Shown here one piece after another: positions 1 through 64,000 of a stretch of 64,000 nt of DNA. Made by a program: the position numbers and the translations under genes. Origin of the DNA: Polytrichum commune. Its lineage: Eukaryota; Streptophyta; Polytrichopsida; Polytrichales; Polytrichaceae. The notes under the pieces are model-generated. The model saw nothing but the letters and a program-made list of their open reading frames with translations. It ran no database searches and was not told the DNA's origin. Positions within the stretch are counted from its first letter, which is position 1; each line of letters begins with the position of its first letter. The stretch lies in assembly GCA_950295325.1 (NCBI GenBank), contig OX485809.1, forward strand, positions 27,900,001 through 27,964,000, given 5' to 3'.

Positions 1-257
1 GTTATATTATTCCATTATGTAATTGCCTACGAGGATTGCAATATAATTATTAAATACTCCTCTTAGTCTAGTATCTATCATTCTCGATTCATGCATATGT
101 GTAGATTACTAAAATTACAAAACCAATACAGTTTCATTATTTGATATTAGCAAATCCATCGGGGGACCATTAAATTAAAAACCTTAGGCTATAAAGGTTT
201 TTTAGTATCCTCAAGGATGGTATGGGATAGGTGGCTAAAGGATACCCACCTGCGAGG
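1..257. other. AT-rich flank, no gene seen
   Basis: AT-rich sequence at the window edge. I see no coding frame, repeat unit or TIR here. It turns abruptly GC-rich near position 250, where the leader of the first gene probably begins. Confidence 0.4.
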
Positions 258-2057
258 CCTATCGACCGTCGATGGGCCTGGGGCTCTCCAATGGCTCAAA
301 TTGTGTATTCGTTTGGGCCATGGAGCGCCCCGTGACACGTGGCGGCCATGAGCCGAACGGACACGAAAGGCGCCGGCCCGAATGGGTCCCGCCCTTGAGT
401 GACCTTCCCCCTTTCACTCTCCCCTCCGCACTTTCTCCTTCTCTCTCCTCCGCTCCAAGCTCCTCCTCCTTTGTACGTTCCTCATACTTTCTGGAGGCGC
501 CGCCGCTCTTGAAAGCGCCGCCTCCTCCCTTGCATTCTCTCTCTCCTTGTCGAACTCGCATTCCCTCTCTCCTTCCCTCTTCATCATTATCTCATTCTCT
601 CTTTCACTCCTCCTCTTCTTTTGATCTATTTTGTTGTTCATTGAGTGCGCATTGACCGAGTTCTAAGTGTAGTATGAGTTTAGGGTTTGTTTTTGTATTA
701 AAGTCTATACATTTTAGCCATTTCAGAACGTCTTTGTTGTTTTGGAGTGTGAGTGTTGTTTCAAAGTGGTTGTGTCAGTTCCTCCTGGTCTTAGAAACAT
801 TCATGTGTGAGTGTAGAGTGATTTCGGAATTAGAATGATTGTTCGAAAATCAGGATGCATGTGTGGCCTTCAGATAGCTTCTTTGTTCATGTTTGTAAAC
901 ACTTGTTACATTCAGAGTGAATGTTTGTGAGGGATTGTTTAATTCTGAGTGAATGTTTGTGAGGGATTGTTTAATTCTGAGTGAATGTTTGTGAAAGCTT
1001 CTTCAATTCAGAGTGAATGTTTGTGAGGCGTTCTTAGTTTTCTGATATCCAATCCTTTCTAGAATCAGCTTCCAAGACTAGCTTGTTAGAACTGCTTCCA
1101 ACAGCAGCTTGTTGTGTAGTTTGCAAAGCAAGGTGATTTCTTCAACTTCTTTATGTGTGTCAATTTCTTTAGAGTTTCGCAGCATCTACAATGCATAAGC
1201 ATTGTATATGCTGCGTAAACACATTATAAAGGTCTCTGGAATCAAAAGTGTTTCGAGAGACGACCCAAACTTCAGTTTGAAGCCCTAAAACACTAAACTC
1301 TGCAGCTGGTTTGGGTAGAGCGACCCAAACTCTCCAGCTGGTTTGGATCGTTCGACCCAAACTCTAAAGATGGTTTGGGTCGTTCGACCCAAACTAGCAG
1401 ATGCTCTGGGTCGTGGGCGCCAATCCATCTGCAGAGTTTGGGTCGCTCGACCCAAACCATAAGCATTGTTTGGGTCTAGGGTTTAGCCAAACTCCGCATC
1501 AAATGTTCATTTATAATTAATTTAATCATCATCTTGGGTGAATATCTAACCCTATCGACCCAATCCATCTGCAGAGTTTGGGTCGCTCGACCCAATCCAT
1601 CTGCAGAGTTTGGGTCGTTCGACCCAAACAGCGCATGAAATGGTAATTCATAATTTAAGTAATCATCATCTTGGGTATGATCTAAGGCCATAGCCGATCA
1701 TTCCATACCGCTACAAAGTTTGGGTCGAACGACCCAAACTTTGCGTAAATTTTTACTGCTTACGAACAATACTTACACTTATAAACAACAACTCAAACAC
1801 CCAAGCAATAATGAAATGACCCACAACTAGAACAGTAGCTCGTGATGATTGTTGTATCCATGAACTTAAAGATTGGTTTTCGTAGCCAAATAATATATTA
1901 TTCATTAGCCATTGTAGGCACAGGTTTGGGTCGTTCGACCCAAACCTGTGAAAAGTAACCCCATATATAAATGTTACTAAACCCAGACATAAGCCTATAT
2001 GATTTGAAAGAGTTTGGGTCGCCCGACCGAAACTAACATATGTATTTCTACTTGCAG
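258..2057 (+). promoter_or_regulatory. Promoter and untranslated leader, with palindrome-bearing leader intron, of the ParB-like gene
   Basis: GC-rich, then strongly pyrimidine-rich sequence (about 400-640) is followed by T-rich, intron-like DNA. It ends in a good acceptor, TTGCAG at 2052-2057, directly before the ATG at 2058. Short tandem units built on GAGTGAATGTTTGTGA occur around 915-1030. From 1259 on there are many copies of a palindrome with 10-bp arms; perfect ones are at 1373-1394, 1436-1457, 1608-1629, 1718-1739 and 1924-1945, and degenerate ones lie near 1309, 1342, 1576 and 2012. The ORFs that can be read in the pyrimidine tract are low-complexity and not supported as protein. The leader donor site was not identified, so the exon limits are unknown. 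Confidence 0.45.
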
Positions 2058-3386
2058 ATGCCCCCCAAGAAAAGACCTGGAGAACGATGGTTCAAGCCGG
2101 CACCAGACGCGATCTGGCAGGAGCACGAAACTCCTAAAAACCAATCCTACGTAGCAAAAGAAGACCTTGTAATTGCATGGTCCTTTCTTGTAGTAAAGGC
2201 AGCTCAATTCAAAATCCTCCTTGTTTTGAAGGTTGGCACGAAGGAGCAACACACATGGGATGCTTTGACGGGATGGGAGGTGGCATCAGTTCATGCTCTA
2301 GGAGAGCACGTTGACGTCATCCTGGAAAACTCTTCTCTGGAAAATGTGCACATGTTCATGCATGAGCAAGCCGAGCCATTCGATCCGGTATACGTGAAGG
2401 AATCCTGCGCTGAGCCAGACATTGTTAAACCGGATACAATCTTCATAGATGCGATCATTTCAAACACGAAGGTTGCAACCAGGTTCACTAAACTTAAGCA
2501 GGCAATCAACGCAATAAACAAGACCCAGCAAAGCAAGTCAAAATCTCAACAAGCTGTGAGGCGCAAGGCGACTGCTGAAGAGGGCGCAGGGTCGTCAAGA
2601 CCTCAAACAGTGAGGAAGCCCCGACCGGTTCCAGCTGACTCGAGGAGAACAACACCTACGGCAACTCCTGCTGATAGTGAAACACCGACGCCATCACAAA
2701 GCCGGCAGACGACACCATCTAAGAGGCCGAGAGAGTCAGTATCTGCCATGACAGATGAGCCTGTTTCACCAGAGCTACGTATGCCCAAGCCCGGGGAAGG
2801 AGTGGAGCCATCGGAGATCCAGAAAATACTCAACAATTTCGACACCAAGTGTTTACATTGTTTTTTCATGGGCAGAGAATTCAAGTTTGATGTCAACATC
2901 GCACAATGCCACCTAGCGCCACCAGAGAAGTGCGTTCGGGCAAAGGAAGATGCGTATGTTGATTGGTTAATCGCCCAGATGGTGAGCGACCAGTTTAAAC
3001 ATGATAGGCAGACTATTGTTGTCATGCCTCAGGGACACAAAAGAATGCCTACACCGGATATGTGGCCTTCTATAGAGAAAGGCGATTTTTGGCTGATTGA
3101 CGGTCAGCACAGTGTTGAAGCTTCAAAGAAACTTCAACTGATGACGGAGTGGAATGATCCTAATGGTCTAAAGGAAAAATTGAAGGTATGGAAGGCATTG
3201 GTCGTGTGGTCGGACGACGAAACCCGGCTGAGCGATATCTCCCGCTATTTCAACATGAATAACAAGAAGCGGGCATATCAAGCTTCTTGGATTAGGAACA
3301 TCATGGCATCGCGGGATGTGTGGGAGTTCTACGGCCGGCCTCCCAAGGAAAGGGAGAATGCAAAAGACAAGAATCCAAAGTGGGAG
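2058..3386 (+). CDS. Exon 1 of a multidomain gene: ParB-like (DGQHS) region
   Basis: The reading frame opens at the ATG directly after the TTGCAG acceptor and stays open for 443 codons to a GAG|GTGAGC donor (intron from 3387, phase 0). The first 150 residues match nothing I recognise. Residues about 165-245 are a basic Ser/Thr/Pro-rich linker (RRKATAEE, RPRESVS). Near residue 346 is FWLIDGQHSVEA, followed by a Val-Trp-rich strand and a helix-rich segment. This resembles the DGH/DGQHR core of ParB/Srx-like domains, which in phage and bacterial proteins often precede a DNA methyltransferase domain. That order is repeated here with the next exon. The fold assignment is inference from short motifs. 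No plant gene name is recognised. Confidence 0.5.
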
Positions 3387-3699
3387 GTGAGCATTGTTTC
3401 TCAAACAGAGTTTGGGTCGCTCGACCCAAACTTTGGGTTTCTTCATACAGTTTGGGTCGCTCGACCCAAACTTTGCGTTTCTTCATACAGTTTGGGTCGC
3501 TCGACCCAAACTTTGCGTTTCTTCATACAGTTTGGGTCGCTCGACCCAAACCTTGTGTTTCTTCATACAGTTTGGGTCGCTCGACCCAAACCTTGTGTTT
3601 TAGTTTGTGTTTGTCTACGCAGTTTGTTGTTCATCATTTTTCTTCTTTGTTTGGAAACAACATATTGAGAATTAACACGCATTCTATGCTCTTGTGCAG
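3387..3699 (+). repeat. Intron with five palindromes in a 40-bp tandem array
   Basis: The intron is bounded by GTGAGC and TTGTGCAG. It contains five perfect palindromes (arms GTTTGGGTCG and CGACCCAAAC, two-base centre CT) at 3410, 3450, 3490, 3530 and 3570, spaced exactly 40 bp apart with the linker CTTTGCGTTTCTTCATACA or close to it. Although a reading frame runs through it, the predicted peptides are repetitive in all frames, so I treat it as intron. Neighbouring splice sites are both phase 0. Confidence 0.7.
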
Positions 3700-5031
3700 C
3701 TTTTCAAATACCAAATGATAAACAAGTTCTCCTCAATTGACAATTCAAGTCACAAGCAAAAGAAGTACAATGAGCTAAGAGGAGAGATCTACTTGATTAC
3801 ATCATCCGACATGGTTTGGCAGAAGTGGAAGACAATGTTTGAGAAACACGAGACAGGGGATCTCATGGATCCTGACACATGCAACCTCTTCAACTCGTCC
3901 TCTCGATTCAAGGCGATGAAGCCTCTCATGAGAGAATTCTTTAGAAGTCTGCAGGGTCTTTCGGAGGCGGAAATGGGGAAGGCGGCAACGCACATCTTGC
4001 ACAACAACCCGACCCCTAAGAAATTTTGGGTGTACCCCAAAATAGTCTTCACCAAGCCGAAATCCTTTGTTCCTTCATGCTACACAATGAAGGAATAGGC
4101 GGAGAATAGGAAGAAGAAAACAACGATCGTCCAGGAGCTGCAGAAGCTAATCCCGGAAAAGAACATTTTTGTCGATGACGAGGTGAACGAGGTGAACTGG
4201 AGAGCGTTCAAGGCTGAATACAACTTCACCAGTGCATCCATGGCAGCTCTGATCAGGGAGGCAGGAGAAGACTTCCTAAAGTCAAAACTGGTGAAGGGTG
4301 GGAAGAACCTGGCTCTTCCAGAACACTCGACGCGTGCCTTCTCAAACTTTATAAAGGAGAAGAAGATTGTAAGTTTTGAGGGGGATGCGCATTTCAACCT
4401 TGTCGCTTTTGACCCTATTAAAATCCAGGGATGGCCCGGCCTTGATTCCAGGAAAGAAATACGAGTAAGAGCAGCGGACCGGTTCCCCTTTGGTATAATA
4501 GACTTCCGGAGCATTCCTGGGAGTACGTTTGAGGGCACAATGGGTACACCCTTCTACGAGCCCTTCATGTCGAAGTTCGTGGAGTATGCAAGCCCTAAGC
4601 TTAGGGAGGTCGATATGTGGCTGTGGATAGTAGAGCATAGGAGAGCAGAGCAGGTGTATGAAATTGTGAGGAAATTGCAGCCTGAGTATGCGGTGTCTAA
4701 GTCTCACTACATTGCTGCACCGGCGGAGGGGGTGTACACGACACTAAAGGACAAGAAAACCAAAGTCATGAATTTGTTGTGCTTGTACTTTGTGTTCAAA
4801 GCAACCTTGCTGAAGGTGGAGAACCACCCCATAACCCGGATGCAGAAACTATTCCAAGTTCCAGAAGGCCTGGGCGCAAGTAAGTCCCTCTACGACGAGG
4901 CAAAATATGCCATATACCATTCGGACGAGTTGCGGATGGAATTCTATCTCCGAATAATGAGGGCCTTGACGAGAAGAGGGGACTGTATATTCAACGTCTT
5001 CGGCGGCACCAAGCCCGTCTTCGCTGGCATG
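3700..5031 (+). CDS. Exon 2: degenerate methyltransferase-like region with an in-frame TAG
   Basis: Open from the TTGTGCAG acceptor to an ATG|GTAAGC donor in one frame, except for a TAG at 4096-4098. The 28 codons after the stop (4099-4182) continue coding-like sequence in the same frame, so the stop is a nonsense change, a readthrough site or a base error rather than a gene boundary. The segment around 4486-4720 (FGIIDFRSIPG, then EYASPKLREVDMWLWIV) has the layout of motif IV and following strands of permuted N6/N4-type methyltransferases, but the usual DPPY is not present. The end (GDCIFNVFGGTKPVFAGM, continuing into the next exon with MLGLNVYSYVDLND) resembles the FxGxG SAM-binding motif I. 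Probably inactive as a methyltransferase; the relationship needs profile searching. Confidence 0.45.
4096..4098 (+). pseudogene. In-frame TAG within exon 2
   Basis: The frame is the same before (3700-4095) and after (4099-5031), and codon content looks protein-like on both sides. The codon context is GAA TAG GCG. It either inactivates this copy or reflects suppression, a hidden small intron or a sequence error. Confidence 0.6.
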
Positions 5032-5253
5032 GTAAGCTCCTTACCATAATTGTTTTCATAGTTTGGGTCGAGCGACCCAAACTAACACCGATGCTAGTTT
5101 GGGTCGCTCGACCCAAACTAACACTGATGCTAGTTTGGGTCGCTCGACCCAAACTATAACCTTTGCAATTGATATTAGGTCTTGTATGTACTTCCCCTTT
5201 TCGGTGGAATCACATGTTATGCCATATAATAACATCTGGTGGGATTTCTGCAG
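5032..5253 (+). repeat. Intron with three palindromes in a 36-bp array
   Basis: GTAAGC donor and TTTCTGCAG acceptor. It contains palindromes at 5061-5082 (centre AG), 5097-5118 and 5133-5154 (centre CT), spaced 36 bp apart. The linker differs from that of the upstream intron, so the two arrays expanded independently. Confidence 0.7.
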
Positions 5254-6753
5254 ATGCTGGGGCTGAACGTGTACAGCTATGTAGACCTTAATGACATCCA
5301 ATTCTACAAGGCCCAAAAATCATTGGCGAAGAAGATGGATATACTAGACTGGATCCCTGGGAGCTACGCCGAGGAGACTGTTGAAGGGGGTGAGAGCCCG
5401 CTGGATAAAGCGAGGCGTGTCAACCCTGAAGAATTGGCCATAAAGGTTCCAGTTGCTGTACCAGAGCCTCTGGTCCAAGTGCATCCAGGCACATCCTCTC
5501 GGCGACCGCGTGACGAGGAGGGGGAGGAGGAGGAGGAGGATGAGGAGGTGGAAGAGGAGGAAGAAGAGGCTAAAGTGGAGGGCGAGGTCGAAGAAGGGGG
5601 AACAGGCTTCACTCAGGAATCTGAAGCCCCTCAACGAAAGAAGGCAATGCGGGTAGCAACTCCACAAAGTAAGTTGGTGCCCGTCCTGACGGTTGATGAT
5701 GCCCGCGACATGTACTCCAGGGATGCGACTGCCGCGTTCAGGGAGAGGAGGAAACTAAAAGGCAAGAAACTCTATGGCGACTATGCCATCGAGGAGACAA
5801 TTGCCATTAGCAGCGAAGACGAGGACGACATGGAGCTCGCGAAACGGCTCAGGTCGGACCCTCCCTCTCCAGGTGCCTTCGCAGGGATGGTGAAGGTGAA
5901 GCCGGAAGTCCTCACCGTGCAAGAAGCCAACGAGAAGATGTTAAGGGACGAAGAACAACGCGTCCGCTTGCAAAAGGCCGCTGCTGAAGAACCCTCAGTG
6001 CGGAACGAAGTGGCAGAGCTAAGGGCTCTCTTATTGGAGCAAGAGCGACTGCGGGCATTGGCGCAACCTCCAACTAGTGCGGACTTGATCACGCAAGTGA
6101 TTCGAGGCATGTGGGCGCAGGGTTTGGTGGTGGCTCCCCCGGGCTCATTTCCACACTTGCCCCCCGGCTTCCCTCCCCAGAACATTCCTCCGCAGCCCGT
6201 GCCGCAATCCTCCTTCAGCTTTCAGCACATGGTTCCCCCCCACGTCCGTCCGTATCCGCCGGTTCAACAAGCGGATGACCCCAATATATGGCGCCTTCCC
6301 GGGTCTTCTAGACCTGTGACCCCCCCACCACTTCGGCCGCCCCTGGTGATCCCCCCGCCCCATCAGCAGGACGACCCCCACATGTTTGGGTCGTCCGACC
6401 CAAACCCGCCCCCCCTTACAGTGCAACAAGGCCAATCTCATGATGCACGAGAGTTTGGGTCGGCCGACCCAAACCCCGTTACCGCTCAGTCTTCAATGGA
6501 CCAGCATGGGTCTGAAAGAGACACACCCATGCCTGATGTTGAAGGTCCTCGAGGGCCTGGTGATACCTCTACTCCTATCCCAATCGATGAACCTATGCAT
6601 GATGCACATGCGGAGGTTGGGTTAGGAGAAGGTCCTGACACTGAGCGCTTGCAGGAGAGGGGTGCTGACATCGTCGGAGAAGGTGGTGGCAAGAGAGAAC
6701 GACAAGCGGAGGCGGTGGAGGCTTCCATGGCGTCCAGGCATGACCAGGGAGAG
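5254..6753 (+). CDS. Exon 3: end of methyltransferase-like region, acidic, coiled and Pro-rich segments
   Basis: 500 codons, phase 0 at both ends. The start (MLGLNVYSYVDLNDIQFYKAQ) completes the motif-I-like segment. A run of Glu/Asp lies at about residues 85-115 of the exon. A charged helical region with coiled-coil character (EANEKMLRDEEQRVRLQKA to LLEQERLRALA) follows, then a proline/glutamine-rich stretch. Two palindromes are inside the coding sequence (6384-6405 and 6453-6474) and are translated as FGSSDPN and FGSADPN. The frame would stop at 6763-6765 if unspliced. I prefer the GAG|GTAATA donor at 6753 because the acceptor at 7244 restores an open frame into the next exon in phase 0. 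If the intron is not used, the gene ends at 6765. Confidence 0.5.
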
Positions 6754-7244
6754 GTAATACACTGAGACCTCCTCAGTTTGGGTCGCTCGACCCAAACTCC
6801 TGGTCTATTGTCTTGTTGCCGTGGTCGTGTCCCCCCTAGCTAGGAGGAACTGCCCCCACCCCGTCCATCCGCTCTCGCATCCCTTCAGCCCCCCCCCCCC
6901 CGACGATCACTAACGTCGCCTGTCCCACGATTTTACTCGAACTTGGAGGCGTGCACACAATTTTGTAGATGTTGAATTAGGATAGTTTGAACGGATCGTT
7001 CAACGCGGCTTCGCACCCCTAGGCATTTTGTACATAGAGCATTGCAAACAATAAAATTATTATTTTGTGCCCTTATGTTTGTTTTCGTGTTCAAATGTAT
7101 ATTTTTTCCTCTTGCCCCCTCTTGCATTTGTATGGCCGCCTATGCATAGTGGTTCTTGTATTTTTCACAGAAAATATTGTATTCACTTTAAGTGGACATA
7201 GCATGACATAGTCTTCCCCCGCCTTATGTCGCTCGTCTCCACAG
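6754..7244 (+). other. Probable intron 4 with one palindrome
   Basis: Putative GTAATA donor and CTCCACAG acceptor. One palindrome lies at 6776-6797 and a short poly-C tract at about 6890-6901. The assignment rests on frame continuity and on the pattern that all flanking introns are phase 0 and carry palindromes. The donor is not a strong consensus, so two separate genes remain possible. Confidence 0.45.
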
Positions 7245-8057
7245 GGATCGGAGCATAGCGTCGCGGCTCCCCGCCGGGCCTCTCCAAGAAGCGAGGAAGG
7301 TAGCGCGATGGTCCCCCCCATTTTACCCGTTCCACCTTTGCCGCCTAAGACCCGGTTCCTGGTGTTAGACCTCAACGGGGTCCTCGTCCAATGCGTTCAT
7401 TGCCCGAGGACCCCCACGGTGGCCTTTTGCAAACCCGAGGACGCGAATTACGACGGGCCGCCCACGTTCATAAAGAGCAAGCTAGTTCACCTCCGCCCGT
7501 GGCTTCGGACCTTCCTCCAGATCGCCCAACAACGATGGTGGGTGGTCGTGTGGAGCTCCATGAAGGCCGAGAACACCAATGCAGTCGTGGAGTTCATCTT
7601 CAAGGGCATCGAGCCCCCCTGCATGGTCCTAGCACAGGAAGCCTGTAGAATATTGTACACACCGGACGGCAAAGTCGTCAAAAAACCAAACAATCCCGCT
7701 TCCCCCCAATACCTCAAGGTCTTGAAGCCCATTTTTTGGGACCAGCGTCCGTCATTGATAGGTGTCCCCTACGACGTCCGTCCCACCCGGGAGAACACGC
7801 TCATGGTGGACGACAGCGCCGCAAAGAACATGTTGAACCCGACGGCCAACTTAATAGTTTGCCCTACGTGGACGGTCGAGAAGGTCCGGGACCGATTTTT
7901 GTTAGACCTTAGTAAATACCTCCAGGCGCTCAGGGGAAGCGGACTACCTGTAAACAATTTTGTTAGGAATAATCCGATAGGCGAGAGATACTTGGATCCA
8001 CGAGACCATTTGTACAGAGAGTTGTTCTCTCACGCGAAATTTAACAAGCTCATTTGA
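7245..8057 (+). CDS. Exon 4: HAD/CTD-phosphatase-like (NIF-type) domain
   Basis: Joins exon 3 in phase 0, or starts independently at ATG 7308 (249 codons). Near 7360 is FLVLDLNGVLV, the HAD motif I position: DxDGT/V in FCP1/SCP phosphatases, here DLNGV with Asn replacing the second Asp. WWVVVWSSM (about 7536-7562) corresponds to motif II and NTLMVDDSAAKN (about 7795-7830) to the motif III/IV Asp pair. Spacing and order match the NIF/CTD small-phosphatase family, and DLNG variants are known in plant relatives. The Asn replacement raises doubt about full catalytic activity. It ends in TGA at 8055-8057, followed by a (GT)n tract. A phase-0 GTAAAC at 7950 could splice earlier into the next exon. 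Confidence 0.6.
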   Translation, partial: GSEHSVAAPRRASPRSEEGSAMVPPILPVPPLPPKTRFLVLDLNGVLVQCVHCPRTPTVAFCKPEDANYDGPPTFIKSKLVHLRPWLRTFLQIAQQRWWVVVWSSMKAENTNAVVEFIFKGIEPPCMVLAQEACRILYTPDGKVVKKPNNPASPQYLKVLKPIFWDQRPSLIGVPYDVRPTRENTLMVDDSAAKNMLNPTANLIVCPTWTVEKVRDRFLLDLSKYLQALRGSGLPVNNFVRNNPIGERYLDPRDHLYRELFSHAKFNKLI

Positions 8058-8061
8058 GGCA

Positions 8062-8063
<2 letters not shown>

Positions 8064-8092
<29 letters not shown>
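8064..8092. repeat. (GT)n microsatellite
   Basis: A run of about 14 GT dinucleotides directly after the HAD stop codon. Confidence 0.9.
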
Positions 8093-8096
<4 letters not shown>

Positions 8097-8202
8097 CGCC
8101 CGCCCACTTTGTGTAATATATGCTTCATATGTATCTTGATTTTCACGCGCTCTAGCAAACCCTCTTCCTTTGGGTTTTGTTTCGTTTCCTTTTTTGCGCC
8201 AG

Positions 8203-8556
8203 CGTTTGGAGCCCTCGATTGACATCGTCAGCGAGTCAGAGTTGGGGAGCTTCTTCTACGAGGCCGTTTACGACGCCGCGTCAACCATTGACTACTCCAA
8301 GGAGCCTATTGACGCCGGCGTCGTCGATAGCCCCCCACCCAAGCAAATCTTACGGCGATCTCCGTCCCCGTCGCCGCTCAAGGGCATAAATCGCAAATGC
8401 GTCCGGACATCCCCCTCTCGGCCCGGCGGAAGTATTACACCTCAACGGCGGCTGCGGATGGACGCACGGCCAACGAAGAGTGGAACCCTTCCTATTCCTT
8501 TGCGGGACGCCTTGCCCCTCCTTGCCAACTCCGATGGGAACGCCCCCGGTGACAAG
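8203..8556 (+). CDS. Downstream exon, basic Ser/Pro-rich, unknown function
   Basis: Open from a T-rich acceptor (TTTTTTGCGCCAG, ending 8202) to an AAG|GTGAAC donor at 8556, phase 0, about 118 codons. The peptide has an acidic start (DIVSESELGSFFYEAVYDAA) and a basic Ser/Pro-rich remainder (RRSPSPSPLKG). No domain recognised. Whether it joins the HAD exon by a donor at 7950 or belongs to a separate transcript is unresolved. A diverged copy of its second half lies near 11.35-11.55 kb, which supports this segment being a real, duplicated unit. Confidence 0.45.
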
Positions 8557-8692
8557 GTGAACCCCCCCCCCCCTCTCTAAAACATGGTTAACCGCGCATT
8601 ACAATCATTTTGCACTTAAAAAATGATCGTGTGACACGTTTGGGTCTTCCTCCCTAAACTAACACATGTGGTCTTGCAATGACGCGTTGCAG

Positions 8693-9025
8693 GTTGCTCC
8701 CACCCGTAAACCTATGCGGTCTAGTGCGTCCATCGAGTTCGAGCATATGTACGCCATGACCAGAAATGCGAGACAATCCACTTCATCGTATTCGAATTCT
8801 TCGACGTATATTTCGGGCGGCCGACGGACTCCAAAATGTCTTATGGATGGCGGTCACCCCAAGAATGGCTATAGTCGCGGGGCGGAGATTTTCAGGAATG
8901 TTGAAGCAATGCGAGCAAAAGAAGCCGCAGCAAAAGAAAAAGAGGCAAAAGAAAAAGAGGCAAAAGAAAAAGAGGCAAAAGATAAAAAAGAAAAAGAAAA
9001 AGAGGCAATCTCCGAGGCTAGATAG
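8693..9025 (+). CDS. Terminal exon with a Lys/Glu/Ala repeat tail
   Basis: Acceptor GCGTTGCAG ends at 8692 and joins the previous exon in phase 0. The intron (8557-8692) has a degenerate palindrome near 8639. The peptide ends in a repetitive Ala-Lys-Glu helix (KEKEAKEKEAKEKEAK) from 15-base DNA repeats, then stops at TAG 9023-9025. Likely a charged single-helix tail. Function unknown. Confidence 0.45.
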   Translation, partial: VAPTRKPMRSSASIEFEHMYAMTRNARQSTSSYSNSSTYISGGRRTPKCLMDGGHPKNGYSRGAEIFRNVEAMRAKEAAAKEKEAKEKEAKEKEAKDKKEKEKEAISEAR

Positions 9026-9655
9026 GCCATAGTAGGCGTAGGGTTTTGGGCCATAGGCAACATCATTTTGGGTCGCACTATCCAATGTATGTGTGGTGTT
9101 AGCATGCTATGCATTTTACATGCCATACTTTGTATGTTTTTTTTGCAATAATATAAGTGTCACATGATTTCCCCTTCAATATGGTCCAAGGTTTGGATTG
9201 CCCTAACTAAACCATCACAAATATGAGTTTGGAATATTTTGTATGTTATATTATATTGGTTCACATAGTTCCCCTTCAATATGGTCTAAGGGTTTGGAGT
9301 GCCCTACCTAAAACATATTCATACAAGATCTCATATTTTGTGTGCGATAATATGAATGTTTTAAGATTTCCCCTTCAATTTGGCCTAAGGTTTGGATTGC
9401 GCATCCTAAACAATCCCAAATATGAGTTATTAATGGGGTTCTTGTTCTAAATACCCGACACAAAGTGTTCGCATCTTACAACTTTCTCCAATATGTGTTC
9501 CATTTATCCTTGTTCTTATTTATGTGAATGTCTCAAAATGCCCAAAAAGTCTCAATTTAACGAATATAGTGTTGTGAGCTTCACCCAACTTCTATTTTTA
9601 AAAGGAACATGGTCGCTTTCATGACAACCAATTTTGGTTTAGTGCACATATCATT
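9026..9655. other. 3' flank with three degenerate palindrome-like units
   Basis: Three diverged, roughly 105-bp-spaced units contain half-conserved versions of the palindrome (GTTTGGATTGCCCTAACTAAA-like) near 9190, 9294 and 9391, each followed by a TTTCCCCTTCAAT-like segment. They look like ageing copies of the motif found upstream. No gene seen in the remaining AT-rich part. Confidence 0.5.
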
Positions 9656-10594
9656 GGGAGCAAGCATGATCAAGTATACATAAAAAATGCCTCTGGTATA
9701 CTAAAACCATAATATTTTATGTCAAGCACCTAAAAGTAGTAGCAAAGTGTTTAAATTGGCATTTTTTTCATGTTGGCCTCCATTGTTGTGTTAGGTACAG
9801 ATAATCAAAGTGAGATCTTCAAAACTTATCATTAAAAGTACTACTCAAAAGGTAATGGCTAAATCTAGTTTTGGATGTAGATTTCATGACCTTAAATAAT
9901 TTGAAGTTGGAATTCCATTCATTCTCCTTGATTTCATTATAAACTTGAGGGCAACATTACAAAAATGAGTGGAAAAACATTGATTTAATGTAATTTTGTC
10001 ATTTAAAATAAAAACTAGTCAATTACATGTTCAATATATCTACTTGGACACTACTTGCACCAACTTCTAAAATAAGTAGATTTTTTAAAAAATCTAATTT
10101 GTCAACATAAATTGCACGGTTTTATAGATCAATATATTTTTCAAATATTTATGATTTTTTCCTTCACAAAATTCAAAGTTAGAATATAGTTTTGAATCAA
10201 TTTCACTTAAACATATGCACTAGTAAAAAACTATGCCCAAAAAAATCACAGCCAAAATCAGTTGCGGTTCTTTTGACCAACCTGATCTGCAGTCGTTAAA
10301 CGACTACATATTTTTATTTTTCATTTTGTGACTGAATTTTCTAGATTTTTTGGGCTTTTAAAATACCATTGGAAAGGTGTTTTTAGGACCTTTAAAATGG
10401 TATGTTACACGCCCCCAAATTTCTAAAATTTTAGTCGCTAAACAGAAGTAAAACAAGTTTGCAGTCATTTAGTGACTGCAGATCAAGCTGGTAAAAAGAA
10501 CCATAGTTGATATTGGTTGTGGTTCTTTTTGGCATAGTTTTCTATTAGTGTATGCATGGCAATGGAGTTGTGTACTCAACCATGCTTACGCCCC
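9656..10594. mobile_element. Dispersed TIR repeat family R1, copy 1 (split by a CACTA-like insertion)
   Basis: The left end GGGAGCAAGCATGATCAAG and the right end, read in reverse (about GGGGCGTAAGCATGGTTGAG), form a TIR of roughly 25 bp. The body shares long stretches with the sequences at 14271, 24810 and 54981 (for example GATCTTCAAAACTTATCATT). It is non-coding and is interrupted at 10218-10550 by a second element. Confidence 0.65.
10218..10550. mobile_element. Non-autonomous CACTA-like element
   Basis: Begins CACTAGTAAAAAACTATGCC and ends in the inverse of CACTAATAGAAAACTATGCC. Similarity between the two ends continues inward for roughly 100 bp (both contain GATCTGCAGTC). The 5'-CACTA terminus is diagnostic of the CACTA/CMC superfamily. 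TATG lies on both sides, compared with a usual 3-bp duplication. No transposase; 333 bp. It sits inside R1 copy 1. Confidence 0.8.
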
Positions 10595-11329
10595 ACTCCT
10601 TAGCAAGAGATAAAGCTTCCTTTATTCAAATGTATTAATAAAGGAATTTGCAAAATGCAATTAGTCAAGATTTAGGGGTTGATGTTGAGTGAAGAATAAA
10701 AAGAGGCGACCTAGATTTATTGGGAGCACAATGCCCATTAGATTCCCGAACTCACAAAATGTTACAATAGAGCTAAAAAACGTTACAAAAGTAGGTTTTT
10801 TTGCCTTATTAATACACTAGGTGCTTAGAAAAGATTTAGAAACAATCATTCTAAAGGGAAGAGTGGCCGCCCTTGGTCAAGTTGATTGATTTCTTTTGGT
10901 GGAAGACTCGAAGATCATTCTTTTGCTTTAAATGACTTGTGTGACAAGGTAAGGTAAGGTAGGGAAGCTAGTCCCATCACCTCAAAGCTCTAGGCATGTA
11001 GTGGTGCCCATGTCCTACCCTTTGGGCCTCCAAAGGGCAATTCAACACTGTTGCATGACCTAGGTAGTGATGGACACTCCTTGTCAATAATCAGTGTGGA
11101 ACTTGGGCATACATGTATACACTATATTAGGTAGTTTGAAACTTTTCATTGTCTCAAATTAATATATGGATGATAGCAACTTGAGATTGCCCTATACTTA
11201 GGCTATGGTATATCAACAAGAAACACATAGATCAAAGTTAATGGTTGATCAATATAAACACATCGGGTAGAGCACTTGAAACTTACTTCAACATAAAATG
11301 AAAGGAATACATGCATATTGAATATAGAA

Positions 11330-12160
11330 TAAAACCCAAATTCACGTCTTGTCGTGGACACCCCGCCCCCCCCCCCCCTGGCCCAAGCAAATCTTTTGCT
11401 CGTTGTTGTCCCTGTCACCACTCAAAGGGGTCGCCCGTGCACGTGATTATGGCCAGGACTGCCCCTCTCAGTCTAGCAGCAACATGGCACCTCACCGTTG
11501 GCTTCCAATGGACGTTCGACCAACACCAAATGCGGTTGTCACACATCTCAAGGTACGTTATAGCCTAGTATGCCAAGTTGCACTTTGTTTCCTCTATTCA
11601 TTTTTTAAGTCATAGGTTTTGGCTTACCTCCTCAAACTACCCCCCTTGTTCCATCAGTTTGTAGGTTGTGTCCAATCCAATACCAACATGTTCCAAAGGT
11701 CTCTTATCCATCGAATCATAGCGTTTCTACGCTCCACCTAGAAGTGTGAGGCCATCTTCTTCCCAACTGACATCCGGGCCTTTCAAAGTCATCCTCCTTT
11801 AATTTGAGCTCTTGGCTCATAAATGTATCATGATAGACCCTTGTCTCAACCTTGGCTTCAGCAGCGGAGTAGAGATTTTATGGAACGTGGAGTCCATGCG
11901 AGCAAAGGAAATGGTGGCAAGAGAAGCAGCGGCCAAAGCCTGAAAGGCCACCATTAGCATAGACTTTGTACATAACTAGGCTCAGAGTAGGTTGCACTAT
12001 CCAATAATGGTTATGTGGTGCTCATTTGCCACGTAATTTCTTTGCCAAGACCTTGTATTATATGTTTCCCTTAACATGAATATCTCTTTTCTCTTATGTC
12101 TCATGTTTGGGTTGTCCTACAGAAACCATCCTAATACAAGTTCTCGATCAAGTTATGCCT
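11330..12160 (+). pseudogene. Decayed copy of the 8.3-9.2 kb exons
   Basis: The stretch from about 11385 (CCCAAGCAAATC) parallels 8338 onward: CGTCGCCGCTCAAGG matches TGTCACCACTCAAAGG, and GGATGGACGCACGGCCAAC matches AATGGACGTTCGACCAAC. A decayed intron follows. Then 11867-12050 (GGAGTAGAGATTTTATGG to GGTTGCACTATCCAATAATGG) parallels 8883-9090. Frames are broken, and a 12-13 base poly-C tract lies near 11367. This is a diverged, non-functional duplicate of the 3' part of the region A gene. Confidence 0.7.
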
Positions 12161-14270
12161 TCATTTGTGCATGAATTGATGTAGATCGCCACTCTTAAAT
12201 GTAGTGTGGCAACTCTCTTCTTTCAACAACTATGACCACCATACCCTAAAGAGGACAGTCATTCAATGTTTCATCACTAAGTCTACAAGAGCATCCTTGA
12301 ACTCCAATTCCAATTGCTACACCTACATGCAATGGTGGCTTTCGATTGCTAACAAACATAAATTACTGGTGAGATACCCTATAATGCTAATGTGGATAAC
12401 ATCAATGACGACCATGGAGGAGATACCCTATAATGCTAATGTTACTTCATCAATCATAGCACTCGAATGATACATAGATTCATTGAAAAGCTAATAAGTA
12501 ACCTAAACCCTAAACCATTCTCCTTGTGGATGTATCCGCCTTCAACATAGTCCAAACTTCATGGAGTGCACTCATGTGGCCTTCACCTGGTCGCAGTCAA
12601 CTATGGCAAAGACCAGGCTAATTCGTTAAAGAAAATAATTAAATAGGAATTACAGATATGTAGTGGAAAATACTAGAATCCTTCAATCAAAAATCTCGTC
12701 TGTCTTTTATTATGACAGAAATGCAAAGCTCTAAGCTCCAAGAGAAAAAGTTCCCATCTTTTTTGTGAGACCAAAAGATCAAGAAATTGAATACAGTATT
12801 CCGTAAACAACATCATGGTAACTTGTAAGCTTTGCCCTCTATGTCACTCTGCTCTCAAGAGTCCCTGAATATACAAAACTGCAGCCAATCTTTGGTTCTT
12901 GGTTCCAGGGACTTGAAACCGAGTGCGAGAGAGAAAATTAAGGTAGAAATACCATAACCCGTGAAAATAAGGTGATTCGCATTGAAGAGATTGTCTGACA
13001 ATCATGAGATAATTTTCCAAGATAGATGAGAAGGATTCATGAAGAATTAATGCAAGTTGTTTCATATTTTTCTGCTCCATACAAAAAATGCTACAATTTT
13101 TCAAAGTGGAAAGTTGTCCAAATCCCTACTCGTTCACTAGATTCTCCCTACACCGAACACGATAATCCGCATTTCCATACAGAACATCGCCTAAATCGGT
13201 TACCTCATGAGTACATTAACACTTGACTCCCATTGGCTACACTAAACGTACACGCATTGAAGTTGCCGTCGAACGATGATCGATTTTAGAAATGGCACTT
13301 CACCATTATGACGCCGGCCGGCGGTCTAGTGCACTGCTGGAGGGTGGGTTAACGGGTTATGGTATTTCTACCTTACTGCATACTCACAAGATGCACTTCT
13401 TAATCAACATGGGGCGAGACGTGACATAAAGCTGTGCAAGATATTCGTTCCTTCTGAACGCGGATACAGTGATTGATCTGCTTCCAAGCTCTCAATGCTC
13501 AGAGAGAGTGAGTGTCACTCCCATGTCCTCGCCGGACAGTCCGGAAACTTGGAAGATGGGAGCAGTTGCACAAATTTCTGGAGCACCTGTTTCGGCCCTT
13601 CACATCTCCGATCCTTTTCGGGACTGCGACAGGTGTGGAGAAGAAATATCATCTTCATCATCTGAAAGAAGATGATGAATATGTATGGACCCGAGACTTT
13701 CACTAGGAGGCTAGAATCAGTAAGTATCTTGTACCCATCCAAACATATTCGATGTGTATACGGGTGGTTTTTGTAGCACAGATTATGGACATGATTCAAG
13801 CATGTTAAGTTTGATTGCCTTCTTGTTCTTGGTGGTTCTTGGTAGTTTCTGGTGTAAGGGCAAGCCTGGGTGGTTTCAAGAAATTGAGATGGTTTAATTT
13901 GAAAGACTTGACAGTGCTTGACTTGTGTCCTAAGGTTCAGAACTAACTTATCTGTATGATAAAGTTTGAGAGACAGATAGAAAAAGGATGATCATATGTA
14001 AAAAACGTTGGCTCAATATGAGTCAACACGATGCAGGATAGTGCTGTAAACTGAATCATTTAATATCACGGGATGTTTTGGCACTTTTAGTGTAGCTTAA
14101 TTTTTCAAATGAGGAATATTGGACTTGGAAGAATAAAGCTAACAAGGGTCACCAAGTCTCTAAGAAACCATGACTAAGATTAAGTTATCGATGGCAGCAA
14201 AATCTCAATGTTCTTGTCTTCAAACTCATGTCTATTCAGATCTCAATTTGTTCAGATTATACTCATATGC
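12161..14270. other. Intergenic, no supported gene
   Basis: AT-rich sequence with scattered short ORFs. One GC-richer patch (13469-13706) has a Ser/Pro-rich 68-codon frame, but no domain, splice context or recognisable family supports it. A 23-base direct repeat (starting GATACCCTATAATGCTAATG) occurs at about 12372 and 12421. Confidence 0.4.
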
Positions 14271-15602
14271 GAGCATGGTAAAGTGCATCTAAAAAGTGCT
14301 CTGGTGTCTTAAAACCTTCATTTTTTGGTCAAATGTCTAAAGTAGTAGCAAACTGTTGTTTACATTATATATTTTCATGGTGCCCTTCTATTGTTGTGTA
14401 AAGTGCTCAAGATAGAATATCAAGATGAAATCTTCAAAATTTGTCATTGAAAATAATGTTCAAAAGCAAATGGCTAAATTTGGTTTTGGATGTAATTTTC
14501 ACGACCTTAAACATTTTGAAATTGAAATTCGTTTTCATATCTTTGAATCCATTTAAAACTTGAGATCATCATCAATTGTTTTTGGTAGAAAATCATACTT
14601 TCAATTAATTTTATCATATTTTAAGCTCGGGGGGTGCACTGTACTAAACATGTACGAGTATACGTGAGTGCACATGAGGGGTATTGATTTGGACCTTGCC
14701 GTATTACGTATACATATGGTATACATGTTATAATTTATAGTTACGTACATATATGGAAGGCCTTTAAAAAGTATACAATAATTGTACTTGTATGGTACTG
14801 TTACCATACTACATATCATAAGTTTTCATATTGGATGAAATCGTTTGGAAATCGTTTGGAAATCATTTGGTAATCGTTTGGTGGAGTATAGGGATCCAAT
14901 TGACTTGATGGACCATCCATCAAACGTGGAGATTGGTTTATGTTGGTATCAAAAAGGGGCTAACAACAAGTGGACATATGATCTTACTGATCATTTAATG
15001 GTAGACTTAGAAACAATAATTGTATTGGCTACAATGACATATATTGGTGAATCAAATGTTTATGAGTTACATCCGGGAGATGAAAAAGTTTTCAACGACT
15101 TTGCTGATGAAAGCTAGGATATTTTGTTATACATATTATAGGGGTTGATTATTGTTCAAAAGTATATTTGTATACATATGTTAATGACTATATATGAATG
15201 GATGTTTTTTTGTGTATACATATTGTCACTTGTATATTTATTGTTGCAATTGTATGTGTATTACTTCATTTCACAAAAAATAACTTGTATATAGGGGGTT
15301 TTTAGAGTATGCAGTGAACGCACGTGATTCTAGGTTTTAATGAAAGGTGCACCCCCCGAGATTTTAAGCAAATCTTAGATTCTTAGTTGTTCAATCTCAC
15401 CACTTGCACACCACATGCACCATCTTCTAAAATATGTAGATTTTCTAAAGAAAATTTATTAACAATTATTGCTTCACGTTGTAAACAATATGTTTATGAT
15501 TTTGTTTCTCCATAAAATTCAAAGTTAGTATATTTTTTTGAATCACTTTCACTTAAACCTATGTAGGGATTTAGAATTGTCCACTTTACTATGCTTGCAC
15601 CC
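14271..15602. mobile_element. R1 family copy 2 (split by a 735-bp TIR element)
   Basis: 14271-14617 and 15369-15602 together match R1 copies 1 and 4 (TTTTTGGTCAAATGTCTAAAG, TTTTGGATGTA, and the ATGCTTGCACCCAC right end). The left TIR is degenerate. The two halves are separated by the element at 14626-15360. Confidence 0.6.
14626..15360. mobile_element. 735-bp TIR element with 8-bp target duplication
   Basis: The TIR CTCGGGGGGTGCAC is perfect at both ends for 14 bp. Perfect ATTTTAAG duplications lie at 14618-14625 and 15361-15368. The 8-bp duplication points to a hAT-like (or similar) non-autonomous element. It holds a 90-codon frame (14845-15117) containing WTYDLTDHLMVDLETII. A homologous frame occurs at 18314-18505, so this could be a captured or residual coding piece of unknown identity. 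Confidence 0.85.
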
Positions 15603-17436
15603 ACTTGAACCCTACAACCTCTTGTTTATTATGATGTGTAGATGTGAATACAACGGCTAAGAGTGTCTTGCATTCAATTAGTTCTCAATATACATTACAC
15701 ATGATAAAAATCCTTCTTGAGGACTACTGCAATTGATGGATCAACCGTCAAAGCTCTTAGGTTCCTTTTGTGGACCTTATAATGTCGTACATACAAATTG
15801 TAAGTTGTTGCTATAATTTTCAATCAATCTTGTCAAAAGCGGCCTCATCAAAAACTAATTCAGTCATACATTGCATTCCTATATTGAATAGATTTACACG
15901 TACACAAAAAAAGAGTATATATTAGATCCAATACAAAATTGAAGATTGGGCTTGCACAAATGTGGTTCAAGTTTTAATGTAGTTTCCATCTCATAGACCA
16001 TCTACATTCCATTCACATTCACATTCACATTCATACTTGTTGATACTTGTTGTTACTACATTCCATTGATATCATACTTGTTGGTACTTGTTGAGGGATA
16101 ATACAACTGTCACGTAGCCTATACCCTTTAATCCTTAATATTTTCTGAGACCACATTGTGGATGCCACATTTTTCCTCCAACCTACTTAGCATCAACTAG
16201 AGGTCCATTTTGAAAAGGAAAAATAAATAAATAATTGGGAGAGTTTTCAAATTTTACTTCATAATGATGTTTTGAAAAGGAAATTTGAAAGTACCATACT
16301 ATTTATGTTCCCAATTGAACTCCTAGTCAACCTCCCAACTGAAGAATGGTTATCCCAACATAATTACTACACTCATGTTCAAAACTATTAACTTTCAATC
16401 CTTGATTGGTTTTTGTCTTCAAAATGGAGTTGTTAATAATGGTTTCTTTATTTACTCAAAAGTTCAATTTACTGAGAGTTCAATTTACTGAAAATTCAAT
16501 CACATGGATATTAATCTTTAACTTTGTGTTTTCATAAATGATTCATAGCTCTTGCTTGCAAACCTCATATACAACTGATCTTGAAAATGCATAAAATCTT
16601 AGAGAGATTAATGATTATCGGTATAAGAACTCATGCAACCCTAAAAACCTCATTTCTCTTCACAAGTTGAAATTTCCCCTTTGACACATGTGACCAAAGT
16701 CCTGGATGATCCTTTTAATCATGACTCACAGTTAGAAATGACACCCATCGACATCTTCAAAATCAAGAATAGAAGAAGAAGAAGAAGAAGAAGAAATGGT
16801 TGATATTGAGCATTTAAATAATCAGGGATTAAGATTGACAATCGATAACATCTGTCCTAGGAATTGTAATCAAGATTGAACCCAACCTGCGTTTGAGAAA
16901 AGATTGCTCATTGATCAATTATGTGGAATCCTATCAGAGCACTTCAAAATCGTGTGTAATGTTTAAAAGTCTTTCCATTTTAGTCTAATCAAGGAGCAAC
17001 ATGAAAGATTTGAAATGGACACAACATTATTAAGCAGTGTGTGTTCGTTCATATTCGCCTTAAGAATTTAGCCATGGATGCCCCAACCCGTTCACATTCA
17101 GACTTAATCAGACTCCACATACATAGGTTGGGACATTCATGGTCATATTCCCAGGGCCCACATGAATGAACACACATTGCTTAGTAATGTTATGGAGGTG
17201 AGTCTACAAACCACTTAATGGCTATTAGCAAAGATGTGATTCTACAAAGTCTGATCATTACAACTCACAATTAGTGCCACTTCACACACAAGACTGAAGG
17301 CCCGTGACCATTGTTATCTAAGAGCTTTCATTGGTCAAAAGGGTGGAGACCATCCAAGTTCACTTCACACAAGAAGACTTCAAGGATGAAAAGTCTACAT
17401 GGAGTCCTACATGGCAGACTATGGATAAGGTTTCAC
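15603..17436. other. Intergenic repeats, no gene seen
   Basis: AT-rich. Contains short tandem repeats: TTCACA units at about 16010-16035, an ACTTGTTG-type cluster at 16037-16092, and (GAA)n at about 16770-16795. No coding frame is supported. Confidence 0.5.
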
Positions 17437-17501
17437 GGTCTCCCAAAATTTTCGTCAAGCCCACCTCCAAGAGGTGGGCTTGACGCAAATTCCGGGAGAC
17501 C
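17437..17501. repeat. Near-perfect hairpin with 31-bp arms and 3-base loop
   Basis: The left arm 17437-17467 starts GGTCTCCCAAAATTTTCG and the right arm 17471-17501 is its complement with three differences. The loop is CAA. The inner 15 bp (CGTCAAGCCCACCTC) pair perfectly. It could be a small foldback element or a structured transcript. Confidence 0.85.
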
Positions 17502-18299
17502 ATGACTTTATTTAAGGTTTTTTTTTTCCAGCATGACAGATTTCAAGACAGATTGCAGGGCAGATTCCAGAACAAATGCCCGGATAGATTCCAAGACAGA
17601 CAAACACCACCAAATAATTCTCTGAAATTGATAGAGTTTGAGACATATTTCATTAATCCAAATCCTCCCCTCTTTTTCCACCAACATAATATGCAATGGT
17701 CCCGCAACATGGTCCATTCTCACTTCACACTATGCTTGAGGGCCCATGACTACATAAAACGGCTTTCCCAACACCCATGGTACGGCCTTCGGGTGAGAGT
17801 CAAGGGTCCTCACCACTACAAGGTCACGGCTCTTGGCTCATCTGTGAAGTGGCCCTTAGAGATGTATACCCTCAACTTTAACACAACCCAATTAAGTTAG
17901 GTGAAGAAACAGATGTGATGTGACAAACCCCTCAGACTAGCGGAAACTCTACATTATTAAGCAAGGGTAGTCAAGCTTGTATGCTTTAGCCCTAAAATTC
18001 CAGCAAGACTCTTAGTGTAATATACCTCTTCCCCATTGGGCCCAAGCCATCCACAACATCTCACATTATCTAGATATTATGCTTTTAGGGCACTCTTCCA
18101 TGTGCTGATTGCTCCCACAAAGTAAAGTAAAATTATAGAGTCTAGACTTCGTCAATATCGTTGAAGCTTTGGATAGTATTTGTAAGCATCTTCTTGGTTG
18201 AGTATTTTCATGTGGAGTAGGAAGGCCAACATGATATGAGAGAGTAGGTTTTCTTTGTTGTCAAAACATGTAATTTAGAATGTGGTAATCATTGCATTT
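17502..18299. other. Non-coding flank with short GACAGATT-type repeats
   Basis: About 17530-17605 shows loosely repeated units around AGACAGATTCCAAGAC. The 132-codon frame across it is not supported by any family or splice context. Confidence 0.4.
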
Positions 18300-18755
18300 A
18301 TCTATATTCAAACGTGAAGGTTGGTTTATGTTGGTATCAAAACAGAACCAACAATAAATGGACTTACGATCTTACGGTTCATTTGATGATACACTTAGAA
18401 ACAATAATGACGTTGGCTTCTATGATATATATTGTAGGCTTAAATGCTTATGAGTTACATTTGGGGGATGAAAATGTCTTCAACAATTTTATGAATGAAT
18501 CTTAGAGTTTTACATTATACATGTGATAGGGGTTCCTTATTACTCAAAAGTACATTTGTTTACTCATATTAATGACTATATACGAATGCAAAACATATAC
18601 ATATTGTCACTTGTATTTTTATCATTGAAATTGTATGTGTATTGCCTGGATTTACCAAAAAACGTTTTTAAAAAAAAAAACTTGTATATAGGAGGTTTCT
18701 AGAGTATGTTGCAAACACATGTGGTTCTTGGTTTTTGACGAAAGGTGCAGGCACG
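18300..18755. mobile_element. Diverged, truncated relative of the 735-bp element
   Basis: Shares extended similarity with 14925-15345, including the frame with KWTYDLTVHLMIHLETI and the segment ending TTTTTGACGAAAGGTGCA. The terminal CCCCCCGAG is missing at the right, and the left half is not recognisable. An old copy of the same family. Confidence 0.65.
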
Positions 18756-19380
18756 GAAGGTTATTACCAATGATAGATTTAGAGAGGCCATGATAATGAA
18801 GTCCCCTTCATGATAAACTTCAACATCCCCCACCAATTGTGACAACAACCGGCTATTGTTTTCCAGTGAAATTGGTGCATATTCCATGTGGAAGTCTTAG
18901 AGGGTTTTTTCAACTTAGCCAACACATAGAAGTGTGGCCTTATTAAAACACTTAATTTGCCCTTGGATGTATTCCAATGAACTTGGAACTTTCATATTGG
19001 TACATACCTTTGATATTGAGGGCATTTGAATCCACAATCACTAACAAATATTGGTTTGATCGGATATTTTCATGTTGAAGCCAACTATTTAATGAACACT
19101 CCCGCATGCGTGCACGCCTAAAGGGGGGGGTGTTTGGGGGCACACTTCTTTGAGAGTTGTAGCCACATGCATGTGGGATCCTTTATTAAAATTGTTTCAC
19201 CACCTATGCTCAAAAATTTCATGACCAAAAAGGACTTAGGAGAGAACACATACAAAATTTCATAAGCAAATATGTAATAGTCCTATAGTACACTAGCTTG
19301 GACCTTGCCATCCTAGCTTGTTGTTCTTGTACATGAGAATTAATATCCCAAGTCGACCCAACCTCATACATCCAATGTGT
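18756..19380. other. Intergenic, no gene seen
   Basis: AT-rich, with a nine-G run near 19122. No supported feature other than possible upstream remains of the LINE that follows. Confidence 0.35.
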
Positions 19381-20597
19381 AATGATATGCCTCCCATGCC
19401 CACCCCTACTTAGATGGTTAGAGAAAGATCAACTAGGATATCACTTTAACACCTCACCAAATAGTATCACAATCACAACCTATGCCCACGACTTAGCCAT
19501 CCTCACCAACAACATAAAGCACATGGGCAAACTCCAACTCAACAAACAAAGACAATACTCCAACTAGGCACACATGGAACTAGGCATAAACAAAATATGC
19601 AGTCACAGGATGCCCCAACAAATCAAAACTACAACCCCTCACATTTATTACATACCTGAAAGCCAAAAACATTAATTATATTCAACAACAACTCCCCATC
19701 CTCTACAAAACAAAACATACACATACCTAGGAATACAACTAGTCCGATCCTTAAAATGGGCCATACAAAACATAATAAAATAAAAAATTGCTATAGAAAA
19801 AAATTTAAAAACAAAGCATGGCCTTACTACTATCACCCTCATCACTAGAACAAAAAATGAAGATCCTCAACACATTCATTCGCCCGGACATCGAATATGT
19901 TTTTTATACCTGCCCCTTTTTTGTCCCAGATTTCAAGAAATTTGATAAACTCCTCATGAAACTCACAAAATTCATATGTAACACCCCCAAAGACCCCCCT
20001 AACATCCTTGCCTAACTACCCCACAAAACATTCGGCAGTGAAGCATTCCCCCTACTCCCAAGATATGCCACTATACTTAGCGAATAACTCACATTGGTGC
20101 TCCATGACCCATGCCCATTAGGCCAAATATACCAAGGAAGTGAGATTTATCCAATAAGTACAGTGGAGTTGAACACCTCCCACAATTAAAATACCAAGCA
20201 TGCTCTAGATCACCAACCTCTAGATCCTTATACATACTAAAAAAACACTTTAACACCCATCGGGACTCCATAAACATCACCTTTCGTCTCAACAAACTCC
20301 CCACTATCGGAAGAACGCTTCAAAAGCCCATTTTATCCCGCTCTCACCCCACAACAAAGGTCCAATACAAAGAAAGTCCTTAACAAATTCTCCTCCTTCA
20401 ACAATACCGCCCTACCCCAAATTCAAGATTGCATACACATACATAATCATGATTAAAGAATTCCAAAATAAATACTATACCAAATTTAGAATATTAAAAA
20501 GTGCACTTTTACAAGCCACGTCCTCCCACCAAACATATACCACACACCACCCCCACCTCCACCGGGACCACCTTACACAACCACAAACTCTACCCCC

Positions 20598-20618
20598 CTC
20601 CCCCCCCCCCCCCCCCCA
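20598..20618. repeat. Poly-C tract
   Basis: About 19 C residues near-continuous, within the decayed LINE region. A similar tract is at about 11367. Confidence 0.8.
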
Positions 20619-21423
20619 GACATAACACAACCACATAACCCCTAGGCACCCCCATCTCACACATCTCTAGCTTTAAATCTACACACAAAAAATACAAATG
20701 AGGAGCCAAACAACATACACATAAATTCCATTGCCATTGGCAAACATTGTCATAAATGACGAGGTTGATAAATTGGTCAAACAAGGAGTAGAACAACCAT
20801 GCATTGTAGAAACCCCTTTCCACTTAATCACCCATTAGACATTGTATTGGCCATCTATCCCCCCAATATCCACACAACATGGCGGCTCAGTCTGCAACCT
20901 CAAATACTAAATAGAAAAAAAAACATGTAAGCACACCCATCTCCCATGCAAAAAATACAATACCCTATATAGACAAATGGCTCTCCAACACAAACACACA
21001 CATAAAATGATCAAATCTATAATGGGATGCCCCATGGATTACCGATGTGCAAACAACACAAACCCTCAAATTTAGATATGGAAGATGCTTAGGGAACTAC
21101 CGAAAAAAATACACATTCTCAAACAAGATATATCCCCAACATGTAACCTATGCACATTCCACCCAAATGACATATGCTTTCATCTACTATCATGTTGCAT
21201 AAATAAACACATAAATATTATAAGGAGATAACGACACAATAAAGCAATACACGTACTAGCAAACACACTACTAGCCCACCCTACAACCCTTGCTTTACCC
21301 TAATCAATGCCGGTGACATTAATGACTGCACAATTGACAACACCATACCCTCATGGCTACTCCCATGCATATGCTATCTACCAAGATGTAAATGCCCAAC
21401 TCGACTTAGACCCAATATATTAT

Positions 21424-23407
21424 TTGTAAGCTCAAATTTCTGCCTATAGCATGGCTTGTAGGCTCAATATCAGAATTTAGTGAAAACTAGAGGCAATAGG
21501 CAGTTAGAAATCATCATGAATGGGTGTAGGGGGTATTGCCATTTCAAGGTGGTTGCCAAAACCACCTTCCCTTCCCTTTTGGTAAAGAGGAGGTCAACCA
21601 TTGAATGCTCAGGCTATTTTCTTAAGGTAGAATCCAATGTAGTCTCAAGATAGAAGCAATAGGCTTTCTTGAAGGTTCAACACTGAGGGATTGAGGTTGA
21701 ATACTTAACATTAGGTAATTTTCAAGAAAGACGTTTGTAGATGTAGAACTATTTTGAAAGAGCCGAGTGATTCGGACTCTAATTTGTCTTGAAAACTCTG
21801 ACAATGAGAGTAAAAAATTGTCAAAGGGCAATTGACAGGACTAGAATTTTGATTGTTGATTATGTTTTGGAATGAAAGTAATGTCTTGTGTGATTGCTAG
21901 TGATGGCCATGAGCATTGAAATAAACAAACCAACCACCAAGAGGGCGAGAAAGATCAATGGTAATGTTTGAGAGTTAGTAAAGATTGCTACCAAACTATG
22001 GCCATGAGCATGAGTGATGTCTCACTCAATCTAAGATAGAGAGTGAAGGTTAATTGCCAAGGAAAGAGAAGGGCAATAGCCTTGTGGAGGATAAAGAGAC
22101 GGAAGCCAGTAAGGCAAACATGTGAGAAGGTTGTGAGAGCATGAGCTAGCAAAGACAAATAGTCTTAGGCAATAGGCCAACAATTGGCAAAGTCAAAGTA
22201 ACTTGAGAGAGGAGCTTGAGAGAAAGAAGTTGTGAGAGTAAGTGATTAATATGCAATAATCTTAAAACAAGACATCCAACATGAGAGAGGTAAGTGTAGG
22301 CAATTAGTCAAGAACGTGTAAGAGATAGCAATAGTCCCGAGAGAGTTAATTAAGAAGACAATAATATGGAATTAGTCAAGAAGAGGCGATTGCCTGCTAA
22401 GGAGAGAAGAAGCCGAGGCGCTTGACAAAGGTCATAGCATGTAAAGCGAGGAAATCGCCGAATGTGAAGACAAAGAGGATGAGCATGAGATGGGCAGTTA
22501 GAATTGGAAGAGCTGGTAGAGATTGAGAAAGGCGATTGGCTTGAGTGAGAGAGGAAACGACGTTGAGAAATGAAAGAGGTATAGTCACGAGAGGAAGAAC
22601 CGACTAGGCCATAGGTTTCACAAGTGTCTCCCCTTAGTGTGAGAGAGAAAGTGCAGAGAGGCAATTATGATAGAATATAGCCTGGGAGTAGTTACTGGAC
22701 TTGACATGGTACAAGTCTAGTGGTATGAATGTAGGCAATGGACATATTAACTAGTAGTAGGCTATAAACTGCAAAAGACAGTAGCACCTAGAGAATGAGA
22801 TGTTGTTTGAGTAGAGTAAGATTTTACCAAAGACAATTCAATTTGAGAATAAAGTAGTCTAAGGCTTTAATTAATCGATATAGCCTAGTTGTTGATGCAT
22901 TGATTTTACATAATCTTGTGGATAGTTGTTGTGAAAAGTCACCAGATAAACTGATGATGAAGATGGTGATTACAATCTGGAAGAATTGCTGAATGACTGT
23001 AAGTTAAACTAAGAGGAATTAAATTTGAGATTATTGCAAAGCATAATTCATGACATGTAAAGACCATGCGGGTATTCAAAAAGACATTACCCTTGACTTT
23101 GTTCCAATGAATAGCCATTGACAATTTGCCAAGCTAGCTTCATAACATGATTAGAGGATGAATTTAGAGGAATATAAGCTCACACACACATAGGAAGAAA
23201 CTCACCCACGATAGTGAAAGCATAATGAACCATAAGAGCGTGAATTAAGCTTAATAAAGGAAGAACAAGAGAGTAAAAGACCTAGATTGTTATTATAATC
23301 ATTAATCCAATGTGACATTAACCCTTATAAACACTAGCTCAGTCTTCCCTGTGATGTAGCTCATTGGGTTGTTTTTGTGTAGTAATGAGTGATAGAAAAA
23401 ACCTAAC
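21424..23407. mobile_element. 1,984-bp insertion in the LINE with 8-bp duplication
   Basis: TATATTAT lies at 21416-21423 and again at 23408-23415, and removing one copy plus the intervening DNA would join the LINE coding sequence in frame. The insert is purine-rich (many GAGAG and GGCAATAG words) with no long ORF and no evident TIR. Its ends are TTGTAAGCTC and AAAACCTAAC. Superfamily unassigned. Confidence 0.75.
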
Positions 23408-24698
23408 TATATTATGCATCTTAAAAGCCCCACCTACAGATAAACCACCCTTCACACCTAGCCCAAACCTCAAAGTACAAATAATTGACTTCAAATATTG
23501 TAATGATAGACTCCCCGCAGAAGCCACCAAACGAGAACTTTATAAATACACCATTCTCCACCCACTTCTATCCCAACTTGGATGGTTTGTACTACCACCC
23601 ATTAAAATCACGGTAGGAATAAGAGGAACTATACATACAACAATAATTGTTCAACTCCACCAAGACCTACAAATCCCCAACTCCAAAATTCATAAACAAA
23701 TGGAATCCTTCTCCCAAATTGCTATAAGGTACCTAACACACATGATCCAAAACAAAAGGGAATTAGAAAAGAAACAAGCCCCAATCCCACTTGATTAAAC
23801 ACATTTACTAACACTAAAACCCAAAACTAACAGAGAACACATAGCCCTAACACTAACCACACAGTTCACCTATGAAAATAGGCACTAAGCCATCCCCACT
23901 ATCATGCTCATGCAAACATAAGAGGGAGGCGGTGAATGGATATAGCACGTCAGGGTAAAAGGATTTGACATTTTTTTTTCTTTCCTTTCTTTGCTTCCCA
24001 TGCCCATGCATACCCGCCATATTGATGACATTATGTCCATGCCGATGCTCATAACCCCCCAAGACGTGCACCATGCCCCCAGGGATGCCTATGCCACCTT
24101 AGCTCCATGCCCACCATCTCCCTTGGGTTCCTCCACCATAGATTCCACCTTTTGCACCTGTAGTCTCCCCACCATTCCATATTTGTTTCCTCTTTCTTTT
24201 GTCACATGTTTGTTTTTGGATAAATCTTTGGCATGTGAACCTTTTTCTTTGAGTTTTTGTTTTTAAGACAAGAATTTTGGGAAACAATGGGGCAAAAACC
24301 TCACCACCACCACAGTTCACGATATCACTACATATAGATGGTAGATGTGAACTTTTAAAGTAAATTTGCCTCGATCATGTATGCAAATAAGCTATCGGAA
24401 AAATTAAAAATTCACATGACCCCATTTATTTGTACAAAACTATGTGGAACTATACCCCTTCCATATATAAACTTTCTAGTCCAAATTTAGAGAAAATATC
24501 CATTTGTACACCCACGTGACACAAGGGGTGATGTGACTACTAAACTACTACTTAGTAGTCGACATGATGGCCAATTGCAAATAGCAATTGACATAGTAGT
24601 TGATTGCAAAAAGAAATTTAAAAGAAAAAACTATAAAAGTTCCAAAAAATTTGGACCGTTAGATCTTGTTCGCTATGAGATGTAGTGATCTATACTTG

Positions 24699-24729
24699 TT
24701 ATTATTATTATTATTATTATTATTGTTAT
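24699..24729. repeat. (ATT)n microsatellite
   Basis: About nine TTA/ATT trinucleotides starting near 24697. Confidence 0.85.
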
Positions 24730-24809
24730 CATTAGTATTTTTTATTTTTTAGTTAGCAGTTGACTAAGTAGCCGACTACTTTAGGTGGGTGTAATCATGA
24801 TAAATTAGA

Positions 24810-24998
24810 CCAAAAAAATTCTATGGTAAACTAAAGCCATAGTGTTTTTGGTCAAACGTCTAAAAATATTATCAAAGTGTTGTTTGAAATAGATTTTTTT
24901 TCATGATGACCTTTATTGTTGTGTTAGATACTCAAATATAATATCACAATAAGATTTCTCAAAAATTATCATAAAAAGTAATGCTCAAAAGAAAATGT
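24810..24998. mobile_element. R1 family copy 3 (fragment)
   Basis: Matches the R1 interior (TTTTTGGTCAAACGTCTAAAA, AAAGTGTTGTTTGAAATAGAT, GTTGTGTTAGATACTCAAAT). Truncated at both ends. Confidence 0.6.
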
Positions 24999-25329
24999 TG
25001 GAGTAGTAAGTTTGATGGTTTACCAAGGGGTAAATTGACATAGTAAACCCCTAGTCTACAGTTTGGTCGATTGCAAATGAAAATAATAATAATGAAAATG
25101 AAAATGAAAATAATATTTATATAATGGTCCATGATTCTTTTGGAGATTTTAAATTTTTTAGCAGTTGACCAAAAGCAGTCACTTGGTTGGTCAACTTCTA
25201 GGAAAACCCCAAAAAAATTAAAATCCAAGTAAAATTATGAACCATTAGATCTGGAATTCAAATATGGCATCTAATAAGATTTAATGGCCCAAATCCAAAG
25301 AACAAAACTCAAGGAAGCGCATGAGCACT

Positions 25330-27142
25330 TGTGAGCCCAAAAGGGTGCCCACATTTAGTCTTAGACCCTTGAAACGTTAGTTGATGCACTTTGAAGTAGC
25401 ATGTTACTTCACAAAAATATAAAAAGAGTGAAATGTTAGTCTTAGAAGTACCATGTTGTAAGAGGCTAGGATGTGAGTTGTTATTGTGTTTTTACCTTCG
25501 GAAGGATTTGAGTGAATGAGGATAGGTAAGGAGAACTTGGATTGAGTAGTTAGTGAGTAGGCTAGTACAAATGGATGGAGACAACCAAAGTGACTCAAGA
25601 GGCAAGTGCATTCGAATTGGGATGAATGGAGGATCACATGGAGCGCACAAGTGGACCACCTCATCATGGCCACTTAATGGGGAAGGCCCAAGGAAGAATG
25701 CAAGGTGGAGGATAAGCAAATTCTCAAAGCACCAATCAAATCACGAGTTAAGCATCGTGGTTTGAATTAAGTGGTGAGCGACGATTTGGGAAAGTAAGGG
25801 GAGAAAGTTATGGCGGCGGAAAGCGAAGGAGGCTAAGTTTGGGTTGAAGCATCCCAAGTTTAGTAAAGTGTGGTAGGTAGAAAGCCAAGGCTAGTTAAAT
25901 GTTCGAATTAGGATCCTTGTTGATCATTTGAGGGAGGAAGGCTTAGAAGATAGGATTGGCGCCTACTAAGTAGGAGGAAATCTCAAGGGCTTATCGTGAG
26001 CCTTGAGGGTGCTCACCCCCTCAAGCTTACTATATAATCCCTCATTCTTCCCTCACTCATCCTCTCTTTCCTTTGTGCTCCAAGGCACCCCACGAGTTAT
26101 AAGTGTGGGTGTGGGAAGCCATATTGGAGCACATGTGTGTGCTTAGTTTTTAGTTTGAGAGCCAAGGCTTGTTAGCCTTGAAGAGGGCTTGACCTCTTGG
26201 TAGAATTAGTGTTGACGTGAAGGATTTTAAAGTTAATTCATGATTCCAATTTGTGGTACTTTAAGTTCATGTTTTGAATACACGTGGTTGCAAGTTCCAT
26301 GTTTAAGAGTTGAGCACTTGATGCTGTGATGAGTGCAAAAATATACTTGTGTGGATTAGTTAGTCTTAGTGAAGTTAGGAAATTCTCTCTCCCCCTCTCC
26401 TCTCTAGGATTTTAGGATTTTAGGATTAGAGAAGAATTGTGTGATTAGAAAGGGGTTGTTAGTAGAATTAGGGAAATTAGGTAGGAAGATTAGTTAAGGG
26501 CTTGAATAATTAGTGAGGTAGTTGGGGATTACAACTACAAAGTTGTGGGTTTATGAAGGAGCTGGGTTTATGAAGGAGCTGGGTTTGTTTAGTTAGAAAG
26601 TAAAGAGCTGGGTTTATGAAGGACCTGGGTTTGTTTAGTTAGAAGCTAAGGAGCTGGGTTCATGAAGGACCTGGGTTTATGAAGGAGCTGGGGTTGTTTA
26701 GTTAGAAGCTAAGAAGTTGGGTTTATGAAGGAGCTAGGTTTATGTAATTAGAAAGTAAAGAGATGGGTTCATGAAGGAGCTTAGTAGATAGCCTACCTAA
26801 TTAGCTCATAGACAAGTAGTTAGTTACATTATGCTAGTTAGTGTCATGTGTGGCTTTCACAAGTAAATGTATTTGAGATTGACTATAGAGAATAGTGTTT
26901 TTTTTAACACTTGCATCCTCTCTTTAAAAATAAACCACGTGCACAACTTAATGGAGAATGTGGAGCACTCTCGCGATGGCAAGACAAAGGAAGCAAAGAC
27001 CAAAGTTAAATCCAAGACCACTTGAAGGGTGAACCTTGCACTATGGACTCATCCAAGTCCAAATCCAATACCGCGGAGGAATGTGAGCCCAAACCCACTA
27101 CTCGGACTACGGACGCTTAAGGGTGGGGGGTTTGGCCTCACA
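25330..27142 (+). repeat. 5' LTR
   Basis: 1,813 bp, TG...CA termini. A TATA box (TATATAAT at 26031) follows a GC-richer segment and likely marks U3. Degenerate tandem units built on GGGTTTATGAAGGAGCTG lie at about 26548-26780. Confidence 0.97.
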
Positions 27143-27144
27143 TA

Positions 27145-27165
27145 ATTGGTGCGTCTGCCGGGAGC
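27145..27165 (+). promoter_or_regulatory. Primer binding site, tRNA-Asp-like (imperfect)
   Basis: TTGGTGCGTCTGCCGGGAG starts 3-4 bases after the LTR. It resembles the complement of a plant tRNA-Asp 3' end (TGGCGCCGTTGCCGGGGA) but with several mismatches, so the tRNA assignment is tentative. Confidence 0.55.
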
Positions 27166-28051
27166 GAAGCGGAAGGTAGTTACAAGACTTGGAGGCGACT
27201 AGGAGACTTGGAGGCAACTAGGAAAAATTGGAGACACAAACTTGAGAGAAGGGAAGGAGCACCCGAAACTCGGTAAGTATTCTCTCTTTGGGTTACATTT
27301 GAATTCATTGTATTTCAACTATTCCTTGGAATGAATTGCATTGGCAATTACGCAAATTCATTTTTGAGGAAGGAGCGCGGCGAAGATACGTCCTCAACCT
27401 TTTTGGGGATTTGCTAAGAACTTAAAAGGAACCTATAACCGAGTAGCTCATTAAAACATTAGAGGGTAAATTCACCTTAGGACATTGAACTTTGACACTC
27501 ACCTCGGGGTGAGTCTCAAAGTTTTGGGAGTTGTCATTTCATGCTCTAGATTAAATTAATATTTCACAAAGTTTATGGTGTTGTTACATTGAGTCACGAT
27601 TGAGGGGAGTGCTAACTCACAGGGGGATGCGATTGCTCAAGGTATGTTTATTTCTTCAAAGTGAACTCATTAACTAATTAAGGAATGCCTTTTGTACTCG
27701 TGATTGTTGTTATCCGTTGTAGAGGGTAATTCCCGAATTGTGGATGGTGTGAGAAGTTGAAGGGTGAAGCCTCGACTTTTAACATAATCTACTCGGAAGG
27801 TCACCCCCTCACAATCGGTATTGTGGTGAGTGTTAATTTGCGGGAAGGTGCGGAGGTGATGCTCCGACTTAACCAAAAAATTAACATGAACATGCCTATC
27901 CCCTATTGGGATTCTTTCACCTAAGTGGGCTTGCAGGTTCTTTTCCTCACCTCCTAAAAAAATTATAACCACACCAAGACAAGTGAAAATATTAAGAGGG
28001 GAATTGCTAGGATTATGTGTGGTCAAGTGAGGGTCGATCGATTCTTATGGA

Positions 28052-31000
28052 ATGCAAGGTAGGACTCGCTCACAAAAACCAAGTTTGATAATAGGACTAG
28101 AGAAATCTACTCGAAAGAGGCGGTCCTCTAAAATCAGTGATAGATTAGAACAAGATAATGTTAGAATAGAGAGTTGTTTGAACGTCGAACCTAGAACTAG
28201 GTCAATTCTAGACACCTTAGAACTTGGAGCTCAACTTGAAGAGGAGATCACTCCCTCCAAATTGAGTGGTGAAACTTCTTCGGAAAATTACACACTTAGA
28301 GAAGAATTCCCGGTAGAAGTTGATAGGGGATTGTTGAATAGTTCACCGGTCACCATGGCCGAGGAACGGGGGATGGATCCACCACCCATACCCCCAATTC
28401 CGCCCATACCTCCTATACCTCCAATAGACCCATTGGTTAGGCCAAGAGGCCTACCAATTGTGGTTCCACAAAATTTAGCGGCGATGGATATGCCATCTCA
28501 TCTCCCTAAATTTTATGGGACCAAGGATGAGGACCCCTCTCGGCACATGGAACGGTATATCGAACGGTTGGCTAGCTTCCTCATAACCGACCCGGGTTAT
28601 TGGTTAGTGTGGTTTCCTACCACTCTAGAGGGGGAAGCCTATGAATGGTATCGGGATCATGCCGAGGGACATTTTAGGGGATGGGAACAATTACAAAGGG
28701 AGTTTCTTAACGAATTTAGGCCGGAAGTGGGTCAAAGTACCGCATTAAGGGCATTGTCGTCATTGAAGCAAGGAAGGGAGGAAGAAATTTCGGCTTACAT
28801 TAGGAGGTTTGATTTAGTGTGCACTAGATTTGTGGGTACCATGCTCAACGACGACACGCTAAAGCAATTTTTCATTCAAGGGTTTTTTAAGTCCGGAACT
28901 ATTAGGGGTGTTCTAGAAAGGAATCCCTTGACCTTGGCGGATGCCAAGCGTGCGGCTAGAGATATTGAAAACTTGGATAAAGATCACGAAAGGCTATGGA
29001 GAAGGGAGGATGAATTGATCCCACAATTCATCCCCATACGCCCTAGGGTGGTAGCGGTAGAACCCGCTAAGTATGAGAACCAAATTCCATATGCCATTGT
29101 GGACACCGGTCCCCGACCTTTAGCGGTTAGGGAACCGGCACCTCTTTTGGCACTACCGGCCCCTAGAACGGATCCACACTTGGAGGAGGTTGAGAGAAGA
29201 CTAGGTGCTAGCCAACTAGGATTCCAAGAGGCTATGATAAAACAAATGCAAAGCCTCACGGATCAAATGTCATTAATGATCCGGAGTCAACAACCGGGGC
29301 CTCCACCCCCGGTTGAGTCGGGTAGGCATTCTTCCGGATTATGGTGTGTCCAATGTGGCCAACCGGGCCACACGCGTCAATTTTGTAGAAGTGGACAAAA
29401 CCGTGACCAAAGAGGAAACGGTAACCCACCTCAACAAAATCAACGAGGTCAAGCGCCACCTCACTATGGAAATGGAAGCAATAGAGGACCACAACCTAGA
29501 GGGCAAGGTGGCCAAAATTTAGAGAAGAAGGAATTTCATCCCTTTTGTGGAAGGTGGCACGCTCAAGGACAATGTTGGTCCGAAGGTCAAGAGTTTAATT
29601 GTAGCAATTGTGGAGGAAGTCATCCCTCGGATATGTGTCGCCAACCGGACAAAATAATTAATGTCCCTTACCCGGTGGCTAATCCACAACAACAAGCAAG
29701 GGATAATATGCGAGGTGCTAGGCCACAAGGAGTACCGGCCAATGAACTTAGGCCACCTAACTTATACTATGACCATAGTAATGCTAGGCAAACTTTTCAT
29801 CCACCGGCGGGCTTGCAAACTACAACCGGTTACATTCCAATACAAAATAGACAAGGAGTTCCACCTAATGGTAGTAACGGGAGACAAGCGCCTCCAACGG
29901 ATCCGGGACCATCTAACTCCCAAGATGTTAGGTTCATGGATGGAGTGTTGGAGGCCACATGTGATGACATGCTTCCTCTCCCAACGAGAATTGGAGAGGA
30001 GCAAAGTCAATGGCCTCCTCACACCAATGCTATTACATATGAGTTAGTGAAGGGTAAGGGTGTGGTTGAAGAAGCACCTGCACTAGCGGTAACTACTAGG
30101 GCTAGGAGAGGGGATGCCCCGTTGGAGGTAGGAATAGGAGAGCAAGGAAATTACTCTTCGGATGAAGAGATTAATCTCTCCGAGTTGGATAGGGTAGCTA
30201 GAAGAGCTACTAAGGATGTGGAGAGGGAAAATATAATTTTACAAGATAGGGAGAGGACTAATGCGGTACATGACTTGGATAATAGCGATGTGGGTGAATG
30301 GGAAGGACCGGGGGTTCCCGTAGACGAATTCGATGTAGTGGGTAATTCTAAGGTGGAAAGATCTACCGGGTACGACTTGTGGGCGGACCTTAGTACACTC
30401 AAGGCGGATATTACTTTCGGCCAACTATTGGAAATTTCACCCACGGCAAGGAAAACATTAAAGGAGGGAATGCCGGTACACAAGAGGATGAGGAAGGTGA
30501 AAGCTAAAATAGCCGCTAGGATCCAATCACAAGGTGGAAGAGACGTGAAAGCTATAGAAATAGAAGTTGTTATAGTAGATAAGGTGGTTCCTAATGTGCT
30601 AGTCGACGGAGGGAGTAGTCTAAATATACTACCGGAGGATACTATGAAAAAATTGGGACTTGGACTCACGGGGCCTTCACCTTTGGTCATAAATATGGCA
30701 AATCAAAGTTCGACTACGCCTTTGGGGATGATCAAGGATTGTAGAATGACTACGGGAGGTGAGGAGTACTTGGTCACCTTCCATGTCATTAAAATGCACT
30801 CCAACAAGGACACCTTCCCCATTTTGCTAGGTAGGCCTTGGTTGCGGATGGCGAATGCTATGGTCAATTGGGGTGGACCTAAACCATCCATCACTTATGG
30901 TCCGGAGGGTAATAGGGTCATAGTGTCCATTGGTTCATTAGAAGGATGGATGAAGAAGGAGATGTATTTGCCATTGGAGAAGGAAATTGATGACTTAAAC

Positions 31001-33898
31001 GAGAATGAGATTGGCAAGGCATTGGTGGGAGTCGTCCATCCCGAAGGTCAAAGGGTTGTTATAGATTCGGGCTCGGGAAGTCTAGGTCCTAATTTTTACA
31101 ATTATGGGGATAATGGGGATTATGCCCAATGGCTAAGGGAGTACCCCGAGTCCGAGGTTGATGTAATGGTTACATTTCACCAAGTAGGCTTAGGGAGTGA
31201 ATTTCCTAGTGTTAGTTTAGGAGAGGGCTCATTGTTGGAGCCATGTGAGGTGCTCACCGAGGAAGAGTGGGTTAGCGGTGGGTTAACACCTTGGGTAGAT
31301 GACGTGGAAGAGGGTGAGGTTAGTTTAATTCATGTAGATGGGACTCAAGAGGAGGATGTGATTATTGAGTCATCGAAATTGGAGGAGCCTTTACATTTCA
31401 AGACCACGTCTACGGGGATAGTTGTAGGTCAAGATGTGAAAGATTACCCCAATGTGCCTTCCGATTGGTATCGGAACAAAGAGGAACAAGCACATGTGTC
31501 GGAAGCGGATTGGCGGTACGTGGATGTGAAATTAAAGAATGGAAAAACCCGACAAATGAAGATGGGCTCCAAATTGGGGGAGAAAGAGGTTAGGGAGTAT
31601 AGCAATTTGGTGGATGAGTTTAGTGATACTTTTGCATGGTCCTACGATGAGCTTAAGGGAATTCCTAGGGAAATGGTAGAGCACCGGATTCCTTTAATTC
31701 CGGGGGCGAGGCCAATTAGACAAAAGGAGAGGAGGATGAATCCTCAATTGCAATTGTTGGTGAAAGCGGAATTGGAAAGGTTATTGAAGGCCGGGTTTAT
31801 CAAGCCGGTGGAAATCACGGATTGGGTTTCTCCTATGGTCTTAGTAAAGAAAAAAAATGGGAAATTAAGGGTTTGTGTCGACTATAGGAAATTGAATTCG
31901 TGCACACAAAAGGATCACTTCCCCTTACCTTTTATCACCTTGTTGCTTGAGGAGGTTGGAGGTCATTCGCGATATACCTTTATGGATGGGTATGCGGGTT
32001 ATAATCAAATTTCCATAGCCCTCCAAGATATCCATAAAACGGCTTTTACTACACCTTGGGGTACTTTTGTGTGGGTAGTGATGCCATTTGGGTTATGTAA
32101 TGCCCCGGCTACTTTCCAACGATTAGTAATGTATATCTTCACCGACTTGTTGTTCAAATCCATGACCGTCTTTGTGGACGATTTTAGCACACAAAGTAAT
32201 GTGGATGATCACCTACATTGTGTTAGGGAGGCATTGGTTAGGTGTAGGAAGATGAGGTTAGCATTGAACCCGGATAAGACATTTTTGGGAGTGAATAAGG
32301 GAGTGTTGTTGGGTTATGTTGTTAGTGAGAAAGGTAGAGAACCCGATCCGGATAAGATTGCGGCCATAAGCGACTTGGCAACTCCAACCAATTCCAAGGG
32401 GATCTCTAAGTTGTTAGGACATGTGGGATGGTACCGGGAACTTATTCCTAATTTTTCAAAGATAGCGGTGCCCATTACCCATTTGCTCAAAAAGGATGTC
32501 AAATTCGAGTGGACGGATGCTTGTCAAAAAGCCTTTGAGGAATTGCGGGATAGGTTGAGCACCTATCCGGTGTTGATACCACCCAATTGGGGTAAACCTT
32601 TTCACGTCTATTGTGATGCTAGTAATGTGGCAATAGGGAGTGCGCTTTGTCAAGCAACGGGAGAAAAAGAAAAGGATCAACCTATAGCTTATGCGAGTAA
32701 GCAATTGACCCCCGCCGAAAGAAACTACTCTACAACGGAGAGGGAGTGCCTAGCCATGGTGTTTTCCGTTAAAAAGTTTAGGCATTACCTCATGTGCAAC
32801 CCGGTTGTATTTTTTGTTGACCACATGGCTATCAAGTATCTAATTAACAAGGCGGAGTTAAGTGGTAGGTTAGCTAGGTGGGTTTTGTTATTAGAAGAAT
32901 TCGACTACACGGTGGAATATAAACCGGGTCGTATGCATTTACAAGCGGACCACTTGTCTAGGTTGTCGGAGGAGATAGGAAAAAATCCGGTAAATGATAT
33001 GTTAGTAGATGATAGCCTCTTTGTGGTCACTTCTACACCGGAGTGGTATGCGGGCATAGTGGAATTTCTAACAACCCACAAGTTGCCCAAAGAGTGGACA
33101 AAAGAAGAGAGAAGGAAGGTGAGGGTAAATAGTAGGCAATTTGTTGTAGTGGGCCATAGGTTGTTTAGAAGGGGGTCCGATGGTATTTTACGACGATGCG
33201 TGTCAAAAACGGAGGTTGAAGCGATTTTAATCGCTTGCCACGATAGCGCTTGCGGCGGTCACTTCTCGGGTCAACTCACCGGGCAAAAAATACTTAGAGC
33301 GGGCTACTTTTGGCCTACACTATTTAAGGACGCCCATGACTATGTAAGGAAATGCGACGCTTGCCAACGGTATGCCCGAAACGACCTTAGAATGGAGATG
33401 CCTTTACATGTATCATTACCCTTAATTCCTTTCGAAAAATGGGGCATCGACTATGTGGGTGAGGTCCATCCCCAATCTTCAAAAGGAATGAAATATATTG
33501 TGGTGGCAACCGAGTACCTCACCAAGTGGGCGGAAGCCAAAGCGGTGAAGACCGACACGGCGGAACACGCGGCAACATTTATGTACGAAAACATAATTTC
33601 GCGGTTCGGGGTGCCGAAGATCCTAGTAAGCGATAGGGGTACTCACTTTTTGAATGACTTGATTCGAGAGATGACAGAGAAATTTAAAATTGATCACCGG
33701 AAGACTACTCCCTACCACCCACAAACCAATGGACAAACGGAAAGGGTTAACGGAATTTTGGTGAGTATACTACGCAAGACGGTTATAGACTCGAAGCGGG
33801 ATTGGGATACGAAACTAACGGCGGCACTTTGGGCATACCGTACAACCTATAAGGTAACTACGCGTGCTACACCATTTTTCCTTAGTCTATGGTCTTGA
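28052..33898 (+). CDS. Gag-pol polyprotein, Ty3/gypsy, frameshifted near its end
   Basis: 1,948 codons from ATG 28052. Domains with approximate residues: gag core 135-300 (EAYEWYRDHAEG); a CCHC knuckle near 431 (C-x2-C-x4-H-x4-C) and a second zinc-binding cluster near 510-530; protease with LVDGGSS near 850; reverse transcriptase with FVDDFS near 1374; RNase H starting YCDAS; integrase HHCC zinc finger near 1730 and catalytic Asp, Asp, Glu near 1800, 1861 and 1896. A pro-rich PPIPP stretch lies upstream of gag. The frame ends early at 33896-33898 because of one extra base in a T run at 33875-33879. The integrase core is complete before that point. Confidence 0.95.
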   Translation: MQGRTRSQKPSLIIGLEKSTRKRRSSKISDRLEQDNVRIESCLNVEPRTRSILDTLELGAQLEEEITPSKLSGETSSENYTLREEFPVEVDRGLLNSSPVTMAEERGMDPPPIPPIPPIPPIPPIDPLVRPRGLPIVVPQNLAAMDMPSHLPKFYGTKDEDPSRHMERYIERLASFLITDPGYWLVWFPTTLEGEAYEWYRDHAEGHFRGWEQLQREFLNEFRPEVGQSTALRALSSLKQGREEEISAYIRRFDLVCTRFVGTMLNDDTLKQFFIQGFFKSGTIRGVLERNPLTLADAKRAARDIENLDKDHERLWRREDELIPQFIPIRPRVVAVEPAKYENQIPYAIVDTGPRPLAVREPAPLLALPAPRTDPHLEEVERRLGASQLGFQEAMIKQMQSLTDQMSLMIRSQQPGPPPPVESGRHSSGLWCVQCGQPGHTRQFCRSGQNRDQRGNGNPPQQNQRGQAPPHYGNGSNRGPQPRGQGGQNLEKKEFHPFCGRWHAQGQCWSEGQEFNCSNCGGSHPSDMCRQPDKIINVPYPVANPQQQARDNMRGARPQGVPANELRPPNLYYDHSNARQTFHPPAGLQTTTGYIPIQNRQGVPPNGSNGRQAPPTDPGPSNSQDVRFMDGVLEATCDDMLPLPTRIGEEQSQWPPHTNAITYELVKGKGVVEEAPALAVTTRARRGDAPLEVGIGEQGNYSSDEEINLSELDRVARRATKDVERENIILQDRERTNAVHDLDNSDVGEWEGPGVPVDEFDVVGNSKVERSTGYDLWADLSTLKADITFGQLLEISPTARKTLKEGMPVHKRMRKVKAKIAARIQSQGGRDVKAIEIEVVIVDKVVPNVLVDGGSSLNILPEDTMKKLGLGLTGPSPLVINMANQSSTTPLGMIKDCRMTTGGEEYLVTFHVIKMHSNKDTFPILLGRPWLRMANAMVNWGGPKPSITYGPEGNRVIVSIGSLEGWMKKEMYLPLEKEIDDLNENEIGKALVGVVHPEGQRVVIDSGSGSLGPNFYNYGDNGDYAQWLREYPESEVDVMVTFHQVGLGSEFPSVSLGEGSLLEPCEVLTEEEWVSGGLTPWVDDVEEGEVSLIHVDGTQEEDVIIESSKLEEPLHFKTTSTGIVVGQDVKDYPNVPSDWYRNKEEQAHVSEADWRYVDVKLKNGKTRQMKMGSKLGEKEVREYSNLVDEFSDTFAWSYDELKGIPREMVEHRIPLIPGARPIRQKERRMNPQLQLLVKAELERLLKAGFIKPVEITDWVSPMVLVKKKNGKLRVCVDYRKLNSCTQKDHFPLPFITLLLEEVGGHSRYTFMDGYAGYNQISIALQDIHKTAFTTPWGTFVWVVMPFGLCNAPATFQRLVMYIFTDLLFKSMTVFVDDFSTQSNVDDHLHCVREALVRCRKMRLALNPDKTFLGVNKGVLLGYVVSEKGREPDPDKIAAISDLATPTNSKGISKLLGHVGWYRELIPNFSKIAVPITHLLKKDVKFEWTDACQKAFEELRDRLSTYPVLIPPNWGKPFHVYCDASNVAIGSALCQATGEKEKDQPIAYASKQLTPAERNYSTTERECLAMVFSVKKFRHYLMCNPVVFFVDHMAIKYLINKAELSGRLARWVLLLEEFDYTVEYKPGRMHLQADHLSRLSEEIGKNPVNDMLVDDSLFVVTSTPEWYAGIVEFLTTHKLPKEWTKEERRKVRVNSRQFVVVGHRLFRRGSDGILRRCVSKTEVEAILIACHDSACGGHFSGQLTGQKILRAGYFWPTLFKDAHDYVRKCDACQRYARNDLRMEMPLHVSLPLIPFEKWGIDYVGEVHPQSSKGMKYIVVATEYLTKWAEAKAVKTDTAEHAATFMYENIISRFGVPKILVSDRGTHFLNDLIREMTEKFKIDHRKTTPYHPQTNGQTERVNGILVSILRKTVIDSKRDWDTKLTAALWAYRTTYKVTTRATPFFLSLWS

Positions 33899-34292
33899 AG
33901 CGACACTACCAATCGAATATGAAGTCGAGTCACTTAGGGTGGCCGTGAGTACGAGACTTACCGAAAGTCAATCCTTACGAAATCGACTAACCGATTTGGA
34001 AGCACTTGACGAAGGGAGGAGAATGGCGGCTCAACATATTGAGGCAATCCAAAGAAGGAGAAAGATTACTTTCGACAAACGACATAAGAGAAGGGCCCTA
34101 ACACCGGGAATGATGGTCATGATTCAAGACGCACGAAAGCTTGAATTTCCGGCGAAATTCAATGCGGTATGGTTAGGACCTTACCTTGTCTATGAGGTCT
34201 TTCCTAATAATTCAATTCAATTGGAAACGTTGAATGGTGAGCTCTTTCCTACCCGTACATCGGGAAGTAGATGTAAGGAGTACCGAGCTTGA
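33864..34292 (+). CDS. Shifted frame carrying the integrase C-terminal end
   Basis: Continues the polyprotein in another frame after the T-run change. It begins with the conserved Y-G-L-E-A-x-L-P-I segment of integrase and ends with a short beta-rich tail (LVYEVFPNNSIQLETLNG). No chromodomain. Listed separately because the window encodes it out of frame; the ATG at 33864 is probably not a true start. Confidence 0.8.
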   Translation: MLHHFSLVYGLEATLPIEYEVESLRVAVSTRLTESQSLRNRLTDLEALDEGRRMAAQHIEAIQRRRKITFDKRHKRRALTPGMMVMIQDARKLEFPAKFNAVWLGPYLVYEVFPNNSIQLETLNGELFPTRTSGSRCKEYRA

Positions 34293-34353
34293 CTAGGCAA
34301 CTTACCCTTGGAGCAAGAGATGTTTGGATTCATCCCCCGATGGTCGCCAATTA

Positions 34354-36166
34354 TGTGAGCCCAAAAGGGTGCCCACATTTAGTCTTAGACCCTTGAAACG
34401 TTAGTTGATGCACTTTGAAGTAGCATGTTACTTCACAAAAATATAAAAAGAGTGAAATGTTAGTCTTAGAAGTACCATGTTGTAAGAGGCTAGGATGTGA
34501 GTTGTTATTGTGTTTTTACCTTCGGAAGGATTTGAGTGAATGAGGATAGGTAAGGAGAACTTGGATTGAGTAGTTAGTGAGTAGGCTAGTACAAATGGAT
34601 GGAGACAACCAAAGTGACTCAAGAGGCAAGTGCATTCGAATTGGGATGAATGGAGGATCACATGGAGCGCACAAGTGGACCACCTCATCATGGCCACTTA
34701 ATGGGGAAGGCCCAAGGAAGAATGCAAGGTGGAGGATAAGCAAATTCTCAAAGCACCAATCAAATCACGAGTTAAGCATCGTGGTTTGAATTAAGTGGTG
34801 AGCGACGATTTGGGAAAGTAAGGGGAGAAAGTTATGGCGGCGGAAAGCGAAGGAGGCTAAGTTTGGGTTGAAGCATCCCAAGTTTAGTAAAGTGTGGTAG
34901 GTAGAAAGCCAAGGCTAGTTAAATGTTCGAATTAGGATCCTTGTTGATCATTTGAGGGAGGAAGGCTTAGAAGATAGGATTGGCGCCTACTAAGTAGGAG
35001 GAAATCTCAAGGGCTTATCGTGAGCCTTGAGGGTGCTCACCCCCTCAAGCTTACTATATAATCCCTCATTCTTCCCTCACTCATCCTCTCTTTCCTTTGT
35101 GCTCCAAGGCACCCCACGAGTTATAAGTGTGGGTGTGGGAAGCCATATTGGAGCACATGTGTGTGCTTAGTTTTTAGTTTGAGAGCCAAGGCTTGTTAGC
35201 CTTGAAGAGGGCTTGACCTCTTGGTAGAATTAGTGTTGACGTGAAGGATTTTAAAGTTAATTCATGATTCCAATTTGTGGTACTTTAAGTTCATGTTTTG
35301 AATACACGTGGTTGCAAGTTCCATGTTTAAGAGTTGAGCACTTGATGCTGTGATGAGTGCAAAAATATACTTGTGTGGATTAGTTAGTCTTAGTGAAGTT
35401 AGGAAATTCTCTCTCCCCCTCTCCTCTCTAGGATTTTAGGATTTTAGGATTAGAGAAGAATTGTGTGATTAGAAAGGGGTTGTTAGTAGAATTAGGGAAA
35501 TTAGGTAGGAAGATTAGTTAAGGGCTTGAATAATTAGTGAGGTAGTTGGGGATTACAACTACAAAGTTGTGGGTTTATGAAGGAGCTGGGTTTATGAAGG
35601 AGCTGGGTTTGTTTAGTTAGAAAGTAAAGAGCTGGGTTTATGAAGGACCTGGGTTTGTTTAGTTAGAAGCTAAGGAGCTGGGTTCATGAAGGACCTGGGT
35701 TTATGAAGGAGCTGGGGTTGTTTAGTTAGAAGCTAAGAAGTTGGGTTTATGAAGGAGCTAGGTTTATGTAATTAGAAAGTAAAGAGATGGGTTCATGAAG
35801 GAGCTTAGTAGATAGCCTACCTAATTAGCTCATAGACAAGTAGTTAGTTACATTATGCTAGTTAGTGTCATGTGTGGCTTTCACAAGTAAATGTATTTGA
35901 GATTGACTATAGAGAATAGTGTTTTTTTTAACACTTGCATCCTCTCTTTAAAAATAAACCACGTGCACAACTTAATGGAGAATGTGGAACACTCTCGCGA
36001 TGGCAAGACAAAGGAAGCAAAGACCAAAGTTAAATCCAAGACCACTTGAAGGGTGAACCTTGCACTATGGACTCATCCAAGTCCAAATCCAATACCGCGG
36101 AGGAATGTGAGCCCAAACCCACTACTCGGACTACGGACGCTTAAGGGTGGGGGGTTTGGCCTCACA
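34354..36166 (+). repeat. 3' LTR
   Basis: 1,813 bp, essentially identical to the 5' LTR. A classical polypurine tract directly upstream is not evident: the preceding bases are CCCCCGATGGTCGCCAATTA. Confidence 0.97.
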
Positions 36167-36171
36167 GCACT

Positions 36172-37306
36172 CCTAAGAGCCTCTAGTTTGTACAACCTAG
36201 AACCCCAAATGCAAACCCTAACAAGAATGGACAAGGTAGTCATTAAGGACTATTATCATATGACAACAATGGATGAAAACATAAATTAAGGAAAGCTAAT
36301 ACATCTATTGTCAAATATTCCTCTAAACCTTAGGTCCCCCTTTTGTGCACTTACCTTTACTTTAAAATTCCTAATAGCCTTTCTAAATGTACACACTAGA
36401 GAGAAATAACACCTCTCCCTTATGTATACTATGTACGTGAATGCCTCAAATAATACCCCTTCTTACACTCACATTAGTTTGTATGTTGTATGAAGAGTCC
36501 ACCCCCTGGGCATCACGTCATGACGTAACGTGATGGCCATGGGCCGTGTCATGTCAATTTTCACATCCTTTGCTCCCCCCACACTCCCACCCCGCCCCCG
36601 ATGAAGATAATGAACATTTGGGAAGACTCATTGCAATGTACAACTATATATTGACTTTGTGTTGCAACATGTGTTGGAGTCTACATTGCAACACAATTTG
36701 AGAAGATCCAATGATTTTCTCTGCCACTTTAGGTGCAGGCTTGATTTGGGGTGTTGTCCAAACCACTACATTTAATGGAAACTCTCAATGAGCAACATCC
36801 ACGTGCAAGAAAAGCTCCCTTGTTTTAGTCTTGGTGATTGGTACCTAGCATAACATTTATTTCCAAGCATTGCTCCTTCAAATGAAAGAAATTGTAATTG
36901 GACTTGCACATGTCTATTCGTTAAAGCATAATATAAAAATCTTCACGCTGAGTCGGGGTGGGAGGAGGTTTGGGGAGGCAAATGGTGACTTGGTGATGGT
37001 CTAGAATGTTGTGTTGCCAAAAGATGGCCCTTTAAATCACTGAGGATAAAATCACCAAACCTTGTTAAGCAATTCTCTATTTTTTCAAATTTTTTTTTCA
37101 CAAATTGAAAATTCAATTGCAAGAAAGGAACCAAAAAACAACCAACCCTGCAAGAACTTTCTAATGTATGTTTACATAATATTCAAGCATTCTAATTCAG
37201 AGGTAAGCACTAGGGAAAAGTGTAGCCTAGCGAATAGAGATGGCGAAGTGTGAATATTATTTCAGTTTGAGTATTAAAGATGTACATGTCTGTATTCTAT
37301 CCATGT
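36172..37306. other. Intergenic between the LTR element and the giant DNA transposon
   Basis: AT-rich, no supported ORF. At 36512-36537 is a palindromic cluster (ATCACGTCATGACGTAACGTGAT) that resembles the CGTCATGACG motif in the transposon's own subterminal DNA, although it lies outside the TIR. Confidence 0.5.
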
Positions 37307-37319
37307 GTTGTTTTCTGGA

Positions 37320-37427
37320 TAACATTACCCAACCCAATACTCTTAACTCCGGCGCGGAGTTTGATGCGGCTCCGATGCGGCTCCGATGCGGCTCCGGGGA
37401 GGTTCGGATGCTAGCTCCGGTGGGTTT
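37320..37427 (+). repeat. Left TIR of the giant transposon
   Basis: Matches the reverse complement of 53868-53952 nearly base for base. The left copy has an 11-bp unit (GATGCGGCTCC) three times where the right has it once, which accounts for most of the length difference. Confidence 0.9.
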
Positions 37428-37629
37428 GGGTGGGTGGGGGCAAAAATTGCCCCCTATTTTTTTGATTGGGTGGGGCCTTACTTGATCTCATAAGGGGCCT
37501 CCTAGAGTAATTTGGGGCCGTAGAACCCAAATTTAGCAAAAAAAAACCAAAAAAAGTCATCAAGGGGTCAAAACGGGGCAGGGTTGTCTATCGCGACGTC
37601 ATGACGGTGTCGTGCCGTCATGTCAGGTC

Positions 37630-37659
37630 GTGTCGTGACGGACCCCTCCGTCACGACAC
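37630..37659. repeat. Left subterminal hairpin
   Basis: Perfect 13-bp arms GTGTCGTGACGGA and TCCGTCACGACAC around a CCCC loop. The same CGTGACGG word recurs in the right subterminal region, so it may be a transposase-binding or end-recognition signal (inference). Confidence 0.85.
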
Positions 37660-37851
37660 AATAGGGTCCACGTAGGGTCAACATAGGGGGAATGGACTAG
37701 GGTGGGTAAAATACTTACCTTCTTGCCAAGGTGGCGTCCTATGTGGCAGAAAACGCCGACGTGGATGTGCATATTTCCCTTGCCAAGTAAACCATTTTGC
37801 CATTGTGTTTAGGGTTCTGTTAAAATCAAAGTAGAAAAATATGACTAAGGA

Positions 37852-38835
37852 AGGTGTGGGGCGGACGGTGGGGCGGACGGGAGAGGGGGGTGGTGCGGAC
37901 GGCGGAGGGGGGTGGTGCAGACGGCGGAGGGGGGTGGTGCGGACGGGGGAGGGGGGTGGTGCAGACGGGGGAGGGGGGTGGAGCGGACGGGGGTGGGGCG
38001 GACGGAGGGGGGTGGAGTGGACGGGGGTGGGGCGGACGGGGGAGGGGGGTGGAGCGGACAGGGGTGGGGCGGACGGAGGGGGGTGGAGCGGACGGGGGAG
38101 GGGGGTGGAGCGGACGGGGGAGGGGGTGGAGCGGGGACGGGGGTGGGGCGGACGGAGGGGGGTGGAGCGGACGGGGGAGGGGGTGGAGCGGACGGGGGAG
38201 GGGGGTGGAGCGGACAGGGGTGGGGCGGAAGGGGGTTGGGAACGGGGGGGAGAACGCTGGAGCGGACGGGGGAACGCGGGGGCGGACGGGGGGAACGCGG
38301 AGGGCTCCGTCCGCCCCAAGTTCCCTCACGTCCGCCCCACGTTCCCCCGCCGTGCGTTCACGTTCCCACACGTTTCCTAACGTCCGCACCCGTTCCCTAC
38401 CGCGTTCCCTCCCGTCCGCGCCCGTTCCCCCCCAGTCCGCACCCGTTCCCTTCCCGTCCGCCCACGTTCCCTCCCGTCCGCCCCACGTTCCCTCCCGTCC
38501 GCCCCACGTTCCCTCCCGTCCGCCCCATGTTCCCTCCCGTCCGCGCTACGTTCCCCTCCCGTCCGCCCACGTTCCCTCCCGTCCGCCCACATTCCCTCCC
38601 GTCCGCCCCATGTTCCCTCCCGTCCGCCCCATGTTCCCTCCTGTCCGCGCTACGTTCCACTCCCGTCCGCCCGCGTTCCCCTCCAGTCCGCCCCACGTTC
38701 CCCTCCCGTCCGCCCCATGTTCCCGTACGTTCCCTCCCGTCCGCGCTCCGTTCCCTTCCGTCCGCCCGTGTTCCCCTACGTCCGCCCCCTCGTTCCCTCC
38801 GTCCGCCCCCGCGTTCCCACGTTCCCCATACGTCC
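37852..38835. repeat. Minisatellite array 1, GCGGACG core, inverting midway
   Basis: Roughly 1 kb of units such as GCGGACGGGGGAGGGGGGTG on the + strand to about 38300, then the complementary orientation (CGTTCCCTCCCGTCCGCC) to about 38835. Strong strand asymmetry and long G runs give G-quadruplex potential. All frames appear open as Arg/Gly/Pro/Ser-rich peptides because the repeats lack stop codons; these are not genes. It ends directly before a TATA box and the kinase gene. Confidence 0.9.
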
Positions 38836-38894
38836 TTTTCGTGCCCCATGTCAAATCCGACCGGGATCCCATAATGATTGTGCTCCCCTTTGCC

Positions 38895-38902
38895 TATATA
38901 AA
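38895..38902 (+). promoter_or_regulatory. TATA box of the kinase gene
   Basis: TATATAAA about 60 bp after the end of array 1 and 225 bp before the kinase ATG. The pyrimidine-rich leader begins a few tens of bases downstream. Confidence 0.7.
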
Positions 38903-39126
38903 GCCGTGGGGTTTTAGTTCCCCTCACTTTCCTCTCCTCCCACCACAAAGGGACCCGAGACCTTGTTGCCGTCCCAAGGACAGCGGCACCGCACGGGTCT
39001 CAGGGGGTTTGGGAGGGCAGGGCAAATTGTGGGGAACCCTCGCAATTTTTTTTCCAGATTCACGCACTCATTTCTACATTCACTCACTCCTTTTTACATT
39101 CACTCACTCACGCGGTTTTTTTCACG

Positions 39127-41034
39127 ATGGAGGGGGAGGACATTGCTCCTTACCAAGACGAGGATACGAGGCTGCACCGTGCTTGGCTCCAAAGCACTCC
39201 ACTTGCGCATACTGGAGAGGGTACGGGAAGCGAGGCCGGAAGTGGAAGCACTGCAGCACGTCCCCCACGTCCAGATCCTTTTCGGTTTGACGAAGAGTTC
39301 TTTGCAGTTGGCCATTCAGGAGGCAACCAAACACGTGGAAGCCGTGGGAGTCGGGGAAACAGTGGACATAGAGGGAGAATAGGAAGGGGACCAAGCTCAG
39401 GCAGTTCCACCGATATAAATGCAGCCACTCATGGAGAGTCCGTGCCACCACGATCTCCGACACGGCGGACATCAAGACCGGAGAGCCCTGCACGTGATGT
39501 ACCTCAGGGTTCGGAGCATGGTGAAAGACGGGGACAAAAACGCCCAGCAATTTCGGAAGGGACGGAGGAGGGGTCCGGGGTTTCAGGTTCGCAATCGAGG
39601 AAAAGGAAAAATAGAGGCAAACGCGACCCGCGGATCGATGAGGCTCGAAACCATTGTAGGGTCGTGCTGTTGGAATGGTTTAGAAATAACAGCATGGTTT
39701 ATTTGGAAAAAAAATACCTCAATGATGGTACAAAGGGGTTGGATTTGGTGAGGAACGATTTGATTCTTATTCTCACGGAAGCCACGGCTGGAGCGGAGTT
39801 TGAAGATGCTAGGGGCATGAGCGATTGGGGCACCTGGATTGAACAACAAGCCGTGGAAGCAATCTACAATCCAACAATGGCATATGATGCTGTGCATCCT
39901 AGCGAGGGAAGTAGTAGTGGCAGGAAGTCCGAGCTGTACATGAAGCTAGAGAATTGGAAAAGAGGCGTAATAGCAGCAAAAGGAACATCCGCCCGCAACC
40001 TTCCCATTTTTATTGACAGGCAGATGGCAGACAACATTGCCACTCAGGGCCGGCAGGGTGTCATATGGTTGCCTAGGAATGCGGAGATCAAAGCCTTGGA
40101 TAAGGAAATCTTCCAAGGGACCTTCGGAGTGGTGCGGAGAGTCGCAATTCATGGAGCATCATTCATCCCTAGCTGGATAGAGTGGGCTGGGAAGACCATG
40201 AAGGCCACGAATAGTTTGGAGAATCGAAAGGAACGTTCAGTTGAAGCATTGGCGTGTCCAGTAGATCATCCTGGGGTAATCAAGCTACAATACCTCAATA
40301 TGAAAACATACGAATCCTATTCGATGTGGTGGAATGGAGGCTCCTTGAAAAACATGAGGATCTATGACTTCAGCGTTCCGGAAACCCACGAGCGCACAAT
40401 CCTTCACATGCCTGGGGCAGACTTTGAAGCACGGAAACGGTTGGTTGTATATCGAAGGCATCGAGCTTATTTGGCATGGGCTCTAATGTGCATTGTGGAT
40501 GTAGTGCACAAGCATGACGTGTTGCACAATGACCTTAATCCCAACAATGTCATGTTGCATTTCCCACAAGACCGTGAGAACACGGTTTACATTGGTGTGT
40601 GTGATTGGGGCATGGCATCATGGGGAGGTGAAGACGCACCCTCCAACTATGGAAAAAATTCAGTGGATGAGATGAACAAGCACAAAGCAAAATACAACTG
40701 TGCTGGTCCAGAATTATTCCATGTACGAGGGCAGCGTGGAACATCCACCTCTCCGGTGAGGATGGCTCAGAAACATAGGCACACGTTTCTATCGGAGTCC
40801 TTCTCAGTGGGTGCTTTGGCAAAGAAGATTTATGCCAGGGATGCGACTTCCCCCTTGTTTCAGCTAAACAGTGATCCAAATGGCTTGAATATGCGGTTTG
40901 AGTTAGCATTGGATTCATTGACGAAGACCAATCCAGCGGAAAGGTCAACCATCACACACGTAGTGAACATTTTGAAGTCCCCTCCATACAACATGGTTAA
41001 CCCGACAATGTGCTTCCGTGACACTGCAAAATAG
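39127..41034 (+). CDS. Protein kinase-like cargo gene, single exon
   Basis: 635 codons. The N-terminal 300 residues are Ser/Gly/Arg-rich with a basic cluster (RKRKNRGKRDPR) that may be a nuclear signal. Kinase motifs follow in order: glycine loop QGTFGVV near 328, candidate ATP-binding Lys in AGKTMKA near 355, catalytic loop VLHNDLNPNNVML near 466 (His-x-Asp and Asn both present, Arg of HRD replaced by Asn), DWG near 491 in place of DFG, and GPE in place of APE. Essential catalytic residues therefore appear intact, but the family is divergent. No transmembrane segment. It lies between array 1/TATA and an AATAAA at 41098. Being inside the giant TIR element suggests element cargo, perhaps acting on transposase or host chromatin proteins; that role is speculation. 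Confidence 0.85.
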   Translation: MEGEDIAPYQDEDTRLHRAWLQSTPLAHTGEGTGSEAGSGSTAARPPRPDPFRFDEEFFAVGHSGGNQTRGSRGSRGNSGHRGRIGRGPSSGSSTDINAATHGESVPPRSPTRRTSRPESPARDVPQGSEHGERRGQKRPAISEGTEEGSGVSGSQSRKRKNRGKRDPRIDEARNHCRVVLLEWFRNNSMVYLEKKYLNDGTKGLDLVRNDLILILTEATAGAEFEDARGMSDWGTWIEQQAVEAIYNPTMAYDAVHPSEGSSSGRKSELYMKLENWKRGVIAAKGTSARNLPIFIDRQMADNIATQGRQGVIWLPRNAEIKALDKEIFQGTFGVVRRVAIHGASFIPSWIEWAGKTMKATNSLENRKERSVEALACPVDHPGVIKLQYLNMKTYESYSMWWNGGSLKNMRIYDFSVPETHERTILHMPGADFEARKRLVVYRRHRAYLAWALMCIVDVVHKHDVLHNDLNPNNVMLHFPQDRENTVYIGVCDWGMASWGGEDAPSNYGKNSVDEMNKHKAKYNCAGPELFHVRGQRGTSTSPVRMAQKHRHTFLSESFSVGALAKKIYARDATSPLFQLNSDPNGLNMRFELALDSLTKTNPAERSTITHVVNILKSPPYNMVNPTMCFRDTAK

Positions 41035-41097
41035 ATTTTTTTTGTTTTTTTTGCAACAATTTTGAATCATACCAATTTTGTAACCGTTGGAGATATA

Positions 41098-41103
41098 AAT
41101 AAA
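41098..41103 (+). terminator. Poly(A) signal of the kinase gene
   Basis: AATAAA 64 bases after the TAG stop, in AT-rich 3' sequence. Confidence 0.6.
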
Positions 41104-43376
41104 GCCATCATTTTTTCATACAAAACTTGTATATTGTATGAGGTTTATGGATCTTAGTGCAATGTTCATACTACTCCATGAGGCCTTTGCTCCATAATCG
41201 AGAAGAAATCTATGGGAGGCTAACCAAGGTTCTCGCCTCTCGTGAGGCCACATCCTTCTTTCACATCGTTGTTATCACATCCATGTGCTAAGTTCAAGTT
41301 AACTATAGTTGTTTGTGATATGTCTTGAAAAAATGCAGTTACCTATATTTATTCTAATTTTGGTATGCCACAAAATGTAGTAAACTATAGTTATATCGGT
41401 TGTACACGTGATCCAAAACATCTCTAAATGTTATCTTTCTTCTACTCCCCACATATTGCACACTATAAATGTTAAACGTGTTAACAGTTAACAAAATGGT
41501 ACTCCCTTCTTTGTAAATCTGACTCTATAAACGTTAACGGATGAAATACAACCATAATATGGATGATAAAAACTACACATCCAGTTACATTGATTCATAT
41601 TCACTCGTGATTTGTAAACTTGATATTGAATAAAGTTTTGATTGGGTGTGCAATTTTATGAATGGTATTCTCTCACAAGGAATCTTCACAATTGCTTATA
41701 TTTATATTTATATAATTCACAATCATTTTTTTTTGGAAGTTTGGACATATTCTTGGCCGTCCAAGTGAAGAGGCCGTGCGATTAAGTGGCCCAACTTTGT
41801 TGATAGTCCAAAGAAATGAACTGAAAATAGCCAAGAAAATATAGTAAGGGTAGCCTTAGTTGGGCATAGTGTGAAGCCTCCAAAGGCCAAGCGCAAAGTC
41901 CAAACCTTTGGCCATGAACTCCCACGGCCTCTCGGCTTGGATGGCCAAAGTGTGAAGCCTCCAAAGGCCAATCCCAAAGTCCAAACTCAAAGGAGCATGC
42001 CACTTTATTCCTTGCTCAAAATAACCCCTCCAATCTAACGGCCAAGATCTTGTCAATGATTGATTATTTTAATGAAAAAAAAGTTCGGTCTCTCGACGGA
42101 AGTTTGGGTTGAGCATTTTGCTATACCCAATCTTTGTTCGAGAGGCCGAACTCTTGGCGCCATAACTTCCTAAAAGTGTTGCCACCTAGGCTCTTTTGGA
42201 GGCCACGTCCTTTGAACTTCGGCCTCTAGTGTGAAGGCCGAGAGGACGGACTTTGGGCATTTCAGCATTTTCATTGGTCCAAATGTCGAACCTCTTAAAG
42301 TTTGGCCATATTGTGAACCGGCCCTTATATTTGCAATACATGTCTTATTCTTTTTTTGGCACAAATTGAAAATTCAAATTGAAAATACAACCAACCCAGC
42401 CGAAACAGCGCAGCCTAAGTTGAAATCTAGAAATAATGCTCATTTGAGGCCTATCCTTCCAAGTAGGGACTAAGTTGCTACGGGTCACAATAAGACCTTT
42501 GACCCCCCAAATCAAATCAAATTTGTTAAGAATGTCATGGTAGGCCACGTCCGGGGCTTTTTCCAAGTCCCTAAGCATCTGTTTCCATTCAATCCTCCCA
42601 TACTCTGATTTGTAATACATGTCATAAAAACTAATGCAATTATTGTTTTGAAGTCTACCATCAAATGATATGTAAGATCGTATGTTCACTTGTGGTTGGT
42701 TCTTTTTATGTACCAGTTTAAGCCAATACTAAAATAAAATAAACCTTATTCTATAAAATCTAATGACACTACCATACAAGTTAGTAGAGATGTTGTATAT
42801 TTTTTAAAATTATTCTATATATTTACATAACTACAACTTATAATTTTGTGAAGAATAATACATAATACAACAAAGTTCAAATCAATACCTCTTTTGTGCA
42901 CTCACATATACTCATACGGATTTAGTATAGTGCACCCCCCCCAAATGATCACTAATGTGGGCCACATTAAATTTAAGCCCACACCAAATCCCTAGTTTAA
43001 TATCAATGTGGACCATATTAATTTGCTTTTCTAGAATGTTCTAATTTGTGTAAGGTGTTGGTAAGATATCTTTATGAAGCCTATAGGAACTCGGGGGATG
43101 CACTCTACATTATGTTTGAGAATCACGTGCGTTCATGACCCCTTCTAAAAACCCCAATGTATACCATAAGTTATATGTCTAAGTAGAGATTGTGCCAACT
43201 TGAAGTAGTCCTCGCGATTTGCGAACGTTTAACTTTCGTTGTAGGCATCGTAAAAAAAAGCGGGTGGGTTCGTTGGAAAGCTGGGAACCTAAACCCTCAA
43301 ACCATGTATGGAAACACTTCTACATGAGTGAGAGAACAAAACAACGGCACATATGTGGTAGCAATTTGGAATGACG
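41104..43376. other. AT-rich interior of the giant element with repeat fragments
   Basis: No supported gene. Two copies of a segment starting GTGTGAAGCCTCCAAAGGCC occur at 41869 and 41950 (81-bp spacing). An imperfect foldback (GTTCGGTCTCTCGA near 42082 against its complement near 42134) is present. Fragments of the 735-bp TIR family lie at about 42720-42937 and 43092-43170. Confidence 0.5.
42720..43170 (-). mobile_element. Two fragments of the 735-bp TIR family
   Basis: The complement of 42720-42937 matches the left half of the 14626 element (GTGCACTATACTAAA, GAGTATATGTGAGTGCAC). 43092-43170 reads as the complement of its right end (CTCGGGGGATGCAC, AATCACGTGCGTTCA). The order shows two different truncated copies rather than one. 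Confidence 0.6.
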
Positions 43377-43414
43377 TAGGGTTTAGGGTTTAGGGGTTTA
43401 GGGTTTAGGGTTTA
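43377..43414. repeat. Interstitial telomere-type repeats (TTTAGGG)
   Basis: Five consecutive TTTAGGG-type units, one with an extra G. This is the common land-plant telomere repeat. It is internal to the giant transposon, immediately before an 80-bp tandem array. Confidence 0.85.
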
Positions 43415-43425
43415 TGAACTACAAA

Positions 43426-43740
43426 GGTTGAAGCACAAATATGTGAATTGTCGAATGAAAGGGCAAGGGAATGCGTGTGGGTTGTAAAACCATACGAACC
43501 ACTAAGGTTGAAGCTCAAATATGTGAATTGTTGAATGAAGATGACATTCGGATGCCTAATATGCGTTGTAAAACCATATGGACCACAAAGGTTGAAGCAC
43601 AAATATGTACTTTGTTGAATTAATATGACATTCGAATGCGTGTGGATTGTGAAACTATACGAACCACTAAGGTTGAAGCTCAAATATGTGAATTGTTGAA
43701 TGAAAAGACAACCCATCAAATATAGAAGCTTCAAAGAGGT
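43426..43740. repeat. Tandem repeat, four units of 80-84 bp
   Basis: Units start GGTTGAAGC at 43426, 43506, 43590 and 43671 and share CAAATATGTGAATTGTTGAATG and a CATACGAACCAC-type segment. A Ser/Phe-rich frame on the - strand is a by-product of the repeat. Confidence 0.85.
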
Positions 43741-43960
43741 TTCCAATGCGGGTGTCGGGGGACTTTTTCAAAAAGTGCAACTAACTTTTTGACTTCACCA
43801 ACTTTCTTTTTATTCCTATTGTGTTGTCTTTATCCTACCAACGAGAATTGGATCCTCTACATCTTGGATTACATCAAATATTGTATATTTCATAAAGTCC
43901 TTTGAGCTCAATATATAAGTAGAGCATTTAGACTCATACATATAACGAGGGTAGAGTATC

Positions 43961-44584
43961 ATGGATAGGATGGGAGAGAAGAGAGACATGTTTGAGGGTC
44001 TAGGATGTGATGAGGAGATAGAAAATTTAGGTGAACCCGATATTCCATTCAATCCATCAACCGAGCGTGAGAGAGATGAGAGATGTGCTAGGGATCGATT
44101 TCGTGATGAGTATGTCATGACTCCCTTCTCACAATCTACACAAGCTTGGAGGATGAGGGCGGAGGAGGACCAACGACGATATGCGGACAACTTTGAGATC
44201 GATGCGGTGGAGAATGACAACACACAATGCGTGGGTGGAGATCTAAATGATCTGATTGATTTGTGTGCGGATATTTTGGAGAAGCCCGGGGATGTGGATG
44301 TGGAGGAGACTTCAATCGACATTGAAGATGTCAAGGTAGCGGAAGAATCTTCAAGGACTTTGCCTTTTCGTAAGAAGAAGAGAGGATTATCGCCTCATCG
44401 GCTACCATTGAAGGAACGGATGAAAGACCGAACGATTAGCTATGTTGATTACTTCGACCGAATCCTCTCCAAAAAATGGACCCTCGACGGAAGCCACAAG
44501 CATCTACGAGGTTGCCATGACGGAAGTCAAGTTGACGGAATGAAGTGGAATATTAAATCGTGCATGGTTTGTTCATGTATGTGA
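43961..44584 (+). CDS. Small acidic hypothetical protein
   Basis: 207 codons with ordinary amino-acid composition and no low-complexity bias, so possibly real. Acidic (NLGEPDIPF, LIDLCADILEKPGDVDVEE), then a basic patch (FRKKKRG). No family recognised. It lacks the array-plus-TATA promoter that precedes the other three genes of the element and may belong to a nested insertion or be a fragment. Start codon uncertain. Confidence 0.4.
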   Translation: MDRMGEKRDMFEGLGCDEEIENLGEPDIPFNPSTERERDERCARDRFRDEYVMTPFSQSTQAWRMRAEEDQRRYADNFEIDAVENDNTQCVGGDLNDLIDLCADILEKPGDVDVEETSIDIEDVKVAEESSRTLPFRKKKRGLSPHRLPLKERMKDRTISYVDYFDRILSKKWTLDGSHKHLRGCHDGSQVDGMKWNIKSCMVCSCM

Positions 44585-44984
44585 TTTATAAAGGGCATTT
44601 GTACCGTCGTCGCAATAATAAAGTCATTACTTGTACATCGTTGTCTCCATAGGGGTGATAATTTGTTGGTCATCATACTACATTGGTTACTTTGTTGCTT
44701 GAGGGATCCTTCATTAGTTTTGTGTGGATAAGTACACCGGTAATGATATTTAGTGTCACATATATTATTTGCAAAGGGCCTAAGTTAGATGGGGTGCGGA
44801 TGGAGGGACGCGGGAATGTGCAGTAGAAATATTATTGCATATTCATGTAGAGGACTTCATTACCTATCCATGGATACCAAGAAATCATTTTTTGGACTTC
44901 ATATGAATTTTTGAGAGCCAAAAAACCGAGACTATGTCCAAACTTCCAAAAAAAGTTAAAAAGTGCAGATTCAAAGGAACTCGG

Positions 44985-45882
44985 GAGCGGACGTATGGGA
45001 ACGCTAGAGCGGACGCAGGGGAACTCTAAAGCGGACGTAGGGGAACATGGGGCGGACTTATAGGAACGTTGGAGCGGACGTAAGGGAACATGGAGCGGAC
45101 GGGGGGGGGGGCGGAAGGGGGGGGGGGCGGGTTGGAGCGGACGGGGGGAACGCGGGAGCGGACTGAGGGGAGCGGACGTAGGGAACGAGGGGGCGGACGT
45201 AGGGAACGAGGGAGCGGACTGAGGGGAGCGGACGTAGGGAACGAGGGGGCGGACGTAGGGAACGAGGGGGCGGACGTTTGGGAACGGGTGCGGACGGGGG
45301 CGGGAACGGGTGCGGACTGGGGGGAACGCGGGGGGCGGACGTAGGGGACGTTTGGGAACGGATGCGGACGTTTGGGAACGGGGGCGGACTGGGGGGAACG
45401 TGGGGGGCGGACGTAGGGGAACGGGTGCGGACTGGGGGGGAACGGGCGCGGACGGGAGGGAACGGGTGCGGACTGGGGGGAACGCGGGGGGCGGACGTAG
45501 GGGAACGGGTGCGGACTGGGGGGGAACGGATGCGGACGTTTGGGAACGGGTGCGGACTGGGGGGAACGCGTGGGGCGGACGTAGGGAAACGGGTGCGGAC
45601 TGGGGGGGAACGGGCGCGGACGGGAGGGAACAGGTGCGGACTGGGGGGAACGCGGGCGCGGACTGGTAGGGAACGGGTGCGGACTGGGAGGGGAACGGGC
45701 GCGGACTGGAGGGGAACGCGGGGGGCGGACGTAGGGGAACGAGTGCGGACGGGGGCGGGAACGGGTGCGGACTGGGAGGGGAACGGGCGCGGACGGGAGG
45801 GAACGGGTGCGGACTGGGAGGGGAACGGGCGCGGACGGGAGGGAACGGGTGCGAACAGGGTGGGAACGGGGAGCGGATGGAG
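44985..45882. repeat. Minisatellite array 2, GCGGACG core
   Basis: About 0.9 kb of G-rich (+ strand) units such as GCGGACTGGGGGGAACG, GCGGACGGGAGGGAACG and GCGGACGTAGGGGAACG. Core and spacing resemble arrays 1 and 3. Higher-order blocks repeat (for example around 45410-45500 and 45590-45680). Long open frames in both strands are artefacts. Confidence 0.9.
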
Positions 45883-45885
45883 GGG

Positions 45886-45893
45886 TATATAAG
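45886..45893 (+). promoter_or_regulatory. TATA box of the RING-like gene
   Basis: TATATAAG directly after the last unit of array 2 (within 5 bp), about 475 bp before the first ATG of the downstream gene. Confidence 0.7.
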
Positions 45894-46360
45894 TGGAGGG
45901 GACCACTTACATACCCCACTCCACTCCTTGTGGGCGCCCGGACGACCCTCCTCTACTACAGAGTGCGGGGTTTAGCGGGGTGCTCGGAGGAGTTAAGGAT
46001 CCCTTTTTTGGGATCCTTTTATACTTTTTTTACTGACCTGTTTGTGGGTGTGATCCACGTGGACCCGTTTCCTTGTGACGTGGCATATTGCCTTTTTGGC
46101 ATATTCCTTGTGACGCGCCCAGTCAACTGGCCTCTGCGTGAGCGCTGGTAGCGGGGTGCTCGAAGGGTATGCTGAATTTTTGTAGTTTAATTTTTAACGA
46201 CATTTTTGAACTAATTCCACAGCAACACTATTTTGAAGTGTATGCTTGGATGTTTTGTAGCACTATTATGAAGTGCAATTAGTAATTTAAAAATTAGAGT
46301 TCTAGATTAGAATTAGAAACTACAATTTGGGTGGATCCGGCAAGTGAAGGATTTCCAGAC

Positions 46361-48664
46361 ATGGCAAGTGGAGGATCTAGAGACATGGCAAGTGCAAGTG
46401 GAGGATCTGGAGACATGGCAAGTGGGGGATCAGGTTGTCACAGATCACATGTACGCAAGGCCGCTGGGTTGGAGTGGGATGTTTATGATGACAACACTCA
46501 AAAAGCCAGGGCAGGTTGGGAGAATGTACCACAACCGTGGTCAGTGAAGACTGCAATGCAGTACGTGGGTTTCCCTCACTTTGATCGGTTGTGGCCAAGA
46601 CCTTGTCACGAGCGACACTGCAAGGCCATCAGTGCGAGTTATATGCAGCTTGATGACGTGGAGGCAAAATGGAGATTCCTAACGATACTTAGAAGTATCT
46701 CCAATTTGGATAGATGGCCCAAGAGTGCAATTCCAAAGTCGGTGGCGTGTATGATGTATGCGGAGCACGTGTTGCGAGTTAGGGTGGATTGGTCAAGTTT
46801 AGCTACCCTGCATGGTCAAAAATTTGGGGGTATCGGAATTGCATTCACTAAATGCACAGTTCCAGATATTCCATACACTCCCGTTCCGGAGTGGTTCAAG
46901 AGGAATCCTCGACTAGTGGACGAGCCTGGGGCCCCAATTCCAGAGGGTCGGGAACCAAAAAAACCACGTAATCGTAAACGACCAGCCAATGACGTGCAGA
47001 TGGCCATCGAGGAGGCGTTTGAGCATATGGATGAGGGCATGGAGGCAAATGTCGAGGTCAACAACCTGATCAACGACGTGGTTAACGAGGTCCTAGACGA
47101 GGTAAACCTTGGTGAACATGGAGTGGACCCGACGGAGAGCAGAATGGAGGAATTGCGTAAGCAACATGCGTTGGAAATTCGTGAGTATAAAACGATGATT
47201 TTCGAGTTGGAAAATCGAGTTGCAACACTTACGATGGAGGAGGCTAGCAGTTCAAGTAGTACACCAATTAACCTTCAGTCTTTGGAAGCAGAGAGGGACG
47301 CAGCTTTACAGGAGGCCAAGATTGCAAAGTCACAAGCTCTGGAGGTATGTATGAGGAATGAAGTAATGCGAGGAAAGATGGAGGCTTTGCAAAAGGAGGT
47401 GGTGGACATGCAACAACAACTTCAAGTGGTCAATGAAGTGGTTGTTGATCACGAAGCCAAGATTGGCGGACTGGAGGAGCAGAATGCAAGGTTGAAGAAA
47501 TTTCTGTTGGATGCGATTGTGGAGCGCAAAAATATGAAGACAAGCACATTGCTTGCTATGGCCAAGGCTCATCAATTTGAAGCTGAGTTTGAGAGCATCC
47601 AGAAAGAATGGAACCGCAATCAGAGAATGCGGAATATGATGCTCACATCATGGCCAGAAGATGAGCAGATGTACCCTAGTAGGTGGGATAGGGATAATGA
47701 GTGGACATTGCCAAGCGGGAGCATCGATTGGCGTCAAGTGACCGACCCAGATCACCATTGGGATGTGACCCAAGTGCATGAATATCCATTCCGCATGAGG
47801 GGTGAGTTGTTATGGCCAAATCCACATACAATGGTCTTCGACAGAACCGCATGTGCGATTTGCCAATGTCCATTTGGCCCAGAGGGATGCTATCAAGTTG
47901 GATCATGTGGGGCCCAATTCCATCCACAATGTCTAATAGGGAATATGATCAAGAAACGCCAATGTTCTCATTGCAGATCACCCTTCCACCCTCGTTTGTG
48001 CCTCCAATTTGGCCTTCGGGATTACATGCCTAACGACTGGGTATTAAAGCCATGGGACTTTCCCTTCGATCTTCAAGAGTTTGATGGAGAGAATGTTGAA
48101 TGGAGTTGGTTATACAATTGTGCCAAGGTTGAGCTATGGCACGAGAACAGAGATGGCGACTGGACACGGAATGCACGTCAAATTTTGTATGTTGCAGACG
48201 AGTTGTATCCCAACAAGCCCCCCGATCATGGCTTGAAAAGATTTTTGTACCAAACTCTTGAATGGCATTGGGATTCAACCAGCAGACAATTAAAGAGAGG
48301 CATTCATCCTCCTTGGTACAATGCAGCAGGTCTCGAATCAGTATCGGAGCATGATTTGGAAGAAGATGCAGATGACATGCCTACGGAACGGGATCCGAGA
48401 TATGAATTGCAGTTAGAGGTGGGGTACCACAAGAACAGGCTGCAGTTGGCTGCAATTGATGCACTCTTGCATAGAGTTGCGGATGATGTGGTATTGAGAT
48501 GGCTAAATGGTGGGCCTAGACCACGTAATGCCGTTCCATTGTCTCCTGGTAGTCGTCCATACCTCACCCGTGGAACAACGCGAAGCATGGAAGCGGGGGA
48601 ATCATCACGAGCACGACGAGAATCTACTTCAGCTAGAATAGACCTCGATTCAGATTCGGATTAG
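46361..48664 (+). CDS. Coiled-coil protein with RING-like zinc-binding domain (cargo gene)
   Basis: 767 codons from the first in-frame ATG at 46361; the same frame is open upstream to at least 46331 without an ATG. Begins with MASGGS-type repeats. Basic patch near residue 205 (KKPRNRKR). A long heptad-like helix spans about 260-420 (LEAERDAALQEAKIAKSQALE). At about 496-550, a Cys/His cluster CAIC...GSCGAQFHPQC...CSHC fits a RING or RING-variant zinc domain (C-x2-C, C-x4-H-x2-C, C-x2-C). The tail ends in an acidic RIDLDSDSD. Domain order coiled coil then RING is seen in some E3 ubiquitin ligases, but ligase function here is inference. Single exon; lies between array 2 and the transposase, convergent with it. 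Confidence 0.8.
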   Translation: MASGGSRDMASASGGSGDMASGGSGCHRSHVRKAAGLEWDVYDDNTQKARAGWENVPQPWSVKTAMQYVGFPHFDRLWPRPCHERHCKAISASYMQLDDVEAKWRFLTILRSISNLDRWPKSAIPKSVACMMYAEHVLRVRVDWSSLATLHGQKFGGIGIAFTKCTVPDIPYTPVPEWFKRNPRLVDEPGAPIPEGREPKKPRNRKRPANDVQMAIEEAFEHMDEGMEANVEVNNLINDVVNEVLDEVNLGEHGVDPTESRMEELRKQHALEIREYKTMIFELENRVATLTMEEASSSSSTPINLQSLEAERDAALQEAKIAKSQALEVCMRNEVMRGKMEALQKEVVDMQQQLQVVNEVVVDHEAKIGGLEEQNARLKKFLLDAIVERKNMKTSTLLAMAKAHQFEAEFESIQKEWNRNQRMRNMMLTSWPEDEQMYPSRWDRDNEWTLPSGSIDWRQVTDPDHHWDVTQVHEYPFRMRGELLWPNPHTMVFDRTACAICQCPFGPEGCYQVGSCGAQFHPQCLIGNMIKKRQCSHCRSPFHPRLCLQFGLRDYMPNDWVLKPWDFPFDLQEFDGENVEWSWLYNCAKVELWHENRDGDWTRNARQILYVADELYPNKPPDHGLKRFLYQTLEWHWDSTSRQLKRGIHPPWYNAAGLESVSEHDLEEDADDMPTERDPRYELQLEVGYHKNRLQLAAIDALLHRVADDVVLRWLNGGPRPRNAVPLSPGSRPYLTRGTTRSMEAGESSRARRESTSARIDLDSDSD

Positions 48665-49363
48665 GCATTTTTGTACCATGTTTAGGAAGTTGTATGGGAA
48701 CGGATGAAGACTTTGGACACAATGAACATATTTCATGTTCAAAGTATATGTAATATAAAGAGGATTTACCGACAAGTTGTCAACTCTAAGATCGTGTAAA
48801 AGATAACATATGGATGCCACATGTTTTAATGTTACTTGAAACATTTAAAAACTTACTTGAATATTAGTAATTCATATGATAGTCTAACCAAAAGTACTAT
48901 TGACTACATAGTCAATATTGAATACCACATAAAAATATAATTATATAAAACGGATAGAAAGGTCCTCAAAAAGAGGATGTCACCAACGAAGCATGTACAA
49001 TCGAGCAATAGGGGATTGCAATATTTATAAAAGCATATTCTTTAAGAAGCTCAATAAATAAACATAAAACTCCATTCACAGTAAGAATTATACAAAATAG
49101 TAATTAATAAAGGCATAACATGTTATTGGAGATTAATTGCAATGCTAAGTTGACAACCATATTGTATTTTCAAAATTTTAAAAAACATGCAATAAATAAT
49201 TTTATTACTATAATAAAATGTTACAACTTCGAAGGTAACGTTCGCTTTGTGGTCTAAATGTCTTACCGAAGGCCCTAAGGTTGTAACTTGTATCAATTTT
49301 GACGTAAGTAATAAATTATGGAAGTACGTGGGAGCACTGAAATACCACATTTGTGCAAAACCA
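48665..49363. other. Convergent 3' region between the RING-like and transposase genes
   Basis: AT-rich. AATATAAA-type sequence near 48750 may serve the + gene. TTTATT at 49201-49206 reads as AATAAA on the - strand, about 160 bases after the transposase stop. No other gene seen. Confidence 0.5.
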
Positions 49364-52300
49364 TTACGTTCGAATCCGTACTGTGGGATCATTTGCTTCG
49401 ACACATCTTGGGTCCTCTTCAGACTCGTCTGTGCTGCAATCATCATCCGTTTGGGGAGTCGCGCTCCGAAGATGCAACTCTCGGTCACGTTGTGAGAAAA
49501 TTATCTTCTTGGTCGGCCGGGAGCCCTCTGCATCCTGTATGCCATTTTCATCTAGATGTGGTCTACCTTCATCTTCATTGTAGTCTTCAGCAGTAAACGG
49601 AAGCGATCTTCCCTGATACCTCTTCCTAGTACGTTTGACACCTCTCGTAGTTCTCTGACGCCCTCCACCCGTACCACGACTTGAGTGCACTTCATCTCTA
49701 CTTCCATCTATAAAAGCATCCCCCGTTGTACTTCCGCCTCCAACTCCAAGGCCACATGTTCCATTGGATTGACTGTGTGGAAGTGAAACTGATGCGGATG
49801 GAATTGCAATTGGTATGTTCTCAACAACATGTCGACGAACAGAATGACGACGTGGCGCCTCTGTAGTAACATTTCTTGAAACATTGTGTATAGCAACCAA
49901 AGTAGCACCCACCGCAGTTGCACGTGAAACACCCAATCTAGAAGTATTGGCAATACTTCGAGTGAGAGGACGACGTTGACCTTGTGCATGCACTTGCACC
50001 GTAGAGGTTGATGCAGTTCTTTGAAGAGCACGGAATCGAGTTGTAGGTATTTCAGGAACATTGGGTGTTTGATCTTCTATACGATGGTTGGATATGAGGG
50101 AGGCGTCCATGGATTCAGAATGTACTCGGGCTGGAAATGGATCCTGTTGAACGTGCGTTAGCTCATTTGCGGGTAGTACATTGTCACCTTCACCAAAAGA
50201 AAGAGAATCGCTCCGAGGTTGCAAGGAATCTACTTCAATTCCTACATTCTCACTTGCCCCCATAGCAACATTATGGGCAGGGCGAAACCCTTGTCCAATG
50301 TGGAGAGTTTCAAAAGGCGGTCTTCCAATAGACCCCTCATGATCGTCATGCATTCCGTCGTTATGTTGGGGGACATCCGGTTCATCAAAATCAAACACCC
50401 CAAGGTTTCCATCACTACCATTGCCATCCTCATCTTCTGAATCATGATTCTCGGAATCGAGGTCATCCAAATCAAAGTCGATGTCATCAACATTGTTGTC
50501 AACATCATTTCCGGCACTATCATTTGGATCCACGTCATCTTTGTTGTCATCTTCTTCGTCAAGGTCATCGTCAGAATGGACCTCATTCAATTCGTACCAT
50601 TGCGCAGGTCTTGGGCCCCTCCGATGTCGAATGAGCCTACTATTGGTATATATGTAGACGAGGTCCTCGACACGACTATGCTTCAAGCGATTGCGACTCT
50701 TGTTGTGAACATATGAGTACATGCTCCAATTGCGTTCACATGCGGATGCGGAACATACTTGTGCAAGGATACGTCTTGCTATTGTTTGGAGGGCTTTAGC
50801 TCCACCTCCCATTGCATCCCACCATTCATGGAGAGGTGCGGCATGCACGCTCGGGTCAGTAGAATCAGCAAAAGGCCCTCGATTTTCAAGGAAATCTTGG
50901 TACTGGTGGAGGATTTGGACATAAGTGTCCTCATCTTGAGCAAGCCTGCGAAGAACTCGATTTAGGATTGTCCTCGAATTCTCATCCTCATGGAGTGGGG
51001 CCCAACCACGTAGAAGCGGATTTAACATCGCTCCAGCCCAATGTAGATCATTCAACATCAACCTCCATCTATTTTGAAACGTTAGCATAGCATTTACAGC
51101 AAGCTCAGGGCTTAAGCGAAATGGAGGTTTACCGAATCCACGAATATGGGTTTGTAAATCATGCATGACCCTCCAAGCCATTCCCATTGCAGGCGCCTTG
51201 CCATCAAATACACGAAGAGCTTTAACAACCGGGATCACCATATACAAGAAATTTTCGCACGTGTTCCAGAATCCATCAGAACGTATAAAGCTTCGCACAG
51301 CAGAGCCCTTCATGTAAGAGGTGCGAGATCTCCTCCTCATATCACGCATTAGAGTAGGCCAATCCTCATCAACCACCATTCTTTCCAAAGCATTGCGTAC
51401 TTGAAGAAGACGATCTATCATGATGAAGTTCGTTGCAAAACGGGTCTCTACAGGTAGGCGGAGTGAGAGATTTGGTGACAACCTCCGGAATATAGCTTGA
51501 GAAGCATGATGGTTTTTGATAAAAACACAAATATGGCGCGCCTTTTTTACCAACTTTTTCACCCATTCCTCCTTCCCCCAATCTTCTAAGAGGAGATCTA
51601 GGCAATGCGCAGCACATCCTTGAAAATATAGATCGGGATTTGCTTGAATCAAGTCGCGAGCAGCGGAGGCCATAACTGGGGCATTGTCGGTGCAAATCTG
51701 GACCACATTATGTCGACCAACCTTTTCCACAAATGGTTGAATTTGAGCAGCAACGTATACATGATCCTTGTGATTTCCCGTGGTATCAATGGTACCCAAG
51801 AAAACATCTCCCTTTGTGCCGCATTGGAGAACGTTTAGGAGAGGTCGGTTTTGCACGTTGTCCCATCCATCACAACATATTGTAACACCGTATTTTTCAA
51901 CGGAATTCCCCATCTTCTCCTTCACTTGCCTATCTAGGTCAACCTTTTTATCAGTTAACAACTTCGTACGGATGGCATTGTACGATGGTGGTGTGTAGGC
52001 TGGCATTCGATGACGGGCAGTTTCACGCACAGCATGAATAAATGCAGGATGTCTCACAATGTTGAAAGGAATGTTAGCTTCATAAAAAGCCGTTGCCCAT
52101 GCTCTATCAAGGAGTTGTTTTGTTGACACATTGAACCCCTCCGTTATGTTGAGTTGACGTAGTTCACGAGGAGGTGTGCCATATATCACAACATCAGAAT
52201 GTTGAGTGGATTGGGACATAAGCAAAGGCTCTGTTTCACTAATTACGGAGTCCGCTATAATAGGCTCCAGAGGTACAATATCTGGCACCGGAGAGTCCTC

Positions 52301-52561
52301 ATTTACAATGCCTACATGTAAGGGCACAATGCCTCCGCAATGTTCAAACAAGACCCTAATATGCGGGGGTACCATCCTACATGTGGAAACATCACAAGCA
52401 CCCCCTACAGGAGGTCTATAACCAAGGTGGGCCAACATTCTATTTCCTCGGTAAGATATGACGAACAGGCAAAACCTACATTTAACCTGCCTTTGTGATT
52501 TACCGGGAACCATCCCCTTATCCTCGTACCAATGATCCCATGCATCATTTCGGCGTGGCAT
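49364..52561 (-). CDS. hAT transposase (BED finger, DUF659, hAT C-terminal domain)
   Basis: About 1,065 residues from ATG at 52561; the frame opens at 52591, but a TTTGCAG acceptor (ending at 52576 on the - strand) indicates a leader intron. Near the N terminus, CRFC...CDVSTC with an intervening His (about 28-60) fits a BED-type DNA-binding finger. DUF659-like region about 215-390. Catalytic-type acids of hAT enzymes are in place: Asp in CCDGW near 230, Asp in CTDNAP near 291, and Glu in ACERNWS near 609. The dimerisation region (WWDAM...SRLIRH) follows. An unusually long C-terminal extension of about 400 residues is first very acidic (DDLDEEDD, DLDDLDSE) then Ser/Arg-rich with a basic stretch (KRTRKR). 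No frameshift or internal stop: the gene looks intact. Confidence 0.93.
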   Translation of the reverse strand: MPRRNDAWDHWYEDKGMVPGKSQRQVKCRFCLFVISYRGNRMLAHLGYRPPVGGACDVSTCRMVPPHIRVLFEHCGGIVPLHVGIVNEDSPVPDIVPLEPIIADSVISETEPLLMSQSTQHSDVVIYGTPPRELRQLNITEGFNVSTKQLLDRAWATAFYEANIPFNIVRHPAFIHAVRETARHRMPAYTPPSYNAIRTKLLTDKKVDLDRQVKEKMGNSVEKYGVTICCDGWDNVQNRPLLNVLQCGTKGDVFLGTIDTTGNHKDHVYVAAQIQPFVEKVGRHNVVQICTDNAPVMASAARDLIQANPDLYFQGCAAHCLDLLLEDWGKEEWVKKLVKKARHICVFIKNHHASQAIFRRLSPNLSLRLPVETRFATNFIMIDRLLQVRNALERMVVDEDWPTLMRDMRRRSRTSYMKGSAVRSFIRSDGFWNTCENFLYMVIPVVKALRVFDGKAPAMGMAWRVMHDLQTHIRGFGKPPFRLSPELAVNAMLTFQNRWRLMLNDLHWAGAMLNPLLRGWAPLHEDENSRTILNRVLRRLAQDEDTYVQILHQYQDFLENRGPFADSTDPSVHAAPLHEWWDAMGGGAKALQTIARRILAQVCSASACERNWSMYSYVHNKSRNRLKHSRVEDLVYIYTNSRLIRHRRGPRPAQWYELNEVHSDDDLDEEDDNKDDVDPNDSAGNDVDNNVDDIDFDLDDLDSENHDSEDEDGNGSDGNLGVFDFDEPDVPQHNDGMHDDHEGSIGRPPFETLHIGQGFRPAHNVAMGASENVGIEVDSLQPRSDSLSFGEGDNVLPANELTHVQQDPFPARVHSESMDASLISNHRIEDQTPNVPEIPTTRFRALQRTASTSTVQVHAQGQRRPLTRSIANTSRLGVSRATAVGATLVAIHNVSRNVTTEAPRRHSVRRHVVENIPIAIPSASVSLPHSQSNGTCGLGVGGGSTTGDAFIDGSRDEVHSSRGTGGGRQRTTRGVKRTRKRYQGRSLPFTAEDYNEDEGRPHLDENGIQDAEGSRPTKKIIFSQRDRELHLRSATPQTDDDCSTDESEEDPRCVEANDPTVRIRT

Positions 52562-52791
52562 GACTTCAACAAAACCTGCAAATAAAAACAAGTTAGAGCA
52601 AGTAACTTTGATCGCATACTAGGTCCTGTTCAAGAGTGCCACAAGGGCAACCCTAATTCACAGTCACTAGATTGGACAAAGTATCCTCTGCATTCGGGTC
52701 TCACGCATTCAATCCTCACTCCTCAAAGGAGATTCAAAAGACTTGAGACACACTATGTTAGTGGAGGCAAAAATGGCACCTTGAACCCTCA

Positions 52792-52798
52792 ATTTATA
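52792..52798 (-). promoter_or_regulatory. TATA box of the transposase gene
   Basis: TATAAAT on the - strand, 231 bp upstream of the ATG and about 15 bp from the start of array 3. This mirrors the layout of the kinase gene. Confidence 0.65.
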
Positions 52799-52811
52799 GT
52801 ATTCGAATCGG

Positions 52812-53612
52812 ACTGGGGAGCGGACGGAAGGGGGGGGGGAGCGGACGGGGAGCGGACGGAGGGGGGGGGGGGACCGGACGAGGGAGCGGACGGACGGGGG
52901 GGAGCGGACGGACGGGGGGGAGCGGACGGACGGGGGGGAGCGGACGAGGGAGCGGACGGACGGGGGGGGAGCGGACGGGGGAGCGGAAGGGGGAGCGGAC
53001 GGACGGGGGGGGAGCGGACGGGGGGGAGCGGACGGGGGAGCGGAAGGGGGAGCGGACGGACGGGGGGGAGCGGACGGGGGGGCGGACGGGGAAGCGGACG
53101 GAGGGGGGGGGGGAGCGGACAAGGGAGCGGACGGGGGGGCGGACGGAGGGGGGGGGGAGCGGACAAGGGAGCGGACGGGGGAGCGGACGGACGGGGGGGA
53201 GCGGACGGGGAAGCGGACAGAGGGGGGGAGCGGACGGGGGGGCGGACGGGGGGGCGGACGGGGGAGCGGAAAGGGGAGCGGACAGACGGGGGGGAGCGGA
53301 CGGGGGGGCGGACGGGGAAGCGGACGGAGGGGGGGGGAGCGGACGGGGGAGCGGACGGACGGGGGGGGGGGCGGACGGGGGTGGGGCGGACGGAGGGGGG
53401 TGGAGCGGACGGGGGAGGGGGGGGGGCGGACGGGAGAGGGGGGAGCGGACCGGGGGGGGGGGGGGGACGGGAGAGGGGGGAGCGGACGGGGTTGGGAACG
53501 GGAGCGGACGGGGGGGAACGGTGGCGAACGGGGATTGTGAACGGGAGCGGACGGGGGGGAACGGGGGCGAACGGGGGTTGGGAACGGAGGCGGACGGGGG
53601 GGGCGGACGGGC
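52812..53612. repeat. Minisatellite array 3, GCGGACG core
   Basis: About 0.8 kb of short units GAGCGGACGGGGG and GAGCGGACGGACGGGGG (+ strand), ending in longer GGGAACGGGAGCGGACGG units near the right TIR. G-rich on the strand opposite the transposase. The Arg/Gly- and Pro/Ser-rich reading frames across it are not genes. Confidence 0.9.
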
Positions 53613-53761
53613 TCTAGTAAATTTTTCCCCACTTTACCTTTACTTTGCTGACATGTCATCACACGTGGACATTGTAAATCCTACGTGTCAGAAATGGGTT
53701 AATGTAATTACACAAAAAAATCGGTAAAATTCAAGTCCGTCAGGATAAAGACAGCATCCGG

Positions 53762-53830
53762 CATAATGTCGTGACGGATACGTGTCGTGACGGCACGACA
53801 TTATGTCGGGATTACCCTCCGTCACGACAC
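53762..53830. repeat. Right subterminal hairpin cluster
   Basis: CATAATGTCGTG (53762-53773) pairs with CACGACATTATG (53794-53805). GTGTCGTGACGG (53782-53793) pairs with CCGTCACGACAC (53819-53830). The shared CGTGACGG word is the counterpart of the left subterminal hairpin. Confidence 0.8.
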
Positions 53831-53867
53831 AATAGACAACCCTGAAACGGGGAGGGCCAGAAAAATG

Positions 53868-53952
53868 GACCCACCGGAGCTGGCATCCGAATCTCCCCGG
53901 AGCCGCATCGAACTCCGCGCCGGAGTTAAGAGTATTGGGTTGGGTAATGTTA
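53868..53952 (-). repeat. Right TIR of the giant transposon
   Basis: Reverse complement of the left TIR, containing one GATGCGGCTCC unit. Ends ...GGGTAATGTTA, followed by GG and the 12-bp direct repeat. Confidence 0.9.
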
Positions 53953-53966
53953 GGGTTGTTTTCTGG

Positions 53967-54970
53967 CCCATTACATGACATGCCACACATTCCACTCACT
54001 CTTGCTTGCTTGCTAAGCTCCTTTCAATGACCGTATCCGATTCTTGGCCCCATGCTTTTGCTCACCCTAAGAAAAGACTTGGGCATGGGGAATAAGCTTG
54101 GATTGGGACAGCTAGGTGATGATGTGAGGCATTGGACCAACACTTTAAGCTAGTATGCACAAACATATGTCTATGTGGTTGATATAAAATTGCACATTCA
54201 TATCATCCTTTGGGCTAAATATAGGTGTGAAGTCAAGACAAATATATTTCTAGCCTCAATTGAATATTTGATGAATATTCAAAGTCAAATCCACTAGCTT
54301 TCTGAAAGCCATCCCTAGGTCACGTGTATGACAATCTTGCATATGATGAGGCTCTCCACCTTCATTGCCTAGAGTCAACACAAGATTATCTAGAACCAAT
54401 AAACATAGTTGGGTATTAGCCCCAATCTAGATCAAAGCCTAGCTAGTAACGGTGTGCAAAGTCACATGGCCACCTCCTTCGTCCCACTCAATTCGGTTGC
54501 AAAACCGTCATCTTGCATCTTGGGTACCAACCCCCTAGCATCCCAAGTACTAACCCCCTTTGTGCTTTGTGGGCCTATATCCTTGGCTTTGTGAATAGAT
54601 GGCTATAACGGTCCCCCCCCATGAATAGAATGGCTAGAAGAGGTACTTATGAACCACTCTAGAGTCTAAACCCACCTTGGAAAGGGAAGCTATCTATGAT
54701 GATGTCCAAGTTTGTGACCTTGACCTTGATGCCTAAATGGATCCAGTGTAGACAAGCTAGCATATTCTCGATAAACTACTTTTAGCTTTAATATTTATAT
54801 ACTAGTATGAAATAAGCCCATTGGTTCTCAATCCCTCATCTGGGAGTGGACCCATGAAGAGTTTAACAAATTGTCATGATATAAATAAAAACTCACTTAC
54901 AAAAATTACTTGTGTTGATGAATAGTTTCATATTGGCAATAAGTGGACACGACACTTTGAGACCTCTAGG
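53967..54970. other. Intergenic flank, no gene seen
   Basis: Moderately AT-rich unique-looking sequence with an eight-C run near 54612. No coding frame is supported. Confidence 0.4.
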
Positions 54971-56212
54971 CATCTAGTTTTAAAGGCATCTGGGAGCAAG
55001 CATGGTCAAGTATACGGAAAAAATGCTCCAGTATACTAAAACCATGATTTCTTTTGGTCAAACCCCTAAAAGTAGTAGCAAAGTGTTGTTTAAAAGGGAT
55101 TTTTTTCTCATGGGGCCCTCTATTGTTGTGTTAGGTACTCAAATTTAGAACATCAAGATGAGATCTTCAAAACTTATCATTAAAAGTACTGCTCAAAAGG
55201 TAATGGGTCAATCTGCTTTTGGATGTAGATTTCATGACCTTAAATGTTTTGAAGTTGGATGTTTTTTCATAATCCTTGAATTCATTATAAACTTGAAGGC
55301 ACCATTATAATTTTTTTTTTAAAACATTGATTTAATGTAGTTTTATCATGTTTTTTTTATTTAAAAAAATACAATTACATGTTCAATATAACTACTTGCA
55401 CACTACTTGTACCGTCTTCTGAAAGATATAGACTTTTCTTGAAATTTATTTTGTCGACCTAAATTGCTTGGCTTTGTAGATGATTCAATGTGTTTCTCAA
55501 ATGTTTATGATTAATTCCTTCACAATATTCAAAGTTAGCATATATCTTTGAATCACTTTCACTTAAACCCATCCAAGGGTAATGTACTTGTACACTAGAC
55601 TATGCTTGCGCCCATCTAGAGTAGAGGCGTCCATAATAGATCACTTAAGAGATTTTGCACTAAATCTGAAGAAGTATAACGTAGTGCAAATTTATCCCGT
55701 ATAGGAAGAGAGAAATTAGGATGACTCCGAATCTTTTGGTAATTTCATTCCTTAGAATGAAATTGCTTCGAGTTTTTGAAGCCCGAACACATTACCAATA
55801 TCTAGAGTCTACCATAACTGCTCAATTTGAGACGGATTCGGTCTCTCTTTAGCACTCAGAACTAGGGACATGTGTCATGGTATTATCGATGCCCTAGAAA
55901 TATTATAACTGAAGTCAGAGAATTAGGGTTAGTTTCAATGTAGGTTGCTTTGCCCACTAGATTCTAGCAAAAATTATGTATTCCACATGATGGCATCTAC
56001 ATCTTCCACTAGAACCTAGTGGGCGAGTGGCCTACATGAAAACTAACCCTAAAAAATTGTGAAACATGGAACCTTATTTTAACCACCCACAAAATTACAT
56101 ATAAAATCACCAAAATCAATCCCAAACTAATCAAAATCATGACACCCTATAAACTACCGATGAGGCCCTGATCGAAAATGGACGCCTCTACTCTAATCCA
56201 TACATCTAGTTT
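54971..56212. mobile_element. R1 family copy 4 with direct repeats, carrying a nested element
   Basis: CATCTAGTTT occurs at 54971-54980 and 56203-56212. Inside, the left end contains GGGAGCAAGCATGGTCAAG. The matching inverted end (CTATGCTTGCGCCC) lies at about 55600-55613, followed by a second element. Interior words are shared with copies 1-3. This is the best preserved R1 copy, and the 10-bp direct repeat supports transposition; the exact superfamily is unclear (8-10-bp duplications fit hAT or MULE). Confidence 0.65.
55617..56195. mobile_element. 579-bp TIR element nested at the R1 end
   Basis: TIR TAGAGTAGAGGCGTCCAT at the left and its complement at the right, with ATC on both sides (55614-55616 and 56196-56198). 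Non-coding and AT-rich. A 3-bp duplication would suit PIF/Harbinger or CACTA-type elements, but the termini match neither consensus well. Confidence 0.7.
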
Positions 56213-59200
56213 AGGCCCTTCGCACATAATATTAGTGCACGTAACACTAAATACCGTGAACGGTGTAGCGACACCTGATATTAGGAAATTATGACACCAT
56301 AACATGGTCAACACTTTGCATGCTGACTTGTTACAATTGTCTAATTTTGTGGTGCCCGATCAACCCTACAAACAAGGCTCATTAAGTAGATGTGTGACAC
56401 GCGGCAGGAGTGTTTTCCAATATGAAGTAGTCGGTGTCCAAGCTACTGGCACAGTAGTACAGCAGCCAGAAACAGTAGTACAGTATTCAGAAGAACTGGA
56501 ATCGGTAATTAGTATGGAACCCTTTGTTTAAACCCGTCGAGTCGAGTCAAGAGGAGTGGAGTGGAGTGGAGCAGGGCTCGGGGAGAACTGGCGGTTAGTT
56601 ACACATGAACCGGTTGAGTTTGAGAAATAACCGACCGCTTGAAGGTTGAAGTTCGAGACTTCCGGAGAATTACCGATCAGTTTAGAGGAACCAATAGAAT
56701 ACACCTCAAATGAGTAAAGCAGCAAAACCGGAAGATGTCAACATGTAACCGGCTGGATTTAGAATCACATGGATCTTGACCGACTCTATATATATTATGC
56801 CCAAAAACAAACTTCCCGGGCACTGGAGTGGAGTCCGTTTCTTAACCCACTGGTACTTTGTTACCTTCGACATAAAGAACTGCCAAGGCCAGCTTGCTAC
56901 TGTAGCTGCATGCACTGTAAGAAGGTCTCAACATCAGCGCCATTAATGGCAGGCGACGACGGGCGGTGACGGGCTGTGACGGGCGACGTTCGTCCGTGAG
57001 CCTAGCTCCCTGCCTGCCTTCCCTTCCTGCTTTTCCTTCCTTCCTTCCTTCCCTCTCTGCCGGGCCATAAATTCCCGCGGCCATGGGAGGGCCATAACTG
57101 CAAGGAAGATCGATCGGGGCTGGAGGCTGGTCACTAGCTATGTACATAGCTGCTTGATCTTACAAAAGTAGTCAGTCAGGCTATAGCAGGGAGGGAAGCG
57201 AGGCTGGGCTGGAGATGGAGGTGGAGGTGGACTGGAATTAACAACGCCCTGATTGTAGCTGTAAGTCGGGAGGGAACGGAAACGGAGACGGCTGCTACAG
57301 GAGCCTTATGATGAAGGCTTACATGAGACGCCTCTAGGCCGTGAAAGCGGTGCATGTCGATTGACAGCCATATTGCTGCTGCTACATGCCTGCAGTAGCT
57401 GGAATTGATTGCTCTCTCGCGGGATCGTGCGGTGAACAGGCAAGGCAGGTACAGCAAGCGCGGTAGAAGAAGCAGAAGAAGAAGAAGATATCTAAGTTGC
57501 AGAGCCTCGTCGAGCTCTCTTCCGGTTTTAGCGCTTCTGGGATTAGGGGCTGTCTCACTATCTTTCTTTCAAACGGTAGGATTTCCCACTGCTGTTGTTT
57601 TTGCTTGATCGGCAGGAAGGCCGATCGAGAGAGAGGAGAGAGCGAGAGCGAGAGGTGGGAGTGGTGAGTGACGGATTGGCAGTTGCTGTTGCTGCTCCTT
57701 TCAACCTGTTGGTCAAGGAGGGCGGGACGAGAATTTTTGGAAAGGGGCGGCGGTCGGCACTTGGATGTGGGCAGAAGGCAGGTGGCTGCAGGGAGCTTAT
57801 CGGCAGGCGGGTGTGTGAGTGAAGGTGGGTTTGTCACATCTGTTGACTGAATGAAGGTTGGGTGTTCCAGTAATTAGATTGTTGCTGCAACTGTTGTGTT
57901 TGGGGGCCGTTGTAGCGTCGCGTGCGCCGTGGTCGGGGTGAATGTGTCGATGTACGTGTGCGCATTAGTGTGTGTCGGGGCTAGAATTTAGTTGAACCGG
58001 GCCTTTTGTCATTTCATGACCCAAGGCCGGGCCGTTATGCTTGACGGAGAATACTAAGTGTTCAATGATACGGCGGTTTGTTGAAGAGTCGATGATTGAG
58101 TCGGTTGTAGACTTTAATAGCGCTCCCCATGAACGTTGTGAGCAATTAGCTTGTGGTTCGCGAGCCCGCGCGTTGCCGGGAGAGGCCAGCGTGAGCATTG
58201 GGAGGGGAGATTAACTTGCCTCTTTCTTCCTTTTCTTGCAGTATTATGCGTTGATGATGGCCGCTGGAGAGGTCGCTTTGACGCTTACTCCTATGACATC
58301 CCTCTGTTGTGCTGTTGCTAATTTGTGATGAAACTGGGAAGAGAATTTTAGAGCGCAATTGGGTGGAGCTTCAAATTTTTGTATGTTTCTTTCCAGATGC
58401 ACGATATGTATTGTGTAGACTGATTGTTTACGGTCGCGTTGACGTCAGGCTGCTTGTTTGAGGTGCGGGCATAGTGTGTTCAAAGCGGGCGAAGGAAGCA
58501 GCGACTCCTGAAAGAGTAAGTTCTCTGCCTTACCCGTTACCCTCCATTCCACTCCGAAAGCCTGATTGTAGCCGAAGACACATGCGTTCTCACCGATGTG
58601 GGTGTCAGTTAGAGTCAAGGTGCTTGTTGATTTCTCTGTAAGTGGTTTCTCGCAAATGTTCTGACCGGGGCTTTCCAAGGTATATATAAGACGTATATCA
58701 TCCATCCGGCGCTCATTCTGTGATCACAGACTGCCTCTGACCCTCGAGGCTTCAAGGCAAGTGATTCGTATGTCGCTGTTGATGTGCGCATGATGTTCCA
58801 GAATGAGTAACGCCTTGATGTTATTTCTCCCGTATGTTATGTGAAACGCCAACTTCGCCATTACTCTGCTACATGATGACAGTCATTGATGCACTCTTGT
58901 CACGGTCCTCCAGCTAGTGCAATAAATATTGTTTGGATAATCCATATGTCATGGATTATGGGATGTTTTGTATGTGTTACTGCTCTCGGAAATTTCTGGC
59001 ACCTCGCTTGTTTGAACCACTCAGTTCCCCAACATCCCGAGTGCATGCATATCAGGGCTAAGAGTAAGTTTCTCTCCAAGACTGGACACCCTCTACTTTT
59101 GTTAACACTAGGATGTTGTTTGAGGAGACTCACGGGTGTGCAGACTTTGTCGCATACTTGCATCACCATAGAAACCATGGTCCATTGCGTCACGGCCAGG

Positions 59201-60257
59201 ACGGCAGACATGCCAAATGGATTCGCCCCATCAATGCGCATGCTTACAGATTGCGCGGCGTCGTGTCTATTTGGTACGCTTGTCATCGTCATGGCCACGT
59301 CACAAAGGAGCATGACTTCTGGGTAGAGCTATTCCTCAAGATAGACATAAGACGTGGGTGCATGTTCCTGATCATATCATTTCTCCGTTGATGATTTCCA
59401 GTGACCCAGCGCAAGTCTTCTTCCCCTGTTGCCAACGACGGTGGGAACCCTCCGCGCGTAACTGGCAGTATGGGACCCCCACCGCCCAGGTAAATCATGC
59501 ATCATTCGCAGGGGCTGTATTTCTGGCTTCCCATGTATGTGATTGATATTTGAGTCGGTCGGATTTGTAAACGGTACATTCCGGTTCAGTAACGGAAAGA
59601 TTTTCGCAAAAATATAAATTATAAAATAGGATTGCCAGTAGTAATGTGATGGCACAAACTGTCATGTGATGGTACCATGTATGTGATGGTTTTGTAGTTG
59701 ATTTCCCGAGTTTTATCCACACACTAATGCGCAAATGTCAACCTATTGAGCACAATAATGTCACAAATATGACACCTTCTCTCAATGGAAACTTAGGATG
59801 TCACAAAGTTGACAAACGAATATGACATTAAATCCATTGGATTCCAGTAGTGACATTTAACTGGTCATGTTGCATGAAATATTGCACATGAGAATCATGC
59901 CTTTTTTACGTTGGATGTTTGGTGTGTGCAAGGAGCGGTTGTGTGATTTTAAATGGTTTTGTAGATGATTTCCTGAGGTTTATCAATATACACTTGGTCA
60001 TGTTCACATCAATTGATCACGTAGAGGTAGCCGTTCGCATGGGTGGTTGTCGAGTGTAGAATCTCACACTTAGTTACCTAGCAGCAATTAGCTCTAGACT
60101 GCATAAGCTGGAGAAATGATCGAACCTGAGTTTTATAGATTTCAGTTTTCTAACATCATCGTTTCGCTTCAATTCTGATTTTGTTAAGTATTCCAGGTCA
60201 GTACCTCCCCGAAGGAACAACGTGCAGGTCGGCCTCGACAGCCGACGCGTATTGAAG
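56213..60257 (+). promoter_or_regulatory. Upstream region and probable leader of the BELL gene
   Basis: No transposon ends or long coding frames. GC content rises from about 56520. Features seen: GAGTGGAGTG repeats at about 56558, pyrimidine-rich tract (TTCCTTCC) at about 57040, AG-rich tract at about 57465-57500, a TATATATAAG at about 58681 and several acceptor-like sites (for example GTACTTCCAG-type at about 60196 and CGTGCAG at about 60227). Long, intron-bearing 5' leaders are usual for BELL genes. The exon layout cannot be fixed by reading alone. Confidence 0.4.
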
Positions 60258-63219
60258 ATGGAGGACATCCCGCAATTCAACAAAAGCACGGTGACGATTG
60301 GCAATGGAGCTGCCGCAGGCTCCGCACAAAATGTCAGAGAGTATCATGTCGAACGGCCAGTGCATGTCAACCCAACCCATGACATATATCGAGAGCGAAT
60401 GCCAGCAATATTCTATGTGAACACACGTTACCCGCACTTCTACGCAGACTCTATGACCGCTCACCATACCGAAGCTGATCGGAACGTGCGGGAAGCTTTG
60501 CAACTTGCTGCAGCAGCTTCAGCTCCTTTTAATCAGCGATGCCACTTTCCACAGCCTTACGGTCCTGGATGTCTTTTACCCACTATCGTCCCAGCGGTAG
60601 AGCCGGAGGCATACATGCAAGAACATTACAGTGGGGATCAGAACATCAGTACCTGCTGGTTCCCTCCGGGCATCCCCCTGGAAAGTGGGCAAGGGTCATC
60701 TTCTTTTATGGAAGGATATCCTGGCAACGAAACAGCGGCGGTAACTCGCCAACGGTCAGGTCTTAAAGAGCTTGCTTTGCTGCCAGGGTGTGAGGTTTCA
60801 AGTGTCAATGATGAGAGTGATCAGCAGCAGGAGCAGGAGCAGGAGCAGACTTCGGCCATCGTCGAAGACGTTGTTTGTATTGGTGCTAGGTCTGGTGTCG
60901 GTCGTGCGGAAGCACAGCGTCCAGCAGCAAGAGCAAGGCGAGGGGGTTCTGGATTTCAAAGTGCACAGAACCTCTCTCTCTCGTTGTTCCAGCCCCATCT
61001 CGCCGTTGGTCAGGTGCCATTGGTAATCCCAGATCCTGTGAAGCTTCGGGGCCCCAAAAAGGAGATGGAAATTGTAGGTGACTTGGGCTTGACTATTTCT
61101 TCAAATGAAGCAATAAATCTCGCAGGTGCCAGCTCGAGACACCAGGTCTCTACTTGGGTTGCAAGCTCCACCCCCACGTTGGAGGCGCTGAAGGTCAGAG
61201 GGCCATCGCCCCCGAAGAGTAACGACCAGGTTATACAGATTGCCAGTGACTCCAGGATGGCTGCCAACCTTTCTGCAGGAGGAGATACGCAACTAACAGC
61301 TCTAAAGAATTCTCGATTCATGAAACCCATCATGGACATCTTGCAGGAGTTTTGCCATCTCACAATGGTCCAGCAAACTCGTAAGCGCCCTGGTCACCCT
61401 CCAGTTCGACTAACGGGTGTAAGATTAATTGTTGAAGGAGAGGTCTACGAACCTGCAGATCTCAGACTTGGATCAACTCGTCCTGCTCCGCTAGGAAAGG
61501 CCACAGGAAACTTACCTGTACCCTTGAGGCTCGACACTGCCAGCGTTGTCGAGATTGAGGCTGAAAAGCAGAATCTTTTGAAAATGCTGGAGGAGGTAAT
61601 GACTTTCACACAACTCCAAGATCAACTTGATGTGATCTGTTTCATTATTACAGAAATGCATTTCCAAATGAATAGTGCATGGGAATAACTTCTAATGCAT
61701 TAGAAGTTGCGGTACATGATCCATTTCCTTGTGTATGATCTTTAGCTTTCAGAGCCAATTTTCATTTATGAGATTCAGTCTGTGGACGATTAATCTCTAA
61801 CATATAATTTACATATTATGACATGGAGTGGAGTAGGTTGCATTGCCGCCACTTTATCAATCTTATCTTACATTGAATTTTTGTTGGTGTTGTACAGCTG
61901 ACTAACGTATACATGTTGCACACGGAGAGACTTGAGAGACTCACAAAGCAGTTCAACGCACAGGCAGGGGAAGGCATGGCCGAAGTGTATATTGCAGTCG
62001 TCCAGCTGACATTGACGCGTAACTTTGGGTTATATACCTACTCCATTCAAGTGCAAGCTCATTCTTCTAGGTGCTTTCACTTCTTGATTGAAGGTGTAGG
62101 ACCTGCAACCAACTTCATGACGGTTCAAACAAGCGCCTCATTTACTTTGTGCTTCCATTTGTGGCAGAGCTGTAAAAGGTGCAATAGCTCGTCGACTTCG
62201 GGCAGTGCGGAAAGCGCTTGGAGAAGACATCAAGTTAGTGTTTAAAGCCGCATCGCCGGGTGCCCTAGTTCCTCAGGCATCAAATGTCTGGAGGCCCCAT
62301 CGAGGACTTCCCGGGATCGCTGTTGGGGTTCTACGCGGCTGGTTGTTTGAGCACTTCTTGCACCCGTGAGTGTCTTCGAACTGTGCACAGAATTCTTTTA
62401 TTGTCAGTTTGTGGTAACATTCACAAATGCATTCAATGCGGAAATTTATGTTTCAATTATTCAGAGCATGTCGTTAATGTTCTACAGTCTTTGCAACATC
62501 TTTATCTTCGTGAGATGTGATATTTTGCAGCTATCCTACAGACAAGGACAAAAAGGAATTGGCCCGTCAAACTGGATTGTCCAGGTCCCAGGTATATACT
62601 CGAATTACAGCTCTTATATATTTCTTAGTGAGCAATGACCTCTTCAAAAATTGCAGGAATTCTTTCAGCAATGTCATGTCACATTCCAATAGTATTCTTT
62701 ATTCAGATGACGATGATTCAGTCAAGGTGGGCTGATCGATGCTGGACGGTGGAGTGCTTGCAGGTCTCCAATTGGTTCATAAATGCAAGAGTTCGGCTGT
62801 GGAAGCCGATGGTGGAAGAAATGTATAAGGATGAACTCATGCGGGAAGGCGCTGGAGAGCGTGAACGGGAGGTCAGAGCCGAGGCTGAAAGAGAGGTGTC
62901 CACAGAGCGAATAGGCAAACTTCTGGACATGAACCGCGATCAAGCATGCATTGAGGCGGCAGAGAATACTGACCATACCCTAACGCTTGATCACTCGGGT
63001 CTCGTTGGGAATGGACCTCAGCAGGATCCAGTGCATGTGGGAGTGAATGAGCTTGGCCTCATTCATGTTTACAATGGCGGAGAACCTTCTTCATCACGGC
63101 AGCCCGACGTCGAGCTCGAGGTGTTTCTCACAATGCCCGAAGAGTTTGCTCATGTGGACAAACGGCTACGGCCACCCATGCCACTCAAAATCTGCAAACT
63201 AGAGCCAAAGGACACCTAA
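60258..63219 (+). CDS. BELL-class (BEL1-like) TALE homeodomain transcription factor
   Basis: Five coding exons by splice sites and homology: 60258-61595, 61898-62018, 62170-62365, 62531-62591 and 62764-63219, about 723 residues. Exon 1 has a long variable N terminus with Gln/Glu repeats, then the SKY/POX part ([16 protein letters not shown]) and the start of the BELL helix ([13 protein letters not shown]). Exon 2 continues the BELL domain; exon 3 has [19 protein letters not shown] and [12 protein letters not shown]. Exons 3-5 give the homeodomain, including HFLHP, then [20 protein letters not shown], then [15 protein letters not shown] with the TALE three-residue extension and recognition helix intact. 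These factors act in the nucleus as heterodimers with KNOX proteins and control diploid development and meristems (family knowledge). The exon 2/3 junction is the least certain. Start chosen as the first ATG in frame. Confidence 0.93.
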
Positions 63220-64000
63220 CTCATGCATCAGTGTAAGCTATCATCGATAGATCGAGCTGTACCATACAGATGAAAAATGTGAGAGTTGTTGAATGGATAA
63301 CTGGCATTCCTCAATCTAGAGATTGTCCTTAATTCGTAGACACCAAGGATAATCAAACAAATGCAAGCCTGTCCGCGTACTGGACATCATTTTGTACCGT
63401 TGGTCGATCGTGAGCAGATCAGATTTGCTTCATTTCCAACGAGGAAAGCGGCATCCGGCCATATCGACAATTAATTAGACTGGGCCCAGCTGAATTTTTT
63501 TTTGATGGAACTCGAGAATCATGTAGTGGATCAGATACAGCAGCATTTATAAGTCATACCATGTAAATACTGTCAATCATCAATTCACTGATGAATATCA
63601 ACCAGCTGCTCATATACCGAAGACGTAGAGTATAGCAGGTATTTTGAAGTAGGAGGACATGATGATATGCTCAAAGCTGCCGTGGATGAATTTTGTCATA
63701 AGGAGCTGGAGGACATCTTGCAAGCATCTTGACATTCATTGAGCGCATATGTAAATTTTAATTCTTACATCTACCCCACCACCGACGCCGTGTGGAATGC
63801 TTGCTGGAAATGGCACAAGCAAGGCTTCGAATAATTTCTAGGTCCCTATGCATCTTCTGGAGTTTCGTATATATAGGAGACTGCACTCTTCTTAATTATT
63901 ATGTGCTGTTCCATAACCAGGTGCGTCGAACTGTATTCTCATACTTCACCTAAGATCAAGTACATAAGCAACTTGTGAGAATCCTAATCTTGGTTCGGTG
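63220..64000 (+). other. 3' flank of the BELL gene
   Basis: AT-rich non-coding sequence, no clear AATAAA close to the stop. No other gene is seen up to the window end. Confidence 0.4.

Follow-up and report, generated by a model that had tools for sequence, protein, structure and literature searches.

A probable 16.3-kb hAT transposon enclosing protein kinase and RING-domain genes in Polytrichum commune

hAT elements are typically small, a few kb in length, and are usually regarded as one-gene transposons. A locus in a 64,000-nucleotide stretch of Polytrichum commune DNA (hereafter the window) raises the question of whether a single hAT unit can house further genes and, if so, whether these belong to the element or were picked up by it. 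A preliminary description had placed here, at 37307-53966, a 16.6-kb hAT-like transposon bounded by near-identical TIRs and a 12-bp direct repeat, and had read its additional genes as cargo.

Ends of the element and its insertion site

The two ends of the locus comprise the following features (strand, plus or minus, where a feature has one):

37307-37318: 12-bp direct repeat GTTGTTTTCTGG, left copy, bordering the outer MITE-like element
37319-37578: left part of the outer MITE-like element, with its TIR at 37320-37425 and two extra GATGCGGCTCC 11-mers
37571-37578: left copy of the hAT target-site duplication AAACGGGG, 8 bp
37579-37591, plus: left hAT TIR CAGGGTTGTCTAT, 13 bp
37632-37657: left subterminal repeats GTCGTGACGG, in both orientations, two of the five exact occurrences in the window
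53768-53828: right subterminal repeats GTCGTGACGG, three of the five exact occurrences
53832-53844, minus: right hAT TIR, reverse complement of CAGGGTTGTCTAT, 13 bp
53845-53852: right copy of the hAT target-site duplication AAACGGGG, 8 bp
53853-53954: right part of the outer MITE-like element, its TIR ending at 53952
53955-53966: 12-bp direct repeat GTTGTTTTCTGG, right copy, bordering the outer MITE-like element

The outer inverted pair, from 37320 on the left and to 53952 on the right, covers 70 nt at 90% complementarity; when the two extra left copies of the GATGCGGCTCC 11-mer are set aside, the outer TIRs align over 84 positions with 3 mismatches. Outside them lies the perfect 12-bp repeat, separated from the TIRs by unequal spacings of 1 and 2 bases. 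Five words taken from the outer TIRs had no exact copy elsewhere in the window beyond these TIRs. Further inside, a second pair of ends, CAGGGTTGTCTAT at 37579 and 53844, forms a perfect inverted match (13/13 bp) and has a perfect 8-bp duplication at its outer edges, delimiting a span of 16,266 bp (37579-53844). hAT TIRs usually start with (C/T)A(G/A)NG. As a control for the inner ends, we collected from the window every inverted pair of 13-mers separated by over 500 bp: 893 were found, 640 touching the GC-rich arrays described below and 253 clear of them, and identical outer 8-mers occurred in 2 of the 893, one of these being the inner ends themselves. No exact occurrence of GTCGTGACGG in the window is farther than 80 bp from a hAT end.

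Because ends with an 8-bp duplication lie inside the outer TIRs, we conclude that two elements are nested, the outer TIRs and the 12-bp repeat being part of a MITE-like element within which the hAT element inserted. In silico removal of the hAT element and one 8-bp copy restores a short unit of 362 bp with the outer TIRs and the 12-bp direct repeat. The coordinates first given were thus roughly right: a large hAT element is present, and the TIRs and 12-bp repeat exist as described, but they are not the hAT boundaries, which are set by the CAGGGTTGTCTAT/AAACGGGG ends. The idea that the 12-bp repeat is an unusual hAT duplication was dropped once the inner 8-bp duplication appeared. In its plain anatomy, the locus is very probably one hAT unit enclosing transposase, kinase and RING genes.

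Three genes, their upstream arrays and their relatives

Between the hAT ends, the element contains:

37867-38818: GC-rich tandem array 1, 17 GCGGAC then 22 GTCCGC, upstream of the kinase gene
38895-38901, plus: TATA-like site in the interval between array 1 and the kinase gene
39127-41034, plus: protein kinase gene, 635 aa in a single open frame
41728-44954: possible nested element, with a 29-nt inverted repeat (93% complementary) at its bounds
44984-45870, plus: GC-rich tandem array 2, 40 GCGGAC, upstream of the RING gene
45886-45892, plus: TATA-like site in the interval between array 2 and the RING gene
46361-48664, plus: RING-domain protein gene, ATG at 46361, frame open from GTG at 46331
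49364-52561, minus: hAT transposase gene with DUF659 and Dimer_Tnp_hAT, ATG (MPRR...) at 52561
52792-52798, minus: TATA-like site in the interval between array 3 and the transposase gene
52809-53602, minus: GC-rich tandem array 3, 43 GCGGAC read on the plus strand, upstream of the transposase gene

The transposase frame runs uninterrupted from 52591, where it opens with TTG, to 49364 (1075 aa), and matches Pfam PF04937 (2.9e-35; 121.6 bits, cut-off 34.7) and PF05699 (9.3e-11; 41.8 bits, cut-off 21.4). A search that scored 7385 candidates gave 55 homologs; 22 of them form alignment A3 with the window protein, and residue counts took all 55. D241 is D in 51 of the 56 sequences (4 gaps, 1 N), D302 in 52 (3 gaps, 1 N), and E619 is kept in 55; these correspond to the catalytic D/D/E positions of Hermes. 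The C-terminal domain matched Hermes weakly (E 0.5). Judged from its sequence, the transposase appears intact and of DUF659/hAT type.

The kinase was compared with 78 homologs, retrieved by scoring the 7990 candidates that shared most words; alignment A2 holds the window protein and 27 of them, and all 78 entered the residue counts. PF00069 matched 27 of the 28 scanned members of A2 (best 7.8e-12), the match of the window kinase itself lying under the curated cut-off (27.5 vs 31.7 bits). Among the 79 sequences, G331 and K356 are each kept in 78, D469 in 73 (4 N, 2 gaps), N474 in 76 and D493 in 74; these correspond to the glycine-loop Gly, the VAIK Lys, the catalytic-loop Asp and Asn, and the DFG Asp. 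The motifs read HND where HRD is usual and DWG where DFG is usual. The predicted fold matches solved, mostly cellular, protein kinases (best E 2.3e-8) and, among predicted structures, viral kinases (best E 1.5e-8); with matches of similar strength, a viral origin of the kinase is neither favoured nor disfavoured. Four kinase relatives have a named source, Gyalolechia and Bacilli MAG records among them.

The RING-like frame is uninterrupted over 46331-48664 (777 aa). The 7998 candidates sharing most words were scored, giving 12 homologs, all used in residue counts; 11 of them, with the window protein, make up alignment A1. The window protein's RING Pfam match is under the curated cut-off (20.0 vs 27.3 bits), zf-RING_2 matches 11 of the 12 members of A1 (best 4e-9), and the profile matched the RNF38 RING at 2.4e-6. 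Seven zinc ligands are present in all 12 sequences with letters, the 13th row being gapped. C520 is found in 11 of 12 and is missing only in P0087, itself carrying H528; position 528, a further ligand position, is A or G in 10 of the 12 sequences with a letter and H in 2, so that ubiquitin-ligase activity of this protein is not assured. Its structure model was poor (pLDDT 46). Uninterrupted frames for all three proteins, as in the preliminary description, are confirmed.

All three genes are preceded by a GC-rich array and then by a TATA-like site on the gene's own strand. The three array stretches, 3,134 bases together, contain 122 GCGGAC/GTCCGC words, as compared to 11 in the other 60,866 bases, and GGGAAC words number 4 in array 3 versus 27 in array 1 and 36 in array 2. 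Each such arrangement is a putative promoter, and the three genes may be co-regulated, though TATA-like sites are not rare in the region (24 in 37300-54000, both strands).

The interval 41728-44954 showed no target duplication by eye. It contains an ORF (43961-44584) without a Pfam match, which was not adopted as a fourth hAT gene because it lies inside this probable nested element. A further cluster of four ORFs with dispersed repeats is located at 2040-8057. Rfam gave 0 matches over the whole window at the gathering threshold, and no Pfam match to a tyrosine-recombinase captain, as in Starships, turned up among 11 scanned ORFs of the window, 4 of them inside the element.

Other assemblies hold relatives of the kinase, the RING protein and the transposase in which the catalytic and zinc residues are largely retained; comparison with more remote relatives shows, for each of the three, stronger conservation in domains than in linkers (four relatives per protein). 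We inferred linkage from identical contig size in bp. Kinase relative P0022 and transposase relative P0095 are each on a contig of 15,563 bp, and kinase relative P0025 and RING relative P0089 each on a contig of 476,656 bp. The paired relatives are 43-59% identical to the window's proteins, so the association looks old. These are the only two same-size pairs, although clusters with a contig above 10 kb number 19 for kinase, 3 for RING and 13 for transposase; among contigs of 10 kb or less, no size recurred from one of the kinase, RING and transposase lists to another. Neither RING relative P0079 (93%, contig of 25,222 bp) nor transposase relative P0092 (89%, contig of 22,056 bp) has a listed partner on a same-size contig; as relatives are listed as 90% clusters, such a partner may hide in another cluster, which does not count as support. 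None of the relatives listed shows all three genes on one other contig. Viral contigs scanned with the three proteins or their alignments (single-protein scans covering RING and kinase), and genome contigs scanned with the kinase alignment and with a TIR word, yielded no related locus.

Standing accessory genes or passengers

The paired relatives on same-size contigs, together with the common type of upstream array, make the kinase and RING genes look like the element's own accessory genes. We therefore favor, with a probability of about 0.7, the view that a hAT lineage carries them as standing accessory genes, not as one-off cargo. The large multi-gene hAT of the preliminary description is upheld, and its inner ends show the 8-bp duplication typical of the superfamily; 'cargo', given the paired relatives and common arrays, is probably the wrong word.

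Gene capture by a hAT element does have a precedent in P. fijiensis, where a DUF659 hAT about 9.5 kb long holds histone H3-like copies (available part of PMC6710886). The kinase and RING genes might likewise be passengers without a part in transposition, captured by this copy from its host or from some other genome, in agreement with the single copy seen here and with the long contigs of P0079 and P0092 that lack a same-size partner. We nevertheless consider this unlikely, since kinase relatives occur on contigs of the same size as transposase (15,563 bp) and RING (476,656 bp) relatives, catalytic residues are conserved in most of the 78 kinase relatives, and each of the three genes has a GCGGAC array upstream. 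These arrays, with their common unit, also argue against a composite by nesting, in which a different mobile element supplied the kinase and RING genes while the hAT transposase and ends arose separately. The locus is indeed rich in nesting, with the hAT inside the MITE-like element, the probable nested element inside the hAT, and the additional four-ORF cluster with its dispersed repeats at 2040-8057; however, a single end pair with one 8-bp duplication surrounds all three genes, and a kinase-transposase pair is apparent on a 15.6-kb contig elsewhere, which leaves a composite origin improbable.

Least credible is the possibility of an element from a different superfamily, with the hAT transposase inside it and the outer TIRs and 12-bp repeat as its real ends. 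This reading gains from the length of the outer TIRs, which exceeds that of the inner pair, and from a 12-bp repeat without mismatches, but a hAT-type transposase is paired here with hAT-type inner ends and their perfect 8-bp duplication, the spacing between TIR and repeat is unequal, and removal of the hAT leaves a compact 362-bp unit.

Under the favored reading of standing accessory genes, a 16.3-kb, potentially autonomous hAT would have landed in an older 362-bp MITE-like element and would move by cut-and-paste through its own DUF659/hAT transposase, which probably recognizes the 13-bp TIRs and the GTCGTGACGG subterminal repeats. The kinase and RING genes could be expressed from promoters built like that of the transposase, a GC-rich array and a TATA box, with the arrays perhaps bound by one element protein, by analogy with VANDAL repeats bound by VANC. 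The RING protein might ubiquitinate the transposase or a host factor involved in silencing or regulation; the kinase might phosphorylate a factor of chromatin or repair, or again the transposase. That the two proteins aid the element's expression and transposition in its host through ubiquitination and phosphorylation is a tentative proposal. Somewhat better placed, though still short of even odds, is the broader idea of a giant multi-gene plant hAT lineage with permanent kinase and RING genes and common array promoters, a dedicated phosphorylation-plus-ubiquitin system that would control the transposase or disarm host silencing, analogous but unrelated to VANC.

If a hAT lineage does keep a kinase and a ubiquitin-ligase-like gene, cut-and-paste elements can evolve signalling enzymes of their own. 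The locus would then provide a testable case of transposon countermeasures against plant silencing, as well as a way for kinase and RING genes to proliferate in plant genomes and swell the apparent size of gene families.

Comparison with known systems

The element resembles the hAT superfamily (Ac, Tam3, Hermes type) in its DUF659 plus Dimer_Tnp_hAT transposase, short TIRs, 8-bp duplication and subterminal repeats, and departs from it by its length of 16.3 kb and its two further genes, where a few kb would be expected. VANDALs are Mutator-like elements. With VANDALs and their VANC anti-silencing proteins it shares, as far as the available part of that report goes (PMC10398659), its nature as a plant DNA transposon, a gene for an accessory protein, and noncoding tandem repeats of short motifs. 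By contrast, VANDAL proteins are unrelated to those of this element, and array binding by an element protein is here conjectural.

A literature search, which covered few subscription journals or preprints, found no hAT element with kinase and RING genes, and the words 'hAT' and 'kinase' are absent from the available part of a giant-transposon review (PMC6431247). The hAT of the fungus P. fijiensis, as described in the accessible portion of its report (PMC6710886), is likewise a DUF659 hAT with an extra gene and an 8-bp TSD, its TIR being 20 bp; in that case, a housekeeping gene was captured, and that portion identifies no other domains or repeats, hence no kinase, RING or arrays. Teratorn, in the available text of PMC6431247, and Starships are also large units with genes beyond the mobility enzyme. 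Unlike the element described here, however, Teratorn relies on a piggyBac-like mobility enzyme and measures 41-182 kb, whereas Starships use a tyrosine recombinase and reach up to about 700 kb.

Ends and probable nesting of the hAT element

The preliminary description took outer terminal inverted repeats (TIRs) with a 12-bp direct repeat, at 37307-53966, as the hAT ends. Both features exist: an inverted-repeat search recovered arms at 37320-37389 and 53883-53952 (90%), which differ at 3 of 84 aligned positions once two additional left-side copies of GATGCGGCTCC are set aside, and the direct repeat bordering this outer element is GTTGTTTTCTGG. Instead of these, an inner pair, CAGGGTTGTCTAT (13/13 bp), was found to delimit the hAT, set in by 259 bp from where the left TIR begins and by 108 bp from the corresponding point of the right TIR, with the duplication AAACGGGG abutting it on each side. 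Among the 893 inverted 13-mer pairs lying more than 500 bp apart in the window, 640 of which touch GC arrays, a flanking duplication accompanies two: the hAT ends and those of a 735-bp element at 14626-15360 (13-bp inverted ends CTCGGGGGGTGCA, 8-bp duplication ATTTTAAG). A sequence resembling the word of this small element, ctcgggggatgca, was noticed by eye near 43090, within the hAT. All five exact occurrences of GTCGTGACGG in the window fall at most 80 bp from the inner ends.

The hAT thus delimited spans 37579-53844 (16,266 bp), and each of the hAT features tested was found: transposase domains, the D/D/E residues, an 8-bp duplication and TIRs. Joining the flanks without it yields a 362-bp MITE-like unit bearing the outer TIRs. 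The simplest reading is that the hAT inserted within a MITE-like element; such nesting explains both duplications, so that no odd 12-bp duplication is needed for the hAT. A further inverted repeat lies inside it (41728-41756 and 44926-44954, 93%), around which no target duplication was seen by eye; a nested element probably accounts for about 3.2 kb of the hAT's 16.3 kb. Within this probable insertion, telomere-like TAGGGTT repeats at 43377-43710 adjoin an 84-bp tandem repeat (3.6 copies).

Elsewhere in the window, a Ty3-type LTR retrotransposon occupies 25330-36166, with a gag-pol frame of 1948 aa; its LTRs (25330-27142 and 34354-36166) agree at 1812 of the 1813 positions in their alignment, indicating a very recent insertion. 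A palindromic repeat, GTTTGGGTCG..CGACCCAAAC, occurs 16 times over 1373-6799, dispersed among four ORFs (2040-8057), one of them encoding a NIF-type phosphatase (PF03031, 7.5e-16). The repeats and ORFs of 1373-8057 could be a portion of another large multi-gene element, truncated by the window edge. About 6.4 kb past the hAT lies a probable BELL-type homeodomain gene with at least two exons (60222-63219), whose POX match (8.4e-6; 26.8 bits, cut-off 27.0) and Homeobox_KN match (3.3e-4) are both sub-cut-off. BELL-type homeodomain genes belong to plants; together with the Ty3-type retrotransposon, this gene marks the window as eukaryotic and probably of land-plant origin.

The three genes and their GC-rich arrays

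Three long open frames lie in 37-54 kb, each with a GC-rich array upstream.

37867-38818, GC-rich array 1, upstream of the kinase gene
39127-41034, + strand, protein kinase frame, 635 aa
44984-45870, GC-rich array 2, upstream of the RING gene
46331-48664, + strand, RING protein frame, 777 aa
52591-49364, - strand, transposase frame, 1075 aa
52809-53602, GC-rich array 3, upstream of the transposase gene

GCGGAC/GTCCGC words number 122 in the three array stretches against 11 in the other 60,866 bases. GGGAAC-type words are less evenly distributed (27, 36 and 4 in arrays 1, 2 and 3), and their scarcity in array 3 makes the arrays similar, not identical. A TATA-like site follows each array on the strand of its gene (38895 +, 45886 +, 52798 -), 89, 50 and 22 bp from the last unit of arrays 1, 2 and 3; from the density of such sites, the chance of encountering one in stretches that long is 4.8, 2.7 and 1.2%. 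Against this, 37300-54000 holds 24 such sites over its two strands, and the distance from site to start codon is uneven, 475 bp in the RING gene but 232 and 237 bp in the others. We infer that the GC-rich arrays serve as promoters.

The transposase carries the Pfam domains DUF659 (2.9e-35) and Dimer_Tnp_hAT (9.3e-11), and its presumed catalytic residues D241, D302 and E619 are conserved in 51, 52 and 55 of 56 sequences, the window's counted. The window's kinase taken alone matches Pfam weakly (27.5 bits, under the cut-off of 31.7), but PF00069 is matched at <=0.01 by 27 of the 28 aligned members. Its lysine, two aspartates and asparagine are each conserved in 73-78 of 79 sequences, a WW pair (residues 401-402) is present in 79/79, and the predicted model (pLDDT 70) retrieved protein kinases from the PDB (best E 2.3e-8). 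Similarly, the window's RING protein alone matches zf-RING_2 weakly (20.0 bits, under the cut-off of 27.3), the domain is matched by 11/12 members, and their profile retrieves the RING of RNF38 (2.4e-6). The zinc position 528 holds A or G in 10 of the 12 sequences with a letter there, and H in the other 2; since all 10 sequences lacking this histidine have C520, this cysteine may replace it as zinc ligand. A Pfam scan of the N-terminal half returned no domain at E <=0.1, and the RING protein model is poor (pLDDT 46).

Against distant relatives, domains exceed linkers in conservation in all three proteins: 71.5% identity at 201-660 of the transposase versus 29.3% at 661-1000 (relative P0095), 59.4% at 311-635 of the kinase versus 27.0% at 1-165 (P0022), and 67.8% at 501-560 of the RING protein versus 38.8% at 201-430 (P0086). 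Against the closest RING relative, P0079, regions are similar (86.5-98.6%; the RING itself, 90.0%).

Relatives and gene linkage

The protein collection provided 78 kinase, 12 RING and 55 transposase relatives, the top full-length ones being 84, 93 and 93% identical. Among the kinase relatives, four bear an organism name, two of them from the moss Ceratodon purpureus (P0070, 25%; P0077, 24%); the transposase relatives with an organism name belong to the seed plants Cryptomeria, Taxus, Rhodiola and Saponaria (25-32%). The other two named kinase relatives are filed under metagenome-assembled genomes: P0032 under a lichen fungus, Gyalolechia sp., with 51% identity across 61% of the query, and P0055 (33%) under a Bacilli bacterium. 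Stray sequences caught up in the binning may explain both; alternatively, the host range may be wider.

Kinase P0022 and transposase P0095 come from contigs of equal size (15,563 bp), as do kinase P0025 and RING protein P0089 (476,656 bp), and no further contig size recurs from one list to another. P0022 and P0095, which appear to share a single 15.6-kb contig, are 43% and 55% identical to their counterparts in the window, so the kinase-transposase association looks older than this copy. Against this, these are the only two pairs among the clusters on contigs >10 kb (19 kinase, 3 RING, 13 transposase), and no partner is listed for the close relatives P0079 (RING, contig of 25,222 bp) and P0092 (transposase, contig of 22,056 bp). 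The lists are of 90% clusters with one contig size each, so that a partner can be hidden, with no evidence for one. Large clusters (73 members for kinase P0013, 85 for RING P0090, 96 for transposase P0100) would fit a multi-copy family; repeated assemblies could also produce them.

Proposed mechanism and comparison with known elements

We propose that the hAT would move by cut-and-paste via its own transposase, with the TIRs and subterminal repeats as putative binding sites. The kinase and RING protein would be expressed from similar putative promoters and work for the element; their favoured putative role is control of transposase activity or stability, plus release from host silencing. VANC proteins of VANDAL transposons bind noncoding tandem repeats in their own elements, causing loss of silent marks, a precedent showing that plant transposons are capable of such anti-silencing action (PMC10398659).

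The available portion of a review of giant eukaryotic transposons contains neither the whole word hAT nor words beginning with kinase (PMC6431247). Among the literature matches listed, none describes a hAT bearing kinase and RING genes, which does not establish that no such element has been described. The closest described hAT with an extra gene, among these matches, is that of the fungus P. fijiensis, an element of about 9.5 kb that carries histone H3 (PMC6710886).
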